Below, in pieces: positions 1-64,000 of a stretch of 64,000 bases of DNA; the stretch's first letter is position 1; each line of letters opens with the position of its first letter. The translations under genes and the position numbers were made by a program. The stretch spans positions 1 through 64,000 of the forward strand of contig DASZFO010000245.1 of assembly GCA_035939775.1 (NCBI GenBank), read 5' to 3'. The DNA comes from Pirellulales bacterium (lineage in GTDB: Bacteria; Planctomycetota; Planctomycetia; Pirellulales; DATAWG01). The notes beneath the pieces are model-generated. The model made no database searches, was not told the origin of the DNA, and saw nothing but the letters and a program-made list of their open reading frames with translations.

Positions 1-2
1 GT

Positions 3-98
3 GAAGGTAAAGGTGAGGGTAAAGGAGAGGGTAAAGGAGAGGGTAAAGGAGAGGGTAAAGGAGAGGGTAAAGGAGAGGGTAAAGGAGAGGGTAAAGGT
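3..98 (+). repeat. 12-bp tandem repeat (8 units) coding for EGKG
   Basis: Unit gagggtaaagga is repeated eight times with only third-position changes in the first and last units. It encodes (Glu-Gly-Lys-Gly)8 in the coding frame and stays open in another frame because the unit length is a multiple of three. Copy number probably varies by slippage. Confidence 0.95.
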
Positions 99-1016
99 CA
101 AGGCAAGGGTCAGGGACAAGGTCAGGGGCAAGAAGGTCAGCCGCAAGGAGACAGCCAAGATCAAGACAACCAGCCCAACCAAGGCCAATCCGACGATCAG
201 AGCCCCGCCCGCAAGCGGATCGAAGCCGCTGAGAACAAGATGCGGCAGGCGCAGAAGCGATTGGAGGAGGCGAATCGCAAAGGCGCTGCCGACGAGCAAC
301 AGAAGGCCCTCGACGATCTCAAGGCCGCCAAACTGGAACTCGAAAAAATCCTCCGTCAGATGCGCGAAGAGCAGATCGAGCGCGTGTTGGCGATGCTCGA
401 GGGCCGGTTTCGCAAGATGCTCGTCGAGCAAATCGAAGTCTACGAAGGGACGGTGCGGCTCGACAAAGTCCCCGACGCCGATCGGAGCCACGACGACGAG
501 ATCGAAGCTTCGCGCTTGAGCCGCAAGGAATCGGGCATCGTCCTTGAGGCCGATAAGGCGCTAAACCTATTGCACGAGGAAGGCTCCGCCGTGGCCTTCC
601 CTGAGTCGGTCGAGCAAATGCGCGACGACATGCAACAGGTGGCCGCCCGGCTCGCTCGCGCCAAAGTGGAGCAAGTCACGCAGGTGGTCGAGGAGGACAT
701 CATCAAGCAGCTCGAGGAGACGATCGCCGCCTTGCAGAAGGCCCAGAAGGACCAGAAATCGGGCAAGCCGCGGCCGGGCCAGGCCCAAGGGCAACCTCAA
801 GAGCCGCCGCTGGTGGATAAGATCGCGGAGTTGAAGATGATCCGCGCTTTGCAGATGCGCGTCAACAGCCGCACCAAGCGCTATTCCAAATTGCTCGAAG
901 GGGACGTCGAGGAGACCGACCGCCCCGACCTGGTCGAGGCCCTCAAGCGGCTCGCGGAGCGCGAGGAGCGAATTCACCAAGTGACCCACGACATCGTTGT
1001 CGGGAAGAACCGATGA
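3..1016 (+). CDS. Coiled-coil protein with EGKG tandem tract (5' end outside window)
   Basis: The open frame runs in from before the window and ends at TGA 1014-1016; 337 residues are visible. It opens with eight Glu-Gly-Lys-Gly units, then a Gln/Gly/Asp-rich linker, then about 250 residues of charged heptad-like helix (KMRQAQKRLEEANRK, KAAKLELEKILRQMREEQIERVL) broken by a Pro/Gln-rich linker near 770-815. No catalytic motif is visible. The highly charged helices suggest a structural or scaffold protein. It lies 55 nt before the next gene in the same direction, so it is probably in the same operon. The competing frame-1 reading (VKERVKER repeats) is an artefact of the 12-nt repeat. The function is not recognised. 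Confidence 0.75.
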   Translation, partial: EGKGEGKGEGKGEGKGEGKGEGKGEGKGEGKGQGKGQGQGQGQEGQPQGDSQDQDNQPNQGQSDDQSPARKRIEAAENKMRQAQKRLEEANRKGAADEQQKALDDLKAAKLELEKILRQMREEQIERVLAMLEGRFRKMLVEQIEVYEGTVRLDKVPDADRSHDDEIEASRLSRKESGIVLEADKALNLLHEEGSAVAFPESVEQMRDDMQQVAARLARAKVEQVTQVVEEDIIKQLEETIAALQKAQKDQKSGKPRPGQAQGQPQEPPLVDKIAELKMIRALQMRVNSRTKRYSKLLEGDVEETDRPDLVEALKRLAEREERIHQVTHDIVVGKNR

Positions 1017-1071
1017 GAGTTAGAATAAACTGTTCGGAGGCCATTCGATTGGCCGGACTAGAGGGGAAGCG

Positions 1072-2175
1072 ATGATTCGAATTCAAACCAGGATGGCAAG
1101 CTGCGCTTGGGTGATCGCCTTGCCGCTGGCGGCGCTACCGGCGCGGGCAACCGCCGTCGTTGCCCAGGAGCCGGCCGACGAGGAATTTGCCAAGCAACCG
1201 ACTTGGTCGGCCCCTACGGCGTCGGCCGTGCGGGCCGACGTGTTCAAGTGGGTCGACGATCGGAAACCTGGCGAGGCCATTCGCAAGGAGGTGGAATCCC
1301 TTTGGCCGAGCGACTCAGGGGCATCCGCTCAGCCTGCCGCCGGCTATCTCTTGGAGCGAGTGGTCAAGTCGATTGCCTTGGCGGACGCGCAGACCGGCGA
1401 TTTGGTTTCGCTCTGCGCCAAGCCGAAAACGCTCGGCCCGCTGCCGAGCTTTTCTTGGCTAAGCGACGAAAAGACGCCGGCCTTCGAGCGCAATAATCTG
1501 CGGCTGTGGTATGGCCGCTGGCTTTCGCAAGAGCATCTCTACGACTACGCGCTCGAGCAATTGAGCGGATTGGAGCCGGCCGACGTTGTCGATCCGGCCA
1601 CGCTGTTGTTCTATCAGGCGGTGGCCAATCACTGGCTGTTGCACCAAGATCCTGGCCTAAAGGCGATCGCGCGGCTGTTGGAGCGGAAGAAGGAGCTTCC
1701 TCGCCGCTACGCCCAGCTCGCCGATATGATGCAGACCGATCTGGCCGCCGTCAAAGAGGATTCGCTGGACCACATCGACCGGCGCATGCGCGACGTCGAC
1801 GGCCGGCTCGACCACGCTCAGGCCGGCAAGAAGGTCCGCGGCGTCGAGGACGGGATCATCGCTTCGCTCGACAAGCTGATCGAAGAGGAAGAGAAGCGTC
1901 AGCAGGAAGCCGCCGCCGCGGCTGGAAGCCGGATGGGCCCCGGTGGCCGGCGGTCCAGTTCCCCTGCTCCCGATAGCGCGAGGCTCTTGGGCAAGGGCCC
2001 GGGCGACGTGGCGAAAAAGCCGATCGGCACGCATTCCAACTGGGGCGATCTCCCGGCCAAGGAACGCCAAGAGGTGCTCCAGGCGATCGGCAAGGAGTAT
2101 CCGTCTCACTACCGCGACGTGATCGAACAGTATTTCAAGCGTTTGGCCTTGGAAGATGAAGAGGCGGGCAGATAG
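1072..2175 (+). CDS. Secreted hypothetical protein, 367 aa
   Basis: ATG 1072 follows a purine-rich ribosome site (gaggggaag). Residues 1-31 form a signal peptide (basic start, then AWVIALPLAALPARA). The mature part is mainly helical and charged, with a segment rich in Asp/Arg/Lys around residues 220-280 (DHIDRRMRDVDGRLDHA, KLIEEEEKRQQEAAAAAG) and a Gly/Pro/Ser-rich linker around residues 285-305. The C-terminus (LPAKERQEVLQAIGKEYPSHYRDVIEQYFKRL) matches a pattern common at the end of planctomycete envelope proteins encoded with long coiled-coil proteins. It sits between the coiled-coil gene and the NPCBM gene, 47 nt before the latter. No enzyme motif is visible. Confidence 0.8.
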   Translation: MIRIQTRMASCAWVIALPLAALPARATAVVAQEPADEEFAKQPTWSAPTASAVRADVFKWVDDRKPGEAIRKEVESLWPSDSGASAQPAAGYLLERVVKSIALADAQTGDLVSLCAKPKTLGPLPSFSWLSDEKTPAFERNNLRLWYGRWLSQEHLYDYALEQLSGLEPADVVDPATLLFYQAVANHWLLHQDPGLKAIARLLERKKELPRRYAQLADMMQTDLAAVKEDSLDHIDRRMRDVDGRLDHAQAGKKVRGVEDGIIASLDKLIEEEEKRQQEAAAAAGSRMGPGGRRSSSPAPDSARLLGKGPGDVAKKPIGTHSNWGDLPAKERQEVLQAIGKEYPSHYRDVIEQYFKRLALEDEEAGR

Positions 2176-2222
2176 GGACTCGGGGCTGGGGATGGGGCAC
2201 GCAGGCGGAGGTCCAGGTTAAG

Positions 2223-3548
2223 ATGGAGCGTATGATTTCGCGCGAACCAGCCATTCGACGATGCGCCGGCGCTTTGGGCCGTCTAATACCCCGCCGTTCA
2301 TTGTTGCCCATTGGCGTTTTCTTGCTGGCCTCTGGCCTCTGGCCTCCGACCTCCGACCTGCTCGCGGCCGAACCGCGTCAATTCCGGGTTACGACGATTG
2401 ACGGCCAGATTCTCACCGGTGCTCTCGACGAACTCGGCGATCGGCAGCTTGTCGTCGAGACGGCCGGCGCGAAGAAGACGTTCAATTCCACCGATGTGCG
2501 GATGGTCGCTCCTGTCGAAGAGAAGGGTGTTCCGAAATTTGCCAACGGACTCACGGGAGAGCGGCGGCCGGCGGTTTGGCTCGAAACGATTGACGGCAGC
2601 CGGATTCCTGGATCGACGTATTCCGTCACCAAGGGGACCGCCGAATTGAAGCTGGCCGACGGCGCGGCGCTCAGCCTCCCGACGAAGTCGATCCGACTCG
2701 TCGAATTCCCCGGGACGGACGGCGCGGCCGCGAGTTGGGTCGGCGACTTGAGGACCGATTTGGCCGCGGACCTGATCGTGGTTCGCAAACGCGACGGAAT
2801 CGATTACGTCGAAGGGGCCGCCGGAGACGTGAACGACGAGACCGTCAACTTCAATGTCGATAGCGACAACGTGCCGGTCAAGCGCGCGAAGGTGGCGGGG
2901 ATCGTGTATTTTCATCCACCGGACAGTGCCGATTTACCGGAGGCGAATTGCGTGTTCGACGATGCGGCCGGCTGGCGCGTGAAGGCCAGGAGTGTGACTT
3001 TAGCCGACGGCCAACTGAAGATCGTGACCACATTCGGCGGCGAGTTGGCGCGGCCCGTCGAATCGCTCAAGCTCCTTGACTTCTCGCCCGGCAAGATGGT
3101 TTACCTCAGCGATCTTCCGCCCGTCTCGCGCGACTGGACGCCGCTGGTCGATTTCGGCAAAGAGGCCGAGTCGCTGGCCAAGTTTTACCGGCCGCAGGTC
3201 GATCGCGGCCTGGACGACGGCGCGCTGCGATTGGCCGGAAAGATTTACCCCAAGGGGCTCGCGATTCCCAGCCGAACCACACTCACCTACAAAATCACCG
3301 GCAAGGGCAAGCGGTTCAAGGCGCTCGCGGGGATCGACGACGGCGTGCGCGCGGCGGGCAGCGTGCGGCTGGCGATCCGCGGCGACGGCAAGCCGCTTTA
3401 CGAAGCAAAAATCTCCGGACGCAGCCCGCCGGTCGATCTAGACCTGGACATCTCGGGAGTGAAGCGATTGAATATTCTCGTGGATTTCGGCGAAGGGCTC
3501 GACGTGGGGAACTACCTCGACCTCTGTGATGCAAGGATTGTGAAATGA
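2223..3548 (+). CDS. Secreted NPCBM/NEW2-type domain protein
   Basis: 441 aa. The hydrophobic stretch SLLPIGVFLLASGLWPP followed by LLAAEP is a signal peptide. Residues about 305-441 (from FGKEAESLAKFYRPQVDR to the end) read as an NPCBM/NEW2 carbohydrate-binding-like beta-sandwich: GLAIPSRTTLTYKI, FKALAGIDDGVRAAGSVRLAI and LNILVDFGEGLDVGNYLDLCDARIV are typical. The N-terminal half has repeated short beta units (TTIDGQILTGAL, ETIDGSRIPGS) that suggest two copies of a small domain. The stop overlaps the next start as ATGA, implying translational coupling to the protease. It may position or anchor the proteins encoded downstream; that is inference. Confidence 0.85.
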   Translation: MERMISREPAIRRCAGALGRLIPRRSLLPIGVFLLASGLWPPTSDLLAAEPRQFRVTTIDGQILTGALDELGDRQLVVETAGAKKTFNSTDVRMVAPVEEKGVPKFANGLTGERRPAVWLETIDGSRIPGSTYSVTKGTAELKLADGAALSLPTKSIRLVEFPGTDGAAASWVGDLRTDLAADLIVVRKRDGIDYVEGAAGDVNDETVNFNVDSDNVPVKRAKVAGIVYFHPPDSADLPEANCVFDDAAGWRVKARSVTLADGQLKIVTTFGGELARPVESLKLLDFSPGKMVYLSDLPPVSRDWTPLVDFGKEAESLAKFYRPQVDRGLDDGALRLAGKIYPKGLAIPSRTTLTYKITGKGKRFKALAGIDDGVRAAGSVRLAIRGDGKPLYEAKISGRSPPVDLDLDISGVKRLNILVDFGEGLDVGNYLDLCDARIVK

Positions 3549-5629
3549 AGCGACGGCACGCTCAAAGTATTAGGCACACTCCGTGTGCCGCAACCATCGA
3601 ACTCCTCTCCTTCTGGGAGAGGTCGGGTGAGGAGAGCGTAGGAGTGGATTCTGCCGTCACCCCAGCCCTCTCCCAACGGGAGAGGGAGCCGATTTGCGGG
3701 AGGCCGCGTTATCTCGCCAGCGCCACCCGCGCTGCGCTGATCCTGCTGGCTTTACCCATCGCCGGTCTCTCGGGCCTCGCCACCGCGCGCGCCGACGTCG
3801 ATGAATCCGTCAAGAAGGCCGAGGCCGAGCGGATTGCCGCCATCGCTAAGGCGGCCCCGGCATTCGTCGCGATTTACGCCAACAATGGCCAAGGAGGCGG
3901 CTCTGGTGTGGTCATTTCGCCGGATGGCTATGCCCTCACCAATTTTCACGTCACGCACGAGGCGGGCATCGGGATGAAATGCGGCATGCCCGACGGAAAG
4001 CTCTACGACGCCGTGGTCGTGGGCGTCGATCCGACCGGCGACCTCTCGCTGATCAAGCTCTTGGAACGCGAAGACTTTCCGGCCGCCGAATTGGGCGACA
4101 GCGATCAAGTTCATGCCGGCGACTGGTGTTTCGCCGCCGGCAATCCGTTCCTGCTGGCGACCGACTTTCACCCATCGATCAGCTACGGGGTTGTTTCAGG
4201 CGTCCATCGCTATCAATATCCGGCCGGCACGCTCTTGGAGTATTCCGATTGCTTGCAGGTCGACGCGGCAATCAATCCGGGCAACTCTGGCGGCCCGCTG
4301 TTCAATGCCCAGGGACAACTCATCGGGATCAACGGCCGAGCGTCGTTCGAGAAGCGCGGCCGCGTGAACGTGGGCGTCGGTTATGCCATTTCCGTCAATC
4401 AAGCAAAGAACTTCATCGGCTGCTTGAAAAGCGGGCGGATCGTCGACCACGCGACGCTTGGGGCGACCGTGAGCACGTCCGACGATGGCCGAGTGTTGGT
4501 CTCCGATATCCTGGAGGATTCCGACGCTTATCGTCGCGGCCTGCGCGAAGATGATGAGATTGTCTCCTTCGCCGGCCGGCCGATCCCTTCGACCAACGCC
4601 TTCAAGAATATCTTGGGCATCTTCCCGCAGGGCTGGAGGATCGCGCTTTCCTATCGCCGCGACGGCAAGACTTACGACATTCTCGTTCGCTTGCCGGGCG
4701 TGCATCATGAGACCGAACTCATCGCGGCCGCCGCCAGCGAGGAGCCGGTCGAGCCGAATCCGAAAGGGAGGCAACGGGGAGCGCCGAAAGACGACAAGGA
4801 GCCGCCGAAGGACGACAAGGAAAAGCCCAAGAACGACGGCGAGAAGCCGAAGGATAACGAAGGCAAGGGCAACGACGACAAGAAAGACGCCGACAAGTCC
4901 CCGCCGGGCGACAAGCCCGAGAATAAAGACCAGCCGGATAAACCAATTCCGCTTCCCGAAGCTTTGCGGCAACTTCTCCAAAAGCCACCGTTGGCGGAGG
5001 CCGTCAAGCAGCGCTACGAAGCCCGCTCCGGATTCGCCAACTATTATTTCAACAAGCTGGCCCGCGAGCGAATCTGGAAGGCCAACGTGGCCCGCGGCGA
5101 TTTTTCATCGCTCGCCGGCGAATGGGCGCTTTCCGGTGATCTGATTGGCGGCGGCACGTTCGAGATCAAGCTGACTGATAAGGACGCCTCGATTGCGCTG
5201 CCGCTGGGCGACACGAAGCTCGAGGTGTGCGACGATCTCGGCGCCGTGCTCAACCCGCCGGGAAGCGGCGGCCTGTTGGCGGCTTTGCACCTCTGGCGGA
5301 AGCTGCAAATCGGCGGGCCGGTCAAATACGGGCAGTTGGTTTATCTCGGCACGATGCCGCTCGTTGGCCACGATCGGCCCGTCGAGGTGATCGTCGGCAC
5401 CGCGGGAGGCGTGGATTGCCATTTCATGTTTGACACCGTTGACGAGTCGCTGGTCGCACTCGAGATGTATCCAGCGTTTGACACCGACCCCTGCGAAGTC
5501 TACTTCAGCGATTATCGCGAATCCGAAGGCCGCTTCTTCCCGCGCCGCCTGGAAGTCCACTATGGCGACAACCTGTTCGCGATCATGACGATCACGAAAG
5601 CCGATCTGAAAAAGGAGTCCGAGAAATGA
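3545..5629 (+). CDS. HtrA/Deg-like trypsin-type serine protease with PDZ (catalytic)
   Basis: 694 aa. The first ~58 residues are encoded by intergenic-type repeats, followed by a signal peptide (AALILLALPIAGLSGLATARA). The trypsin-like domain covers about residues 90-300 with a complete triad: His135 (TNFHV), Asp166 (DPTGDLSLIKL) and Ser248 (NPGNSGGPL). A PDZ domain follows (GRVLVSDILEDSDAYRRGLREDDEIVSF). Next is a Lys/Asp/Glu/Pro-rich disordered linker (about residues 400-475), then a C-terminal domain of about 210 residues that I do not recognise. Expected role: periplasmic quality-control protease. ATG 3545 overlaps the preceding stop; a start nearer the signal peptide cannot be excluded. 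It is first of three consecutive protease-family genes and the only one with intact catalytic residues. Confidence 0.9.
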   Translation: MKRRHAQSIRHTPCAATIELLSFWERSGEESVGVDSAVTPALSQREREPICGRPRYLASATRAALILLALPIAGLSGLATARADVDESVKKAEAERIAAIAKAAPAFVAIYANNGQGGGSGVVISPDGYALTNFHVTHEAGIGMKCGMPDGKLYDAVVVGVDPTGDLSLIKLLEREDFPAAELGDSDQVHAGDWCFAAGNPFLLATDFHPSISYGVVSGVHRYQYPAGTLLEYSDCLQVDAAINPGNSGGPLFNAQGQLIGINGRASFEKRGRVNVGVGYAISVNQAKNFIGCLKSGRIVDHATLGATVSTSDDGRVLVSDILEDSDAYRRGLREDDEIVSFAGRPIPSTNAFKNILGIFPQGWRIALSYRRDGKTYDILVRLPGVHHETELIAAAASEEPVEPNPKGRQRGAPKDDKEPPKDDKEKPKNDGEKPKDNEGKGNDDKKDADKSPPGDKPENKDQPDKPIPLPEALRQLLQKPPLAEAVKQRYEARSGFANYYFNKLARERIWKANVARGDFSSLAGEWALSGDLIGGGTFEIKLTDKDASIALPLGDTKLEVCDDLGAVLNPPGSGGLLAALHLWRKLQIGGPVKYGQLVYLGTMPLVGHDRPVEVIVGTAGGVDCHFMFDTVDESLVALEMYPAFDTDPCEVYFSDYRESEGRFFPRRLEVHYGDNLFAIMTITKADLKKESEK
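3571..3690. repeat. Interspersed palindromic repeats inside the protease 5' end
   Basis: Two families are adjacent. GGCACACTCCGTGTGCC (3573-3589) is also seen upstream of vgrG. CTCTCC..GGGAGAGG palindromes (3602-3690) are also seen inside the RND pump gene. Both are read in frame as part of the N-terminal extension of the protease. Confidence 0.8.
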
Positions 5630-6732
5630 GCCGGCCGGCTTTTCCCCAAATTGCTGCGGACCTAACCTCGGACCGTGCGCCGCCGCTTCGCGCCATTGGC
5701 TCGTTGTTTTTCGTTCGGCATCTGCCGATGGTCGTCTGCACATTGCTCCTGGCAACCGTAACCGCATCCGCCGGCCCTTCGCTGGCGAAGATCAGCGGTC
5801 AGGTCCAGCCGAAGATCGTTAAAATCTTCGGCGCGGGCGGGCTGAACGGCTTGGAGACTTATCAGAGCGGCTTTCTAGTCTCGTCCGACGGTTACATCGT
5901 CACGGTTTGGAGCCATGTCCTCGACGTCGACGAAGTCACCGTGATCCTCGACGACGGTCACAAATACGAAGCTAAACTGATCGGGCCCGATCCGCGGCTG
6001 GAGCTGGCGCTGTTGAAGATCGACGGCCAGGATTTGCCTCACTTCGATCTTTCGCAATCGGTCCCGGCCGCCGAAGGGACGCGGGTCTTGGCCTTCAGCA
6101 ATCTCTTCGGCGTGGCGACCGGCGAGGAAGCGGCCAGCGTGCAGCATGGCGCGATCTCGGCGGTGACGACGCTCGACGCCCGCCGCGGCGCCTACGAAAC
6201 GCCCTATCAGGGCCCGATCTACGTGCTCGACGCGATGACCAACAACCCCGGCGCCGCCGGCGGAGCGCTCACCGATCTGCAAGGCCGGCTGCTCGGCGTG
6301 CTCGGCAAGGAGCTGCGCAACTCGAAGAGCAACATCTGGCTGAACTTTGCCATCCCGACCGCCGAATTCGTCACTTCCGTTGAATCGATCCGCAAGACGG
6401 GCACGTCCGCGGGGACTCCCGATCCATCGAAGCCGAAGTCGCCCGATAATCCGCTCACGCTCGACCGGCTCGGGATCGTGCTGATTCCCGATGTGCTGGA
6501 GCGGACGCCGCCGTTCGTCGACGAGGTGCGGCCGGACTCCGCCGCGGCGAAGGCCGGCGTCCACCCGGACGATCTCGTGCTATTGGTCGAAAATCAGGTG
6601 GTGCAATCCTGCGCTGCCCTGCAAAAGGAATTGGGCCTTCGCGAAGCCGATGCCGACGTTCACTTGACTCTCATGCGCGGCAACGAATTGATCGAAGTGC
6701 AACTCAAAGTACCCGAAGATACGAAGCAATAG
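5626..6732 (+). CDS. HtrA-like pseudoprotease with PDZ
   Basis: 368 aa, overlapping the previous gene by ATGA. A signal peptide (MVVCTLLLATVTASAGP) precedes a trypsin-like fold that aligns with the upstream protease but has lost catalysis. His97 remains (VWSHVLD), the Asp position is Glu126 (DPRLELALLKI), and the nucleophile Ser is Ala211 (NPGAAGGAL). A C-terminal PDZ domain follows (PFVDEVRPDSAAAKAGVHPDDLVLLVENQVV). Family knowledge says such dead HtrA paralogues can act as regulators, inhibitors or substrate-presenting partners. Its translational coupling to an active paralogue makes a complex plausible, which is inference. Confidence 0.88.
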   Translation: MSRPAFPQIAADLTSDRAPPLRAIGSLFFVRHLPMVVCTLLLATVTASAGPSLAKISGQVQPKIVKIFGAGGLNGLETYQSGFLVSSDGYIVTVWSHVLDVDEVTVILDDGHKYEAKLIGPDPRLELALLKIDGQDLPHFDLSQSVPAAEGTRVLAFSNLFGVATGEEAASVQHGAISAVTTLDARRGAYETPYQGPIYVLDAMTNNPGAAGGALTDLQGRLLGVLGKELRNSKSNIWLNFAIPTAEFVTSVESIRKTGTSAGTPDPSKPKSPDNPLTLDRLGIVLIPDVLERTPPFVDEVRPDSAAAKAGVHPDDLVLLVENQVVQSCAALQKELGLREADADVHLTLMRGNELIEVQLKVPEDTKQ

Positions 6733-6737
6733 CCGCC

Positions 6738-9035
6738 ATGCAGAGATCGACTGAATTATCGCGGCCACTGCGAGCGGCTCTGAGTGCCACTGCTGGCTTG
6801 CCAGCAGTGAAGCCCAACCCTCTGCTTGTAGGCAGCGCCGTTCAACGAGCTGACAGCGACGAAGGTGGCGCGGATGCGAATCGTGGCGAGTCTGGCGCTG
6901 CGAGCCGCAAACCAAGGACGGAGCTTCACTGCTGGCAAGCCAGCAGTGGCACCCAATCCAGCGGGATTCTCGGCATCGGTGCATTCAGCCTTGCCGCCAC
7001 GCTTTTTCTCACGGCCGCGATGGCGTATTCCGCCGATGACGATGTCTCGCTCCGCGAGGATCAAGCGATCAAATCGGCCGTCGAGCGGGTCGCACCGTCG
7101 GTGGTGCGAATTGAAACCTTTGGGGGACGAGAGCGGATCGGCGATCTGCTCGTCGGCACCGGTCCGACGACGGGCCTCGCTGTCTCGGCCGACGGTTACG
7201 TCATTTCGAGCGCGTTCAATTTCGTCCAGAAGCCGGCCCAGATCTTGGTGCACCTCGACAACGGCGCGCGGCTGCCCGCCAAGCTCGTCGCCACCGACCA
7301 CAGCCGGATGATCGTGCTGTTGAAGGTGAATCTCCCGTCCGGTGTGGAACTGGCCGTGCCAGTCGCCGCGCCCGAGAGCGAAATCGCCGTCGGGCAATGG
7401 TCGATCGCCGTCGGCCGCACGTTCGACGGCGCCGAGAGTCTTTCCGAGAATCGCCGGGGACTGTCCCCTTTTTCGGAGTCCGCGGAGAAAAAGGGGACTG
7501 TCCCCCTCTCCGTGGGCGATTCTCGGACAGGCTCTAAACCGAGCGTCTCGATCGGGATCATCAGTGCCGTGAATCGCATCTGGAACAAGGCGATGCAGAC
7601 CGACGCCAAGATTTCTCCAAATAACTACGGCGGACCGCTCGTGGATATTGAGGGGCGCGTCATGGGCCTGCTCGTGCCGTTGTCGCCGATGGCCAGCGAC
7701 GAATTAGCGGGCGTCGAATGGTACGACTCGGGCATCGGATTCGCCGTGCCGCTCGAGACCATCAACCGCATGCTCCCGCGGCTGGAAAAGGGAGAAGATC
7801 TATACGGCGGGCTGCTCGGCATCAGCATGAAGGGGATGGACATTTACGCCGACGAGGCGGAATTGGCCGCCGTGCAGCCAAATTCCCCCGCCTACCAGGC
7901 CGGCTTGAAGCCCAAGGACAAGATCGTCGAGATCGACGGCCACAAGATCGCGCGGCAGGCGGAGCTGAAGCATTTGCTCGGCCCGCGCTACGCCGGCGAC
8001 AAGGTGACGCTAGTTCTGCTTCGCGGCAGTGAACGGCTGGAAAAGACGATCGAGTTGGTCGGCAAGCTGGTTCCCTATGCGCACCCGTTCTTAGGGGCCC
8101 TGCCGATGCGGCTCTTTGGCAAGGATCCCGGCGTGACGCTGCGCTATGTCTATCCCGAAAGCCCTGCCGCCAAGTCCGGTCTCCAGCCCGGCGACCGGAT
8201 CACCGCTTGGGAAGGAAAGCCAATCAAGTCACTCGACGAACTGTTCGAGCAGCTTGTCTCGCTGACGCCGCGGCAGAAAGCGAAGTTCGAGGTCCATCGC
8301 GGCGACGAAACGCTCAAGCTCGAAGCGCAGCTTGCCGCGCTGCCCGAGACGATCCCCGGCGAGTTGCCTCCGGCGCACGACGAGCCGCCGACAGCCGACG
8401 GGCCGAAGGCGGCCGTCGGGATCGTGAAAATCAAGATTCCCGAATCGCAATCCGAGTGCATCGCCTACGTCCCCGAAAATTACAACCCGCGGCTGGCTTA
8501 CGGGGTAGTCGTCTGGCTGCACGCACCGGGCGGATTCAAGGACGAGGAACTGGCCGCTCGCTGGAAGGAGATTTGCTCGCGCGACGATCTGATTCTACTG
8601 GCGCCCAAGAGCGCCGATCGGGCCAAATGGCAGCGGACCGAGTTGGGTTTCGTCCGCAAGACGCTCGACGACTTAAGCGGCAAGTACCACGTCGATCGCG
8701 CGCGGACGATCGCCTGCGGGCAAGAAGGCGGCGGCGGCATGGCCTACCTTTTCGCGTTGGCCAATCGCGAGGTGGTCCACGGCGTCGCGGCGATCGGGGC
8801 CGGGCTGCCGGCGGGCGCCCAAGTGCCGGCCAATGACCCGGTGCTGCGGATGGCGCTCTATATCGCCGGGCCCCAGAAAGACCCGCTCAAATCGCAGATC
8901 AAGGCGACCATTGACCACTTTCGCTCCGAGAAGTATCCCGTCACCGAGAAAGACCTCGGCCCTGCCCCGCGCACGCTCTCCGCCGACGAACTCTCCGAGT
9001 TTGCCCGCTGGATCGACTCGCTCGATAGGATCTGA
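6738..9035 (+). CDS. Double pseudoenzyme: degenerate HtrA domain, two PDZ, alpha/beta-hydrolase-like domain
   Basis: 765 aa. A repeat-derived N-terminal extension (~70 residues) precedes a signal peptide (IGAFSLAATLFLTAAMAYS). The trypsin-like domain lacks all three catalytic residues: the His position is Phe160 (ISSAFNFV), Asp is Met191 (DHSRMIVLLKV) and Ser is Tyr297 (SPNNYGGPL). Residues about 233-266 are an in-frame palindromic repeat. Two PDZ domains follow (AAVQPNSPAYQAGLKPKDKI and YVYPESPAAKSGLQPGDRI). The C-terminal ~200 residues resemble an esterase/dienelactone-hydrolase fold, but the GxSxG nucleophile is replaced by Glu663 (CGQEGGGG). Both enzyme folds therefore appear non-catalytic. 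It starts 5 nt after the preceding stop, in the same operon. Confidence 0.85.
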   Translation: MQRSTELSRPLRAALSATAGLPAVKPNPLLVGSAVQRADSDEGGADANRGESGAASRKPRTELHCWQASSGTQSSGILGIGAFSLAATLFLTAAMAYSADDDVSLREDQAIKSAVERVAPSVVRIETFGGRERIGDLLVGTGPTTGLAVSADGYVISSAFNFVQKPAQILVHLDNGARLPAKLVATDHSRMIVLLKVNLPSGVELAVPVAAPESEIAVGQWSIAVGRTFDGAESLSENRRGLSPFSESAEKKGTVPLSVGDSRTGSKPSVSIGIISAVNRIWNKAMQTDAKISPNNYGGPLVDIEGRVMGLLVPLSPMASDELAGVEWYDSGIGFAVPLETINRMLPRLEKGEDLYGGLLGISMKGMDIYADEAELAAVQPNSPAYQAGLKPKDKIVEIDGHKIARQAELKHLLGPRYAGDKVTLVLLRGSERLEKTIELVGKLVPYAHPFLGALPMRLFGKDPGVTLRYVYPESPAAKSGLQPGDRITAWEGKPIKSLDELFEQLVSLTPRQKAKFEVHRGDETLKLEAQLAALPETIPGELPPAHDEPPTADGPKAAVGIVKIKIPESQSECIAYVPENYNPRLAYGVVVWLHAPGGFKDEELAARWKEICSRDDLILLAPKSADRAKWQRTELGFVRKTLDDLSGKYHVDRARTIACGQEGGGGMAYLFALANREVVHGVAAIGAGLPAGAQVPANDPVLRMALYIAGPQKDPLKSQIKATIDHFRSEKYPVTEKDLGPAPRTLSADELSEFARWIDSLDRI
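6780..6955. repeat. MITE-like element with ~30-nt terminal inverted repeats
   Basis: 6783-6812 and 6922-6954 are near-perfect reverse complements, each centred on CACTGCTGGCAAGCCAGCAG. They enclose about 110 nt. The whole element lies in frame within the 5' end of the pseudoprotease gene, between its start codon and the signal-peptide codons. Confidence 0.8.
7434..7537. repeat. Palindromic repeat with GGGGACTGTCCCC, in frame inside CDS
   Basis: The outer arms (AGAATCGCC ... GGCGATTCT) are inverted copies. Two GGGGACTGTCCCC motifs lie inside. The same family occurs at 10741-10803 and 58820-58937. Here it adds about 34 residues to a surface loop of the degenerate protease domain without breaking the frame. 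Confidence 0.85.
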
Positions 9036-9349
9036 TGACCCGCCGCACACAGCTTGGAATCCTGACCTTGCTTCTAATCGCGGCGGCCGGGCTGCTGAAG
9101 CTGTTTGAATCTTCCAGTCCGATTGCCGAGGAAAGCTTTGGCGCGTGCCTGCGGTTCGGCATTATCCTCGGCGCGTTCTGGCTAGCCTATCCCGATCTCG
9201 TTCGGCTGCCGATCTGGATCTATCCCGCGGTCGTGCTGCTCGCTCTGGCCGCGATCAAATTCAAGCTGCTGCTCTTCGCGATCCCGCCGGTGCTTTTTCT
9301 CGGCTGGCTGCTCCGTCCGCGCAATCCGGCGGGCTCGCGCCGGCGATGA
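9035..9349 (+). CDS. Small integral membrane protein, 104 aa
   Basis: The start overlaps the previous stop (TGATG). Three hydrophobic helices are visible: residues 7-22 (LGILTLLLIAAAGLLKL), 36-50 (ACLRFGIILGAFWLAY) and 59-92 (IWIYPAVVLLALAAIKFKLLLFAIPPVLFLGWLL). A basic C-terminus follows (RPRNPAGSRRR). No family is recognised. It closes the operon that carries the three protease-like genes, so it may anchor or assist them; that is only context. Confidence 0.8.
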   Translation: MTRRTQLGILTLLLIAAAGLLKLFESSSPIAEESFGACLRFGIILGAFWLAYPDLVRLPIWIYPAVVLLALAAIKFKLLLFAIPPVLFLGWLLRPRNPAGSRRR

Positions 9350-9373
9350 CCGAACTCCGTCTTCCCATCCGCC

Positions 9374-9407
9374 AAAAAAATCGGCCCGCCGCAGTTCGGT
9401 GGGCCGA
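9374..9407 (-). terminator. Rho-independent terminator for the Gly-rich TPR gene
   Basis: On the minus strand a GC-rich stem CGGCCCACC / GGCGGGCCG with a 7-nt loop (9382-9406) is followed by a run of seven T (9374-9380). It lies 33 nt after the stop of the 9440-10723 gene. Confidence 0.8.
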
Positions 9408-9439
9408 ATTTGTTGCCGCGTCGCAGCTCAAACTGCCGT

Positions 9440-10723
9440 CTACGAATCGACACCTCCATCGCCTCCCGCGGGCCGCGGGCCGCCGCCCGAGGGCGTCGGA
9501 TTGGCTGGCAATGGGGCCGGCGCGGGTGGAACGAGGCGGTCTTTGCCGGCATCCCCTTCGCCGTACTTCTTGAGCAATTCGGCGGCCAGTTTGTCGTTCG
9601 GGGTGAGCTTCACGGCCTCGCGCAGTTGGTCGAGCGCTTGCGGCGTGTGCCCCATCATCAGGTATTGATAGGCCCGCAGGAATCGGGCGTCGGCGGCGGT
9701 TGGATTGTCGTGCGAGTATTTTTCGAGCGCTCGCAGTTGGTTGGTGTAAGTCGCGTCGTCGCCGTAGTAGGCGTAGAGCGTCGCCCAATCGGCCGGCGGG
9801 CCGAACGCCAGCGCCGCATGGGCCTCGACCGCCGCGCCGCGATATTCGGCCGAGGCGAACATCGCCAGCGAGATCAGCTCGTGCGCTTTTGGGTTCTGCG
9901 GCGATTCGACGGCCGCGTGGTTGGCCAGCCGCAGTGCGTCGCGATACTGGCCGTTCTGGAAGGCGGACGTGGCTTGGGCGAAGAATTCGCCCCCGGCTGC
10001 TGATTCGCCGGCAGCCGGCTGCGCGTCGGCATTTTGCGCCGCAGTATCCACATAGTCCGTCTGCACAGCCTCCGGCTGGCTCACGACCGCGGCGGGGTAG
10101 ATCGCCGGGCCATAGGAGTACGGCCCCGAATAACCATAACCGTAGCTCGGCCAGGAATCGTTGTACCACCAGGGGAACCAAAACCCCGCGCCGATCCCGA
10201 TGGAGGGAAAATAGCTGAAGTTGTTGTAGCGGCCCCACCAAAAGTTGCCGCGCCAATTATTGTTGCCCCACCAATTCCCGCCGTTCCAATGCTGGCCGTG
10301 GTTCCAGTCGCTAAGATGCTGTTGCCAGGTGGAAGAGCCGCGATCCATTTGCCAGCTCGATTGGCCGTGCGCCCAATTCGACGAGCCGAAGTTTTGCGAA
10401 TGCGAGTTGCCGCTCAATCCGGAGTTGTTGGAGAGAAAGTGCGACGACTGCGGCGAGAAGCTGCGGCTGGTGCCGCCGCTGAAGTTGTGGGAGATCGACG
10501 GGCTGAATCCACCGCCGCTAAAGCTGTGCGACATTCCGCCGCCGCCGAAACTGTGAGCGCTAAAGCCGCCCCCTCCGCCGCCTCCACCTCCGCCGCCGCT
10601 ATGCCCGCCACCTCCACCACCACCACCACCTCCACCGCCATGCGCGAGCGCCGAACTAGCGCCGCACGCCATCATCGCCGCCGTCAACACCGCGATTCCA
10701 CCGAACCGATGCAATCTCGACAT
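9440..10723 (-). CDS. Secreted Gly-rich protein with TPR-like C-terminal domain
   Basis: 427 aa. A signal peptide (IAVLTAAMMACGASSALA) precedes a poly-Gly/His tract, a Ser/Gly/Phe-rich repeat region (SHSFSGGGFS), and a Trp/Asn/Tyr-rich segment (GNWWGNNNWRGNFWWG). Residues about 255-395 form three helical hairpins of TPR type (FQNGQYRDALRLANHAAVESPQN, FLRAYQYLMMGHTPQALDQLREAVKLTPND). The tail is Pro/Gly-rich. Such Gly-rich plus TPR proteins are common in planctomycetes and probably function at the cell surface. It converges with the protease operon and ends at a clear terminator. Confidence 0.85.
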   Translation of the reverse strand: MSRLHRFGGIAVLTAAMMACGASSALAHGGGGGGGGGGGGHSGGGGGGGGGGGFSAHSFGGGGMSHSFSGGGFSPSISHNFSGGTSRSFSPQSSHFLSNNSGLSGNSHSQNFGSSNWAHGQSSWQMDRGSSTWQQHLSDWNHGQHWNGGNWWGNNNWRGNFWWGRYNNFSYFPSIGIGAGFWFPWWYNDSWPSYGYGYSGPYSYGPAIYPAAVVSQPEAVQTDYVDTAAQNADAQPAAGESAAGGEFFAQATSAFQNGQYRDALRLANHAAVESPQNPKAHELISLAMFASAEYRGAAVEAHAALAFGPPADWATLYAYYGDDATYTNQLRALEKYSHDNPTAADARFLRAYQYLMMGHTPQALDQLREAVKLTPNDKLAAELLKKYGEGDAGKDRLVPPAPAPLPANPTPSGGGPRPAGGDGGVDS

Positions 10724-10740
10724 AAGTCACCCCCGTTTCG

Positions 10741-10803
10741 AGCCTATCCGAAAACGGCCGGGGACTGTCCCCCTTTCCGCGGGCCGCTTTCGGACAGGCT
10801 CTT
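10741..10803. repeat. Palindromic repeat with GGGGACTGTCCCC
   Basis: The inverted arms CCTATCCGAAA and TTTCGGACAGG flank GGGGACTGTCCCC. It lies in the leader between a TATAAT box and the Gly-rich TPR gene. Same family as 7434-7537 and 58820-58937. Confidence 0.8.
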
Positions 10804-10868
10804 GGATTCGCCGGTCGTGCCTGTACCATGTAGTCACTCGCGACCGGCTGCTGTTCGTTCAACTCTGG

Positions 10869-10897
10869 ATTATACACGCTCCTGACCGGCAATGGAA
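10869..10897 (-). promoter_or_regulatory. Possible promoter of the Gly-rich TPR gene
   Basis: A perfect TATAAT on the minus strand (10869-10874) lies about 145 nt before the start codon. The -35 at 17-nt spacing (TTCCAT, 10892-10897) is weak. The implied leader contains the palindromic repeat at 10741-10803. Confidence 0.35.
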
Positions 10898-11182
10898 AAA
10901 ATGCGAGCTAGATGCGGGAGTTTGAAACCGTGAAATCGCGTCGCGGTGTGAATGTGTGAAGGACGAAACGGATGCAACGCGTCGTGCCGCCGACCAGGCG
11001 GACACTACGCCGCCTTCGCGCTAGGCACTTTGCACTTTCCCCGGACTCTGACGGTTGCGATTGCCTTGCCGCCGGGGTAAAGTCGGAGACGCTGAAGCAT
11101 CAGTCGGCAGGAGGCAGGACGGTAGTCGCCGGCGCCTTGCAACTTTTCCTACATTTTGACGACGCATTCGCACGCCGTAATC

Positions 11183-11218
11183 CTTGCTTCGTACTTCGTA
11201 CTTTTTACTTCGCACTTG
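11183..11218. repeat. Short GTACTTCGTACTT-type repeat, left copy
   Basis: Iterated (G/C)TTCGTACTT units directly precede the ribosome site of the SGNH hydrolase. Related copies lie after that gene at 12495-12523 (inverted) and 12595-12629. Confidence 0.7.
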
Positions 11219-11233
11219 AATTCGGAGCATCCC

Positions 11234-12490
11234 ATGAACCGCACGCTGCTCGCTCTCGTTCTGATCCTCTTTCTTGCGGCGCCGGCCGCCCGCGCCGCCG
11301 ATTCGCTGCAATCTGGCGACTATCTGGCCGTGATCGGCGATTCGATCACCGAGCAGAAGCTGTACTCGGTCTTCATCGAGGATTATCTCCTGATGTGCCA
11401 GCCCGCGGCGGACTTGCGCCAGACGCAATTCGGCTGGAGCGGGGAGACTTCGTGGGGATTTGCGGCCCGGATGGACAACGACCTGCTCCGGTTTCAGCCC
11501 TCGGCGATCACGACCTGCTACGGAATGAACGACGGCGGCTATTCCCCGATGACTCCCGATAAAGCCCTGCACTATCGCGACAACCAGCGGCAGATCGTCG
11601 AGCGCGCAAAGCAGGCCAAGGTCCACCTGATCGTCGTCGGCTCCCCCGGTTGCGTCGATGCCGACACATTCCACAAGAAACCGGCCGACGCCGAGATGTA
11701 CAACAAGACCCTCGCCGCCGAGCGCGACATCGCCCGCGAGGTTGCCGAGTCGGAAGGGGTTGTCTTCGCCAATGTCTACGACCCGATGATCGACGTGATG
11801 ACGAAAGCCAAAGCCAAGTACGGCAAGAAGTATCCCTTGGCTGGCGGCGATGGCGTCCATCCCGATCGCAACGGCCATCTCGTCATGGCCTACGCATTTC
11901 TCAAGGGGCTCGGCTGTCCGGGCGAGATTGGCCGGATCATGGTCGATCTCAAGGCCAATCGAGCGGAAGCCACTGCCGGGCACAAGGTCCTTTCCTGCCG
12001 CGACGGCGTGGTCGAGCTGGAAAGCACGCGGTATCCCTTCTGTTTCTACGGCGATCCGGCCCAAACTTCGTCTACCCGCGGCGTCATCGAGTTCCTGCCC
12101 TTCAACCAAGACTTGAACCGCTTGACGCTCGTGGTCAAGGAACCGGCCGGGCGGTGCAAGGTGACTTGGGGCACGGCGAGCAAGGAGTTCTCGGCCGAGC
12201 AGCTTTCCTCCGGCATCAACCTGGCCGCCGAGTTCCTCGACAACCCATTCTCCGAGCCGTTCCAACAGGTCGAGAACGTGATCCGCCGCCAGCAAGAATT
12301 CGAGACCCCGCTCATCAAGAACCTGCTTCACAGTATGCCAGAGTACAGACGGCTGCTTCCCGAGGCGACGGACAACCTCGAGCAAATCGCCGCCGCCGGC
12401 CTCCACCGCGATAAAGAGATGATGGGCCTCTCGACTGCCGCTGTGAAACCGGTCCGACACAAGATCGCGATACAGGCGGCGGGCAGCTAG
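11234..12490 (+). CDS. Secreted SGNH/GDSL-family hydrolase
   Basis: 418 aa from ATG 11234, which has a ribosome site (GGAG) 6 nt upstream; the longer open frame from 11156 starts in repeat DNA. The signal peptide is LLALVLILFLAAPAARA. Catalytic blocks of SGNH hydrolases are visible: block I GDSIT (Ser), block II Gly in GWSGETSWGF, block III Asn in YGMNDGGY, and block V Asp/His in GGDGVHPDRNGH. The substrate is likely an ester such as an acetylated polysaccharide, which cannot be decided here. The C-terminal 150 residues are a separate domain without recognisable motif. Confidence 0.9.
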   Translation: MNRTLLALVLILFLAAPAARAADSLQSGDYLAVIGDSITEQKLYSVFIEDYLLMCQPAADLRQTQFGWSGETSWGFAARMDNDLLRFQPSAITTCYGMNDGGYSPMTPDKALHYRDNQRQIVERAKQAKVHLIVVGSPGCVDADTFHKKPADAEMYNKTLAAERDIAREVAESEGVVFANVYDPMIDVMTKAKAKYGKKYPLAGGDGVHPDRNGHLVMAYAFLKGLGCPGEIGRIMVDLKANRAEATAGHKVLSCRDGVVELESTRYPFCFYGDPAQTSSTRGVIEFLPFNQDLNRLTLVVKEPAGRCKVTWGTASKEFSAEQLSSGINLAAEFLDNPFSEPFQQVENVIRRQQEFETPLIKNLLHSMPEYRRLLPEATDNLEQIAAAGLHRDKEMMGLSTAAVKPVRHKIAIQAAGS

Positions 12491-12494
12491 CGCT

Positions 12495-12629
12495 AGTACG
12501 AAGTATGAAGTACAAAGTACGAATTGGCAGGCGTTCGCGCGGTTCGCATCGGCCGGAGGATGTTCCAATGTTCGATCTGCAAACCATTCCCTTTAGTACT
12601 TCGTACTTGGTACTTCGCACTTGTGACGT
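12495..12629. repeat. Short TACGAAGTA-type repeats, right copies
   Basis: 12495-12523 carries AGTACGAAGTATGAAGTAC in inverted orientation to the left copy. 12595-12629 carries the direct orientation (ACTTCGTACTTGGTACTTCG). Together with 11183-11218 they bracket the SGNH hydrolase gene. Confidence 0.7.
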
Positions 12630-13166
12630 ATGACTTGGTTCACCGAAGACTCGACGCCGATTCTGGTGATCGGCGTGATCGTCGAGGCCATCTTGCTCTT
12701 GGCCTTGGTGAAAACGAGCCGGGTGGGCTTGCTCTACGCGATCGTGGGCGTGGGGATCGTGACGGGTGCGATCGTCTGGATTGAAAAGCACACCGACACC
12801 GACACCAAGCGCATCCGCCGCGTGTTGGATGCTGCCGCGGTGGCCGTGGAAAAGAACGACATGCCCGGTCTATTGGCGCTGATTTCCCCCGCGGCCCAAG
12901 GGATGCGTAGCCAGGTGAGCGGCGTCCTGCCGCAGGTCGAAATCCGTAAGGCGTATGTCACCGGCCTGGCCGTGAAGGTCAATCGCTTCAATAACCCGCC
13001 GACGGCCACGGCCGAGTTCTTCGGCCAGGCCGACGGCAAAGACCGCCACGGCGTCTACGCCGACCAACACTACATCGCCCGCTTCAAAGTCAACCTGCAC
13101 TTCGAAAACGACCGCTGGCTGATGGACGACTACGAAGAGCAACCGGGGTTAGGAAACGGCGGTTGA
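12630..13166 (+). CDS. Membrane protein with two TM helices and a possible NTF2-like domain
   Basis: 178 aa. Two hydrophobic segments at residues 10-28 (PILVIGVIVEAILLLALV) and 33-50 (GLLYAIVGVGIVTGAIVWI) precede a soluble domain. That domain starts with an amphipathic helix (RIRRVLDAAAVAVEKNDMPGLLALISPAA) and ends in beta strands (YIARFKVNLHFENDRWLMDDYE). This helix-then-curved-sheet order resembles NTF2/SnoaL-like domains; the assignment is tentative. No good Shine-Dalgarno precedes ATG 12630, which lies directly after a repeat copy. Confidence 0.75.
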   Translation: MTWFTEDSTPILVIGVIVEAILLLALVKTSRVGLLYAIVGVGIVTGAIVWIEKHTDTDTKRIRRVLDAAAVAVEKNDMPGLLALISPAAQGMRSQVSGVLPQVEIRKAYVTGLAVKVNRFNNPPTATAEFFGQADGKDRHGVYADQHYIARFKVNLHFENDRWLMDDYEEQPGLGNGG

Positions 13167-13227
13167 GGGTGAATGCCCCCGGATTTCGAGGCCGTCGCCG
13201 ATGGCTCCGGGTTCAACGAACCCGCGG

Positions 13228-14175
13228 TTATGGCTCCTTCCAGCGGACTTCCCCGTCGGCCACGCGGGCGCCGAGAGCCAGGAATTCAGCATTGCGGGGG
13301 GCGGATTTTTTTGGGTCCGAAGCGGCTGACATTGAAATCGCTACGACAGCGGCTTGAGCCGTGAGCGTTGCTTTCGGCGGCACGTCGGGCAGGCCGGGGG
13401 GGGCGATGCTGCCACCGTTCCAAAAGGCGGCGGCTGCCGCCCAGCCGGCGGACGTCTCGTGTTTCGTCGCTTCGGCCGCTGATTCAGCGCGGCGGCGATT
13501 CTCCTCGGTCGGCTCGACGACCCAGGCTTCGGCCGCTCCAAGTGCCGCTCGGTCGGCCGGCGGCAGTTGATCGCCGAAAGTCGCTCGGATGCATTGCGCG
13601 GCCCACCAGACCACCTCGCGCTTCGGCAGCGCGTGGGCCAGAAGCCGCATCGCGTCGGCGTGCAACTGCTTCTTGCCGAGCAGAAAGAAGAATTGCCGCA
13701 CCGTTTGCTGCGGCTCCAGAAGCGAGCGGGCCTCGTCGTCCAGTTCGAACTTTTCACCGACCATCGCGGCCAGCGGGATTGGCACGTGGACAAAACCGCT
13801 CGATAGCGTTGCCACGGTGGGCGATGCGGCAGCGGCGCTGGCGGCCGCGACGCTCGTCGCTGGCGCCGTGGCCGAGTTTCCCTCGATAAACACGCTGAAG
13901 GTCGAGGCCCCCGCGCTGATCCGATCGCCGTGCGTTACGATTCCTTCGGCGACCGGCTGGCCGTTCACCAGCGTTCCAACTCCGCTCGTCAGGTCGTGGA
14001 TGCGGCAGATATTGGCCGAGAATTCGAGCGCAAAATGGACCGGGGCCATCGCGCCGTCTTGCGGGACGCTGAAGTCGGCCCGTTCGGTGCGGCCGAAGTG
14101 CATGAGCTGGCCGGCGCGGAGAAACGTCTTCCGCCCCGCCGCCGGACCGCCGGTAACTTGTAAGATGACTGCCAT
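13228..14175 (-). CDS. FHA-domain protein with DUF6931-like C-terminal domain
   Basis: 315 aa. Residues 1-95 are an FHA phosphothreonine-binding domain: MHFGRTERADFSVP holds the conserved Gly-Arg and MAPVHFALEF the Ser/His-type loop, followed by TLVNGQPVAEGIVTHGDRISAG. An Ala/Thr/Ser linker follows. The C-terminal domain (about residues 140-310) is alpha-helical with FLLGKKQLHADAMRLLAHALPKREVVWWAAQCIRA and GWAAAAAFWNGGSIAPPGLP, resembling the planctomycete family I know as DUF6931. It begins 3 nt after the vgrG stop, so the two are co-transcribed. FHA proteins commonly regulate type VI secretion in response to Thr kinases. Confidence 0.85.
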   Translation of the reverse strand: MAVILQVTGGPAAGRKTFLRAGQLMHFGRTERADFSVPQDGAMAPVHFALEFSANICRIHDLTSGVGTLVNGQPVAEGIVTHGDRISAGASTFSVFIEGNSATAPATSVAAASAAAASPTVATLSSGFVHVPIPLAAMVGEKFELDDEARSLLEPQQTVRQFFFLLGKKQLHADAMRLLAHALPKREVVWWAAQCIRATFGDQLPPADRAALGAAEAWVVEPTEENRRRAESAAEATKHETSAGWAAAAAFWNGGSIAPPGLPDVPPKATLTAQAAVVAISMSAASDPKKSAPRNAEFLALGARVADGEVRWKEP

Positions 14176-14178
14176 ATT

Positions 14179-16326
14179 CTAGTTGATCTTCACCATTCCG
14201 CCCTTCATATCGAGCATCGCATCGGCGGCGACTTTGATCACGCCACTCTTGCTTTGCAGCATGCCGTCGGCCTGCAGCTTGATCATCGTGGATTGGATGG
14301 TCACACCGGTCGGAGTGAGCTTGATCGAAGTCGCTCCGACTTTCAACTCGATCGATTGCATCGCCTCGATCGTGCATTGACCCTGCGAAATCTTGTAACT
14401 GGCGTTCCCCATGTTGACCGTCACGCTCAAATCCCCCTGTTTCACTGTGTGCGCGTCGTCCTTCTGCACGGTGACGATCCGACCGCCGTCTTTCACCTCA
14501 TGCGTGTCGTCCTTCTGCACGGTCGTGGTGCGCGTGCCCTTCTTGACGGTCAGCGTTTCGTTGCCTTGATCGAGTGTGGCGGTGCGGTCGTTATAAATGT
14601 CGATCGTTTGGTCGCCTTTGTCTTTCTTGTCGAAGCCGACCTTGAGCGTGTCGTTATTCTCCACGACCCGATTGAAATCCTTCTCGGCGTGGAAGTAAAC
14701 CTCTTCGCTGTCTTTCTTGTCCTCAAATCGCAGCTCGTTGAAGTTTTCGGCGGTCCCCTTCTCGGTGCTACGAGTCTTGACGTAGTTGCGGGTCTTGTTG
14801 TCGGGCAGCGTGTAGGCCGGCATGTGGTCGGCGTTGTAGACGCAGCCGACGACGATCGGCTGATCCGGGTCTCCTTCGAGAAACGCGACGATCACTTCGT
14901 CGCCGACTCGCGGCAGGAAAAACGCCCCGAAGCTCTTCCCGGCCCAAGCCTGGGCCACTCGTACCCAGCAGGAGCTGTCGAGGTCCTTCTTCCCCTCGCG
15001 GTCCCAGAAGAACTGCACTTTAACGCGGCCGTACTTGTCGGTGGAAATCTCTCCGCCAGCCGGCCCAACGACGACGGCCGTCTGCGTGCCGCCGATCTTG
15101 GGCTTCGGCGTGACTTGCTGCGGGCGAAACGGGACCGCCGTCGGGATGCAGCGGAACGTGTTCTTATAGCGCAGCGGGACCGATTCGTTGCTCGTGTAGG
15201 TCCCCTCCATGGTCGCCACGTGCTCGACGTCGGTCAGCACGTAGGTGCCGTTGGCGTTGAAGTGCTTGTCGAGCTGGAATTTGTAGCCGGCGATGAAACG
15301 GCGGACGTTTCCCTCGCCATCGAGCATCAAGCCATTCGCGGCGACCTGCTCCATGCGGATCTTGACGGTGCGCGTGTTGTCCTGCTCGATCTTGCTCAGC
15401 TCCGACGGTTGCGGCGAACCTCCTTTGTCGATGCCGTCGAACCGGCCGGCGTAGTCGCCGGGAAAGTCGTAGATCTCCCACTGATCGTTCCCGCCCACTT
15501 TGAGGTGATGCGTCACGGTGCCGACCGCGGCCGTCGCGAGGATCGATTCAGTCGCTTCGAGGTTCTTCGCCGGCAGCTCGAAGCAATGATCCCAAAGTCG
15601 ATATTTCCCCGACCGCATCTCCTGCGACTTCTGCCAGCGCACGACGCGGTCTTCATGGAGGCTCGCGTCGCGAAGCCCCTTGAAGTCGTTAAACACGATC
15701 TTGGCGGACTTGCCCGGCAGATTGGCGAAGCTGCCGGCATCGTTGGCCACGACGATCGTATGGTCGGAATCGGTGTGCTTGAAGAAATAGAAGATTCCTT
15801 CTTCCTCCATCAGCCGCGTCGCGAATTGGAAATCCGATTCGTGATACTGGACGCAGTAATCTCGTGGTTCGAAGGCCCCCTTGAGTTCCCATTTGGTGTT
15901 CAGTCCCGTGAGCACCTTCTTGAGAATGTCGGGGACCGAGAGATGTTGAAAGATGCGGCTGCGGACCTGGCTGCGGAGTCTGACAAAGCTCGGCATCACC
16001 TCCGCCCAATATCGCGTGAGGAACTTGCCCGTGTCGGGCGAATGCACCTTCGAGCCTTCGGTGAGCTTGTAGACGACGCCGTTGAAGTATCGCGTCTCGC
16101 CGCCGCCGGGCTCGTCGAGCCGCACGGTAACGCTCTGCCCCAGCAGCTTCTCGAACGCCAGCGCGTAGTCCGGCGCCCCCAACAACGACAGTCTGATCCG
16201 GAACGGCCGCGACAGCCCCTCGCTGACCGAAAACTGCTCCAACAGCAGCTTGTCCTTGCCGAGCGACGAAGCCGTCATGCCGATCGGTCGATTGTCTTGA
16301 GTTAGCGTCGCAGTACCGGTCGACAT
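14179..16326 (-). CDS. vgrG: VgrG-type spike protein (type VI secretion or related injection system)
   Basis: 715 aa from ATG 16326, preceded by GGAGGA at 16331-16336; upstream in-frame codons are repeat DNA. The order is gp27-like domain (TRYFNGVVYKLTEGS; RDYCVQYHESDFQFATRLMEEEGIFYFF), OB-fold/gp5 domain (GGEISTDKYGRVKVQFFWDREGK; CWVRVAQAWAGKSFGAFFLPRVGDEVIVAFLEGDPDQP), then a beta-helical needle with repeats (TVQKDDTHEVKDGGRIVTVQKDDAHTVKQGD) ending in KVAADAMLDMKGGMVKIN. No extra effector domain is fused. No other type VI genes are in the window, so this is an orphan spike locus. The FHA gene follows it directly. Confidence 0.93.
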   Translation of the reverse strand: MSTGTATLTQDNRPIGMTASSLGKDKLLLEQFSVSEGLSRPFRIRLSLLGAPDYALAFEKLLGQSVTVRLDEPGGGETRYFNGVVYKLTEGSKVHSPDTGKFLTRYWAEVMPSFVRLRSQVRSRIFQHLSVPDILKKVLTGLNTKWELKGAFEPRDYCVQYHESDFQFATRLMEEEGIFYFFKHTDSDHTIVVANDAGSFANLPGKSAKIVFNDFKGLRDASLHEDRVVRWQKSQEMRSGKYRLWDHCFELPAKNLEATESILATAAVGTVTHHLKVGGNDQWEIYDFPGDYAGRFDGIDKGGSPQPSELSKIEQDNTRTVKIRMEQVAANGLMLDGEGNVRRFIAGYKFQLDKHFNANGTYVLTDVEHVATMEGTYTSNESVPLRYKNTFRCIPTAVPFRPQQVTPKPKIGGTQTAVVVGPAGGEISTDKYGRVKVQFFWDREGKKDLDSSCWVRVAQAWAGKSFGAFFLPRVGDEVIVAFLEGDPDQPIVVGCVYNADHMPAYTLPDNKTRNYVKTRSTEKGTAENFNELRFEDKKDSEEVYFHAEKDFNRVVENNDTLKVGFDKKDKGDQTIDIYNDRTATLDQGNETLTVKKGTRTTTVQKDDTHEVKDGGRIVTVQKDDAHTVKQGDLSVTVNMGNASYKISQGQCTIEAMQSIELKVGATSIKLTPTGVTIQSTMIKLQADGMLQSKSGVIKVAADAMLDMKGGMVKIN

Positions 16327-16818
16327 GCATTCCTCCAGCAAATATAGCAGGCACACTCCGTGCGCCGTCCGCTTAATGTAGCAGGCACACTCCGTGTGCC
16401 GTCCGCTTCGTTCTGGTAACGGCACGCGGAGCGTGCCTACTACGTTGAGCGCCCGCGGCCGAGTCTACTTTACCGATCTTCCGTTCGCTACGCCAGGATG
16501 GGCGCGCCGTCGAGCGGCGTCCGGGGATCCGCAAGTGTTCCAGTTATGGCAATCGACCGTCGCTCGCGCGACGACCTCCTTCAACATCTTGGTGGGATTC
16601 GAGAGATTTTGTGAGCGCCGTCCTTCGTTTGCTCTCGTTCTTGACGGGTCATCCCCAAAATGGGGTAATCGGGAGGTGAGCATCGCAAGCCGTGTTTGTG
16701 CTTCACTCGTTCCAGAAGAAGTCCAAGAAGTGCATCGCAACGCCAAAAGCGGAATTCGACCTAGAAACTTGGAAATTGTTAGGGGTATGTTACGCTGAAC
16801 GCTCACGCGGAGGATTTC
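16327..16818. other. Divergent intergenic region, 490 nt
   Basis: It lies between vgrG (-) and the receiver gene (+). The left part holds the repeats at 16345-16444. From 16445 to 16800 I see no gene, no clear promoter and no strong hairpin; a purine-rich ribosome site (CGGAGG) precedes ATG 16819. Confidence 0.6.
16345..16444. repeat. GGCACACTCCGTGTGCC repeats, two direct and one inverted
   Basis: Direct copies at 16345-16374 and 16379-16408 each read TAGCAGGCACACTCCGTG then CGCCGTCCGCTT or TGCCGTCCGCTT. An inverted related copy lies at 16416-16444. They sit just upstream of the vgrG ribosome site. The same core occurs at 3573-3589. Confidence 0.85.
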
Positions 16819-17205
16819 ATGGCGATCAGAATTCTGGACGTTGGCCAGTGCGGCTTCGACGGCCCACGCATGGCCGCGCTCTGGCGCGACCAGTTGGGCG
16901 CTACGGTCGATCGCGTCGCCAACGGTAAGGATGCCGTGGAACGGCTCAAGAATGGCGATTACGACGTCGTGCTGGTCAACCGCGTGCTGGCCGCTGACGG
17001 TTCTTCCGGCCTCGACGTCATCGAGGATCTGCTAAGCGCGAAAATATCGATTCCCGTGATGCTCGTGAGCGACCTGACGGACGCGCAAGACGCGGCAGTC
17101 GCCCTGGGCGCGGTTCGCGGATTCGGCAAAGCTGATCTCGGCGAGCCGGCCACGTTGGAATTAGTCGCCAGCGTCTCCGCCGGCAAAGACGGAGGCGAAC
17201 GATGA
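16819..17205 (+). CDS. Atypical receiver (REC) domain protein without phospho-acceptor Asp
   Basis: 128 aa, a single receiver-like domain: beta1 IRILDVGQCGFD, helix, then YDVVLVNRVLAADGSSGLDVIEDL, IPVMLVSDL and VRGFGKADLG with the conserved Lys. The position normally occupied by the phosphorylated Asp is Asn54 (VLVNRV), so regular phosphotransfer is unlikely. The fold and length fit the family. It overlaps the next frame by 4 nt (ATGA). In full-length relatives a receiver precedes a thioredoxin-reductase-like oxidoreductase, which matches the remnant that follows. Confidence 0.8.
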   Translation: MAIRILDVGQCGFDGPRMAALWRDQLGATVDRVANGKDAVERLKNGDYDVVLVNRVLAADGSSGLDVIEDLLSAKISIPVMLVSDLTDAQDAAVALGAVRGFGKADLGEPATLELVASVSAGKDGGER

Positions 17206-17579
17206 AGGACAAAAAGACCGCGCCGGTAATCCGCATCTGCGGCCGCGCCGATTCGCCGGCCGCCTACGAAATCCGCAACTACCTCAGCCGCAACGTCGTC
17301 TCTTTCAAGTGGGTGGAACTCGCAGACGACGGCGAAGAAATTGTGAACTCGGATTCCCGTCTCTACGCTGGTCGCGCGCGGACCTGCCGTTCGGCGGATA
17401 AGCATTGGGTCGAGCATTATCCCGACCGCCCGTCACGGCTCGGATTGAATTGCTTCTCGGTTCGATCGACTTGTCCGCGCAAGCCGAGTTCGTTGTATCG
17501 CTCCCGGCGATCACGGAAATCGAGCGGCTCTGGGCAGAGCCGGCAATCTCTGCCTGACGCTTGGCGGTTGACCCGGTGA
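17202..17579 (+). pseudogene. Remnant of thioredoxin-reductase-like oxidoreductase N-terminus
   Basis: The first ~45 residues (PVIRICGRADSPAAYEIRNYL, NVVSFKWVELADD) resemble the glutaredoxin-like start that precedes the FAD domain in receiver-associated thioredoxin-reductase-like proteins. After that the frame turns Arg/Ser-rich and similarity is lost. The usual GxGxxG FAD motif and CxxC motif are absent. It overlaps the receiver gene by ATGA. I read it as a truncated and decayed gene, although a short protein could still be made. Confidence 0.55.
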
Positions 17580-17713
17580 TGCCTACAATGTCGGGCGTCA
17601 TCGGGAGCCTTGGCACGGCGCGACAAGGCGAGTCGAGTCGGCCCGAGTTTTGTAAAGAGGTGTAGCTGAACGATTTGGGCCGTTATTGTCGATTTCCAAA
17701 AGAGGGCTATCCA

Positions 17714-18052
17714 GTGACGACGATTGCCAAGGGAGCAAAGTGTGTGACGCTCGTCAACGTCTTCACGGTCGAACCGGCCAAGCAGCAGCGATTGGTGGAC
17801 GTTCTCGTCGAGGCCACTGAAACGACGATGCGGCGTTTACCCGGCTTCATGTCGGCCAACATTCACAGGGGCCTGGACGGTACGCGCGTTGCCAACTATG
17901 CCCAGTGGCGGAGCGTCGAGGACTTCCAGGCGATGCTCAAGAACCCGGAAGCGATCCCGCACATGCAACAAGCGGCGGCACTGGCGTCCAGCTTCGACCC
18001 GAAGTTGTACGAGGTCGTCGAGGTCTGCAACATTCACGGTCAGCGGGGCTAA
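17714..18052 (+). CDS. Antibiotic biosynthesis monooxygenase (ABM)-domain protein
   Basis: 112 aa from GTG 17714; a longer TTG start at 17675 is possible. It is a single ferredoxin-like ABM domain: VTLVNVFTVEPAKQQRLVDVLVEATE, LPGFMSANIHRGLDGTRVANYAQWRSVEDFQAMLKNPE, ending in a strand (YEVVEVCNIH). Members include quinol monooxygenases and haem-degrading enzymes; many are uncharacterised. The WRSVEDFQ element is typical. No redox partner gene is adjacent. AGAGGG lies 11 nt before the GTG start. Confidence 0.85.
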   Translation: MTTIAKGAKCVTLVNVFTVEPAKQQRLVDVLVEATETTMRRLPGFMSANIHRGLDGTRVANYAQWRSVEDFQAMLKNPEAIPHMQQAAALASSFDPKLYEVVEVCNIHGQRG

Positions 18053-18133
18053 CGATGTCAAAAAAGGCAGACTTGCCGCCTACCCGAACCCATCCACCGC
18101 GCGATGCTCGCGCTCATGGGCTAGGCTGGACGC

Positions 18134-18704
18134 TCAATCGCGTAGCTTGGACCGCTTCCGGCACCACCACATAATGCCGCACGCCAGTACGGCAAGAAGC
18201 CCGGTACTTGGCTCAGGCACGCCGCCGACGCCCGCTACTCGGAATCCGAAGATGTCTGCGTCGTCACGCGTGGGATAAAATACGCCGCGAAACGAGGCAG
18301 CCGAGCGGTCGGGGCCTTCGCCCCAGTGGCCGCCCCGCACCACTTTATAGCCAAAAGCATTGAATGTCGTGTCCTCCCATTGATACACGTTTCCACCCAT
18401 GTCGAATGTACCGAACGGGCTTTGCGAATTAGGATAAGCGCCCACGTCGGTGTAATACCTTCCTGTACCTGTTCAAGAATTCGACGTACAGAGCGTTGGT
18501 CACGTCGTAGGTGCCGATCCGGTAATTGTACGGCACAGCTCCGTAGGCTGTCGTGCCATCGTTCATTACCTGAGTGTCAGGCGCATTGCCTGCATAGCCG
18601 ACCGGGACCGTTGAGATAGTCACGGCTTGCGCCGAGCCGATCATCGTTGCGAGAATTGCGAGGGAGCAGAGTCCGGCCGCTTTAGGTGCAAAGAATCGGT
18701 GCAT
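18134..18704 (-). pseudogene. Broken formylglycine-generating-enzyme-like PEP-CTERM protein
   Basis: The N-terminal part (18704 to about 18450) has a signal peptide and the domain start (TISTVPVGYAGNAPDTQ, YNYRIGTYDVTNALYVEFLN). The C-terminal part (about 18460 to 18134, another frame) carries SPFGTFDMGGNVYQWEDT, GYKVVRGGHWGEG and FGFRVAG, then a PEP-CTERM anchor (VPEPSTGLLAVLACGIMWW and basic tail). The join near 18450 changes frame, and roughly 100 residues normally found between these parts are absent. An internal deletion has therefore inactivated the gene, unless two peptides are made. Confidence 0.7.
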
Positions 18705-18884
18705 TAGCGCGCTTTGTTTGACAAGGGATTGCCGTCGCCGGGCGACGGCTCGGAAGTAGGCATCGTAACCATGCGCCGGGCGCGAGTCAATTTGCTCGGC
18801 ACCGCGGCCGTCGCATCGTCGGGCGAGAGTCTCAACGTCCCACGGTTAACGCGGCCGGACGCGGGCGGCTGGATTCTCAGCGGA

Positions 18885-19139
18885 TCATTGCGTCAAAGCG
18901 CCGGCAATGCACCCCGCGAGAAACGCCAACATGATTCCCCATGCAGCGTAACGAATTGGCCTGCCAGCCAACGTGCCGAATCCGGCTCCGACAGCGGCCG
19001 AAACGCCAAAATAGCCAATTCTGCGCAGTGCGATGTCATTCAAGTGTCGCCAATATAGTGCGGCTAGCCACGCCGCGAGACAGAACCATGCGACCGCGCC
19101 GAGCATCCGGCGCATCGAAAATTGAAACGGCTTGCTCAT
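18885..19139 (-). CDS. Small membrane protein, FQFSxRxxL type
   Basis: 84 aa from ATG 19139. The start MSKPFQFSMRRMLGAVAWFCLAAWL is a leader seen in many short planctomycete membrane proteins. Three hydrophobic helices follow (AVAWFCLAAWLAALYW, IGYFGVSAAVGAGFGTLAG, YAAWGIMLAFLAGCIAGALT). No function is known. It has a TTGCTC-N18-GATAAT promoter whose -10 box lies 6 nt before the ATG, so the transcript is probably leaderless. Confidence 0.7.
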   Translation of the reverse strand: MSKPFQFSMRRMLGAVAWFCLAAWLAALYWRHLNDIALRRIGYFGVSAAVGAGFGTLAGRPIRYAAWGIMLAFLAGCIAGALTQ

Positions 19140-19145
19140 CGCCGC

Positions 19146-19175
19146 ATTATCCCCGTCCGCGGGTTGCCGGAGCAA
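19146..19175 (-). promoter_or_regulatory. Promoter of the 18885-19139 gene
   Basis: Minus strand TTGCTC (19170-19175), 18-nt spacer, GATAAT (19146-19151), then 6 nt to ATG. The same box spacing and surrounding sequence (CCGCGGNCGGGGATAATGCGG) recur at 19658-19687. Confidence 0.65.
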
Positions 19176-19232
19176 GGGACCTGCGGGGCCGGTAGTCGTC
19201 CAAACTCGTGTCCAGGCCGCGGCGGCCGCAAA

Positions 19233-19651
19233 TCAATGATTCTTCGATTCTTGATCCGGAAACACCCAGCGAACTGGGCCGTCTGGCTCTTCCCTTTGTC
19301 GTCGCACTGTCGCCTCTGGAAACACCCGGCGATATTCTGCTAGCTCTTCTTCGGTCACGTCGTCTACGGCATATATTTCTCCGCAATCAAGATCACCCAA
19401 AAGACGACGGACCCAAGGGAGCCTGCGCTCACCGTCAACTGTCTCGACTTCTGAGCACAAGGTAAAGCGCGGGTTTTCGAGCATCGTCTTCCGCTCCCTC
19501 ACGATCTTCGCCTGCCAACCCACATAGGCGCACGAGATCGCCAATAGCGTCACGCCGATCAGCAGCGTCCGAGGCTGAATTGAAACCAGCGACGACGGCG
19601 GGGCTTCTCAGCCATAACGGGCGCGTCTGTTTTGGGCGGCTCGGTTTGCAT
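19233..19651 (-). pseudogene. Frameshifted FQFSLxTLL-type small membrane protein
   Basis: ATG 19651 opens MQTEPPKTDAPVMAEKPRRR then WFQFSL and hits a stop three codons later. The continuing protein is in another frame: LLIGVTLLAISCAYVGWQ, then a soluble part (ENPRFTLCSEVETVDGERRL, EIYAVDDVTEEELAEYRRVFPE, VRWVFPDQESKNH) ending at 19233. Adding one base near 19573-19578 (CTCGGACG to CTCCGGACG) would restore the family consensus FQFSLRTLL and give about 139 aa. It is either a one-base deletion or a sequencing error. Its promoter is identical in layout to the neighbour's. Confidence 0.7.
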
Positions 19652-19657
19652 GACCGC

Positions 19658-19687
19658 ATTATCCCCGACCGCGGGCGGCCGGGGCAA
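19658..19687 (-). promoter_or_regulatory. Promoter of the 19233-19651 gene
   Basis: TTGCCC (19682-19687), 18-nt spacer, GATAAT (19658-19663), 6 nt to ATG. Same architecture as 19146-19175. Confidence 0.65.
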
Positions 19688-19887
19688 CATAATATCGGGC
19701 CACGAAAGCCACGATCCGCGGCCACCCTCTGGCCAACACATCGTCGGGCGGGAATCTGGGCGGTTCGTGGCCGACGCTCCCCGAAGCCATACGACGCGCG
19801 ATGGTCGCGTCGATCGGCTGAGCATCATCGCGACTCACAAGCCCTCCGCCGATCGGCAGGGGCGTTTTCGTGCGCCGCCACGGTCGT

Positions 19888-20091
19888 CTAGCTTCGCTTC
19901 TCGCGGGCAATAGCCGGCTGTGGAGCTGTCTTGTCGTCGAGCATCGCCAAGAATTCATCCGGCGACGGCAAAGCCAGTGCAGCCGGGACCGTGAATATCT
20001 GCCCGCAGCCCCGGCAGTGGACGTGTGTTCCGGCGGCCAGATTGGGGTTACTCACAACCTTGCCGCAATCGGGACAGGTGAGAAAATCCAT
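19888..20091 (-). CDS. Small zinc-ribbon protein
   Basis: 67 aa from ATG 20091. Two Cys pairs, CPDCGK and CRGCGQ, 17 residues apart form a typical zinc ribbon (FLTCPDCGKVVSNPNLAAG, HVHCRGCGQIF), as in MJ0042-type ribbons. A Pro/Asp/Glu-containing tail follows. Role unknown; such ribbons often bind nucleic acid or act as adaptors. A sigma-70-like promoter lies 20 nt upstream. Confidence 0.75.
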   Translation of the reverse strand: MDFLTCPDCGKVVSNPNLAAGTHVHCRGCGQIFTVPAALALPSPDEFLAMLDDKTAPQPAIAREKRS

Positions 20092-20110
20092 GATTCGCCT
20101 CGCCACCGTG

Positions 20111-20140
20111 ATTCTAGCCGCCGTGATCCGGCGATTGCAA
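20111..20140 (-). promoter_or_regulatory. Promoter of the zinc-ribbon gene
   Basis: TTGCAA (20135-20140), 18-nt spacer, TAGAAT (20111-20116), 19 nt to ATG 20091. The predicted leader is about 12 nt. Confidence 0.6.
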
Positions 20141-20404
20141 GCGCGGCAGCCGGATGGAAGCATCCTAGGATCGTGCGCAACCCAGGGGGGCAGTGAGACT
20201 CGGACATACGCCCCGGAGAATAGCAGCCGCAAACGAACTCGGAGTCAACCTTGGCCTCCAGCAGAATCTGCCGCGTGCCAGGGTCGTCAAATCGCGATTC
20301 GGACAGGAATGGACACAAGTGGACAGTGCCGCAGCCGCAGCTCGCTCCGCTCGGATCCAGCGCCTGATGGAGTCTATTGCTCCGCGTTAGCCCGCGCCAC
20401 CAAG
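20141..20404. other. Intergenic region before the PEP-CTERM gene stop
   Basis: With the promoter segment it makes about 310 nt between two minus-strand genes. An open frame (20052-20318, minus) has no recognisable motif and overlaps the promoter, so I do not call it. No clear terminator hairpin with a T-tract is seen. Confidence 0.4.
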
Positions 20405-23400
20405 CTACCTTCGATCTCGCCGATTCAGATAGCCGAGCGAGGCCAGTCCGAGGAGGGCCAGCAACAGGGTCGAAGGCTCGGGGACCGCCGATGGATTGCC
20501 GTTCATCGTGGTGCCGTCCACGGAAGGGTCGGCCGGAATCGGATCGCCGCTGAAGCCATCGGCGCTTGGAGGATCCAAGCTCGAAGAACCCGGCGCGTCG
20601 GAGGCAAAGGGCGCCGTCGATTGCAATGAGCCGGCCAGCGCGAGTCCGCTGGATTGGCTGAGCGGGTTGCCACTGGAGTCTGACGCGTCGATCGTTACCA
20701 ACGCGGGCGATCCGGCAGTGCCGCCGATCACCAGCTCGCTTTGGACGATGTGGTTAGCCGTGAGATCACTTCCCGCGTTGACCTGCGTAACGCCCGATCC
20801 GTCGATGTTGCCCACTTGCTGATGCGTGCCGGAGACAAGGATGCCCGCGGCAGCAGTGCTGTTGTTCGTGACGTTCACGCGATTCGGTCCATTGGAAAGC
20901 GCTGATACGGAGCCGGCCAGTTCCAGCGTCGCGCCGTTGTTGACCGTCGCGGTGACGCCCGTGCCGATCGTGGCCGAGCCGGTCGTGGCCTTGAAGCGCA
21001 ACGTGCTCGAATCGTTGACGGCCAACGAACTGGCTAGGCCCATCGTCGGCGCGCCATCGACTTCAAGCGTCCCGCTGCCTCCTTCGGAGAACGCGGAATT
21101 GGCGTTGTTGGTGAACGTGCCGCCGAACGTGCCGCTGGACCCGCCGGCAAAGACGGCCGTCGTGCTAATGATGTTGAACGTCCCGCCGCCGTTGTTCGTC
21201 ACCAGTCCCGTAAAGATAGCCGGATTGTAGGCGACGACGATTGTCTTGCCGTTTTCGTTCGTGACCGGACCGTTCACGGTCGTCAGTCCGCCGGAGAAGG
21301 TGACGCTGCCATTGTTGTCCAGCCCGGTGCCGCCGGTGGCGAAGGTGCCGAAGCCGCTGATTTGGCCCAAATTGTTCATGGGCTGGCCGTTGTTGTCGAA
21401 CGTGCCGCCTGTGAGATTGACGACCCCCGCGCTGGCCAGCAAACCATGGCTAACGAGCAGTTTGTTTCCGGTGCCCGCGCGGATCAATCCGCCGGCCGGA
21501 TTCAAGAGCGTGCCGCCGAGGAATAGCGTGCCCCCGATCGGCTCGATGGTGCCGGTGTTGGTAATCGCGTTGCCGATGTTGCCGAAGCCCTGGATCGTGC
21601 CCGAGTTCGTAATCGCCCCCCCGGCGAGATTGGCGGCGATGCCGTTCATCTCGATTAAGCTCGTGTTGCTAAAAGGCTGGCTGATATTCATGGCGCCGCT
21701 GCTGAGCACCACGCCGCCGCCGGCGTTGCTGAACCCGGACGAGATGGTTCCAGGCCCTGAGATCGTGCCGCCGGCTCCGTTGGTCAACAATCCGGACGCG
21801 CCGCTGAGCGTCCCGCCGTTGAGATTCAGTGCGCCGGCATTGGTCAGCGTCGCGCCGTTGAGATTGAACGGAACGGTGGCGGAGAGATTGAATGTTCCGC
21901 GATTGACGTTCGCCGCGCCGCCACTGGTGCTCAGGTTGAGCGTTCCGCCGGCCATCGTGAGCGTTCCCTCGTTGTCGAGCCCTGGACCGCCCAGCGTGAT
22001 GGGGGCCTCTGGCAAGGTTGTCCCTGAGAGGGTAAACGTCGCTGGGAGCGTCAGCCCGCCGTCGTTTTCCAGGACGTTTGCCACCGTAATTGGCGCAAAG
22101 ATTTCGAGTGCTCCTCCCGCCACAATCAACCGCCCGCTCAACGTGCCGCCGGCATAAAGGAAAGTCGCCGAAGCGGTCACATCGCCGACGAGCGATCCGG
22201 CGGTCATCCCGAACGTTCCGCCATTGATGGCTACATTGGCGACTGTCGATCCGCCGGTAATCGCGAGCGTTCCGCCGTTGACCGTCACGCCGCCCGTAAG
22301 CGTATTGTTGCCCGACAGGTTCTGTTCGCCAGTGCCGCTCCCGTTCACGACGAGCGAAAGCTTGCCGCCGCCGCTGCCATCCTGCAGCGTACCGGCAAAG
22401 GTGCCGCCGATGGTGTTGGAGAGGTTGCCCACCGTCAAGGTCACGTTCGCCGCGCTGGCGTTTTGGACGATCCCGCTTCCGTTCAGGCCGGCCAGCGTGA
22501 CGCTGTTGCCGTTCAAGGTCAGTGTTCCGTTATCAGTCACCGCATTCGGGCGCGCCGAGTTCAGAGCGCCAGGATTGCCAATCTGGAGCGCCGCGCCGGC
22601 GTTGATCGTCACACCACCCGTGAAGGTGTTATTGCTACTCAGCGTCATGCTTCCGGCATTGATCGTCAGGCCGCCACTGAAACTGTTGCTTCCACTCAGC
22701 GTCAGGTTTCCCGCATTGACTGTCATGCTCCCTGAGAAGGTGTTGTTTCCGCTCAACGTCAAGCTACCCGCACCCGCCTTGACAAATGAGAGCGTCGCCG
22801 TGGTCCCCGGAAATTGGTCTTGGAGCGATCCGGCAAACGTCTCATTGCCGGACTCGATTACGGTCAACGTGGCAGGGCCACCTTGAATAATCGCGCTCGG
22901 CGAGCTGCTGCTGAGTCCGCCGATTGAAACGCTGTTGCCATTGAGAGCCAAAGTTCCGGTGCTTCCCGGACCGAACGCGACAGCGTTCGGCGTCGTCGAG
23001 TTCAGTGCACCGCTGCCTCCAATGCCGAGCGTACCCGCATTGATCGTCACGCCCCCCGTAAACGTATTATTGCCCGATAGATCCTGCTCGCCATTGCCAC
23101 TCTTCACGAGCGACAACGCTCCGCCACCCGCGCCGTCCCGTAATGTGCCAAAATAATTGTTGGAGAAACCATTCGCGTTGTTCGTGGTGAGGGCCGCGGG
23201 AGTCGTGGCCGCGTTTTGGACGATAGCCGACGACGTGCCAGCCAGTCCGCCGATCGTCTCGTTCAGTCCTGCCAGCGTGAAGACGCCGGTGTTTTGGATC
23301 GTGACCGTTCCGGAGTCGCTGATTTGATCGCCACCGCTGCCGGAGAGCTGCACGTTGCCGGCGTTGATGAGCAATCCGCCGCTGCCGATTGCATGAACCG

Positions 23401-24115
23401 ATGCCGAACTCGACTTGGCCAGGAGGAGCGTGCCGCCATTAGCGATCACGCCGAGGCCCGTATTGTCGGCGCTGCCGCCCAGGGTCAGCGTGTTGTTGCC
23501 ATTCTTGGTCATGCCGATCGTGCCGCCAATCGCGCCATTGATGTTCACGGCATCGTTGCCGGAGACGGTCAGCGTCTGCCCGACGGCGGTGCCGTTGGTA
23601 ATCGCGCCTGCGAACGTGAGGACGTCGCCGGTGTTCGTCGCGTTGTTGGCGAAAGTGTAGTTGCCTTCGAGAGTCAAGGGCGTATTGAGGGTTTCCGTGA
23701 TGTTGCTCCCGGTAAACGTGCCGGCGATTTGGATCGTGCCCCCGGAGGTGAGAACCATGGGGCCGAAGAAGTTGAACGTATAGGCAGCCGCCGAGGTGTC
23801 GAACGTAATGTTCTCCAGATTGCGATTGGAGTCGGTGAGGATTGAGGTAGTCGTACTGGTCGTATTGAACGTCGCCGTGTCGGTGTTCGTGGTCCCCGAC
23901 GTGGCGCCCGGCACAATCCCCGACACCCAGTCGCTGCTGGTGTTCCAAAGGCCGGAGGGGGCGGATGAACTCCAGGTGCCGTTGGCGGCCAGCGCCGGAC
24001 GAGCCGCCGCGCCGAGACCGCACAAGAGGGAGAGCCAGATTTTCGTCCAAGCCGGCCGGACTCTTCGCCGGCCCCAGACGCGCGTCGCGACAGTGAAGCA
24101 ATGAAACCTGCTCAT
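20405..24115 (-). CDS. Autotransporter-type beta-strand repeat PEP-CTERM surface protein
   Basis: 1236 aa from ATG 24115, which has GGAGG 8 nt upstream; the upstream in-frame codons overlap the end of the previous gene. The signal peptide (SLLCGLGAAARPALA) is followed by WSSSAPSGLWNTSSDW and a long series of autotransporter-associated beta-strand repeats (LTLSGNNTFSGSMTVNAGNL, LSGNNTLTGGVTVNGGTL), Asn/Gly/Thr-rich as for a right-handed beta-helix. A module shared with two other genes here (QVNAGSDLTANHIVQSELV, IGGTAGSPALVTIDASD) precedes the PEP-CTERM anchor (VPEPSTLLLALLGLASLGYL, basic tail). PEP-CTERM proteins are cleaved and exported to the cell surface. It starts 47 nt after the giant RHS gene. 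Confidence 0.92.
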   Translation of the reverse strand: MSRFHCFTVATRVWGRRRVRPAWTKIWLSLLCGLGAAARPALAANGTWSSSAPSGLWNTSSDWVSGIVPGATSGTTNTDTATFNTTSTTTSILTDSNRNLENITFDTSAAAYTFNFFGPMVLTSGGTIQIAGTFTGSNITETLNTPLTLEGNYTFANNATNTGDVLTFAGAITNGTAVGQTLTVSGNDAVNINGAIGGTIGMTKNGNNTLTLGGSADNTGLGVIANGGTLLLAKSSSASVHAIGSGGLLINAGNVQLSGSGGDQISDSGTVTIQNTGVFTLAGLNETIGGLAGTSSAIVQNAATTPAALTTNNANGFSNNYFGTLRDGAGGGALSLVKSGNGEQDLSGNNTFTGGVTINAGTLGIGGSGALNSTTPNAVAFGPGSTGTLALNGNSVSIGGLSSSSPSAIIQGGPATLTVIESGNETFAGSLQDQFPGTTATLSFVKAGAGSLTLSGNNTFSGSMTVNAGNLTLSGSNSFSGGLTINAGSMTLSSNNTFTGGVTINAGAALQIGNPGALNSARPNAVTDNGTLTLNGNSVTLAGLNGSGIVQNASAANVTLTVGNLSNTIGGTFAGTLQDGSGGGKLSLVVNGSGTGEQNLSGNNTLTGGVTVNGGTLAITGGSTVANVAINGGTFGMTAGSLVGDVTASATFLYAGGTLSGRLIVAGGALEIFAPITVANVLENDGGLTLPATFTLSGTTLPEAPITLGGPGLDNEGTLTMAGGTLNLSTSGGAANVNRGTFNLSATVPFNLNGATLTNAGALNLNGGTLSGASGLLTNGAGGTISGPGTISSGFSNAGGGVVLSSGAMNISQPFSNTSLIEMNGIAANLAGGAITNSGTIQGFGNIGNAITNTGTIEPIGGTLFLGGTLLNPAGGLIRAGTGNKLLVSHGLLASAGVVNLTGGTFDNNGQPMNNLGQISGFGTFATGGTGLDNNGSVTFSGGLTTVNGPVTNENGKTIVVAYNPAIFTGLVTNNGGGTFNIISTTAVFAGGSSGTFGGTFTNNANSAFSEGGSGTLEVDGAPTMGLASSLAVNDSSTLRFKATTGSATIGTGVTATVNNGATLELAGSVSALSNGPNRVNVTNNSTAAAGILVSGTHQQVGNIDGSGVTQVNAGSDLTANHIVQSELVIGGTAGSPALVTIDASDSSGNPLSQSSGLALAGSLQSTAPFASDAPGSSSLDPPSADGFSGDPIPADPSVDGTTMNGNPSAVPEPSTLLLALLGLASLGYLNRRDRR

Positions 24116-24162
24116 ATAGCCCTCCAAGTCGAGAAAAAAGGCGAGAATCACGTGGCCCCGAT

Positions 24163-27100
24163 TCAGTTGTGCCAGTGTCGGCCGATCGCGTCGAGCAGAT
24201 CGTCGGACAATAGCGAGAAATCGGCGTCGGCCGCCGGAGGCCGAGGGTCCAGGGCAAAAGCCGCCCACTCCAAAACGTCGGCATCGGCGAACGCCGCCCC
24301 GACGGCGTCGCAATGAAGTAACTCACTATTCCCGTTTTTGGTGATGGCAGTTTGCCGTTCGAGAAATGTCGCTGCGTCGGAAGTCGAAGCGACGCCAGTG
24401 GCCGTAAGCGATGATAGTCGTTCGCCCTCATTGCTTGCGGAATAGGCGAGGCCTAATGCGCCGAAAGTCTCCCTCGACGACTGCAAAGCAATCAGACCCG
24501 CCGAATCCGAGGAATTCGAGTTGACCGCCAATGTTGATCCAAATGAATCACGAGAGTTCGCCGCGACGGCAACAGAAATCGGCGGCTCCGACGAAGCGGT
24601 GGTCGCGGTCAACGGAGAGGCAGTTGCGACCGCCGACGCGCTACCCGCGGTCGGCGGGGCGGGCTGCGGCGAATTGGCCATTGCGTCGACCGTCATGCGG
24701 GTGTCGCTAGCCCCCACGGAGTTCAGCGGATTCCCGTTGGCATCGCTTGCGGCGATCGTAACCGTCGCCGGGCTGCCCGCCGTGCCACCGATCACTAAGG
24801 CACTCTGAATGATGTGGCCGGCCGTCAAGCTGTTGCCGGCGTTGACCGTCAAATTGCCCGTGCCCTCGATGCCGCCGCTGATCGTGAGTGTGCCGGCGCC
24901 GGTCAGAGTCAGCGAGCTGTTGTCATTCCAAGCCGTGGCCGACGAAGGGTCGATCGTGACGTTCTGCGTGGCATCGACCAAGGCGATCAAGGGATCGGTT
25001 ACATCCGGCAACGAAGAGAGCAGACTGATCGTCTGCGATCCGGCGGGCAATGCAAACTGAATCGTGTGCGTCTGGCCGGGAGCGCCGGCGGCGTCTAGCA
25101 ATGCCTGCCGGAGCGAGCCAGGGCCGCTGTCCGAAGTGCTTGTTACAGGGATGGGCGCATTGACGTACGTGGTCGCCTGCGGCGCAGTGGGGACGCTTTG
25201 CTGATTGCCCACATTGTCGGTCGCCACGCAATAAAACGCATAGGTATGAAAGTCTTGGCCCGTGAACGCGGCCGAGGTCGCCGTAGTGTTTGATTGGAAC
25301 AACATATACGCGCCGCCACTGTCGGACACATAGACGTTATACGAGCCGATGCCGGAGCCCCCAGCGTCGTCCTGCCCGCTCCAGTTCACTGTGAACGTAG
25401 TCGATGCTTCGGTCGGCGGGAGCGCGGCGACGCTGCTCGTCGGCGGGCCGGCGTCGATCGTGACGAGCGCCTCTTTGGCCGGATCGGTTCCCTGCGTGGG
25501 ATCGGTCTCGCTGACCTGATCGGTGGCGATGATCGGCTGCTCGTCGAAGCTGACATCGGCGACGTTGCGAATCTGCGTGCCGGTCGGCAAGCCGGCGATG
25601 GGCGAGATGGTGTAGCTGATGTGCCCCATCCCGCGCCCCGTGCCATCTTCCGGCGGGAGGAAACCAGTGAGCACGTCCGGGGGCAGGCTGGTCACTGGAT
25701 CGATGCTGAAAAACTGGGCGGTGATGAGACCCGTGGCGAGGTCGATGCCGATCTGCACTTCGACGTTGAACGATTCGCCGTTGAACGTCATCGGCACGGT
25801 CGTCTGAAAGTGCTGCGAGTTGGCCGGGACCGTGATCTCAGTATCGCCCCAGCCAACCTCATTCAACCGGAAGCTGCTCCAATCGAGGTTGGAACTCAGT
25901 TGATCGGTGATCACGACCTGCTGCGCCGGCGCCGTGGCCGAAGGATCGTTCTCGAAATCGACGCGATACGGAAGCGCCGTGCCCGCGGCGACAAAGCCGC
26001 TCGGGCCGAAGCCGGGGCCGATCTTGTCGTTCGGATCGACTGCAGAGGCGATCCGCGAGAGGCCGAATATCGTGCCCTCGAGGTTCAAGCCATTCAACGC
26101 AAGGAATTTCAGTTCGAGTATTCGCTGCTCCGCCTTAAGGCGGCGCAAATCCTCCGCAAGTTGATCGTGAAGGTCATGGGGTCCCGGAAGCGCCCAGTCG
26201 ATCACTTTCATTACCGCGAAGTTGGCAGGTAGTCCAAAGAGCACCCGCGAGATGTCAAAGGGAAGAAAATCTACACTCTTTGGGTGCTCCATGTCGTCCA
26301 GTTCTGCGGTGTCATGGGTGATAGATTTGTCAAAGGCATCGATCTGAGCTTTCAATGCAACTTGCTCATTTTCGTCTGCGGATAGCGTTGGGTCGTATCC
26401 ATAGGAATAAACCGGAGGCCAGTTGTAGTTATAGACTGTAGAATGGTAATAGGTATCGGCATCGCCAAGTTCAAGGTCATTGTTAGTGAACCAGATTATC
26501 TGACCCGATGGATCGACGAATTGCACGGGCTGGTTGGCAGCATAACGGTAGAAGTTCGTATCGCCACCTCCTAATTGAAGCGGATCGCTGCTTGTGAATC
26601 GACCGACCGCGGTGCTGTAGAACCGAGCCCTCATGAAGCTCAATCCGCCCCCCTCGGCTTGCACGCCGAATGCGCCGACGAACTGGAATGAATTAGCGGT
26701 GGCGGCGGTGACGCTTTGACTTTCGCCGAACGGCAAGTACCGATAACGGTTCACGTAGCTCCCTGTGGCGTCGGTCAAGCCCGCCGTCGAGCCGGTCGCG
26801 TCGAAATCGTAGAAGTACCTAGCGCCGGCAGCGGTGAGCTGACTGACCAAAGTTAAACCGTGATCAAAATGCGCGACGAGGCTTCCCGCGCCATCATACG
26901 TGCCGACGACATTGCCCAAGCCAAGCGGATCGTTCACGAATTGGGTCGTTTGCCCACCGGCGATCGTCGAGACGCGCTGCCCCAGAGCGTTGTAGACATA
27001 TTGCGTGGCGCCTTGGGCATTGCTGACGCCGGTCAGCTCGTCGAGCTGGTCGTAGGTGTACGTGTTCGTTCCGTCGAAAATGAGATTCCCGTCGGCGTCG

Positions 27101-30100
27101 TACTGCTGCGTCGTGCCGCCGATGCTCGTGTATTGATTGAGGGCATTCGTTACGTAAGCGGTTGTGACGCCGTTGATAACCGTGCTGGTGCGATTACCGT
27201 TCGGGTCGTAGTTATAGGCGAGGTCCTGGTTCGGCAGGCTTGGATTGGTCGACGTGAACACCGCGCGGACGAGTTGGCCGTCGGCGTCATAGCTATAGGT
27301 CCATGAGCCGTCGAGAGTGGCCATGCTCGTCTCTTGCCCTCGCAAGTCGTAGGTGTAGTCGAATCGGCTGTTGGCCGCGCCGCCGGGGGCATGGTTCACA
27401 AGGTGCATGAGATTGCCGGCCGCGTCGTACTCGTAAGTCGTAAATGTGCCGTTGGCGTTGTCCTGCTCTTGAAGTCGCCGGGCGGCGTCGTAGTGATATG
27501 TGACGACCGGTTGATTACTGCCATCAGTGAGCTGCGACAAATCGCCGGCGGGAGTGTAGGCGTAGTTGACCGTGTATCCGCTCTGATCGACCATGCTCGT
27601 CCGCCGCCCGCCCGCGTCGTAGGTGAACGTCAACGACTTGCCGCCGGGATAGCTGACGCTCGTCATCCGGTCGGCTGAATCGTAAGTGAAAGTCGTTATT
27701 CCCGTTGCGTCACTGGCGGTCAGCAAATTATTGCGGGCATCGTATGTGTAGTCGTAATGGCTGCCGTCGGCGAACGTCTCGTGGGCGGTTTGGCCCGAGG
27801 CGTTGTAGGTCATCGTGGCCGGCTGCCCATTGCGATTGACGTACGAAATCGGATCGCCCAGCGGATCGTAGGTGTAGGCCGCTCCGCTGCCGTCGGCGTA
27901 GGTAGCGGTTGTGAGATTGCCGTTGGCGTCGTATGCGTAATGAGTCACGTTGCCGTTTGGATCGGTGAACGAAGCCAGCCGGCTCATCGCCCCGTAAGTG
28001 AATTGCGTGACTGCGTGGAGCGGATCGGTGGCGGTGAGAAGATTGCCGGCCGCGTCGTAGGTGTAGGTGCTCGTATCGCCGGCGGCGTCGGTCAGCGAAA
28101 GCAAGTTCCCTTGCGAGTCGAAGGTGCTGTAGACAGGATTTCCGAGCCCATCAACGCCTTTCACGGGAAAGCCGGCCGCATCGTAGAACGATTGCGTGGC
28201 GTCGCCGAGGGCGTTGGTGGCGGTGACTTCGCCGAGACCGTTGTAGGTAAAGGCGATGGCCCCCGCGCCGCCGTCGGCGGAAGTGCCGGCGACGCGGCCC
28301 TGCGCATCGTAGGAGTAAAACGTATGCGTGCCATCAGGATGTGTGATCGACGTCAGCGCGTTAGTCGTCGCGTCGTAAGCGTATGAGATCGTTCCATCCG
28401 AACCAGTGACGCTCAACAGGAATTGATTCGATGGATCGTACGAGTAGGTCGTCACGCGGCCGGCCGAGTCGGTCAAGCTCGCCAGTCGACCGGCGGCGTT
28501 ATAGGCCAGCGTCAGCGATTGCCCGGACGACGCCGTAATCGCCGTGAGCTGGTTCGTGCCGTTGTAAGTGAGTGTCAGCCGATTGCCATTCGTGTCTTGC
28601 TCGTAGGCCAGCAAGCCGGAAGCGCCGAACACCGCGAATGTGCCGTCCCTTTGCGTCAGCGTATAGGTTCCGCCGCCCGTGGCGGTGAGCGTTTCGCCTT
28701 GGAGAGGCGAGACGAATCCACCGTACTTGGAGGAGTCTGGCTGAAACGTCGCCGTGAGTTGGCCGCCGAACCCGACGCCGATCGACCCATCGCTATTCTT
28801 TGACAGTGCGAGTTGCCAGGACGTCTGCCAACCTAATCCGAGTATGCCGGCGGTGTATCGGCTGCCGATCGCCTGCTGGTAATCGCGTTCGAAGCCGAGC
28901 GACGCCGCGTTTGGCAACGGCAGGATGGCGTCGCTCGCACTCGCCAGCGTTTGGGCGGGACCAAGTTCCGCATCGGCTTGAGCGATCATAAAGCCGAAAA
29001 GCTTGTCAACGTCGTTGACGTTTTGTCCCAAGCCGCCCAAATAGGCGGCGCTCGTGTCAAGTGCGCCGACAAACTGGCCGGACGTGCTACCCAACTGAGC
29101 CACGAGCGTGCTGAACACGGAATTCCAGGCGCCGTTCGGGATGTCGGGGGGCTGCAGGCTGGATTTGAGGCTATTCCAGTCGATCGTGTCTGTGCCGGAC
29201 GTGTCAACGGCGCCCAGACTCATCGGAATCGTCGTGTGCGTCAAATCCCAGGGCTGCTCGAGGCCGCCCCAATAAACTGGCACGGTGAACGACTCGCCCG
29301 GCTCGAGAATGCCGGGCACCGCGCCGTTGGCGAGCATCATGAGCGAGGTGCTGTAGCCGTCGGGCACCCTCGTCGTCACGAGTCCCGGTGAGATTCTTGA
29401 GGGGTCGAGCGTCATGAGCGGCACCTGCACCGGATCGGTCGATTGCAGCACGAGCAGCGGAGCGGGCATGGCGACCGTGCCGTCGTTGGCGTAGGTGACG
29501 TAGAGCGTGGAAGCGATATGTCGTCCCAAGGCGGCCGGCACTTGAAGGCCGGTCTGAAGGTGCGCCGCCCCGCCCGCGCTGATCGTCAGGGCGCCTGGCA
29601 GAGTGCTGCTGCTCGCGCCTTGATTGACGACAACCGAATAGACACCGGCCGGCAAGCCCTGCGGGAACGTTGCCACGAGCTGCGTGAAGGAGACATCGTT
29701 GACGCTGGTCGCGGGGATTTGTGTGTTGCCCGGTCCCACGAGCGACACCGTCGTGCCGGGCTCAAAACCGTCGCCGGTCAGTCGCAGCGTCATCGGGGCC
29801 GCATTCCCGATCGCCTTGGGCAGCACGTCGTTCAATTGCAACTGCACGCCGCCGGCCGACAGGCTGAAGGTCGAGGCGACCGGGACATAGTTCCCGTAGA
29901 CGAGCACGTACCACGTGCCGATCGCCGCATTGGGGATCGTGATGGTTTGGTTGGCGGAGTTAGCCGTCGTGTAGCGGTAATCGAACGTCTCGCGCGTCGG
30001 CGGGGAACCGAACCGCAGATAAAGTTCATTCGAGTCGTTGCTCGCCGGGTCGGTGAGGCTGGTGATCAGCGTTTGCACCGCCGGCACGGCAATCGTGAAC

Positions 30101-33100
30101 AACTCCGCCTGGCCGGAGCCGGCCAGCGTGCCGTTGACCAAGCCGCCAAGCGGCAGGTCGGTCTGCGTCGTCGGGTTGACCGCAAACGCGTAGTGCCCGG
30201 TCGCGCCGTTCACGCCGGACGCCGAGAGGGTATACGTTCCCGAAGAAGGTAGGTTAATTAGCGGTGAGTCGCCCGAGGCGTTGCTGAAGGCCGCGAAATT
30301 GTTCGGTCCGGTCAGCGAATAGACGATTCCGGTTGATGTGCTATTGATGAGGTGGAATTGCACCTGCTCGCCGGCCAGGGCCGAGAACGTCCATTGCTGA
30401 ATGTCAAACGGCGTGCGGATGCTGCCGTTGGTGGGTTGCCCCAACAACAGCGGCTGAATCTGGGGAGTCACGTCCCACACGGCTACTGCGTAGTTGCCTG
30501 TGGCGGTGTTGGTGTGCCCCGTGGCGGCACTGATCTTGATGGAGTAGACGCCATCGGTTGGCAGGGTAATGTTCGGCAGCGAGACCGCGGCGCCGAATGC
30601 GGCGCTATTTCCGCTGGCCAGGACCGAGTTATTCGGCGCAATGAGCTGGATGCCGGCAAAAATAAGATTGGGCGTGATCGGCGCCGGCACGGTGCCCGTC
30701 CCTGGATTGACGTAGGCAGTAACCGCCTCGCCAGAGCGGCCGAAGAACGTCCAGATGTCCTGGTCGCCCGCCGGGCTGATCGTACCGGGCACCGCCGAAT
30801 TGATATCGATCTGGCCGCCATCGGGGAATTGCGTGATGGTTCCATTGACGACGCTGGCTCCGTTATTGATCTGCACCGCGCGGGCGTAGACGTGAAGCCC
30901 GTTGAGGTCGAGCGTGCCAGCACTCACGAGCAGCGAGTTCGCATAGAGGGCGTTGGGGCCTCCCGGGGCATTGGCGAATTGATCGACCAGCCTTACATCG
31001 CCCGCAACGTTGATGGTTCCGTAGACAAAGTTGTTCTTGAAGCCGGCCGCGGTGTTGCCCAGGTCCTGGCTCATGACCTCGAGCAATAGTGGATTCCCCG
31101 GTGAGAACCCACCATTCAGCGTGGTGACGCCTTGGGGGTTCGAGGAAGCGAATGCGGTGCTGTTGCCCAAGATGCTCCCACCCACCGAGAATGAGCCGGA
31201 AAGGTCCGTCGAAAGTGTGCCGGCGCCGTCGATGCCAATCGTGCCAAGCGTACTGAACGTCCCGCCGTTCGCCTGCATCGTTCCCTGGTTGCTGAACGTC
31301 CCACCGCCGGTGCTGATCGAAATCGTGCCGGCGGGGTCCGCGGCGACGATCCGGCCCTCGTTGATGATAGCGCCGCTGGCAAAGCTGTTGCGGAACCCAC
31401 CGGTCTTGCCCTCAATCGTGATGTGGGGGCCGATAGTGAGGGTGCCGCTGGCGCCCGAGAGGTTCGAATTGTTGTCGATCACATTTCCGCCGCCTTGGTT
31501 GAACCCGAATACGATTGTCCCGTTTCCGATCAGACTTCCGGCGGCGACGTTGAATCCTCCGAAGTACAGAGTGGCGGAGTTATTGGTTCCCGAGCCCATT
31601 GTGATCGTGCCGTTGAGAACCAGGCCGCCCGTAAAAGTGGCCTGCGCGGACTGCTGGGTGGCATCGACATTCCCGTTGACGGTGACGCCGGCAAGCGTTC
31701 CGCCGAAGTTGCTCAGGATGAGCTGCGATCCGCCGCTGGTGTTGACCGCGCCGCCGTTGATCGTTCCGCCCACCAGCGTCCACGATCCATTGGCCGCGTC
31801 AAGATTCAAACCGCCGTAGAGCGTCCCCGTGAGGTTCACGGTGCCGCCGGTGCGGACGAAATTGCCCAACGTGGCGCGGGTAAAACTGCCGGCCAGATTG
31901 AGCGTGGAATTGGTGGCGACGATCGTACCGTTGTTGCTCCAATTCGAGCTGAGCGACAACGTCGAGTTCGTGACCGTGATCGTCTTGCCGGCGCTGTTGA
32001 TCAGGCCGACGCCACTGATTGTCCCGCCGTTGATCACTTGGATCGAGCCTTGGTTAACCACCGGCCCAAAGGTCCCCAATTGAATCGTTCCGCCGGCGAC
32101 ATCGGCGCTGATCGTCCCTTGCACGACGATGGTGTTGCCCGTCGTGCCGGCTTGCTGCTGGAGCGAGCCGGACTGTCCGCGAATCGTGATATTCGGCCCG
32201 ATGGTCAATGTCTGAGACCCCGTGCCGACCCAACCGTTGAAGAGAGAATTGCCGAACACTCTCGTTCCCCCGAAAACCACGGTTCCCGTTCCGACCAGGC
32301 TGCCCGGCGCGTTGAGATTGTCGCCAAAAATGACGGTGCCAAACGCGGAACTGGCCGTGTTGCCGAGGTACATCGTGCCGTTGAGCGTCAGTCCGCCGTC
32401 CACATTGACGATCGGGGAGGCTTGGAGCGAGGCATTCAATCCGGCGTCGAGATCCATGTCGCCGTTGAAGGTGACGCCGTTCTTTAAGATTCCGCCAAAT
32501 TGCGTAAACGCCAGCTCCGCCCCCCCGCTCTCGCTGACGGCGCCGCCCAAGACAGTCCCCGCGTGCAAAAACCAAGAACCGGTGCTGGCATCCAATGTCA
32601 AGCCGCCGCTGAGCGTTCCGGAAAGGTCCACGATCGATCCGGAACTGTTGAAGGTTCCGAGGCCGGCTTGCGTGAATGTGCCGTGGAGGTCCACCGTCGA
32701 GTTCGTCGCGGTGATCGTGCTGTTGTTCGCCAGGGAATCGAACAACTGCAGCGCCGCGCCGTTGACCGAGACCGTGCCCGTCGATTGCGTCAGGTCGCCC
32801 AGCGCGAGAGTTGCGCCGTTGATGGCCTGAAGGGTCCCTTTATTGATCAGCGAATTCTGTGTAACGCCGAGGCTTCCCGACCCGCCGACGCTGATGGAGC
32901 TGTTCGCCCCGCTGGCGATTACCGACGTATCAACTTGAATGGTGCTTCGCGAATAGAAGTTGGCGATTGAGCCAACGCCCCCTTGGATTGCTCCCGAGAT
33001 TTCGATCTTGCTGCCGCCCAAATAGGTTGTGGCGCCCATGTCACTGTATGAAAGCACTGCGGGGGGATCATTCGGGCCAGGCTTTGGGATGAAGTTCAAA

Positions 33101-34602
33101 TTGTTATTGATGATTCCGTTGCCCGTCGAGGAGCCAAAGATGATTTGACCCCCTACGGTCAGTACGGTGTCGCTGCTGATGTGGTAACCGCCCACGCCCG
33201 TATTGTCATAGGGCGACTTGCTTCCAAAATCCTCCGCACCCGTGCCGAGAATGACGACCGCGCTCGTCGTGCCGGTGGCGTTGCCCAGCCGCAGATTGCC
33301 GGTGACCGTCAGGCTGTCTATAACGGTGATCGAGCCGTTTTGGGCCAGCGTGAGGTTGAAATCGCCGCCGATCGTTTCGCGGGCGAGGAGCCCGCCCGTC
33401 GGCGCGAATCCCGCCGTCGCGCCGCCGCTTTGAGTCAGCGTTCCATCACTGAGCGAGCTGCCGGCGAGGAAATTCCACGACCCGGTGCCAGCGTCGAGCG
33501 TGAGGTTGCCATTGACGTTGCCGGTGACGTTGACCGTGCCCCCACTGCGGTTGAATGTGCCCAAGTTCGCCTGCGAGAGACTCCCCGTCAGGTTCACGGT
33601 CGAATTGGTGACGGTGATCGTTCCCAAGTTGCTCAAGCTGCCGCCGAGCGTCAGCGTCGATCCGGTGGCGGTTACCGTTGCCCCCGACTGATTCACGAGA
33701 TCGGCGATCGTGAGACTGGCGCCGTTGACCACTTCGATCGATCCCTGATTCGTCACATTTCCGTTGGTGCTGCCGAGCAAAATCGTGCCGGCGGACGCGC
33801 CGGCGTCGATCGCGCCCTGGTTGACGATGCTGCCGGTCGTAAAGTCGTTGATCATCGATCCGCTCCCGCCTTGGATCGTGATATTCGGGCCGAAGGTCAG
33901 CGTGCCGGAGGCGCCGCCGAGATTCGAATTGTTGTTGATCGAGTCGCTGGAGGATGCGCCGAACACCACAGTGCCGGTTCCCGTGAGTCCGCCGGCGGCA
34001 TGAGTGCTGTCGCCAAACAGAATCTGCCCGGACGTGCTGCCGCCGGCATTGCCCAGCGATAGCGTGCCGTTGAGAGTAAGCCCGTCGTACACCGTCGCAT
34101 TTCCCGATTGCGTGGCGGCGTCGATGACTCCGTTCACTGTGACGCCATCGAGCGTGCCGCCGGAAGTGGAGAGCGAGATGACGGCGCCCCCTGTCTCGCT
34201 GAATGTCCCGCCCAGGATCGTTCCGCCGGCCAGAGTCAGGTTCGCCCCGATTTGGGCGGTGGTTCCAACTTGCAAAGTTCCGCCGGTGAGCTTCACCAGA
34301 TCGCTGGTGACGAGGCGATTGATGGATTGAATTCCCGACGAAATCTGAATCGTCGGGTTGCCCGAGATGCTGATGGTGACGTCGTCCGCGGGACCGGGCA
34401 GTGCGTTGGTCGACCAGTTCGCGGGGTTCGTCCAGCTTGTGCCGTCACCGGCGCCTGTCCAACTGACGGCCGTAAGAAGACAACGACCCTCGAGCCGTTC
34501 AAGTCCGAGGTGGACGAAATTCGGGCCTCGGCGTCCGCGGCTCCGTGCTTGCCTTCGGGGCATTGCATCGCGACGGCGATTCGGAGAACGATGTTTTCCC
34601 AT
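24163..34602 (-). CDS. Giant RHS/YD-repeat surface protein with LEPR-like N-terminus
   Basis: 3479 aa. The N-terminus is basic with LERLEGRCLLTA (about residues 35-46), the planctomycete LEPR-type motif. Residues ~50-1200 are beta-helix-like with a long unit repeated several times (GTVVFG, NNNSNLGGASGTLTFGPNIT, GTITVTNSTVNLTGSLSQANL). About 1270-1480 has pre-peptidase-like beta domains (GDQDIWTFFGRSGEAVTAYV). About 1590-1690 has an IPT-like domain. About 1900-2690 is an RHS shell with around twenty YD repeats and the core end FYSTAVGRFTSSDPLQLG ... FVDPSG. A helical tip (2690-2850), DUF11-like beta domains (DPNDKIGPGFGPSGFVA), a fibronectin-like domain and the shared VIGGTAGSP module (~3267) follow, and the end is a Ser/Ala-rich tail. 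GAGG precedes ATG 34602 by 7 nt. No toxin motif was recognised. Confidence 0.9.
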   Translation of the reverse strand: MGKHRSPNRRRDAMPRRQARSRGRRGPNFVHLGLERLEGRCLLTAVSWTGAGDGTSWTNPANWSTNALPGPADDVTISISGNPTIQISSGIQSINRLVTSDLVKLTGGTLQVGTTAQIGANLTLAGGTILGGTFSETGGAVISLSTSGGTLDGVTVNGVIDAATQSGNATVYDGLTLNGTLSLGNAGGSTSGQILFGDSTHAAGGLTGTGTVVFGASSSDSINNNSNLGGASGTLTFGPNITIQGGSGSMINDFTTGSIVNQGAIDAGASAGTILLGSTNGNVTNQGSIEVVNGASLTIADLVNQSGATVTATGSTLTLGGSLSNLGTITVTNSTVNLTGSLSQANLGTFNRSGGTVNVTGNVNGNLTLDAGTGSWNFLAGSSLSDGTLTQSGGATAGFAPTGGLLARETIGGDFNLTLAQNGSITVIDSLTVTGNLRLGNATGTTSAVVILGTGAEDFGSKSPYDNTGVGGYHISSDTVLTVGGQIIFGSSTGNGIINNNLNFIPKPGPNDPPAVLSYSDMGATTYLGGSKIEISGAIQGGVGSIANFYSRSTIQVDTSVIASGANSSISVGGSGSLGVTQNSLINKGTLQAINGATLALGDLTQSTGTVSVNGAALQLFDSLANNSTITATNSTVDLHGTFTQAGLGTFNSSGSIVDLSGTLSGGLTLDASTGSWFLHAGTVLGGAVSESGGAELAFTQFGGILKNGVTFNGDMDLDAGLNASLQASPIVNVDGGLTLNGTMYLGNTASSAFGTVIFGDNLNAPGSLVGTGTVVFGGTRVFGNSLFNGWVGTGSQTLTIGPNITIRGQSGSLQQQAGTTGNTIVVQGTISADVAGGTIQLGTFGPVVNQGSIQVINGGTISGVGLINSAGKTITVTNSTLSLSSNWSNNGTIVATNSTLNLAGSFTRATLGNFVRTGGTVNLTGTLYGGLNLDAANGSWTLVGGTINGGAVNTSGGSQLILSNFGGTLAGVTVNGNVDATQQSAQATFTGGLVLNGTITMGSGTNNSATLYFGGFNVAAGSLIGNGTIVFGFNQGGGNVIDNNSNLSGASGTLTIGPHITIEGKTGGFRNSFASGAIINEGRIVAADPAGTISISTGGGTFSNQGTMQANGGTFSTLGTIGIDGAGTLSTDLSGSFSVGGSILGNSTAFASSNPQGVTTLNGGFSPGNPLLLEVMSQDLGNTAAGFKNNFVYGTINVAGDVRLVDQFANAPGGPNALYANSLLVSAGTLDLNGLHVYARAVQINNGASVVNGTITQFPDGGQIDINSAVPGTISPAGDQDIWTFFGRSGEAVTAYVNPGTGTVPAPITPNLIFAGIQLIAPNNSVLASGNSAAFGAAVSLPNITLPTDGVYSIKISAATGHTNTATGNYAVAVWDVTPQIQPLLLGQPTNGSIRTPFDIQQWTFSALAGEQVQFHLINSTSTGIVYSLTGPNNFAAFSNASGDSPLINLPSSGTYTLSASGVNGATGHYAFAVNPTTQTDLPLGGLVNGTLAGSGQAELFTIAVPAVQTLITSLTDPASNDSNELYLRFGSPPTRETFDYRYTTANSANQTITIPNAAIGTWYVLVYGNYVPVASTFSLSAGGVQLQLNDVLPKAIGNAAPMTLRLTGDGFEPGTTVSLVGPGNTQIPATSVNDVSFTQLVATFPQGLPAGVYSVVVNQGASSSTLPGALTISAGGAAHLQTGLQVPAALGRHIASTLYVTYANDGTVAMPAPLLVLQSTDPVQVPLMTLDPSRISPGLVTTRVPDGYSTSLMMLANGAVPGILEPGESFTVPVYWGGLEQPWDLTHTTIPMSLGAVDTSGTDTIDWNSLKSSLQPPDIPNGAWNSVFSTLVAQLGSTSGQFVGALDTSAAYLGGLGQNVNDVDKLFGFMIAQADAELGPAQTLASASDAILPLPNAASLGFERDYQQAIGSRYTAGILGLGWQTSWQLALSKNSDGSIGVGFGGQLTATFQPDSSKYGGFVSPLQGETLTATGGGTYTLTQRDGTFAVFGASGLLAYEQDTNGNRLTLTYNGTNQLTAITASSGQSLTLAYNAAGRLASLTDSAGRVTTYSYDPSNQFLLSVTGSDGTISYAYDATTNALTSITHPDGTHTFYSYDAQGRVAGTSADGGAGAIAFTYNGLGEVTATNALGDATQSFYDAAGFPVKGVDGLGNPVYSTFDSQGNLLSLTDAAGDTSTYTYDAAGNLLTATDPLHAVTQFTYGAMSRLASFTDPNGNVTHYAYDANGNLTTATYADGSGAAYTYDPLGDPISYVNRNGQPATMTYNASGQTAHETFADGSHYDYTYDARNNLLTASDATGITTFTYDSADRMTSVSYPGGKSLTFTYDAGGRRTSMVDQSGYTVNYAYTPAGDLSQLTDGSNQPVVTYHYDAARRLQEQDNANGTFTTYEYDAAGNLMHLVNHAPGGAANSRFDYTYDLRGQETSMATLDGSWTYSYDADGQLVRAVFTSTNPSLPNQDLAYNYDPNGNRTSTVINGVTTAYVTNALNQYTSIGGTTQQYDADGNLIFDGTNTYTYDQLDELTGVSNAQGATQYVYNALGQRVSTIAGGQTTQFVNDPLGLGNVVGTYDGAGSLVAHFDHGLTLVSQLTAAGARYFYDFDATGSTAGLTDATGSYVNRYRYLPFGESQSVTAATANSFQFVGAFGVQAEGGGLSFMRARFYSTAVGRFTSSDPLQLGGGDTNFYRYAANQPVQFVDPSGQIIWFTNNDLELGDADTYYHSTVYNYNWPPVYSYGYDPTLSADENEQVALKAQIDAFDKSITHDTAELDDMEHPKSVDFLPFDISRVLFGLPANFAVMKVIDWALPGPHDLHDQLAEDLRRLKAEQRILELKFLALNGLNLEGTIFGLSRIASAVDPNDKIGPGFGPSGFVAAGTALPYRVDFENDPSATAPAQQVVITDQLSSNLDWSSFRLNEVGWGDTEITVPANSQHFQTTVPMTFNGESFNVEVQIGIDLATGLITAQFFSIDPVTSLPPDVLTGFLPPEDGTGRGMGHISYTISPIAGLPTGTQIRNVADVSFDEQPIIATDQVSETDPTQGTDPAKEALVTIDAGPPTSSVAALPPTEASTTFTVNWSGQDDAGGSGIGSYNVYVSDSGGAYMLFQSNTTATSAAFTGQDFHTYAFYCVATDNVGNQQSVPTAPQATTYVNAPIPVTSTSDSGPGSLRQALLDAAGAPGQTHTIQFALPAGSQTISLLSSLPDVTDPLIALVDATQNVTIDPSSATAWNDNSSLTLTGAGTLTISGGIEGTGNLTVNAGNSLTAGHIIQSALVIGGTAGSPATVTIAASDANGNPLNSVGASDTRMTVDAMANSPQPAPPTAGSASAVATASPLTATTASSEPPISVAVAANSRDSFGSTLAVNSNSSDSAGLIALQSSRETFGALGLAYSASNEGERLSSLTATGVASTSDAATFLERQTAITKNGNSELLHCDAVGAAFADADVLEWAAFALDPRPPAADADFSLLSDDLLDAIGRHWHN

Positions 34603-34719
34603 TTGAACCTCGCACGTTTGTCATCCAATCAGCCCATCGCGGACAAGAACGCCCTTGGAAGTTTGAATCCAGGCGCCTCGACGTTCCATCAGCGACGGTA
34701 AACCCGGAACGTGCCCCGC

Positions 34720-37434
34720 TCACTTTCTCTCAGCGCCGGGACTTGTGTCGGAGCGAGGCTTGTCGGGCTTGAATCGTTCCAGTGCCGCCTTCCGAGCTTC
34801 CAGTTCTTTCCGCCACTTCGCGGCGTCGTCCGGCTTGCCTGTGACCTCATAGAACAGCACTATCCGTTCTATGGCCTCGGCCAAGTGAGGCTTGCCGCTG
34901 GCGGGCATCGTGGCTTCACATTCTTTCATTTCGTCGAGAGCTTGGATGAGCAGAGGCCCTGCCTTGTCCAACTTTTGTTGGCCCAGCAGGGCGCTGCCCA
35001 GTAGTGACTTCGCGTCGAATGTCGTCCACGCGTCGGGCATCTTCTGTTTTCGAACGGCCAGGCATTCACGCAGAATGGACTCGGCCAGGGTGTACCTCTT
35101 TTGCAACAGGTACCTTCGGCCCAACTCAGCGAGCGCCCCGGCCGGTTCCAAGGTGTCCGGTCCGTACTGATCGGGCATCGACGTCGCTGACTCGAGTAAG
35201 AGCTGCCTGGCCTTGGCTGGTTGGTCGGTCGCCTCATAAGCCGCTGCGAGTTCATACGTGCCTGTGACCGTCAAAGGGTGATCCGGACCGCATCTGGCCT
35301 TGCAGGCCGGCAGGGATTCCTCCAGAATCGCCATTACCTGCCCTGGCTGCCCGACGGCCAAGTAAATCTCGGCGAGGTTGTTCGTCGTGTTGAGAGTCTG
35401 AGGATGATCGCGCCCAAGCGTGTCCTTCATCAGTGCGAGAGACTGCTTGAACAGCTCCATGGCTTCCGGAAGCCGCCCGGCAACTTGATATGCCAGTGCG
35501 AGGTTGTTCATGGTCTGGAACGTGACGTCATCGCTCTTTCCGAGTTTGGTTTTGCAGAGTTCCAGCGATGGTTCGAGGAGGCGTATCGCTTCGTCCGGGC
35601 GTGCGGCCATCCGATAGGCGTCACCGAGGATCGAGGCTGTCAGCAGTGTGTCGCGGTGGCTGGCGCCAAGCTTGGCCCTCTGCCGCCTCAGCGCTTCCTC
35701 GGCTAATGCGATCGCCTCGTCCAGCCTTCCAGTGCCCCGGAGTGCCCAGGCGAGTTCCCTCATCGCCATCAGTGTCTTTGGGTGGTCCGGGCCGAGCGTT
35801 GCCTGCCGCAACGCTCGCGCCTTCTCGAACATCTCCCCCGCTCGTGCATATAGCCGCAAGCCCTGGTACGTGAAGCCCAGCGTGGCCAGGAGGTCCGCCT
35901 TGAGGTTGGAAGAGTCCGTGAAGTTCGCATCCAACTCGACTGCGGCATGGTCCAAAAGATCGGCCAATCGGATAACCCGACCATCTTCACGCGGATCTGC
36001 TGACCGAAAAAGCTTCACGAGAGAATTGGTCACCGCTTCCGCCTGCCGCCGCGCCTCCTCTGACTCCTTAAGGGCATCTTCCATGAGGGCCTTTGCTTGT
36101 TTGGCCTCGGACAGCGCGCTACCCATTTTTTCCTCCGCCCAAGTCGCCCGCACCGCCTGCCAAGTGCTGACGGCCGCACCCACCATGAGCAGCAAGCCGG
36201 TCACCGCGGCAGTCGCCAAGGCCGCGCGATGCTTGTGAGCAAACTTTCGCAGCCGATAACGGGCGCTGGGCGGCGCTGCCTGCACCGGCTCATCGCTCAG
36301 GTAGCGCTCCACGTCGGCGCCCAGGGCGCTGGCTGTTTCGTAGCGGCGGGCGCGGTCTTTTTCCAGGCACTTCATCACAATCCAATCCAGTTCGCCGCGG
36401 AATAGCCGGCTCAATTGGCGCGGGTCGCTTTTGCGCTGCGTGCCGACAGTGCTGGCCGCTTCGAGGGCCAGAGTCGTCAGCCGCGTGCTGGGCCGTGACG
36501 GTTCCTCCTCGCGGATGATCCGCCGCAGCTCGTCGAACGAGGCGCTCTTCAGCCGCTGGCTGTCGAACGGCGTCGTTCCCGTGAGTAGTTCGTAGAGCAG
36601 CACGCCCGCCGAGAATATGTCGCTGCGGGTATCGACGTCCAACCCACTCATCTCCGCCTGCTCGGGGCTCATGTAGAGCGGGGTGCCGATCATTTGAGTG
36701 AAACCGGTGAATAGAGTTTTGTCGGTCAGCTCTTGCCCGGTGGCCTTGGCCACGCCAAAGTCGATGACCTTGATTACGGGGCGTCCATCGTGCAGCGTGA
36801 CAAGTACGTTCGTCGGCTTGATATCGCGGTGGATGATGCCCTTCTGATGGGCGTGCTGCACGGCCTGGCAGACCGCTACGAACAGCTCCAGCCGGTCGCG
36901 AGTTGCGAGCTTTTTCTCGTCGCAGTACTCGGTCACCGGTACTCCGCGGACCAGTTCCATCACGAAGTAGGGCTGGCCGCTCGCGGTGGTTCCCGCGTCC
37001 AACACTTTGGCAATATTCGGATGATCCATCAGGGCCAGGGCCTGCCGCTCGGCCTCGAAACGGGCGATGACCTGCCTGGTATCCATGCCCGGCTTGATAA
37101 TCTTCAGGGCCACCTTGCGCTGAATCGGCTTGGACTGCTCGGCCGTGAAAACGACGCCGAAGCCCCCTTCGCCGATTTGCTCTAGTAGCTTGTAGGGGCC
37201 GATGACGGTGCCCGGCATCTCAGCGAGAGGCTCGTCCGGGGTGGGATCGCTCGTCGCCGAGCCCCCGAGAAACTTGCCGGCGTATTGGTGGGCCCGCAAT
37301 AGCCGCTCGATACGGCCGCGCAATGCAGCGTCGTTCTGGCACACCACGTCAAGGTAGCGCGCAACTTCTTCGGGCGACTCTTTCTCAATCGCCTCCAGGA
37401 AGATCAGTTTTGCATCGGGTACTACGTGGCTCAT
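34720..37434 (-). CDS. Ser/Thr protein kinase, transmembrane, with TPR sensor domain (module A)
   Basis: 904 aa from ATG 37434. The kinase domain (about residues 78-350) is complete: glycine loop [17 protein letters not shown] with Lys, [25 protein letters not shown]. One TM helix lies near residue 410 ([20 protein letters not shown]), followed by coiled coil ([25 protein letters not shown]). The outer part is a series of ~42-residue TPR units of kinesin-light-chain type ([37 protein letters not shown]). It lies 101 nt after an ECF sigma gene in the same direction. In planctomycetes such kinases are paired with ECF sigma factors and may control them by phosphorylation. Confidence 0.95.
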
Positions 37435-37535
37435 GACGGACCCCGAGTAAATCGGCTCCACTTACCAATGCCCCGTTTGGGGTGAAAGTGCGCCAATTGA
37501 ACGCGATGATTGTAAAAACCTCCCGCAGACAGCTT

Positions 37536-38093
37536 TCAGTCTTCGCTCAGGCGAGCGGCCAGCCATGCCCGGGCATATGCCCAATGTCGATCGGCGGTGC
37601 GGCGTGGAATTCGTAGAACTTCCGCCGCTTCGCGCTGCGAAAGACCGGCGAAGAACCGAAGCTTTACTAGATTGGCGCAGAGAGCATCCTCAACCGCGAG
37701 CGCCTCCAGTGCGTCGTCGAGAGCGAGCAGATCTTCGTCAGGCGTATCGAGCGCCACTTCGATCTGGTCAAGACTGATTCTCCGGCCACCGCCACCACGT
37801 TTCAGCCGATTGCGATCGCGGGTTCGATTCAGCAGTACCCTACGCATGGCCTCGGCCGCTGCGGCAAAGAAATGACCGCGGCTGTCCCATTGCGGTGAGG
37901 CCTCGGGACCGACCAGACGCAAGTAGGCCTCGTGTACAAGAGCCGTGGCTTGTAGAGTTTGGCCCGGCTTTTCCTGTGCCAGCCTTTGGGCCGCCAGCTT
38001 GCGTAATTCGTCGTAGACGAGCGGCAAGAGCTGCTCGGCGGCGTGTTGATCGCCTTGCTCAACGGCGGATAGGATGCGGGTAACTTCGCTCAT
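37536..38093 (-). CDS. ECF RNA polymerase sigma factor (module A)
   Basis: 185 aa from ATG 38093. Sigma region 2: LLPLVYDELRKLAAQRLAQEKPGQTLQATALVHEAYLRLV and RGHFFAAAAEAMRRVLLNRTRDRNRLKRGGGG. Region 4: LVKLRFFAGLSQREAAEVLRIPRRTADRHWAYARAWLAARL, a helix-turn-helix. It belongs to the Sigma70_ECF/TIGR02999-like type common in planctomycetes and acidobacteria. It precedes kinase A; no anti-sigma factor is adjacent. Its start region is nearly identical at DNA level to module B (46808-47365), and both proteins are 185 aa. Confidence 0.95.
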   Translation of the reverse strand: MSEVTRILSAVEQGDQHAAEQLLPLVYDELRKLAAQRLAQEKPGQTLQATALVHEAYLRLVGPEASPQWDSRGHFFAAAAEAMRRVLLNRTRDRNRLKRGGGGRRISLDQIEVALDTPDEDLLALDDALEALAVEDALCANLVKLRFFAGLSQREAAEVLRIPRRTADRHWAYARAWLAARLSED

Positions 38094-38586
38094 CGGCACC
38101 ACCACAACTGAGACCACTTTGGAAGTGCTTTGAGTCTAGCCGCTCGCTTGGCCAACCGCCACAAATCAGCCCGCACAGGCGCCGCAAGCATATGTACGCC
38201 GACGCCTCCAAATCACGATTCAAGGGACCCGGTCGCCTGAGAACTCGCGGAGTGGTTGGCAATGGGTGCCCCGTCCAGCCGTGCGGGTCGAATGCACGGC
38301 GGTCGGATCGACCGACGTAGTAAAGTGTGTTCATCGGCGGACCGAAATCAGTTTTGCCGTCCGCCACCGTCGTTTTATCGTGGTAGGGGTCCAAGGTCAT
38401 TCGGCCTTTCAGGGTGAGTCCCGATGGTGACAGGTGGACGACGGCCGTTAGAACTTTTTCTGGCCGGCGTCCAGCGACTCGACGCGACAATCTGTTCCAA
38501 GATGGGACAGGCGACGACAGAGTGAGACGGCACCAGATCGTCGCCTGGGCAATCGGTGCTAGGGGGCACGTCGGATCGGCGGCGAG
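38094..38586. other. Upstream region of sigma/kinase module A, conserved with module B
   Basis: About 490 nt between the sigma gene and the sulfotransferase stop. The part 38110-38314 aligns with 47381-47585 upstream of module B with few gaps (for example GAGACC near the start, CAACCGCCAC, GGTTGGCAATGG or GGTTCGGCAATGG). The remainder (38320-38586) has no recognisable gene. Confidence 0.75.
38300..38314. promoter_or_regulatory. Inverted repeat CGGTCGGATCGACCG upstream of sigma module A
   Basis: A perfect 6-bp inverted repeat with 3-nt centre, 207 nt before the sigma start. The identical 15-mer lies 206 nt before the module B sigma start. A candidate operator or autoregulatory element. Confidence 0.5.
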
Positions 38587-39699
38587 TCAGACCGGATAGC
38601 CCCACTCTTCAAAGCATCGCCGCCACTCCCCTGCGAGCCGCCGACGCAATTCTGGCGCAAGCTCGCCAAACGCGTTCTTTCGATAGCCCAACAGCGACTC
38701 GAGGTATTGACGGAAGGCTGGTTCGGCGACCAGGAAGTCCGGCAGCGCCAGCGCATCGTAGATGTCGCGCACCTGGCCGATCGGATCAGCCTCCAGGGCC
38801 TCAAAGCTCACCTCGTGGAAGCGGCCCGACGGGATGAGTTCGCACTCTTCAAAGAACGCGTCATAGACCTCGCGGTACTGGCGGGCGATGTAGTCTTCGA
38901 GGTCGCTCAAGTCGGGACGCTGGAGAGACCAATACGGCAAGACCTTGCGGTACATGTGCACCGTCGATTGAAAGACCGCCAGGGGATTGCGCCGAATATG
39001 GACGAATCGGGCGTCGGGAAAGGCTTCTAGCAGGAACTTGATGCGGCAGGTGTGGGCCGGCGATTTGAGCACAATCGGCCGGCCGTATTTAAACGAGAGT
39101 TTTTGCACAAAGTAGGCCAGCGCCGCCTGCCACTCCGCAACCTCTGCGCGCGGAACGTTGCGGAACGTGAGATAGCGATCGTAGAAATCGCGACTGCGGG
39201 GAAAAGCCCAGCCGAGCATGACGCTGTGCCCGGTCAGTGAACACAAGGCGAACTCGTCTTCCTGAGGTTCGTCGATCCTCATCGCCACGTTGTCCTGCGG
39301 CCGCTTGCGAGGCATGAAGAAACCCATCAAGCGGGCGGTGGTCCGTTCGGTCGAAAGAAAAGTCCGCGGGAAGAAGACCTGATAGGTGTTCGGACAAGCG
39401 AACCGCGCGTCGCGGGCCAGCAGATTGTGCAGATGCGTCGTGCCGCTCCGCCAGATTCCGAGGATGAATAGCGGCGGATGCACCTTCGTCTCGCGAATCT
39501 TGCGGCCGTAGCGCCACTCTTCCCAACGTGCCCGAACGGAGTTCAATACGCTACTGAATGTGATCGCTGCCGCCCGTGGCCAATAAGGCAGGTCGACGCG
39601 AAAACGATTCGCGCGGAGCACTCTGAGCCAGTCGCCCAAAGTGGCACCGCTGAATGACCCCGTGCCGATGCTTTTCAAGAAGGCGTCACGCCAGGACAT
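38587..39699 (-). CDS. Sulfotransferase family protein
   Basis: 370 aa. The 5'-phosphosulfate-binding loop is LGIWRSGTTHLHNLL (about residues 80-94). The 3'-phosphate site is VHIRRNPLAVFQSTVHMYRK (about 235-254). The central part FYDRYLTF, IVLKSPAHTCRIKFLLEAFPDARF is typical of PAPS-dependent sulfotransferases of the Sulfotransfer_3/LPS sulfotransferase type. The N-terminal ~70 residues (DWLRVLRANRFRVDLPYWPRAA) may be membrane-associated. The acceptor is unknown. It is transcribed toward module A; no sulfate-activation genes are adjacent. Confidence 0.9.
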   Translation of the reverse strand: MSWRDAFLKSIGTGSFSGATLGDWLRVLRANRFRVDLPYWPRAAAITFSSVLNSVRARWEEWRYGRKIRETKVHPPLFILGIWRSGTTHLHNLLARDARFACPNTYQVFFPRTFLSTERTTARLMGFFMPRKRPQDNVAMRIDEPQEDEFALCSLTGHSVMLGWAFPRSRDFYDRYLTFRNVPRAEVAEWQAALAYFVQKLSFKYGRPIVLKSPAHTCRIKFLLEAFPDARFVHIRRNPLAVFQSTVHMYRKVLPYWSLQRPDLSDLEDYIARQYREVYDAFFEECELIPSGRFHEVSFEALEADPIGQVRDIYDALALPDFLVAEPAFRQYLESLLGYRKNAFGELAPELRRRLAGEWRRCFEEWGYPV

Positions 39700-39860
39700 C
39701 GTATTGACTCGCTCGAAATTAATCTGCGAAGTCCGGTTGGAGGCACGACTACTGCCGATTCGCGTCGCCCGGTCTGCCGAATCTTACCAAATGGGTCCTG
39801 CCGCGGTGGCTCAAGCCGTAAGCCGGTCAATTGCCTGGGTGTTATCTTCGACAGATGCCC

Positions 39861-42815
39861 TCATTCTGAACGACTTGTCCGCCGTCGCGTGATCGCCAGT
39901 CCGCCGAGCGCCAGCCCGCCGAGGGCGAGCAGAAATAAGCTTGCGGGCTCCGGAACCGCAGCAAGGCCAGCGGTTGCACTGAAACTGCCCTGCGCGGAGA
40001 TATTGAAACCAAATCCCTTCGTCGTCGAATCGGCGATCAGTTCGGCGGGACTGACAACCGCTCCAAACGGATGCTCGCTCGCTGTGAACAACACGGCCTG
40101 AAATAGGCCACCGGCCAACGGATTCCCCGAGGCGTCACTGGCGTCGATCGTCACCAGCGCTGGGCTGCCAGCGGCACCGCCGATGATCAAGGCGCTTTGG
40201 ATGATATGGTCGGCCGTGAGGTCGCTGCCGGCATTGACTTGCGTGTTGCCCGCTCCGCCGATGCCGCCGACGACTTGGTTCGTGCCGGAGATGACGACAC
40301 CCGGGGCCGTGCTGTTGTTCACAACATGCACGCGATTGCCGCCTGCTATGCCGAGCGCCGAATCCGAGCCGGCCAGTTCGAGCGTCGCGCCGCTGGAGAC
40401 GACGGCGGAAACGCCGGTGCCGATCGTCGGCGAGCCGCTGGCGAGTGTGAAGCGGAGCGTGCCGCCGTTGACCGCGAGCGCCGAACCGTTGCCCAGTGTC
40501 ACGTGGTCTTGGACGATCACGGGAATCGGCCCCAGCCCCCGACTGGGATCACCAGCGTAGTCTCGCACCACCAGCGACGCGCCGGGCGCAAGGTCGAGGC
40601 CGGCAATGTGGCCGTCGGAATGAATCAGATTGTTTGTAACTGCGCTATCCAAGAATGAGTCACTTAAGTCAGATCCCCGCGCGTCGGCGCCGCTCAGGTT
40701 CGCTCCGGCCACAGTGCCCGAGTAAGGTTGGAAGTACGTGTTGGTGAGATTGGCCTGGCTGAGATCGGCGTTGCTCAAGTTAGCGAACGACAGGTTGGCA
40801 TTGGTGAGATTCTGTCCGGCGAAATTCCAAGCGGCAAGGATATTGTTCGACAGGCGAATTCCCGTCAGATCGTGGGCTTGGTAGCTGGCCGTCGAATAGA
40901 GCTGGGCGGCGGTGAAGCCGGTAGCCCCGAAATTCGCCCCCCGCACCTGGGTGCCGCTCAGGTTCGTTCCATCAAGTGTGCAATTAACAAAGCCGGCGTT
41001 GGCGAGGTTTTGGCCGGCGAAATTCGCACCGGAAAAATCAATGCCGTTCACGGCGAAATCGGCGTTGAATCGAATTGCGGTCAGATCATGCGATTGATAG
41101 CTGGCCGTGGAATACAGTTGCGCGACCGTAAAGCCGGTGGTGTTGCCGAACGATGCTCCCCGCACGTCGGCGCCGGTGAAGTTCGCGCCGGTCAGATTAG
41201 CGGCGCGGACGGAGGGGTTATCAGGAGGCGCGGTGAAATTCGCGCCACTGAGGTTGGACCCGTGGAAATCCGCGTTGCTCAATATGCCTGACCAGAAAGA
41301 CGCGTTGGTGAGGTTCTGGCCAGCAAAGTTCCAGCCGGAAAGATTGTGGTATCCCAACCCGATTCCGGCCAGATCATGGTTTTGATAGCTCGCCGTAGAG
41401 TAAAGCTGCGCCGCCGTAACTACGTTGCTACCGTTGATATCTGTACGGAAATCCGCCCCCAGCACGTCCGCCCCGGTGAGGTTCGCCCCAGTGAGGGTAC
41501 CGTAACTGAAATTCGAGTTTGTGAGGTTGGTTTGCCGGAGATTGGTGTTTTGCAGCGTGGCGTGGGAGAAGGACGCGCCGGTGAGGTTCTGGCCGGCGAA
41601 ATTCCAGCCGGCAAGGTTGTTGTATGAGAGATCGGTTCCGGTCAGGTCGTGGGCCGCATAGCTGGCCGTTGAATAGAGCTGGGCGGAGGTGAAGCCGCTC
41701 GATGTGGTGTTGGCGAAATATGCCCCGCGAACCTCGCTGCCCGCCAGGTTCGCCCCCGTCAGCGTCGCACCATTGAAGATTGCGCCGGCGAGGTTCGCCC
41801 CGCTGAAATTGCCATTGTTCAGCGCCGCCTGAATGAAAGAGGCGCTTGTGAGGTTCTGGCCGGCGAAGTACCCGCCGGCAAGGTTGTTTCCATCCAGACG
41901 GATTCCGGTGAGATCGTGGTTTTGGTAGCTGGCCGTGGAGTAAATTTGGGCGGGCGTCAAGCCAGTGGTGTCGGTGAGCCATGCCCCTCGTATGTTGGCC
42001 CCCGTCAAATTCGCGCCGGTCAGGTTGGCTAGATAGAAGGAGACGCCGGTAAGGTTGGTGTTGCTTAGATTGGTATTGCTCAGCGTGGCCTCATCAAAGG
42101 ACGAGCTGGTGAAGGTGGCCCCAGTGAGGTCGGCGTCGGACAGGATGGAGTGATTGAAGTAAGTGGCTGTGAGATTTGCGCCAGTCAGCTTCGCTCCGGT
42201 GAGCGTAGCATACTCGAAGCCCGCGCTGGTCAGGTTCTGCCCGGCGAAGTTCCAGCCGGAGAGGTTGAGATTATCGCCGCCGAGTTGGATGCCGGTTAAA
42301 TCGTGATTTTGATAGCTCGCCGTCGAGTAAAGCTGTGCAGACGTGAAGCCGGTCACGCGGTTAAGAAATGCGCCGCGTACTTGGGCACCAGTCAGGTCTG
42401 CGCCGGTAAGCGTGGCCTGATAAAAGCTCGCATTGGCGAGGTTCGCCTGGCTTAGGTTCGCTCCGGTCAGATTGGCGACAACATCGAAATATGGATCGAA
42501 GCTTGCGCTGGTGAGATTGGCGTGGCTCAAATCCGCGTTCGTAAAATTGGCCCCTTGGGCCAGCGCGCCTGATAGGTCGGAGCCGATCAGGTACGCCATC
42601 GTAAGGTTGCGGGTCGACAAATACGCGCCCGACACAGCATTGGCGCCCGCGCCGTCGGGGCAGAGGGTTGTGCCCTGTTGCTTGCCTTGTGTGGGATCCG
42701 CGGGATTGATGTACTGCCACTGAAAAATGTCGGCCCGGGCGACGTGGGCCGGGGCGAACAGTGCGAGCAGCAAGGCCAGCAACGCTGTCACAAGGAGCGT
42801 CCAGTGTTTCGTCAT
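39861..42815 (-). CDS. Pentapeptide-repeat PEP-CTERM surface protein
   Basis: 984 aa. Signal peptide LLVTALLALLLALFAPAHVARA. Residues ~50-740 are pentapeptide repeats A(D/N)Lxx (LSQANLANASFYQATLTGADL) arranged as six super-units, each opened by a (F/V/L)TxAQ(L/I)YSTASY block and containing NxSGWNFAGQNLTxASF. Pentapeptide repeats fold as a quadrilateral beta-helix. Then comes the module shared with the 20405-24115 gene (GTNQVVGGIGGAGNTQ, IIGGAAGSPALVTIDASD), and a PEP-CTERM anchor (VPEPASLFLLALGGLALGGL). Probably exported and surface-displayed. Function unknown. Confidence 0.92.
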   Translation of the reverse strand: MTKHWTLLVTALLALLLALFAPAHVARADIFQWQYINPADPTQGKQQGTTLCPDGAGANAVSGAYLSTRNLTMAYLIGSDLSGALAQGANFTNADLSHANLTSASFDPYFDVVANLTGANLSQANLANASFYQATLTGADLTGAQVRGAFLNRVTGFTSAQLYSTASYQNHDLTGIQLGGDNLNLSGWNFAGQNLTSAGFEYATLTGAKLTGANLTATYFNHSILSDADLTGATFTSSSFDEATLSNTNLSNTNLTGVSFYLANLTGANLTGANIRGAWLTDTTGLTPAQIYSTASYQNHDLTGIRLDGNNLAGGYFAGQNLTSASFIQAALNNGNFSGANLAGAIFNGATLTGANLAGSEVRGAYFANTTSSGFTSAQLYSTASYAAHDLTGTDLSYNNLAGWNFAGQNLTGASFSHATLQNTNLRQTNLTNSNFSYGTLTGANLTGADVLGADFRTDINGSNVVTAAQLYSTASYQNHDLAGIGLGYHNLSGWNFAGQNLTNASFWSGILSNADFHGSNLSGANFTAPPDNPSVRAANLTGANFTGADVRGASFGNTTGFTVAQLYSTASYQSHDLTAIRFNADFAVNGIDFSGANFAGQNLANAGFVNCTLDGTNLSGTQVRGANFGATGFTAAQLYSTASYQAHDLTGIRLSNNILAAWNFAGQNLTNANLSFANLSNADLSQANLTNTYFQPYSGTVAGANLSGADARGSDLSDSFLDSAVTNNLIHSDGHIAGLDLAPGASLVVRDYAGDPSRGLGPIPVIVQDHVTLGNGSALAVNGGTLRFTLASGSPTIGTGVSAVVSSGATLELAGSDSALGIAGGNRVHVVNNSTAPGVVISGTNQVVGGIGGAGNTQVNAGSDLTADHIIQSALIIGGAAGSPALVTIDASDASGNPLAGGLFQAVLFTASEHPFGAVVSPAELIADSTTKGFGFNISAQGSFSATAGLAAVPEPASLFLLALGGLALGGLAITRRRTSRSE

Positions 42816-42952
42816 GGGATACTTCTTTCTTTGCGGAGCGATCCGCGAATAAGTAAGCCGGTCATTGGTCCAAGCGCGCCAAAGCCAGCGCTGGAATAGC
42901 TGCGGTAAGATCCTTGAAAACGGTCTGCCGTATGTTCGCGGCGACGACCTCT

Positions 42953-42975
42953 CCGGCGCGCAGACCGAGCGCCGG
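42953..42975. repeat. 23-nt direct repeat, left copy
   Basis: CCGGCGCGCAGACCGAGCGC plus CGG. It matches 43580-43602 at 22 of 23 positions; GCCGGTGAG follows shortly after in both. The pair brackets the gene 43046-43534. Confidence 0.8.
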
Positions 42976-42997
42976 CCGCGGTATCCGCAGCATGCGC

Positions 42998-43036
42998 GCC
43001 GGTGAGTCTCCGTCTTCGCGGTTGGGACTCACCGGC
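42998..43036 (-). terminator. Hairpin after the 43046-43534 gene
   Basis: GCCGGTGAGTC and GACTCACCGGC form an 11-bp perfect stem with a 17-nt loop, 9 nt after the stop. There is no T-tract, so it may be a repeat-associated hairpin rather than an intrinsic terminator. Confidence 0.4.
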
Positions 43037-43045
43037 CGCTTTGGT

Positions 43046-43534
43046 TCACTTTTTGTCCTTGCCGCGGGAGATGGTCCCCTCGAATGAACCGAAGGTCTCG
43101 TCGGTGGTCGTGTCGAAGTAGCGCTCGCAGGTGAAGCACCCGCTCGCGCCGGCGAAGCGGCCCGTACCGCCCGTGATAGTCGCGACTTCCACGATGTAGA
43201 GCACGCCCGGTGTCTCCGTTGGCATGGACTTCCCGGTAAAGTCAGCGAACAGGGCGTCGCCGTTCGCCGCGGTGAACTCATACGTCCCGATCGCGGTCCC
43301 CTTCGCGCGGTTCACTTCGTGCGGGATGTCCAACTCGAACTGACCGAGTTCGGTTGCGTTTCCGTCAGCGTCCACATCGACCTCGACGAACGGCGGGGTG
43401 AGCGGATCGACGGTAACATCCCCTTCTAGGCTGCCTTTGAAAGGCACCTGTTCTCCAGCCGCTGCGGGGCCGGTGAGCCCCAGGACGGCTAAGACTGCCA
43501 ATATGAGGCTGGCGGCAAAACAGTATCGTTTCAT
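43046..43534 (-). CDS. Secreted hypothetical protein, 162 aa
   Basis: Signal peptide FAASLILAVLAVLGLTGPAAA. The mature domain is beta-rich: VPFKGSLEGDVTVDP, GQFELDIPHEVNRAKGTAIG, TYEFTAANGDALFADFTGKS, VATITGGTGRFAGASGCFTC, FGSFEGTISRG. The GGTGRFAGASG turn is typical of small secreted barrel-like proteins in environmental bacteria. It has two Cys three residues apart (CFTC). The family is not named with certainty. The gene is bracketed by 23-nt direct repeats, which suggests movement as a cassette. Confidence 0.75.
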   Translation of the reverse strand: MKRYCFAASLILAVLAVLGLTGPAAAGEQVPFKGSLEGDVTVDPLTPPFVEVDVDADGNATELGQFELDIPHEVNRAKGTAIGTYEFTAANGDALFADFTGKSMPTETPGVLYIVEVATITGGTGRFAGASGCFTCERYFDTTTDETFGSFEGTISRGKDKK

Positions 43535-43579
43535 GGCTTCTCTCCAGTTGATCTGCGATAGTATGAAGAGACATCGCTG

Positions 43580-43602
43580 CCGGCGCGCAGACCGAGCGCT
43601 GG
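43580..43602. repeat. 23-nt direct repeat, right copy
   Basis: CCGGCGCGCAGACCGAGCGC plus TGG; one mismatch to 42953-42975. Confidence 0.8.
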
Positions 43603-43768
43603 AGCGATGCCGGGCCGGTGAGCGGCTTGCTTGGCGGTAAGGCGGCTCGGAAGCGGTAAACCTTAGCTGCCTTCTAGAAGTGTTCGATCACCTTCTTCGT
43701 AGTGCCCGGCGCGGCAGTGCGCCGAGAATTAGCCCCTTCCCGCGCGAAGCCCTCGCGGCGATTTACCA

Positions 43769-46702
<2,934 letters not shown>

Positions 46703-46807
46703 GGCAACACGCAATTCCAGGTTGGTCCGTCACCTTACAGTGCGGATTGGACTTCCGATTCGTCCGGAAGAAAAGCAACGAGATTAAGATTTCATCCCGC
46801 GGGCCGA

Positions 46808-47365
46808 TCACTCAGCGTCTAGCAAGGTCCTGAGGCGAACCCGCGCGTAGGACCAGTGTTCGTAGGCGGTTGAACGCGAGATACCGACTACTTCGGCAGC
46901 GTCCTCGATCGATAATCCAGCGAAGTAGCGTAGCTGAATTAAACGGGCGGCCTGGGGATCCTCGGTGTCCAAACGAGTTAGGGCCTCATCGATGTTCAGA
47001 AGCTCGTCAGCCGGCGAGGTAAAGCCAATGTCGGCTGCGTCCAGAGTGACACGGCGACCCTGGCCGCCGCGCTTGTGAGCCTGCTTGCGGCGCGCCTGAT
47101 CGACCAGTATCCGACGCATCGCCTCGGCCGCGGCTCCGAAGAAATGCCCGCGGCTATTCCAGTGCTGAGCTTTGTCCGTATCAACCAACTTAAGGTAGGC
47201 ATCGTGGACCAGCGCAGTTGCCTGCAATGTCTGCCCTGGCTTCTCCTGAGCTAACCTCACTGCGGCCAACTTCCGCAACTCGTCATAGACGAGCGGCAAG
47301 AGCTGCTCGGTGGCGTGTTGATCGCCTTGATCAACGGCGGATAGGATTCGGGTAACTTCGTTCAT
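46808..47365 (-). CDS. ECF RNA polymerase sigma factor (module B)
   Basis: 185 aa. Region 2: LLPLVYDELRKLAAVRLAQEKPGQTLQATALVHDAYLKLV, SRGHFFGAAAEAMRRILVDQARRKQAHKRGG. Region 4: LIQLRYFAGLSIEDAAEVVGISRSTAYEHWSYARVRLRTLL. Same family and length as module A; the first ~35 codons are almost identical at DNA level, while region 4 differs, which predicts different promoter recognition. It is followed by kinase B. Confidence 0.95.
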   Translation of the reverse strand: MNEVTRILSAVDQGDQHATEQLLPLVYDELRKLAAVRLAQEKPGQTLQATALVHDAYLKLVDTDKAQHWNSRGHFFGAAAEAMRRILVDQARRKQAHKRGGQGRRVTLDAADIGFTSPADELLNIDEALTRLDTEDPQAARLIQLRYFAGLSIEDAAEVVGISRSTAYEHWSYARVRLRTLLDAE

Positions 47366-47570
47366 CGGCGCCGCCAGAATTGAGACCGTGTGGTAACCAG
47401 CTTGAGTTTACCCGCTCACTCGTTCAACCGCCACGAGTTGGCCCGCCACAGTCGCCGCAGGGATGACGACCTGACGTCCGCATCGCGATTTGAGGGTCAC
47501 CGTAGACTCAGAGATCACCGAGGGTTCGGCAATGGCCGCCTCCGTCCGGCCGCGCGGATCGAAAGTGTGT

Positions 47571-47585
47571 CGGTCGGATCGACCG
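47571..47585. promoter_or_regulatory. Inverted repeat CGGTCGGATCGACCG upstream of sigma module B
   Basis: Identical to 38300-38314, at 206 nt before the start codon, at the far end of the conserved upstream block (47381-47585). Confidence 0.5.
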
Positions 47586-47608
47586 CCGCTGCGAAAGCTG
47601 TAGGAAAA

Positions 47609-47821
47609 TCAAGGGGGCCAGTGCATTTCGGTCGCACCCGGTGGCGGGAGCCGGTTTGGTCGGGGACGGATCGCCAGCAAGTCCGGAGGCACCAGAAAGT
47701 CTTCGGCGCAACTGCCGCGCTGGCTCCAGCCTCCGTAGTTCAGGCGAAATCGCACGGCGAAGTCGAGCACCGCTCGATCGACTCCCGTCTGCCCGCCGGA
47801 TCGAATCACAATAGATGACAT
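47609..47821 (-). pseudogene. Truncated putative molybdenum-carrier/YpsA-like SLOG protein
   Basis: 70 aa. The first ~50 residues, SIVIRSGGQTGVDRAVLDFA, LNYGGWSQRGSCAED, match the nucleotide-binding start of the cpYpsA-related SLOG family annotated as putative molybdenum carrier, normally about 150 residues or more. The remainder (RPRPNRLPPPGATEMHWPP) is unrelated and the frame stops. Likely a 3'-truncated fragment. Confidence 0.6.
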
Positions 47822-47879
47822 TTATCACTAGCTGCGGCGCCGCCTCCGCACCCAAGTCTTTCCGAAGGAGACCTGCCCA

Positions 47880-48008
47880 TTGAACACCATCGTTGTTGTT
47901 TCGGTGAGCAGCTCGCTCGCCCTGCGAGTCGTCTCGATCGCGCTGGTGCGCGAAGTGCGGCTTCGCAGGGCCTTGCAGCGACTGCTGGCACGACTGTTGG
48001 CCCATTGA
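47880..48008 (+). CDS. Possible 42-aa membrane-associated peptide
   Basis: TTG start with GGAG 10 nt upstream. The sequence (NTIVVVSVSSSLALRVVSIA, then VREVRLRRALQRLLARLLAH) is a hydrophobic helix followed by a basic amphipathic helix. It precedes the broken coiled-coil gene. No match is recognised. It could be part of the decayed element, with its ATG lost. Confidence 0.35.
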   Translation: MNTIVVVSVSSSLALRVVSIALVREVRLRRALQRLLARLLAH

Positions 48009-48037
48009 AGAGGAAAGGAACCATGAAATTGTATTGA

Positions 48038-48577
48038 GTGTTGCGGCTTCTGATATTCGGGATCCTGGTTGTCGCGGCGAATCGCTGCGATTCGGATCAC
48101 GCGCGCGTGGCGAGACTTTCGCAAGAAGCCGCCGCCCGCCATGCCGAGCAGAACCGGGAGATGGCCCGGCAGGTCGAATCCCAGCAGGGCGTGCAATAGG
48201 GCATCGACGCCCAGCGCGGACATCTCGACCAGCAACGCTCTGTACTGGAAGACGAGCGGCGGGCGATCGCCGCCGAGCGGGTCCGGGATCCGATCACCGC
48301 CAATGCCCTGACGGGAACCGTCGTCCTGGCCGCCTGCGCGCTTCCCCGGGTGCTGTCATTCTTCGTTCTGCGCGGCGCCCACAAGTCCGAGCCGGACGAT
48401 GCGGCGCTCAGCGAATTGCTGGTGCGTGAACTCGTGGCGGACGAACCGCTCTTGCTCGCCTTGCCGACCAGGCCAGTGCTCGAGGAGCAACGCCATCAAG
48501 TCGAAACCACTCCGCGTCCCGCAGGAAAGGGAATACCGTCAGCGAGCAAGCGCTCACCGACGGTTCGATCAAGCTGA
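48038..48577 (+). pseudogene. Coiled-coil membrane protein with in-frame stop
   Basis: From GTG 48038: a hydrophobic start (LRLLIFGILVVAANRC), coiled coil (RVARLSQEAAARHAEQNREM), then TAG at 48197-48199. The same frame continues with heptad-rich sequence (GHLDQQRSVLEDERRAIAAE), a TM helix (TVVLAACALPRVLSFFVLR) and a C-terminal tail to 48577. One nonsense mutation therefore splits an otherwise coherent protein of about 179 codons. The ribosome site and ATG at 48023 lead only to a 4-codon frame, suggesting further damage at the start. Confidence 0.65.
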
Positions 48578-48602
48578 CCGTTCAGATTGCCGAAGGTGCC
48601 GC

Positions 48603-49088
48603 ATGACGCGGACGATCGAAATCATTGTCTCGCCCAGTGGACGGACCATGATTGAAACCAATGGCGACACCGACCCGCGAACCGAAGGCGTTAGCGGCGA
48701 GCACCGTCCCGAACATAATGCCCGGCAGCGAGCTTGTCTCCACCGCGCTGCGCGCGTTGAACTAATGGTCCAGACATGCCAGCAGCGGGTTCTCGGTGCG
48801 GGAGTCGCGAATCTGCAAGATCATCCCCAGCGCGGCGGCCGAGTTGCCTCCCATCATTTTGTCCGCCGCTGGGCCTCCCGGGCCAAGCCCGCCACGTTAC
48901 AACTCTTGATGCAGCACAGATCGATCGAGACGACGCTCAAATACTACGTCGACCAGGACGCTGACGATGTGGCCGACGAGTTGTGGCGGGCGTTTCCCAA
49001 TTTAGGTAAAAGTTCAGGTAAAAGTCGGCGAAAATCCCCTCATTCGGAGGGGACTGGCTCTGTGGACCCATCGCCGGAAACTATTTGA
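48603..49088 (+). pseudogene. Chimeric ORF: DUF2997-like start joined to tyrosine-recombinase C-terminus
   Basis: 161-aa open frame. The first ~20 residues (TRTIEIIVSPSGRTMIETNG) look like the start of DUF2997 small proteins. Residues about 75-135 look like the C-terminal catalytic part of a phage-type integrase: FVRRWASRAKPATLQLLMQH, SIETTLKYYVDQDADDVA. The HxLR box with the catalytic Arg is missing, so it cannot recombine. The end lies 19 nt from the 3' end of tRNA-Ser, the usual position of an integrase in a tRNA-integrated element. Confidence 0.65.
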
Positions 49089-49106
49089 CGGGAGCCTCTT
49101 CCGCAG

Positions 49107-49188
49107 CGGAGGGCACGGGGCTCGAACCCGCAACCGGTTTCCCGGCACCACATTTCCAGTGTGGCCGCTAGCCATTCGCTTACCCTCC
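49107..49188 (-). tRNA. tRNA-Ser (anticodon GGA)
   Basis: On the minus strand the acceptor stem GGAGGGT pairs with GCCCTCC (49182-49188 with 49108-49114), discriminator G at 49107. The anticodon arm CCACA-CTGGAAA-TGTGG gives GGA. A long variable arm (CCGG GAAA CCGG) is typical of tRNA-Ser. The T arm is GCGGG-TTCGAGC-CCCGT. CCA is not encoded. Confidence 0.93.
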
Positions 49189-49205
49189 GAATCGGCTCGT
49201 TTCCA

Positions 49206-49234
49206 ATGGTACCACGTCGATTTGCGTCGTTCAA
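49206..49234 (-). promoter_or_regulatory. Promoter of tRNA-Ser
   Basis: TTGAAC (49229-49234), 17-nt spacer, TACCAT (49206-49211), 17 nt before the mature 5' end; predicted leader about 10 nt. Confidence 0.6.
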
Positions 49235-49378
49235 CGCGGCGCCGCCATCAAACGAGTTGCGTTGCCGGCGGTGGCTACGATCGATTTCGGAGGCCGATCA
49301 ACGCTGCTGTCGGCCCTGGGCAAGTGAGAGGTGCGGTCAAACTTGGCCGCGCGGCGACGTGATTCATCGTCCGCCGGA

Positions 49379-49615
49379 TTAGTCGTCAGCATTTACGAGC
49401 TGCCCCAAAATCCAGCGTATTCGCAATTCGACTCCTTTGATCTCTTCGTCGGACCAACTCGGGTCCCTTCGCAGTCTTTCCAGATGAACTGCCAAATGCG
49501 CAATAACCGACCGACCCGGCTGGAAATTGTCCAGACAGTCATGGACCGCTGCGTTAAGTCGAGCTTCGGATGTCACGATTTTTGAAAATTGGCGACGGTG
49601 CGAAACGCGCGCCAT
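49379..49615 (-). CDS. Small hypothetical protein, 78 aa
   Basis: Mostly helical (IVTSEARLNAAVHDCLDNFQ, SVIAHLAVHLERLRRDPSWS, EIKGVELRIRWILGQLVNAD). The composition is more protein-like than that of the overlapping plus-strand frame. No family is recognised and no clear ribosome site precedes ATG 49615. Confidence 0.5.
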   Translation of the reverse strand: MARVSHRRQFSKIVTSEARLNAAVHDCLDNFQPGRSVIAHLAVHLERLRRDPSWSDEEIKGVELRIRWILGQLVNADD

Positions 49616-49703
49616 GATTATGGTCGTTTTCAGACCAAACGGCAGGTGATTTGCTGTTTATATTCGCGGATGCAGGAAGTGGGCCAAAGGAATGGAGGCG
49701 CGA

Positions 49704-49919
49704 ATGATGCCCGGCAACCGATTCTGGCTATGCGTGGAATCGTTGGCAGCTTCCTTCGACGGCGATGGCGAGACCGTCGAGGACAACCTGATCGTCTATG
49801 AGCAGCAGGCCGCTCAACTCCCGGCAGAAAAGCGCGCGGAACTCAAGCGGCAACTCGTTCCTGTCATCGGCGGCCTAGCGCGCATTTCATTGCGCATGCG
49901 CGAAGCCGATGGCCACTAG
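49704..49919 (+). CDS. Small hypothetical protein, 71 aa
   Basis: GGAGG lies 5 nt before the tandem ATGATG at 49704; an upstream ATG at 49692 is possible. The sequence (MPGNRFWLCVESLAASFDGD, LIVYEQQAAQLPAEKRAELK, LVPVIGGLARISLRMREADG) is helical and soluble. Function unknown; it lies alone upstream of rplU. Confidence 0.65.
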   Translation: MMPGNRFWLCVESLAASFDGDGETVEDNLIVYEQQAAQLPAEKRAELKRQLVPVIGGLARISLRMREADGH

Positions 49920-50153
49920 AAGCGCCGGGGCAACCTCAGAACCGCGAGAAACTCGTCTTCGGCTGCGACGGCGAAAGACGTGTCGATGCAAAGTGCGGAT
50001 GTCCGTTCATAGTACTCCGCGGCAATGACCTCTTGCCGCCCCTATTTTTATTCAGAAATCCCGGATCTGCCATCTGGATGGCACTCGACGGCTCGGCGGC
50101 AGACGGCTAAAATGCCGGATTCCTATGCCACCCCAATCACATTTGTAAACCCA

Positions 50154-50474
50154 ATGTACGCGATCATCACCGACGGCGGACGCCAATACAAAGTCGAAGA
50201 GGGCCAGTTGGTCGATCTCGACTACCGCAGCGTTTCGGCCGGAACTCAGTTGAAATTCGAGCAGGTCGTGGCGGTTGGCGACGGCGGCAAGCTGCAATTC
50301 GGCAAACCGCATCTGGGCGGCGCGAGCGTGACGGCCGAGGTGGTCGGGCTGGTGCAGGGCCCCAAGCTCGTCATTCAGTGGTTCCGTCGCCGCAAGAATT
50401 CCCGCCGCCGCAACGGCCATCGGCAGCTTCACACCAAGGTGAAGATCAATAAGATCAGCCTGACGTCGAACTGA
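50154..50474 (+). CDS. rplU: 50S ribosomal protein L21
   Basis: 106 aa from ATG 50154 (MYAIITDGGRQYKVEEGQLV), the conserved start of L21; the longer open frame from 50025 is not part of the family. Conserved features continue with FEQVVAVGDGGKLQFGKPHL, GASVTAEVVG, and the basic end FRRRKNSRRRNGHRQLHTKV. L21 binds 23S rRNA in the large subunit. The usual partner rpmA (L27) is not downstream; a convergent Uma2-type gene follows 44 nt later. No strong Shine-Dalgarno is seen. Confidence 0.95.
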   Translation: MYAIITDGGRQYKVEEGQLVDLDYRSVSAGTQLKFEQVVAVGDGGKLQFGKPHLGGASVTAEVVGLVQGPKLVIQWFRRRKNSRRRNGHRQLHTKVKINKISLTSN

Positions 50475-50518
50475 TCTAGTTGCTTCCGGCCCGCGGCGGA
50501 TTCAATCCGCTCGGCCGC

Positions 50519-51082
50519 TCAAGATTCCGCGAACAGTGAATCGACGCTCAGACGAGCATTCGGCGCCGCCAGCGGCTGCACTGTTTCTCCGGCGCGGAAT
50601 GACCGCACGCTGCGATAGTGGCCACCCTCCGGATCGCGCCGCACCTCGATGGTGCGCTCAACGACATTGACGATCCAGTATTCTTGGATTCCCACGTCGG
50701 CATAGACCTCTGACTTCTCGCCGCGGTCATTGTCGAGGCTGGACACGGCGACTTCGATCAGCAGCAACACGTCATCGGCAATCGGATGTCCGGCGGCATA
50801 GTCCTTGCGCTTCGCCCAGACGATGTCGGGTTCCGGTTCGCTGTCGACAGTCTCGAAGGCCAGTGGGTTTTGCACGCGAACCCGGACCTTCGCACGGGGT
50901 GCGCTGTCGAAGCTCCACTCGGCCAACCGGTCGACAATAGTGCAGTGGTCCGGACCGATCGGATTCATTTCGCGGAGTTCTCCTCGGATCAATTCGAGCC
51001 GTCGCCGGTTCTTGCCGTCGAAGACGCCGGTCGCAACGATCCGCTCGTATTCCTTAAGAGACAGTTTTGCAATCGCGCTCAT
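50519..51082 (-). CDS. Uma2/DUF820 family PD-(D/E)xK nuclease-like protein
   Basis: 187 aa from ATG 51082 with GAGAGGA upstream. The fold elements LSLKEYERIVATGVFDGKNRRRLELIRGELREM and the catalytic-type residues EPEPDIVWA, LLIEVAVSSLDNDRGEKSEVYADVGIQEYWIVNVVERTIEVRRDP fit the Uma2 family, with Asp, Glu and Lys of the PD-(D/E)xK core visible. These genes occur in many copies in planctomycetes and cyanobacteria; the biological role is unknown. It converges on rplU. Confidence 0.92.
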   Translation of the reverse strand: MSAIAKLSLKEYERIVATGVFDGKNRRRLELIRGELREMNPIGPDHCTIVDRLAEWSFDSAPRAKVRVRVQNPLAFETVDSEPEPDIVWAKRKDYAAGHPIADDVLLLIEVAVSSLDNDRGEKSEVYADVGIQEYWIVNVVERTIEVRRDPEGGHYRSVRSFRAGETVQPLAAPNARLSVDSLFAES

Positions 51083-51300
51083 TTTGGTCCTCTCGCAGCG
51101 TACAAACGTCGCGTTCGCGCATAAAGGCCGTTCTTCGTTCAACCCGCCAGATGCTCCGCAGTCGAGCCCGATTTATTATAGCGTGCGCGGCGGAGGCAGG
51201 GGCGCAGGCAAGCGCGAAAAGCGGGATGGTCCCTTCTTTCCGTGCGATCACGGGCCGCGCGCTGAGGGCCTACGAACCGAGGAGCGTTCGTTCGTCCGCG

Positions 51301-51936
51301 TCACGGCAGATGCAACAGCCGCGGCCACCATTCTTCCGTGCGCAAGTGGGCGACGATTTCGCATAGCACGGGCAGCCAGATCCACCGGGCGCTGCGCAGA
51401 CCTTCGGCCCGCAGCCCGCGGATGTTGAGCGGGAATTTGGCCGGCGATTGAAAGTTCCGCAGCCGCGGCAGGTAGCGCGGGACTCTTCGGCAATAGTCCA
51501 AGAACGTCTGCCCAAACTTTTGGCGCAGCAAGATTTCCTCGGCGGGCACGGTCACACCGAGGTAGAAAACCGCGGCCAGCCCGAAACCGATTGCAAATGT
51601 CAGCGACTGGAGAAAGAAAGCGATCCCAATTCCCATCAGAAAGGTGCCGACGTAAAGCGGATTGCGGCAGATGGAGTAGGGCCCATCGGCGACCACCATG
51701 TCGAGCTTCCGCCCGCCGATATAGAATGTCGCCCACCAGCGAAACGCGGCGCCCACCATGAAGAGCATCCAGCCGGCGAAGTCGAATTCGATGTCGGTCC
51801 ACGAACCTTCCGGCGCTCCCGGCGGCGAAAGGACGGTTGCCACCGCGAACGGAGCGATGATCAGAATGGCGATCCAGGCGCGCGAGCGCACCCACCAGTT
51901 TCGCCGTTTTGTGACAACAGAGGCAGCCACACTCAT
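51301..51936 (-). CDS. Isoprenylcysteine carboxyl methyltransferase (ICMT)/PEMT-like membrane protein
   Basis: 211 aa from ATG 51936. Four to five TM helices are visible (AWIAILIIAPFAVATVLS, FAGWMLFMVGAAFRWWATF, GTFLMGIGIAFFLQSLTFAI, GFGLAAVFYLGVTVPAEE). The signature VADGPYSICRNPLYVGTFLMGIG and AEEILLRQKFGQTFLDYCRRVPRYLP is typical of SAM-dependent ICMT-like methyltransferases. In bacteria the substrate is usually unknown and may be a lipid. The C-terminal ~50 residues are an unusual extension. It is divergent from the efflux operon. Confidence 0.88.
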   Translation of the reverse strand: MSVAASVVTKRRNWWVRSRAWIAILIIAPFAVATVLSPPGAPEGSWTDIEFDFAGWMLFMVGAAFRWWATFYIGGRKLDMVVADGPYSICRNPLYVGTFLMGIGIAFFLQSLTFAIGFGLAAVFYLGVTVPAEEILLRQKFGQTFLDYCRRVPRYLPRLRNFQSPAKFPLNIRGLRAEGLRSARWIWLPVLCEIVAHLRTEEWWPRLLHLP

Positions 51937-52178
51937 TGGGCGCACCGTCCTTGGCGGGCCGTTGTAAATCGGGTTGTTCGAGTCGGCCCCAGCGTTTGAG
52001 AGGTGGCCGAATGTCAAAGTGCCGAAAGGTACCCGCTTAGGCAAGATGTGTCAAAGGCAGTAAATCCGTTTGACTCGATTTGTTTCCCCCAACTTACCGA
52101 TGACAATTGACGGGGGGCGATTCGTCGCCGCGGTGCTGCACATGGTTCGGATTTCCCGAGAATTCGCCTGGAAAATCG

Positions 52179-53765
52179 ATGATTGTCCGACGCTGGGGAG
52201 TGCTCTCGATCATTGCGCTGGCGGGTTGCCAGAGCGCGCCTCCGGCCGCGCAGCCGCTGAGCTTTTCCCAGCCGCCGCAGTTTTCCAAAGTCGCGATTCC
52301 GCCGCCGCAATCGATTCGGGCCGAAGCGAAGCACGCCGCGGCCGACGATAGCGTCCGCCTGGCGTCGTTTAATTCTCCGGGCAAAACGGCGATCCAAATC
52401 CGGATGCCGCAGTTGGCCCAAAGCGATCCGGCGTCGAGTTCGGCGATGGAACTCTCCGCGGGCCCACCGAATCCGATGGTCCCGGAGCCGATTTCGCCGC
52501 TCGCGTTGCCGATTGCCTCGCGAGCGATCACGATCGACGAGGCGCTGGCGATCGCCTTGGCACAGAATCCCGATCTGGTAGTAAATCGTCAGGATGTGGC
52601 CGTGGCCGAGGCACAGCGCGTCACGGCCAACACGTATCCATTCAATCCGACATTTGAATCGCAGATTCAGGCGGCCGACAATTTTGGCTTAGCGCAGCAC
52701 ATCAGGCAATCGTACAGTTTGCTGCAGGAAATCGAGACGGGGGGCAAGGGAGGTTTCCGCCGCGGCCAAGCCAGCGCCGGCGTGCAGCGCACCGGATGGG
52801 AGTTGCGCGGCCGGGAACTCGATCTCACTGCAGATGTGTATCGCAAGTTTCAGGCGGTGCTCCTGGCGCGGCAGAAGCTGGACTTATCGCGCGAGACCGT
52901 CGCGTTGAACGTTCAACTTGCCGCCAATGCTCACTCACTGTTGCAGGCCGCGAAAGTAAGCGGCGCGGATGTCGTGATCGCGGAGCAAGAGGCCCTCGAT
53001 TCGCGACAGGCGGAAATGGTCGCGGAAAGCGAGTTGCGCACAGCCCGATTGGAACTCCGCTCCACTTTAGGGATCGCCGAAGTGGTGCAGCTCGAGCCGC
53101 AGGGAGACCTGAAACTGCCTCAACAAGCGGCGTCGCCGAGTTTGAACACGCTGGTTCAAGCTGCTCTGGCGACGCGGCCGGAAATCTTCGCCAAGACCGC
53201 CGCCCTGCAGCAGGCCGATGCGGTCGTCGGCTTGGCGATTGCCAATCAAAAGGCCGATGTCACCTTCGGCCCCGCGATGGAAATCGACGAAAATAAGACT
53301 TTCTTTATCGGAGCAACGCTTCAGGTGCCATTGCAGGTATACAACAAGAGAGAAGGGGAAGTCTTGCAGGCGGAGGCCGAGCGGGCAAAAGCGGCCACCG
53401 AGTTGGAACAGAGTCGGCTCAAGGTTAAGATGGCAGTTCTAGCGGCCTGGCAACAATACGAAGATGCCCGGCGGCTGGCGGCAACCCTTGCGAACGAGGC
53501 ACTGCCGGCCAGCGAGCGCCATTTGCAGGATGCCGAAAAGTTGCTAGCCGCAGGGCAGATCGACTTGCTGAAGCTGGTCGAATTGCGGCGGCGACATTTG
53601 GCGGCCCGGCAACAGTTGCTCGAAGCGCAGAATCAGATGGTCCTGCGGCGGATTGATCTAGAGATACTCTCCGGCCGACTCCTTCCCACTGAAAGTGCTC
53701 CTAGTGAATCGTCACACCCAGCTCTGCTGCCTGAACCGAGCAAACCGGAGCGAGCTAAGCCGTGA
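52179..53765 (+). CDS. TolC-family outer-membrane efflux lipoprotein
   Basis: 528 aa from ATG 52179. Lipobox IALAGC with Cys17. After a Pro/Ser-rich spacer, ITIDEALAIALAQNPDLVVNRQDVAVAEAQRVTANTYPFNPTFES begins the first of two outer-membrane-efflux repeats. The second includes LVQAALATRPEIFAKTAALQQADAVVGLAIANQKADVTFGP and GATLQVPLQVYNKREGEVLQAEAERAKA. Long amphipathic helices follow. It forms the outer-membrane channel of a tripartite pump with the next two genes, probably of the CzcC/CusC (metal) or drug type. Confidence 0.93.
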   Translation: MIVRRWGVLSIIALAGCQSAPPAAQPLSFSQPPQFSKVAIPPPQSIRAEAKHAAADDSVRLASFNSPGKTAIQIRMPQLAQSDPASSSAMELSAGPPNPMVPEPISPLALPIASRAITIDEALAIALAQNPDLVVNRQDVAVAEAQRVTANTYPFNPTFESQIQAADNFGLAQHIRQSYSLLQEIETGGKGGFRRGQASAGVQRTGWELRGRELDLTADVYRKFQAVLLARQKLDLSRETVALNVQLAANAHSLLQAAKVSGADVVIAEQEALDSRQAEMVAESELRTARLELRSTLGIAEVVQLEPQGDLKLPQQAASPSLNTLVQAALATRPEIFAKTAALQQADAVVGLAIANQKADVTFGPAMEIDENKTFFIGATLQVPLQVYNKREGEVLQAEAERAKAATELEQSRLKVKMAVLAAWQQYEDARRLAATLANEALPASERHLQDAEKLLAAGQIDLLKLVELRRRHLAARQQLLEAQNQMVLRRIDLEILSGRLLPTESAPSESSHPALLPEPSKPERAKP

Positions 53766-53778
53766 GATTTTTCGTGCC

Positions 53779-55263
53779 GTGGATCTGTTAGCGCCCTCGA
53801 CATTTACCGGTCGCGCGGCAGAGCCGTGTCGGCAGTGCGTTCCCGGGCAGAGCCTGGGAACGAGCGGCGCGCGCTTTGCCGTGTGTGTCGGCATACTTTT
53901 GCTCGCCGGGTGCCGGCAGAACGCCAAGGAAGGGGCGCCGGAGGACGAAGTTTCGGCCAAACCCGTCGTCCAAGTTGAACTGCAACCGGTCGTACGCACG
54001 GCGATCGACGACACGGTCGAGGTCCTCGGCACAACTCAGCCATTGCGAAGCCGCACCGCTCGAGTGACGACCGCGATCGAAGGGCGCGTCGCTCAGATCT
54101 TGCCAGCGGCGAGCGAACCAGAACAGAACGATTCCGGCGTTCACACTTTGAACGGCGTTACCGACCCGCCGACCGCCGTTGAAGGACAGATGGTCACGGA
54201 GCGGCAGGTAATCGTTCGACTTGACGACAATCTAGCTCGCGCCGGCGTGGCCAAGGCGGAGGGTGCCTTGGCCGAAGCGCAGGCCGCGGCCGCAGCCCAG
54301 AATGTTTCTCGTCCGCAACAGCTTCAGGCGGCCGAAGCCGCATTCGCCTCCGCTGAGTCGGCACTCAAGGCGGATGAGAAGCAGCTCGAGCGGCTTCAGG
54401 AAGCCGGCGAGCGGCTCGTCGGTTCGGCGTCTCTGGCCGATGCGGCGACGGCCGTCGAACGCGCCCGGTCCGACAAACATGCCGCCGAGGCGCACCTCGC
54501 CGAATTGAGCGAGTTGCCGGCCGCGCGTAAGGTTGCCGAACTTCGGGCGAAGGTCAGGGCGGCCGAGGCCGACCTCACGGCGGCACAAACGCAATTGGAA
54601 CTATGCAAGATTCGCTCACCCATCGCCGGCCGGCTCGGACAGGTCTCGGTCTTTCTCGGTCAGAGCCTTGCCGTTGGAACTCCGATCGCCACGGTGACGG
54701 ATTTGCGACAGATCGGGCTCGACGCCGCGGTTCCCGCGAAGCGGATTCATTTGATTCAGGTCGGGCAGCAGGCGACGATCGCGTGGGGTGATGAGGCCTC
54801 GCCGCAATCGCTTGCGGGCAAGGTCACGTTCGTTGGGCAAGAGATCGAGCCCGGCAGCGGCAGCTTTCCGGTAACACTGGTCGCGGAAAACCCGCAGGAG
54901 CGGTTGCGCTCGGGGCTGCACGTTCGTGCTCGCATCGTCGTCCGCCATTTGGAAAACGTCTTGGCCGTGCCCCGAGCGGCAGTGATCGAGGAGACTGACG
55001 ATCCGTATTTGTTCGTCGCCGAAAAGAAGGGAGACAAGCTGGTCGGTCGCCGGATGCCGGTCAAACGCGGCGTCCGCAGCGGCGATCTCGTTCAAGTGGA
55101 AGGAGAAGGACTCTCTGAGGGAGCCCTGGTCGTAACCGCTGGAAACTATTTCCTGCCAGACGGCGCCGAATTGAAGACCACGAGCGATGAGAAAAAAGAG
55201 ACGAAAGAATCGCCAGACAAATCGGAATCGGCGCCAATGACGAAAGACAAGGACGACAAGTGA
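53779..55263 (+). CDS. RND efflux periplasmic adaptor (HlyD/CusB type)
   Basis: GTG 53779 lies 13 nt after the previous stop; a GTG at 53695 in frame would overlap the channel gene. The lipoprotein signal CVGILLLAGC lies after about 30 residues that include a palindromic repeat (53838-53862). The order then is beta-barrel and lipoyl halves (QMVTERQVIVRLDDNLARAG), a long alpha-helical hairpin (AEAQAAAAAQ to AAEADLTAAQTQLELCKIRSPIAGRLGQ), lipoyl return, beta-barrel (LRSGLHVRARIVVRHLENVLAVPRAAVIEE), and a Lys/Glu/Asp-rich tail. It links the RND pump to the TolC-type channel. No metal-binding Met/His cluster is seen. Confidence 0.9.
   Translation: MDLLAPSTFTGRAAEPCRQCVPGQSLGTSGARFAVCVGILLLAGCRQNAKEGAPEDEVSAKPVVQVELQPVVRTAIDDTVEVLGTTQPLRSRTARVTTAIEGRVAQILPAASEPEQNDSGVHTLNGVTDPPTAVEGQMVTERQVIVRLDDNLARAGVAKAEGALAEAQAAAAAQNVSRPQQLQAAEAAFASAESALKADEKQLERLQEAGERLVGSASLADAATAVERARSDKHAAEAHLAELSELPAARKVAELRAKVRAAEADLTAAQTQLELCKIRSPIAGRLGQVSVFLGQSLAVGTPIATVTDLRQIGLDAAVPAKRIHLIQVGQQATIAWGDEASPQSLAGKVTFVGQEIEPGSGSFPVTLVAENPQERLRSGLHVRARIVVRHLENVLAVPRAAVIEETDDPYLFVAEKKGDKLVGRRMPVKRGVRSGDLVQVEGEGLSEGALVVTAGNYFLPDGAELKTTSDEKKETKESPDKSESAPMTKDKDDK
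53838..53862. repeat. CGTTCCC..GGGAACG hairpin repeat in the adaptor 5' end
   Basis: CGTTCCCGGGC and CCTGGGAACG form a short hairpin of an intergenic repeat type known from many planctomycete and cyanobacterial genomes. It is read in frame just before the lipoprotein signal. Confidence 0.7.
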
Positions 55264-55399
55264 AGTACTCCACCCCGCGCTCACCTCCGCGTCGCTTCGG
55301 GTCGCGGCTAAACTCATGCACCTCTGATCCATTGCCTATGCCGCGGCATACCAGCTTCTCTCCGACCTCCGCCGCCCGATCCCCGAATTCCGACTTCCG

Positions 55400-58300
55400 A
55401 TGTTCAATCTCGCCGCCAAATCGCGCCAATACTTCGGAGTGATGCTGCTCCTGACGGCGCTCGTGGCGGGGGCGGGCGTCGTAGCAATGCTACGGATGCC
55501 CAACAGCGTCTACCCGGAAGTGACATTTCCGCGAATCGCGGTCATCGCCGAGCTTCCTGGCACGTCGATCGACTTGATGGAGATTTCCGTCAGCCGGCCG
55601 CTCGAGAATGCAGTCAGCACGGTGGCCGGAGTCGAGCGCGTGCAGTCCACCACGATTCGCGGCTCGTCTCAGCTATCGGTCATGTTTTCCGCGGATGCCG
55701 ACATGCGCTCGGCGCTTGAAAGCATCCGCGGGAGGATCGCCACCATGTCGGCCGATCTGCCGAAGGGGACCGCGCTTATCGTCGAGCAACAAACGCCGTC
55801 GGTGTTCCCGATCATCACGCTCGATTTGAGTGGCGGCTCGAGCCCGGCAATGCTCAAAGACTACGCGACCTATTCGTTGCGACCGCTCATCAAGCGGCTT
55901 CCGGATGTGGCCTATGTCACGATCCTGGGCGGCGACGAGCGCGAGATTGTCGTCGAGCCGGATCCGGACGCGCTCGCCGCCGCCGGATTGTCGCTCGATG
56001 ATTTCTGCCAGCAACTTCAATCCGGCAACGCGATCCAAGCAGCCGGCAAGATCGATTGGGACCATCAGGCCCTGGGGATCCTCGGCCAGTCGATCTCGAA
56101 CACGCCGGACCAAATCGCGCAGCAAGTGATTGCGCCCAAGGCCGGCGGCAAGCTGCGCGTCGACGATCTGGCCCGCGTCCGACTGTGGCACGAAGACCGC
56201 ACGCAAGCCGTCTCCGGAATGAATCGCCGTCGCGAGCAGACGCCGGTCGTGTCGGTCAGCATCTTTCGGCGGCTCGGCGGAAACACGCTCACGGTCGCCT
56301 CGGCGCTCGAGGAGGAACTGAAGCGGCTCCGCCCGCTCGTGCCGCCGAATATCGAGATGCACATCGTTTATAACCAGGCGCAATTCGTGCGCGAATCGGT
56401 CGCCAACGTGCGCGACGCGATCTTGATCGGCGGCTGCGGCAGCGTCCTCGTTTTGTTGCTATTCCTCCGCAGTTGGAGAGCGACGCTAATCTCGGCGGTA
56501 ACGATTCCCGTTTCGATCGCCATCACGTTCTTGTTCCTGCATGGGTTCAACCAGAGCTTGAATCTTATGTCGATGGGCGGACTTGCAGTCGCGATCGGGC
56601 TGATCATCGACGACACGGTCGTGGTGATCGAGAACATCTGCCGGCACCTAAGCGCGCGCGCCACCGCGCACGGCGGCAGGGGCGCGCACAGCGGGAATGT
56701 CGCACATGCGCTTCTCCCTCTCCCTCTGGGAGAGGGTCGGAGTGAGGGTCCGCAGGAGTCGACTGGCAATCCCTCTCACCCTAGCCCTCTCCCAGAGGGA
56801 GAGGGGACCGGACGCATCGCGCCGCACGCGAAAGTTGTAGGGCGAGCTGGAATCGATTCCGCGGCGGCCGCCGTCGATGCCGCGTCGCGCGAGATCACCG
56901 GGGCGGTTGTCGGCTCCACGTTAACGACCGTCACCGTGTTCGTGCCGCTGGCCTTCATCTCCGGCATGGTCGGCCAGTTTTTCACGTCATTGAGCATGGC
57001 TCTTTGCATCGCGGTGCTGGTGTCGATGGTGCTCAGCCTGACGTTGATTCCCGTGGTTTCGGCGCGAGTGCTCAAGCCGGGCTCCGTCCCCGAGCCAGGC
57101 AAAATATTCAATTGGTTCGCGAACGCCTACGAACGGGTTTTGCGGCTAGCGCTCCATTGGCGGAAGACGGTGTTGGTGGCCGCGTTGGCAGTGATTCCGC
57201 TCATGTGGTTGCTCTACGGGCGATTGGAATCGGGGCTGCTTCCGAATATGGACGAAGGGACATTCATCCTCGACTACTTCATGCCCGAGGGAACGTCGCT
57301 GGAAGAGACCGATCGGATGGCGGGCAAGATCGAAGAGATTCTTCGCGAAAACAAGTACGTCGCCGCATACACTCGCCGCACGGGCGCCGAGAACGGCTTT
57401 TTCGCCACGCAGATGTTTCGCGGGGATTTCAGCGTCGTGCTGGTGGATCGCGCCGATCGCCCCGCGATCAACAAGATTATGGACGATGTCCGCAAGGAGG
57501 TGGAGCATCGCTATCCGGCGATCCAGCATGTCGAAACGATCCAGGTGATGCAAGACGAGCTGAACGATTTGGCCGGCGCCGGCAAGCCGATCGAGATCAA
57601 AATCTTCGGTCCCGACTATGCGGTGCTGCGGTCGCTGGCCGAAAAGGCGGGAGAGATTCTCGATTCAAAAGAGGTCAAAGACGCGGGGCTTACTGATTCC
57701 GACGACAAGGTCCACGAGGGAAACGCCGACGTTTTTTTCAAGGTCGATCCGGTGCAGGCGGCCGCTGTCGGGCTCTCGGCCAGCCAGATTCAGGACCAGG
57801 TTCGCACCGCGCTCTTCGGGCAAGTGACGAACACGGTCGCCTCGGGCGAGCGGCTGCTCAACATCCGCGTTCGCTTATCCGACGCGCTGCGCTCGAATCT
57901 CGATCGGCTGGGGAATTTGCCGATCTCGACGCCGTCGGGCAAGGTCGCGCCGCTGGAACAGTTCGTCACTTTCAGCCCTCGCCGCACGCCGACGGAAGTC
58001 TGGCGCGAGAATCAGCAACCTGGCATCGATGTCACCGGAGACATGGAAAACGCCGATCGGCTGGGGGCCGTCGTCAAAGCGATTCAGCCCAAGCTCGCTG
58101 TGTTGGGGAAAACGCTCCCGGCCGGCTATCGAATCGAATTGGCGGGGGAATATGAAAGCCAGCTTGCATCGTTCCAAAGCCTGGCGACGATGCTCGTGGT
58201 TGCCACGGCGCTCGTGTTCCTGCTCTTGGCCTTTCAGTTTCGGTCGCTCGTGCTGCCGCTGTTGATCTTTTTGACGCAGCCGCTGTCGCTGGGGTCGGCG

Positions 58301-58735
58301 ATGTTCGCGCTCTGGATCACCGGCACGCCTCTAAACATTTCAAGCTATATGGGGGCTATCTTGCTCGTCGGGCTGGATGTCAAGAATGGAATCATCTTGA
58401 TCGAGTACATCGAGCAGCTTCTGGCCGAAGGGTGGCAATTGATGCCCGCGCTGCTGCACGCTGGCCGCGTGCGCTTCCGCCCGATCCTGATGACCTCGCT
58501 GGCAGCGATTCTTGGCCTGTTGCCGCTGGCGCTCGATATTGGCGTCGGCCCCGGCGGCGGGCCGGGCGCTCAAATGCAGCGGCCTCTGGCCATCGCCGTG
58601 ATCGGCGGGCTGCTGGCGAACATGCTCTTCACGCGAATGATCATCCCGGTCGGTTATCTCGTGCTCAAGAGACCACGCGAAACGACTGAATTAGAGCGGA
58701 CTTCGCCACCCGATCTTGCGGAAACTGCCGGTTAG
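55400..58735 (+). CDS. RND-family efflux pump inner-membrane protein
   Basis: 1111 aa, versus about 1030-1050 usual for the family. It starts MFNLAAKSRQYFGVMLLLTALVAGAG and shows 12 TM organisation. TM4 has GLIIDDTVVVIEN with Asp404/Asp405 of the proton relay. TM5 begins ITGAVVGSTLTTVTVFVPLAF. The second half has MGAILLVGLDVKNGIILIEYIEQLL and AAILGLLPLALDIGVGPGGG. About 58 residues (420-477) between TM4 and TM5 are an in-frame palindromic repeat rather than family sequence. It is the proton-driven pump of the 52179-58735 system; the substrate is not evident, and the motifs are closer to hydrophobic-compound exporters than to CusA (no Met cluster seen). Confidence 0.93.
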   Translation: MFNLAAKSRQYFGVMLLLTALVAGAGVVAMLRMPNSVYPEVTFPRIAVIAELPGTSIDLMEISVSRPLENAVSTVAGVERVQSTTIRGSSQLSVMFSADADMRSALESIRGRIATMSADLPKGTALIVEQQTPSVFPIITLDLSGGSSPAMLKDYATYSLRPLIKRLPDVAYVTILGGDEREIVVEPDPDALAAAGLSLDDFCQQLQSGNAIQAAGKIDWDHQALGILGQSISNTPDQIAQQVIAPKAGGKLRVDDLARVRLWHEDRTQAVSGMNRRREQTPVVSVSIFRRLGGNTLTVASALEEELKRLRPLVPPNIEMHIVYNQAQFVRESVANVRDAILIGGCGSVLVLLLFLRSWRATLISAVTIPVSIAITFLFLHGFNQSLNLMSMGGLAVAIGLIIDDTVVVIENICRHLSARATAHGGRGAHSGNVAHALLPLPLGEGRSEGPQESTGNPSHPSPLPEGEGTGRIAPHAKVVGRAGIDSAAAAVDAASREITGAVVGSTLTTVTVFVPLAFISGMVGQFFTSLSMALCIAVLVSMVLSLTLIPVVSARVLKPGSVPEPGKIFNWFANAYERVLRLALHWRKTVLVAALAVIPLMWLLYGRLESGLLPNMDEGTFILDYFMPEGTSLEETDRMAGKIEEILRENKYVAAYTRRTGAENGFFATQMFRGDFSVVLVDRADRPAINKIMDDVRKEVEHRYPAIQHVETIQVMQDELNDLAGAGKPIEIKIFGPDYAVLRSLAEKAGEILDSKEVKDAGLTDSDDKVHEGNADVFFKVDPVQAAAVGLSASQIQDQVRTALFGQVTNTVASGERLLNIRVRLSDALRSNLDRLGNLPISTPSGKVAPLEQFVTFSPRRTPTEVWRENQQPGIDVTGDMENADRLGAVVKAIQPKLAVLGKTLPAGYRIELAGEYESQLASFQSLATMLVVATALVFLLLAFQFRSLVLPLLIFLTQPLSLGSAMFALWITGTPLNISSYMGAILLVGLDVKNGIILIEYIEQLLAEGWQLMPALLHAGRVRFRPILMTSLAAILGLLPLALDIGVGPGGGPGAQMQRPLAIAVIGGLLANMLFTRMIIPVGYLVLKRPRETTELERTSPPDLAETAG
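56711..56808. repeat. CTCTCCC..GGGAGAGG palindromic repeat inside the RND gene
   Basis: Two inverted CTCCCTCTGGGAGAGG-type arms (56711-56736 and 56782-56804) with a spacer. Same family as 3602-3690. It keeps the frame open and adds a Leu/Pro/Gly/Glu-rich loop. Confidence 0.85.
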
Positions 58736-58819
58736 GCAAGCTGCGGCAAAGTGCGACGGCAGCGGCAAGGTTTGCCGGCCGGAAAACCGATCTTCACCAA
58801 TTGAAGCCGGACGTTTTCA

Positions 58820-58937
58820 AGCGTCTAGCAAATTCGGCGGGGACTGCCCCCCTTTTGCGCGGGCACCATCGCCGCGATGGCCGGCGAAGCAAAACGGGGA
58901 CTGTCCCCTTCTCCCAGCCGAATTTGTTAGGCGCTCT
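58820..58937. repeat. Palindromic repeat with GGGGACTGTCCCC between RND gene and next gene
   Basis: The outer arms CTAGCAAATTCGGC and GCCGAATTTGTTAG are inverted; inner GGGGACTGCCCCC and GGGGACTGTCCCC. Same family as 7434-7537 and 10741-10803. Ends 12 nt before ATG 58950. Confidence 0.85.
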
Positions 58938-58949
58938 TTGGAGGCCGCC

Positions 58950-59630
58950 ATGTTTCGCCGCAGCATGTTTTATTTTCTCGTGTTATGCGCGGCAGTCGGC
59001 ATTCCCTACTTAAGCACGGAATGGAACAAGACGAGCCAGTGGCTTTCAAGCCGCGCCGGCTCAACTGAAGCGACGCCGTCCGCCGCCGATCCGACCGCGC
59101 CCGACGGCAACGCGACCGGCCTCAGTAATCTGGCCGGACTCAATAGTCCGGTGTTCGGCGCCGTCACTCCCAACGGGCCCGACGCGGCCCCCACTCCGCC
59201 GCTGGTCGGTCTGGCCGAAGCGTTGCGATTCGACGTGACTTCTCCTTGGATTCTCGGGCGCTGGCCGCGCGTCACGGCCGGCCTGCCGGACGAAGACTTG
59301 CAAGGCTATCGCGTGGCGCTGGTGACGGGCACGCGCGATGACGATTTGGCCGGCTCGCTCACTTACTATTTCAACAAGCGGCAGCGCTGCCAGCGAATCA
59401 CATTTCAGGGCACGACCGGCGATGCCCGCAAGCTGATCGCTTATCTCACCGAGCGCTATGGATTCAAGCAGCAGACGAGCAGTGACCCGAATCTGTACCT
59501 CTACCAGATTCGCTGGAACGGCAGCCCGCTCAGCGAGCTGCACATCCGCCCGGCTCGCATCGTCCGCGCCAACGAGCCGCTCGCCCGCTTCGAAGTGCTG
59601 CTGGCGATGAACGACACGAGCGGGAAATAA
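58950..59630 (+). CDS. Conserved planctomycete protein of unknown function (DUF6690-like)
   Basis: 226 aa from ATG 58950 with GGAGG upstream; in-frame codons before it are repeat DNA. A single N-terminal TM/signal anchor (FRRSMFYFLVLCAAVGIPYL), a Pro/Ala/Asn-rich linker, then a soluble domain (ALRFDVTSPWILGRWPRVTAG, DEDLQGYRVALVTGTRDDDL, LTYYFNKRQRCQRITFQGTTG) resembling a planctomycete-specific family that I associate, without certainty, with DUF6690. It ends 1 nt before the convergent PDZ gene. Confidence 0.75.
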   Translation: MFRRSMFYFLVLCAAVGIPYLSTEWNKTSQWLSSRAGSTEATPSAADPTAPDGNATGLSNLAGLNSPVFGAVTPNGPDAAPTPPLVGLAEALRFDVTSPWILGRWPRVTAGLPDEDLQGYRVALVTGTRDDDLAGSLTYYFNKRQRCQRITFQGTTGDARKLIAYLTERYGFKQQTSSDPNLYLYQIRWNGSPLSELHIRPARIVRANEPLARFEVLLAMNDTSGK

Positions 59631-59631
59631 C

Positions 59632-60684
59632 TCACTTCTTGGCCGCTTGTTCAAGCTGGCGAACGCGCTCTTCAAGTTCCTGCACGCGGTGTTGCAGGGC
59701 GTCGAAGTCCGATCTGTCGCTGTTTGCCGGCGCGGGGTTGTCCGGCAGCGGCGCCGGGGCGGCTGGCAGCGGCGCGCCGAGCGGAGGGACGGGGCCGGAG
59801 TTGCGGGCTTCGTCGAGCACGACCTTCGCGCGCCGCGATTCGCCGTCGAAGATATAGCTGATCTCGACTGGCGCACGAATGGCCGCCTGGGAGATGAGCC
59901 GAGCCAGATCGAGCGGTGATTCCACAGGTGCTCCGTTCACGGCCACGATCACCGAATCGATCGGGATGCCGGCTTTCTCCGCCGGCGAACCAAGCGTGCG
60001 CGAGGCGACCAGCGCACCCGATGCCGCGGGGAGCCGCAAACGGCGGCGGATGTCCTCGGTCACCGTCTGAGTGCGCACTCCCAAAAGCGGACGGCGGCCC
60101 AATTCGACTCGCGGCGCTTCACCCGCATCTCCTCGGGTCACAGGTCGCGGGCCGCCCAAGACCGGCGGCTCGCCCGAAACCGGACCCGGCGCCGGGCCGG
60201 GCGCTGACGGCGGTGGAAGCGTTTCCGTGACGGGGCCAAATTGCTCGAATCGCCGCTCGCCGACTGGCGGTCGTTGGCCCAGACTTACGCGGAACTTTTG
60301 CTTCTGCCCATCGCGATCAATGTCGAACGAGACTTCGCTCCCCGGCGGGAGCGATCCGATCGCGGCGCCCATATCGGCATTGCTCTGCACGGGCTTGCCG
60401 TCGATGCCGGTAATCAGGTCGCCCGGCTTGAGTCCTGCTTTCTCGGCTGGGCTGCCGCCGACTGCCTCCATCACGCGGACTCCTTTTCCGGCATCCTGGC
60501 GATCGTCGGTAAGCAGCCCTAGATAACCCGGCTCAATCGGTTTGGGCGCGACGGGGGGCGCGTCGGCCTTCGGAGCGGATGGCCCCGCCGAACCCTCTTG
60601 CGAGCGCGCTACGCCGGCAAATGCGGTGAGGAACCAGACGGCAAAGATCACGAGACAAGGCGGCTTAGCGAATGAACTGGTCAT
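59632..60684 (-). CDS. Secreted double-PDZ protein without protease domain
   Basis: 350 aa. Signal peptide LVIFAVWFLTAFAGVARS. PDZ1: YLGLLTDDRQDAGKGVRVMEAVGGSPAEKAGLKPGDLITGIDGKPV. A Pro-rich linker follows (PPPSAPGPAPGPVSG). PDZ2: LLGVRTQTVTEDIRRRLRLPAASGALVASRTLGSPAEKAGIPIDSVIVAVNGAPV. The end is a coiled coil (RVQELEERVRQLEQAAKK). It has no catalytic domain, so it is likely a scaffold that binds C-terminal peptides in the periplasm. It is convergent with the preceding gene and partly overlaps the upstream region of the acetyltransferase gene. Confidence 0.88.
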   Translation of the reverse strand: MTSSFAKPPCLVIFAVWFLTAFAGVARSQEGSAGPSAPKADAPPVAPKPIEPGYLGLLTDDRQDAGKGVRVMEAVGGSPAEKAGLKPGDLITGIDGKPVQSNADMGAAIGSLPPGSEVSFDIDRDGQKQKFRVSLGQRPPVGERRFEQFGPVTETLPPPSAPGPAPGPVSGEPPVLGGPRPVTRGDAGEAPRVELGRRPLLGVRTQTVTEDIRRRLRLPAASGALVASRTLGSPAEKAGIPIDSVIVAVNGAPVESPLDLARLISQAAIRAPVEISYIFDGESRRAKVVLDEARNSGPVPPLGAPLPAAPAPLPDNPAPANSDRSDFDALQHRVQELEERVRQLEQAAKK

Positions 60685-60857
60685 CGGACGGTCTCCTCGA
60701 CGGCATTGAGAGAACGTGGCATTTGCAGAATGGGTCGGACGTCAGCGAATTTCAAAGCCGACGCTGGCGGCATCGGCCACGGGACCCCTACCACGATTAT
60801 AGTCTTTCGGAAATGTTTCGTCGTGACACCGTCCCCTGTCTCGCCTATCCTGCGGGA

Positions 60858-61793
60858 ATGACGCCAATCATCGAGCCGAGCGAAATTGTCATTCGATCCG
60901 CCGTGCCGGAGGCTTGGACAGATGCCTTGAAGCTGCTGTTTCAGGGTTTGCCGGAGGATATGCGCGGCAGGCAATTGGAGGCATCGTTGGATCAATTTCG
61001 CGCCGAGCCGATCACCGCGGCAGGTCTGCTCGAGGCCTTATCAAACGATTCTCGCGTGGGCGCTGTGTGGCTACAACTTCAGGTTGGGCGAGTCGCCAAT
61101 CTTTGGCCGCCACAAGCTGCCGCGAATGCGGGGAGCCAGGCGGATGCCGTGGCTCAAAAGCTGCTGACGGCAACCATCGAACTCGCCGTCCGCGCCAAAT
61201 CTCGAATGATCCAGGCGTTGCTACCGACCGACGCCGAACGTGAGGCAGGGCGCCTGAGGACCGCGGGATTCGAGCATATTGCCGATCTACTCTACCTGGT
61301 TAGCCCAGCCAGCTCATTTCCGTCTGACGCACCATCGGACGGTCTGGAATTCGAGTCGTTTTCTGCTGGCTCGGTAGCCCGATTCGAAGCCGTCGTTGAG
61401 CGGACTTACCTTGCGACCTGCGATTGCCCGCGCATGAATGGCGTGCGTCCGATTCAAGAGGTCTTGGAAGGCTACCGAGGGGTCGGCCAATTTGATCCAG
61501 CCAATTGGCTTCTGGTCCGGCACGGCGCGCGCGATGTTGGCTGTCTACTATTAGCCAACCACGCTGAGCACCAGCTTTGGGAATTGGTCTACATGGGAAT
61601 CGTTCCTGAGGCTCGCGGCGAGGGTTTTGGAGTCGCCGCCACGCGGCATGCCCAGTGGTTGGCTGGCCAAGCCGGCGCCGAGCGGTTGGTGCTGGCCGTC
61701 GACGCCGCGAATGAACCGGCGCTGCGTGGCTACGCAGCGGCCGGATTCGTCGGCTGGGATCGCCGGAACGTGTGGCTCAAACGATTGGCGTGA
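60858..61793 (+). CDS. GNAT-family N-acetyltransferase
   Basis: 311 aa from ATG 60858 with GCGGGA upstream; the frame is open from 60672 but those codons overlap the divergent PDZ gene. The C-terminal half is a GNAT domain: LWELVYMGIVPEARGEGFGVAATRHAQWLAG (acetyl-CoA loop RGEGFG) and LVLAVDAANEPALRGYAAAGFVGWDRRNVWLK. The N-terminal half looks like a second, degenerate GNAT-like unit (AWTDALKLLFQGLPEDMRGRQ, AEREAGRLRTAGFEHIADLLYLV), as in tandem-GNAT proteins. Acceptor unknown. Confidence 0.88.
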   Translation: MTPIIEPSEIVIRSAVPEAWTDALKLLFQGLPEDMRGRQLEASLDQFRAEPITAAGLLEALSNDSRVGAVWLQLQVGRVANLWPPQAAANAGSQADAVAQKLLTATIELAVRAKSRMIQALLPTDAEREAGRLRTAGFEHIADLLYLVSPASSFPSDAPSDGLEFESFSAGSVARFEAVVERTYLATCDCPRMNGVRPIQEVLEGYRGVGQFDPANWLLVRHGARDVGCLLLANHAEHQLWELVYMGIVPEARGEGFGVAATRHAQWLAGQAGAERLVLAVDAANEPALRGYAAAGFVGWDRRNVWLKRLA

Positions 61794-62301
61794 CGGCGGA
61801 CCTGAATCGAGCCGCAGATTGCCGAGGAATCTGGCGCTCGCCGATGAGAGGATTTGTGCCTTGCGTCTCAGCGGCGCTGCAGAGGCAATCTCAACCTATT
61901 GATGGTAAACAACTTGTGGCGACTGTTCTGGCGCGATCAGTCCGGCAGCGTGTCAAAACCGAACATTTTTTCCACGCCAATCCACATCATGAAAAAAAAA
62001 TTTCCGACTTCCCGGCAGCGCCAATTCCCAACGATTTGCGAGTGATTTTCGTCCTCACGTTTTCCTAACTCAAAGTGCGCGCATCGCGCATCAAGCCAAA
62101 TGTTTGACAGCGATGCTAGCAGTCGTACAATCGGCTGCTCGACCAACAACGACAACCTCCCGTTGGGTTGGCGGCGGTTTCTCTTCCCCGCCATCCCGCA
62201 TTGCTTGGCTGGGTGGCAATTCTGAATTCTTCACCGTCGGTACGGTTGCGGAGATACCGCGCGCCGCGATCGACGTTGATCCGTCGCTCAAGGAAGTGAC
62301 C
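61794..62301. other. Intergenic region upstream of dnaA
   Basis: About 500 nt. The stretch 61955-62065 is A/T-richer than its surroundings, with A9 at 61991-61999 and near-matches to the DnaA box (CAATCCACA 61978-61986, TTTTCCACG 61966-61974), but no perfect TTATCCACA. The dnaA promoter lies at 62104-62131, and its leader (62138-62301) holds no recognised element. An origin is possible but not shown. Confidence 0.5.
62104..62131 (+). promoter_or_regulatory. Promoter of dnaA (TTGACA-N16-TACAAT)
   Basis: TTGACA 62104-62109, 16-nt spacer, TACAAT 62126-62131. The predicted transcript starts near 62138 with a ~164-nt leader. This also argues against the TTG 62104 start of the longer open frame. 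Confidence 0.75.
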
Positions 62302-63792
62302 ATGGACGATAAGGAAATCGTGTCGGCCCTGCGGGCGCATTTGGCCGAAAAAGTGGGACAGGAACGGTTCGATCTTTGGTTGGGCGACCAGGCTCGGCTC
62401 AACTTGCATCGCGACACGCTCTCGATCGGATTGCCGAGCCGGTTTGCCCAAGATTGGGTCCGCTCGCATTTTCGCCGCGAGATCGAGGAGACCGCCGCCG
62501 AGGTCGTCGGCAGGGTCGTGGCGATCGAATTTCGCGTGGACGAGACGCTCGCCATGACGGACCAGAATAATCGGCGTGCGGCGCGACAAGGCCGAGCGTG
62601 CAATCGAGCCGCCGAATTCAGCGGAAACGACGATTCCGCAGTAGCTGTCGCGGAATCTCCCGCCGATGCGCTGGGAGCGCAAGCGGACGGGGAAGTCGAT
62701 CGAACGCCGCGCGCGGCGGGTCGAAACGGATTGGACGATCCCCCGTCCGCGTCTCGGCGGCGATTCGCCGCGCTGGATTCCTTTATCGTCGGAAAATCGA
62801 ATCGTTTCGCTCACACCGCGGCGCAAATGGCGGCCGAGCAACCGGGGAGGTTCTCCCCGCTATTCGTCTACGGCCCAACGGGCGTCGGGAAAACGCATTT
62901 GCTAGAGGGCATTTGGACCGCCGCCCGGCGACACAATCCGCGCGTCCAGGCCGTGTATCTCACGGCAGAGCAGTTCACGACGTACTTCCTCGACGCCTTG
63001 CACGGCAGCGGTCTGCCGAATTTCCGCCGCAAGTATCGGGGAGTCGAGCTGCTTATCATCGACGACGTGCAATTCTTTGCCGGCAAACGGGCCACGATCG
63101 GCGAATTGCTCTACACGACGGACACGCTGCTGCGCCAGGGAAGCCAGCTCGTTTTGTCGGCCGACCGCCCGCCAAACGCCCTTCACGAATTGAGCGACGA
63201 GCTAACCGCACGACTGGCGTCGGGCATGAGCTGCGGCATGGAACGGCCCGATTTTCAAACACGATTGGGCATCTTGCAGCAGTTCGCCGCCAGAATGGGC
63301 TTCGAATTGGCCGGCGACGTGGCCGAATTCATCGCCATGCAGTTGACTTCGCATGCCCGTGAACTCCTCGGCGCGCTCAACCGATTGGAGGCGGCCGGAC
63401 GCATTTGGCGGCAACCGCTCACCCGAGCCCTGGCTGAAGAGGCCTTGGCGGAAATGATTCGGCATAATCCGCGGGCCGTCCGGCTGGCCGATATCGACAA
63501 GGCGGTTTGCAACGTCTTCGGACTCGGGCCAGAGACGCTGCAATCGGGGCGGCGGGCGAAGAGCGTCAGCCAGCCGCGGATGCTCGCCATGTGGCTGGCC
63601 CGCAAGCACACGCGATCCGCGCTCACCGAGATCGGCGAGCATTTCGGCCGCCGCAGTCACAGCACCGTCATCTCGGCGCAGAAAACCGTGGACGGCTGGG
63701 TCGCCATGCAGTCGACGATCGAATTGACCGGAAAGAACTGGAGTGTCGAGGACGCAATCCGCCGTGTCGAGGATCAGTTCAAGACGGCATGA
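62302..63792 (+). CDS. dnaA: Chromosomal replication initiator DnaA
   Basis: 496 aa from ATG 62302 (AAGGAAG upstream). Domain I: residues 1-75 (ALRAHLAEKVGQERFDLWLG, FAQDWVRSHFRREIE). A variable linker follows to ~150. AAA+ domain: FIVGKSNRFAHTAAQMAAEQ, Walker A GPTGVGKT, Walker B LLIIDDVQFFAG, then LSADRPPNALHELSDELTARLASG. Domain IV: RMLAMWLARKHTRSALTEIG, EHFGRRSHSTVISA, the DnaA-box-binding signature. It initiates chromosome replication. dnaN and recF do not follow; a convergent regulator gene does. Conserved residues look intact. Confidence 0.96.
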   Translation: MDDKEIVSALRAHLAEKVGQERFDLWLGDQARLNLHRDTLSIGLPSRFAQDWVRSHFRREIEETAAEVVGRVVAIEFRVDETLAMTDQNNRRAARQGRACNRAAEFSGNDDSAVAVAESPADALGAQADGEVDRTPRAAGRNGLDDPPSASRRRFAALDSFIVGKSNRFAHTAAQMAAEQPGRFSPLFVYGPTGVGKTHLLEGIWTAARRHNPRVQAVYLTAEQFTTYFLDALHGSGLPNFRRKYRGVELLIIDDVQFFAGKRATIGELLYTTDTLLRQGSQLVLSADRPPNALHELSDELTARLASGMSCGMERPDFQTRLGILQQFAARMGFELAGDVAEFIAMQLTSHARELLGALNRLEAAGRIWRQPLTRALAEEALAEMIRHNPRAVRLADIDKAVCNVFGLGPETLQSGRRAKSVSQPRMLAMWLARKHTRSALTEIGEHFGRRSHSTVISAQKTVDGWVAMQSTIELTGKNWSVEDAIRRVEDQFKTA

Positions 63793-63819
63793 CGTGCAGG
63801 GGCCGGCCTCAGACCAAAA

Positions 63820-63999
63820 TCACGCGCTGGACGGCTTTCTCAATAGATTCGAGAGTTTGATTTGACCGAGTTGGTCTCGGGCCATCGTCGTCACGTGGTC
63901 GAGGGCTTCGCGGAGCTTGGCGCGCGGCCCTTCGGGAAAGCCTTCGACAACGGGGGCACTCGCACTCAATGGCCCGTCCACCGCCTCGATCACTTCCAA
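63820..63999 (-). CDS. Rrf2-family transcriptional regulator, C-terminal part
   Basis: 59 residues are visible before TGA (63820-63822); the rest is beyond the window. LEVIEAVDGPLSASAPVV, GPRAKLREALDHVTTMARDQ, LGQIKLSNLL fits the Rrf2 pattern I(E)xxDGPL followed by the dimerisation helix. The three Cys used by Fe-S members such as IscR are not present in this part. It converges on dnaA with a 27-nt gap. Confidence 0.7.
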   Translation of the reverse strand: MEVIEAVDGPLSASAPVVEGFPEGPRAKLREALDHVTTMARDQLGQIKLSNLLRKPSSA

Positions 64000-64000
64000 G

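What the first reader, a model, noticed from the sequence alone, without database searches (positions are those of the whole stretch)
24163..34602. Giant RHS protein whose shell is followed by ~800 residues of adhesin-type domains
RHS proteins usually end in a short variable toxin after DPxG. Here FVDPSG is followed by a helical segment (~2690-2850) and then DUF11-like, fibronectin-like and shared VIGGTAGSP domains, while the N-terminal third is a beta-helix-like array. An RHS cage embedded mid-chain in a cell-surface fibre is unusual. The helical segment could be cargo.
Basis: partly seen in the sequence, partly recalled or inferred. Interest (0 to 1): 0.6.

Follow-up and report, generated by a model that had tools for sequence, protein, structure and literature searches.

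The report
Planctomycete RHS protein, swappable middle segment
A giant planctomycete surface protein carries an RHS shell of the kind that normally hides a toxin at the protein's end, but here the highly variable segment behind the shell sits in the middle of the chain with conserved surface-stalk domains after it, and the same layout recurs with a different middle segment in dozens of relatives.

Summary
It is not a one-off. At least 54 distinct Planctomycetota RHS proteins, plus one Verrucomicrobiia relative lacking a recognisable core, have YD shell, DPxG core, a 92-305 aa segment, then a DUF7619 domain. The segment is a hypervariable cassette. Shells (300/300 pairs) and DUF7619 domains (595/595) are all alike, but only 4 of 1431 segment pairs are. 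Its GC at four-fold codon sites is about 20 points below the shell's in 35/35 proteins, a mark of exchanged RHS tips. In two proteins 84-93% identical around it, about 107 residues after DPSGL are unrelated. The aspartyl-autoprotease Arg/Asp/Asp triad (R2660, D2673, D2697) is conserved with the spacing of solved teneurin-like proteins. No toxin match and no immunity gene were found, and some cassettes are low-complexity, so a toxin is not shown. Best reading: a surface-displayed RHS cage whose cargo is internal and stays attached to a stalk. A fast-evolving spacer is the main rival. New variant of a known kind.

The parts
24163..34602 (-). giant RHS surface protein, 3479 aa
34474..34503 (-). 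LERLEGRCLL (residues 34-43), resembles the planctomycete LEPR-XLL N-terminal motif
   Evidence: by eye, no NCBIfam hit
30823..34467 (-). N-terminal repetitive beta-rich region, residues 46-1260 (beta-helix-like by eye)
28948..30162 (-). pre-shell region, residues 1481-1885, conserved in the family; resembles PPC and TIG/IPT domains by eye
26758..28920 (-). YD/RHS shell, residues 1895-2615
   Evidence: (pLDDT about 50-88, mostly above 70)
26503..26757 (-). RHS-associated core, residues 2616-2700, ending FVDPSG
26623..26625 (-). R2660, autoprotease arginine, 35/35 in family
   Evidence: spacing as BiTLP R2103 (PMC13018210)
26584..26586 (-). D2673, first autoprotease aspartate, 34/35 in family
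26512..26514 (-). D2697, second autoprotease aspartate (DPSG), 35/35 in family; cleavage predicted just after residues 2700-2701
26038..26502 (-). hypervariable cassette, residues 2701-2855 (proposed cargo)
25513..26037 (-). DUF7619 (DUF11-related Ig-like) domain, residues 2856-3030, with predicted isopeptide triad K2860, D2900, N3013
   Evidence: PMC12617251
25153..25452 (-). fibronectin-like domain, residues 3051-3150, conserved in the family
   Evidence: by eye Fn3, no Pfam hit
24166..25140 (-). C-terminal surface module, residues 3155-3479, 86 matches in own genome
20405..24115 (-). next gene, 48 nt downstream: PATR/PEP-CTERM exported protein, not an immunity gene

Best explanation
The protein is an exported, surface-displayed RHS cage with an internal, exchangeable cargo. 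The YD repeats form the shell and the DPSG core plugs it. The 155-residue segment after the plug is the cargo, held wholly or mostly in the shell cavity. The chain then leaves the shell, as in mosquito SGS1 and teneurins, and continues into a DUF7619 Ig-like domain, a Fn3-like domain and a C-terminal surface module. The core keeps its aspartyl-autoprotease residues, so the chain is probably cut next to DPSG; that would free the cargo's front end while its back end stays attached to the stalk. The cassette has been replaced repeatedly while both flanks were kept, as expected for a segment under diversifying selection, such as a toxin-like or membrane-active payload used against neighbours or predators. 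Shown: layout, family-wide conservation, hypervariability, composition shift, triad residues. Inferred: enclosure, cleavage, exit route, biological role.
For: Shell and core are homologous to solved RHS cages and teneurin-like proteins. The triad R2660/D2673/D2697 has the 13- and 24-residue spacing of BiTLP R2103/D2116/D2140 and is conserved in 35/35, 34/35 and 35/35 proteins (51, 49 and 51 of 54 in the larger set). The segment is hypervariable between conserved flanks: 2/595 segment pairs alike against 300/300 shell and 595/595 DUF7619 pairs, 4/1431 in the larger set. L059 and L061 share 73% of the shell and 72% of DUF7619 but nothing in the segment. L076 and L079 are 84-93% identical around it, yet the first ~107 residues are unrelated. 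GC at four-fold sites: segment 0.61, shell 0.82 (lower in 35/35), DUF7619 0.82 (31/35), also lower than the C-terminal region after Fn3 (29/34). Lengths are 92-305 with median about 150, and 53/54 are at most 230, matching the ~15 kDa variable ends of teneurin-like proteins and the ~230 aa held in SGS1 (PMC13018210, PMC9935623). Strongly hydrophobic 19-mers occur in 12/35 segments against 1.1% of same-length windows elsewhere in the same proteins.
Against: No Pfam toxin hit in the 19 cassettes scanned, including the window's, and no PDB or plasmid relative of the window's segment. No immunity-type gene follows this gene, and no consistent one follows 23 relatives with enough downstream sequence. 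Several cassettes are Gly- or Pro-rich low complexity (L051, L068, L050, L007). The hydrophobic excess is not significant against pre-DUF7619 segments of RHS-less proteins (19/54 vs 3/21, p=0.09). AF2 gives no confidence for core, cassette or closure.
Confidence: 0.5

Rival explanations
1. The segment is a fast-evolving, functionally loose spacer that carries the chain from the RHS plug out to the stalk domains. The RHS shell is just a structural module of a surface fibre.
For: Several cassettes are low complexity, Gly/Pro/Ser-rich. L051/L052 evolve gradually, 83% in the segment against 91-96% in the flanks. No toxin match and no immunity gene. Neutral drift in L076/L079 is only weakly rejected, P 0.01-0.10 at the four-fold identity of the flanks.
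Against: Most cassettes are complex sequences (entropy about 3.6-4.1 bits), many with hydrophobic helices. The composition shift is stronger than in other poorly conserved parts of the same proteins. The autoprotease triad is near-invariant, which a bare spacer does not need. The length ceiling near 230 aa fits a cavity.
Confidence: 0.33
2. An ancestral RHS toxin protein was fused in front of surface-stalk domains and the old toxin tip is now a decaying relic.
For: No recognisable toxin or immunity gene. Two of the organism's three other RHS cores end conventionally, with free C-terminal tips after DPSG.
Against: The segment stays in frame at 92-305 aa in 54 proteins across several families and the triad is retained; a relic should shrink or vanish.
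Confidence: 0.12
3. Assembly or gene-fusion artefact.
For: Many of the genomes are fragmented assemblies with many contigs.
Against: One open frame without stops, the same order of domains in dozens of independent genomes including single-contig ones such as G031.
Confidence: 0.01

Closest known systems
Rhs polymorphic toxins (for example P. laumondii Rhs1, P. protegens RhsA, Tse5, Tse15)
   Same: YD shell, RHS core, aspartyl-autoprotease residues, hypervariable segment of different GC starting right after DPxG (PMC8636562, PMC2935791)
   Different: the variable segment is internal and followed by more than 600 further residues including conserved domains; no PAAR or toxin domain, no immunity gene
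Bacterial teneurin-like proteins (BiTLP, PDB 9ifo/9pt5)
   Same: surface-type RHS protein with the same triad spacing; variable end of about 15 kDa (PMC13018210)
   Different: TLPs have an NHL propeller, end in the variable domain and have a downstream immunity gene; none of these is seen here
Mosquito salivary SGS1 (PDB 8fjp)
   Same: a ~230 aa helical moiety lies in the shell and the chain exits through a mid-shell opening to further sequence; all three autoprotease residues kept (PMC9935623); fold hit
   Different: eukaryotic, two propellers, no DUF7619 or Fn3 stalk described; the SGS1 moiety is not described as hypervariable
DUF7619 / DUF11 (CLIPPER) isopeptide Ig-like stalk domains
   Same: Pfam match; K2860/D2900/N3013 fit the Lys/Asp/Asn triad given for DUF7619 (PMC12617251)
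   Different: placed directly behind an RHS cassette; Lys is present in only 14/35 relatives

Membership tests
Rhs/YD-repeat polymorphic toxin | YD/RHS repeats | tested here: met
   PF05593 E 3e-62, 16 stretches
Rhs/YD-repeat polymorphic toxin | RHS-associated core ending in DPxG | tested here: met
   TIGR03696 63 bits, cut-off 32.5
Rhs/YD-repeat polymorphic toxin | aspartyl-autoprotease Arg/Asp/Asp residues | tested here: met
   R2660/D2673/D2697, near-invariant; activity itself not testable here
Rhs/YD-repeat polymorphic toxin | closed beta-cocoon enclosing the variable segment | tested here: inconclusive
   shell mostly pLDDT 70-88, core and segment low; Foldseek probability 1.00 to RHS cages, TM up to 0.44
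Rhs/YD-repeat polymorphic toxin | hypervariable segment directly after DPxG | tested here: met
   4/1431 segment pairs alike
Rhs/YD-repeat polymorphic toxin | variable segment is the C-terminal end | tested here: not met
   followed by DUF7619 and further conserved domains
Rhs/YD-repeat polymorphic toxin | recognisable toxin domain | tested here: not met
   no toxin family in Pfam or PDB
Rhs/YD-repeat polymorphic toxin | downstream immunity gene | tested here: not met
   next gene is a PATR/PEP-CTERM protein; none consistent in relatives
Bacterial teneurin-like protein | NHL propeller before the shell | tested here: not met
   no NHL match in Pfam scan
SGS1-like topology | chain leaves the shell through a side opening | not testable with these tools
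   model too uncertain
DUF7619 isopeptide domain | Lys/Asp/Asn triad | tested here: met
   all 14 relatives with the Lys also have Asp and Asn, against 6 of 21 without it

The most novel reading that the evidence does not exclude
A distinct class of RHS proteins in which a diversifying cargo is loaded into the cage from the middle of the chain, freed at its front by autoproteolysis but kept tethered at its back to a surface stalk: a displayed, retained payload rather than a released toxin tip, with exchange needing two recombination joints instead of one.
Probability: 0.3. Interest if true: 0.75.

Novelty: new variant of a known kind. Interest (0 to 1): 0.55.

Why it matters
RHS tips are thought to vary by displacement of the gene's 3' end. 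A cassette that varies between two conserved flanks needs another route of exchange and another idea of release. It also offers a bacterial counterpart to SGS1 and teneurins, whose chains leave the shell and continue outside, and points to an apparently undescribed, widespread class of planctomycete surface proteins that may mediate conflict.

Tried and rejected
Single-sequence AF2 of residues 1900-2924 failed (pLDDT 40). A six-row alignment rescued the YD shell only. A viral-contig scan gave no relatives. Segments of L058 and L126 look by eye like H...C papain/LRAT-type domains, but Pfam gave only LRAT E 0.095 for L058 and nothing for L126, with no plasmid match, and the L058 segment has no match in 398 genomes of the class outside its own, so this is not claimed. 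Cassette hydrophobicity was dropped as proof of enclosure because the RHS-less control was not significantly different. Neutral drift as the cause of the L076/L079 difference could not be firmly excluded. T6SS delivery was considered because a VgrG lies 8 kb away; rejected for lack of a PAAR or T6SS N-terminus. Literature searches for a described planctomycete RHS protein of this layout found none in the open-access library; subscription journals are not covered.

Full report
OBSERVATION. The ORF at 24163-34602 on the minus strand encodes 3479 residues without interruption. Pfam finds 16 RHS-repeat stretches, DUF7619 from residue 2856 and a sub-threshold DUF6531 at 1895-1940. NCBIfam finds the RHS-associated core at 2622-2701. 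FVDPSG ends at 2700 and VIGGTAGSP is at 3270. The N-terminal third and the fibronectin-like domain have no Pfam hit and stay judgements by eye. The C-terminal 325 residues form a module with 86 matches in the organism's own genome, which supports a generic surface role.

FAMILY. In 398 genomes of the class, 61 have a DUF7619-region match, and outside the window's own protein the matches begin at or just before the start of DUF7619, leaving the segment after the core unmatched. After fetching full loci, 35 proteins (the window's included) show an RHS core followed by DUF7619, nearly all with the Fn3-like domain next. Two family-level searches raised the set to 54 distinct core-segment-DUF7619 proteins. 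The relatives are Planctomycetota, with one Verrucomicrobiia protein whose core is not recognisable. RHS cores are common in the class (256 of 398 genomes), so this is a subset. Two of the organism's three other RHS cores end conventionally, with free C-terminal tips.

THE CASSETTE. Between DPxG and DPN lies a segment of 92-305 residues; 53 of 54 are at most 230. In the 35-protein set, 2 of 595 segment pairs are alike at E<=1e-3, against 300 of 300 shell pairs (25 proteins with a complete shell) and 595 of 595 DUF7619 pairs. In the 54-protein set it is 4 of 1431. L059 and L061, from different families, share 73% of the shell and 72% of DUF7619 but nothing in the segment. L076 and L079, from one genus, are 84-93% identical on both sides, but the first ~107 residues after DPSGL are unrelated while the last ~60 are alike. 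A simulation of neutral drift at the flanks' four-fold identity (about 0.53) reaches the observed lack of similarity in 1-10% of runs, so replacement is favoured but not proved. L051/L052 show a segment that only drifts.

COMPOSITION. GC at four-fold sites is 0.61 in the segment, 0.82 in the shell (lower in 35 of 35), 0.82 in DUF7619 (31 of 35) and 0.775 in the region after Fn3 (29 of 34). The last is a control for poorly conserved sequence. In the window itself the values for segment, shell and DUF7619 are 0.556, 0.818 and 0.914. Different GC and codon bias are reported for RHS tips as a sign of exchange (PMC8636562; PMC2935791).

AUTOPROTEASE. The paper on teneurin-like proteins names R2103, D2116 and D2140 of BiTLP (PMC13018210). 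R2660, D2673 and D2697 have the same spacing (13 and 24), and the phmmer alignment ends at the DPxG glycine in both (residue 2700 here, 2143 in 9ifo/9pt5). They are conserved in 35/35, 34/35 and 35/35 proteins. The residue after DPxG is Leu in 24 of 35 but Gln in the window. Activity is inferred, not shown.

STRUCTURE. Single-sequence AF2 failed. With six aligned sequences the YD shell was predicted mostly at pLDDT 70-88; core and segment were not resolved. Foldseek ranks Salmonella bongori Rhs, RhsA, Tse15 and other RHS cages first (probability 1.00, TM up to 0.44), then teneurins, TcB-TcC and SGS1. Closure and enclosure are therefore not demonstrated. In SGS1 a ~230-residue helical moiety lies inside the shell and the chain leaves through a mid-shell opening (PMC9935623), which makes the proposed topology physically possible.

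STALK. In DUF7619 of L7WFS8 a Lys/Asp/Asn isopeptide is predicted, and the Lys is the fifth residue of the domain (PMC12617251). This corresponds to K of DPNDK here: K2860, D2900, N3013. All 14 family members with that Lys have both partners; of the 21 without it only 6 do. So the domain right behind the cassette is probably covalently locked in this protein, but not in every relative.

AGAINST A TOXIN. No toxin family in Pfam, no PDB or plasmid relative of the window's segment. The next gene starts 48 nt downstream and is an exported PATR/PEP-CTERM protein. No consistent small gene follows 23 relatives with enough downstream sequence. Teneurin-like proteins, in contrast, nearly always have an immunity gene (PMC13018210). 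Several cassettes are low complexity. Hydrophobic stretches are far commoner than elsewhere in the same proteins (12/35 vs 1.1%), but not significantly more than in pre-DUF7619 segments of RHS-less proteins (19/54 vs 3/21, p=0.09).

VERDICT. A member of the RHS/YD-shell superfamily by shell, core and triad residues, but it fails the defining polymorphic-toxin feature of terminal cargo, and toxin and immunity features are absent. It is best filed as a new variant: RHS surface proteins with an internal hypervariable cassette. It works most likely like an RHS cage with a tethered cargo; a fast-evolving spacer remains a serious rival.

Noticed in passing
14179-16425 (-) and 13228-14175 (-): A VgrG-like spike protein (Phage_GPD, gp5 OB and trimerisation domains) next to an FHA-DUF6931 protein, about 8 kb from the RHS gene; the RHS protein has no PAAR, so a link is not shown.
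   Followed up: partly
34720-38117 (-) and 43769-47365 (-): Two separate pairs of Ser/Thr kinase-TPR protein and ECF sigma factor on the same strand, one directly upstream of the RHS gene.
   Followed up: no
39861-42815 (-): Large pentapeptide-repeat protein with a PEP-CTERM-like C-terminus just under Pfam's cut-off.
   Followed up: no
24166-25140 (-): C-terminal module with 86 matches across the genome, some 60% identical or more to the last residues; looks like a shared surface or sorting module.
   Followed up: partly
L058 (segment of G167) and L126: Segments with a His...Asn-Cys pattern resembling papain/LRAT-type enzyme domains by eye; Pfam support only E 0.095 for L058 and none for L126.
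   Followed up: partly
L076 and L079, last ~60 residues of the segment: The rear part of the cassette is conserved (ending VLYYL...KQGE.DLETSEQRTP) while the front is replaced, as if only the front is exchanged.
   Followed up: no
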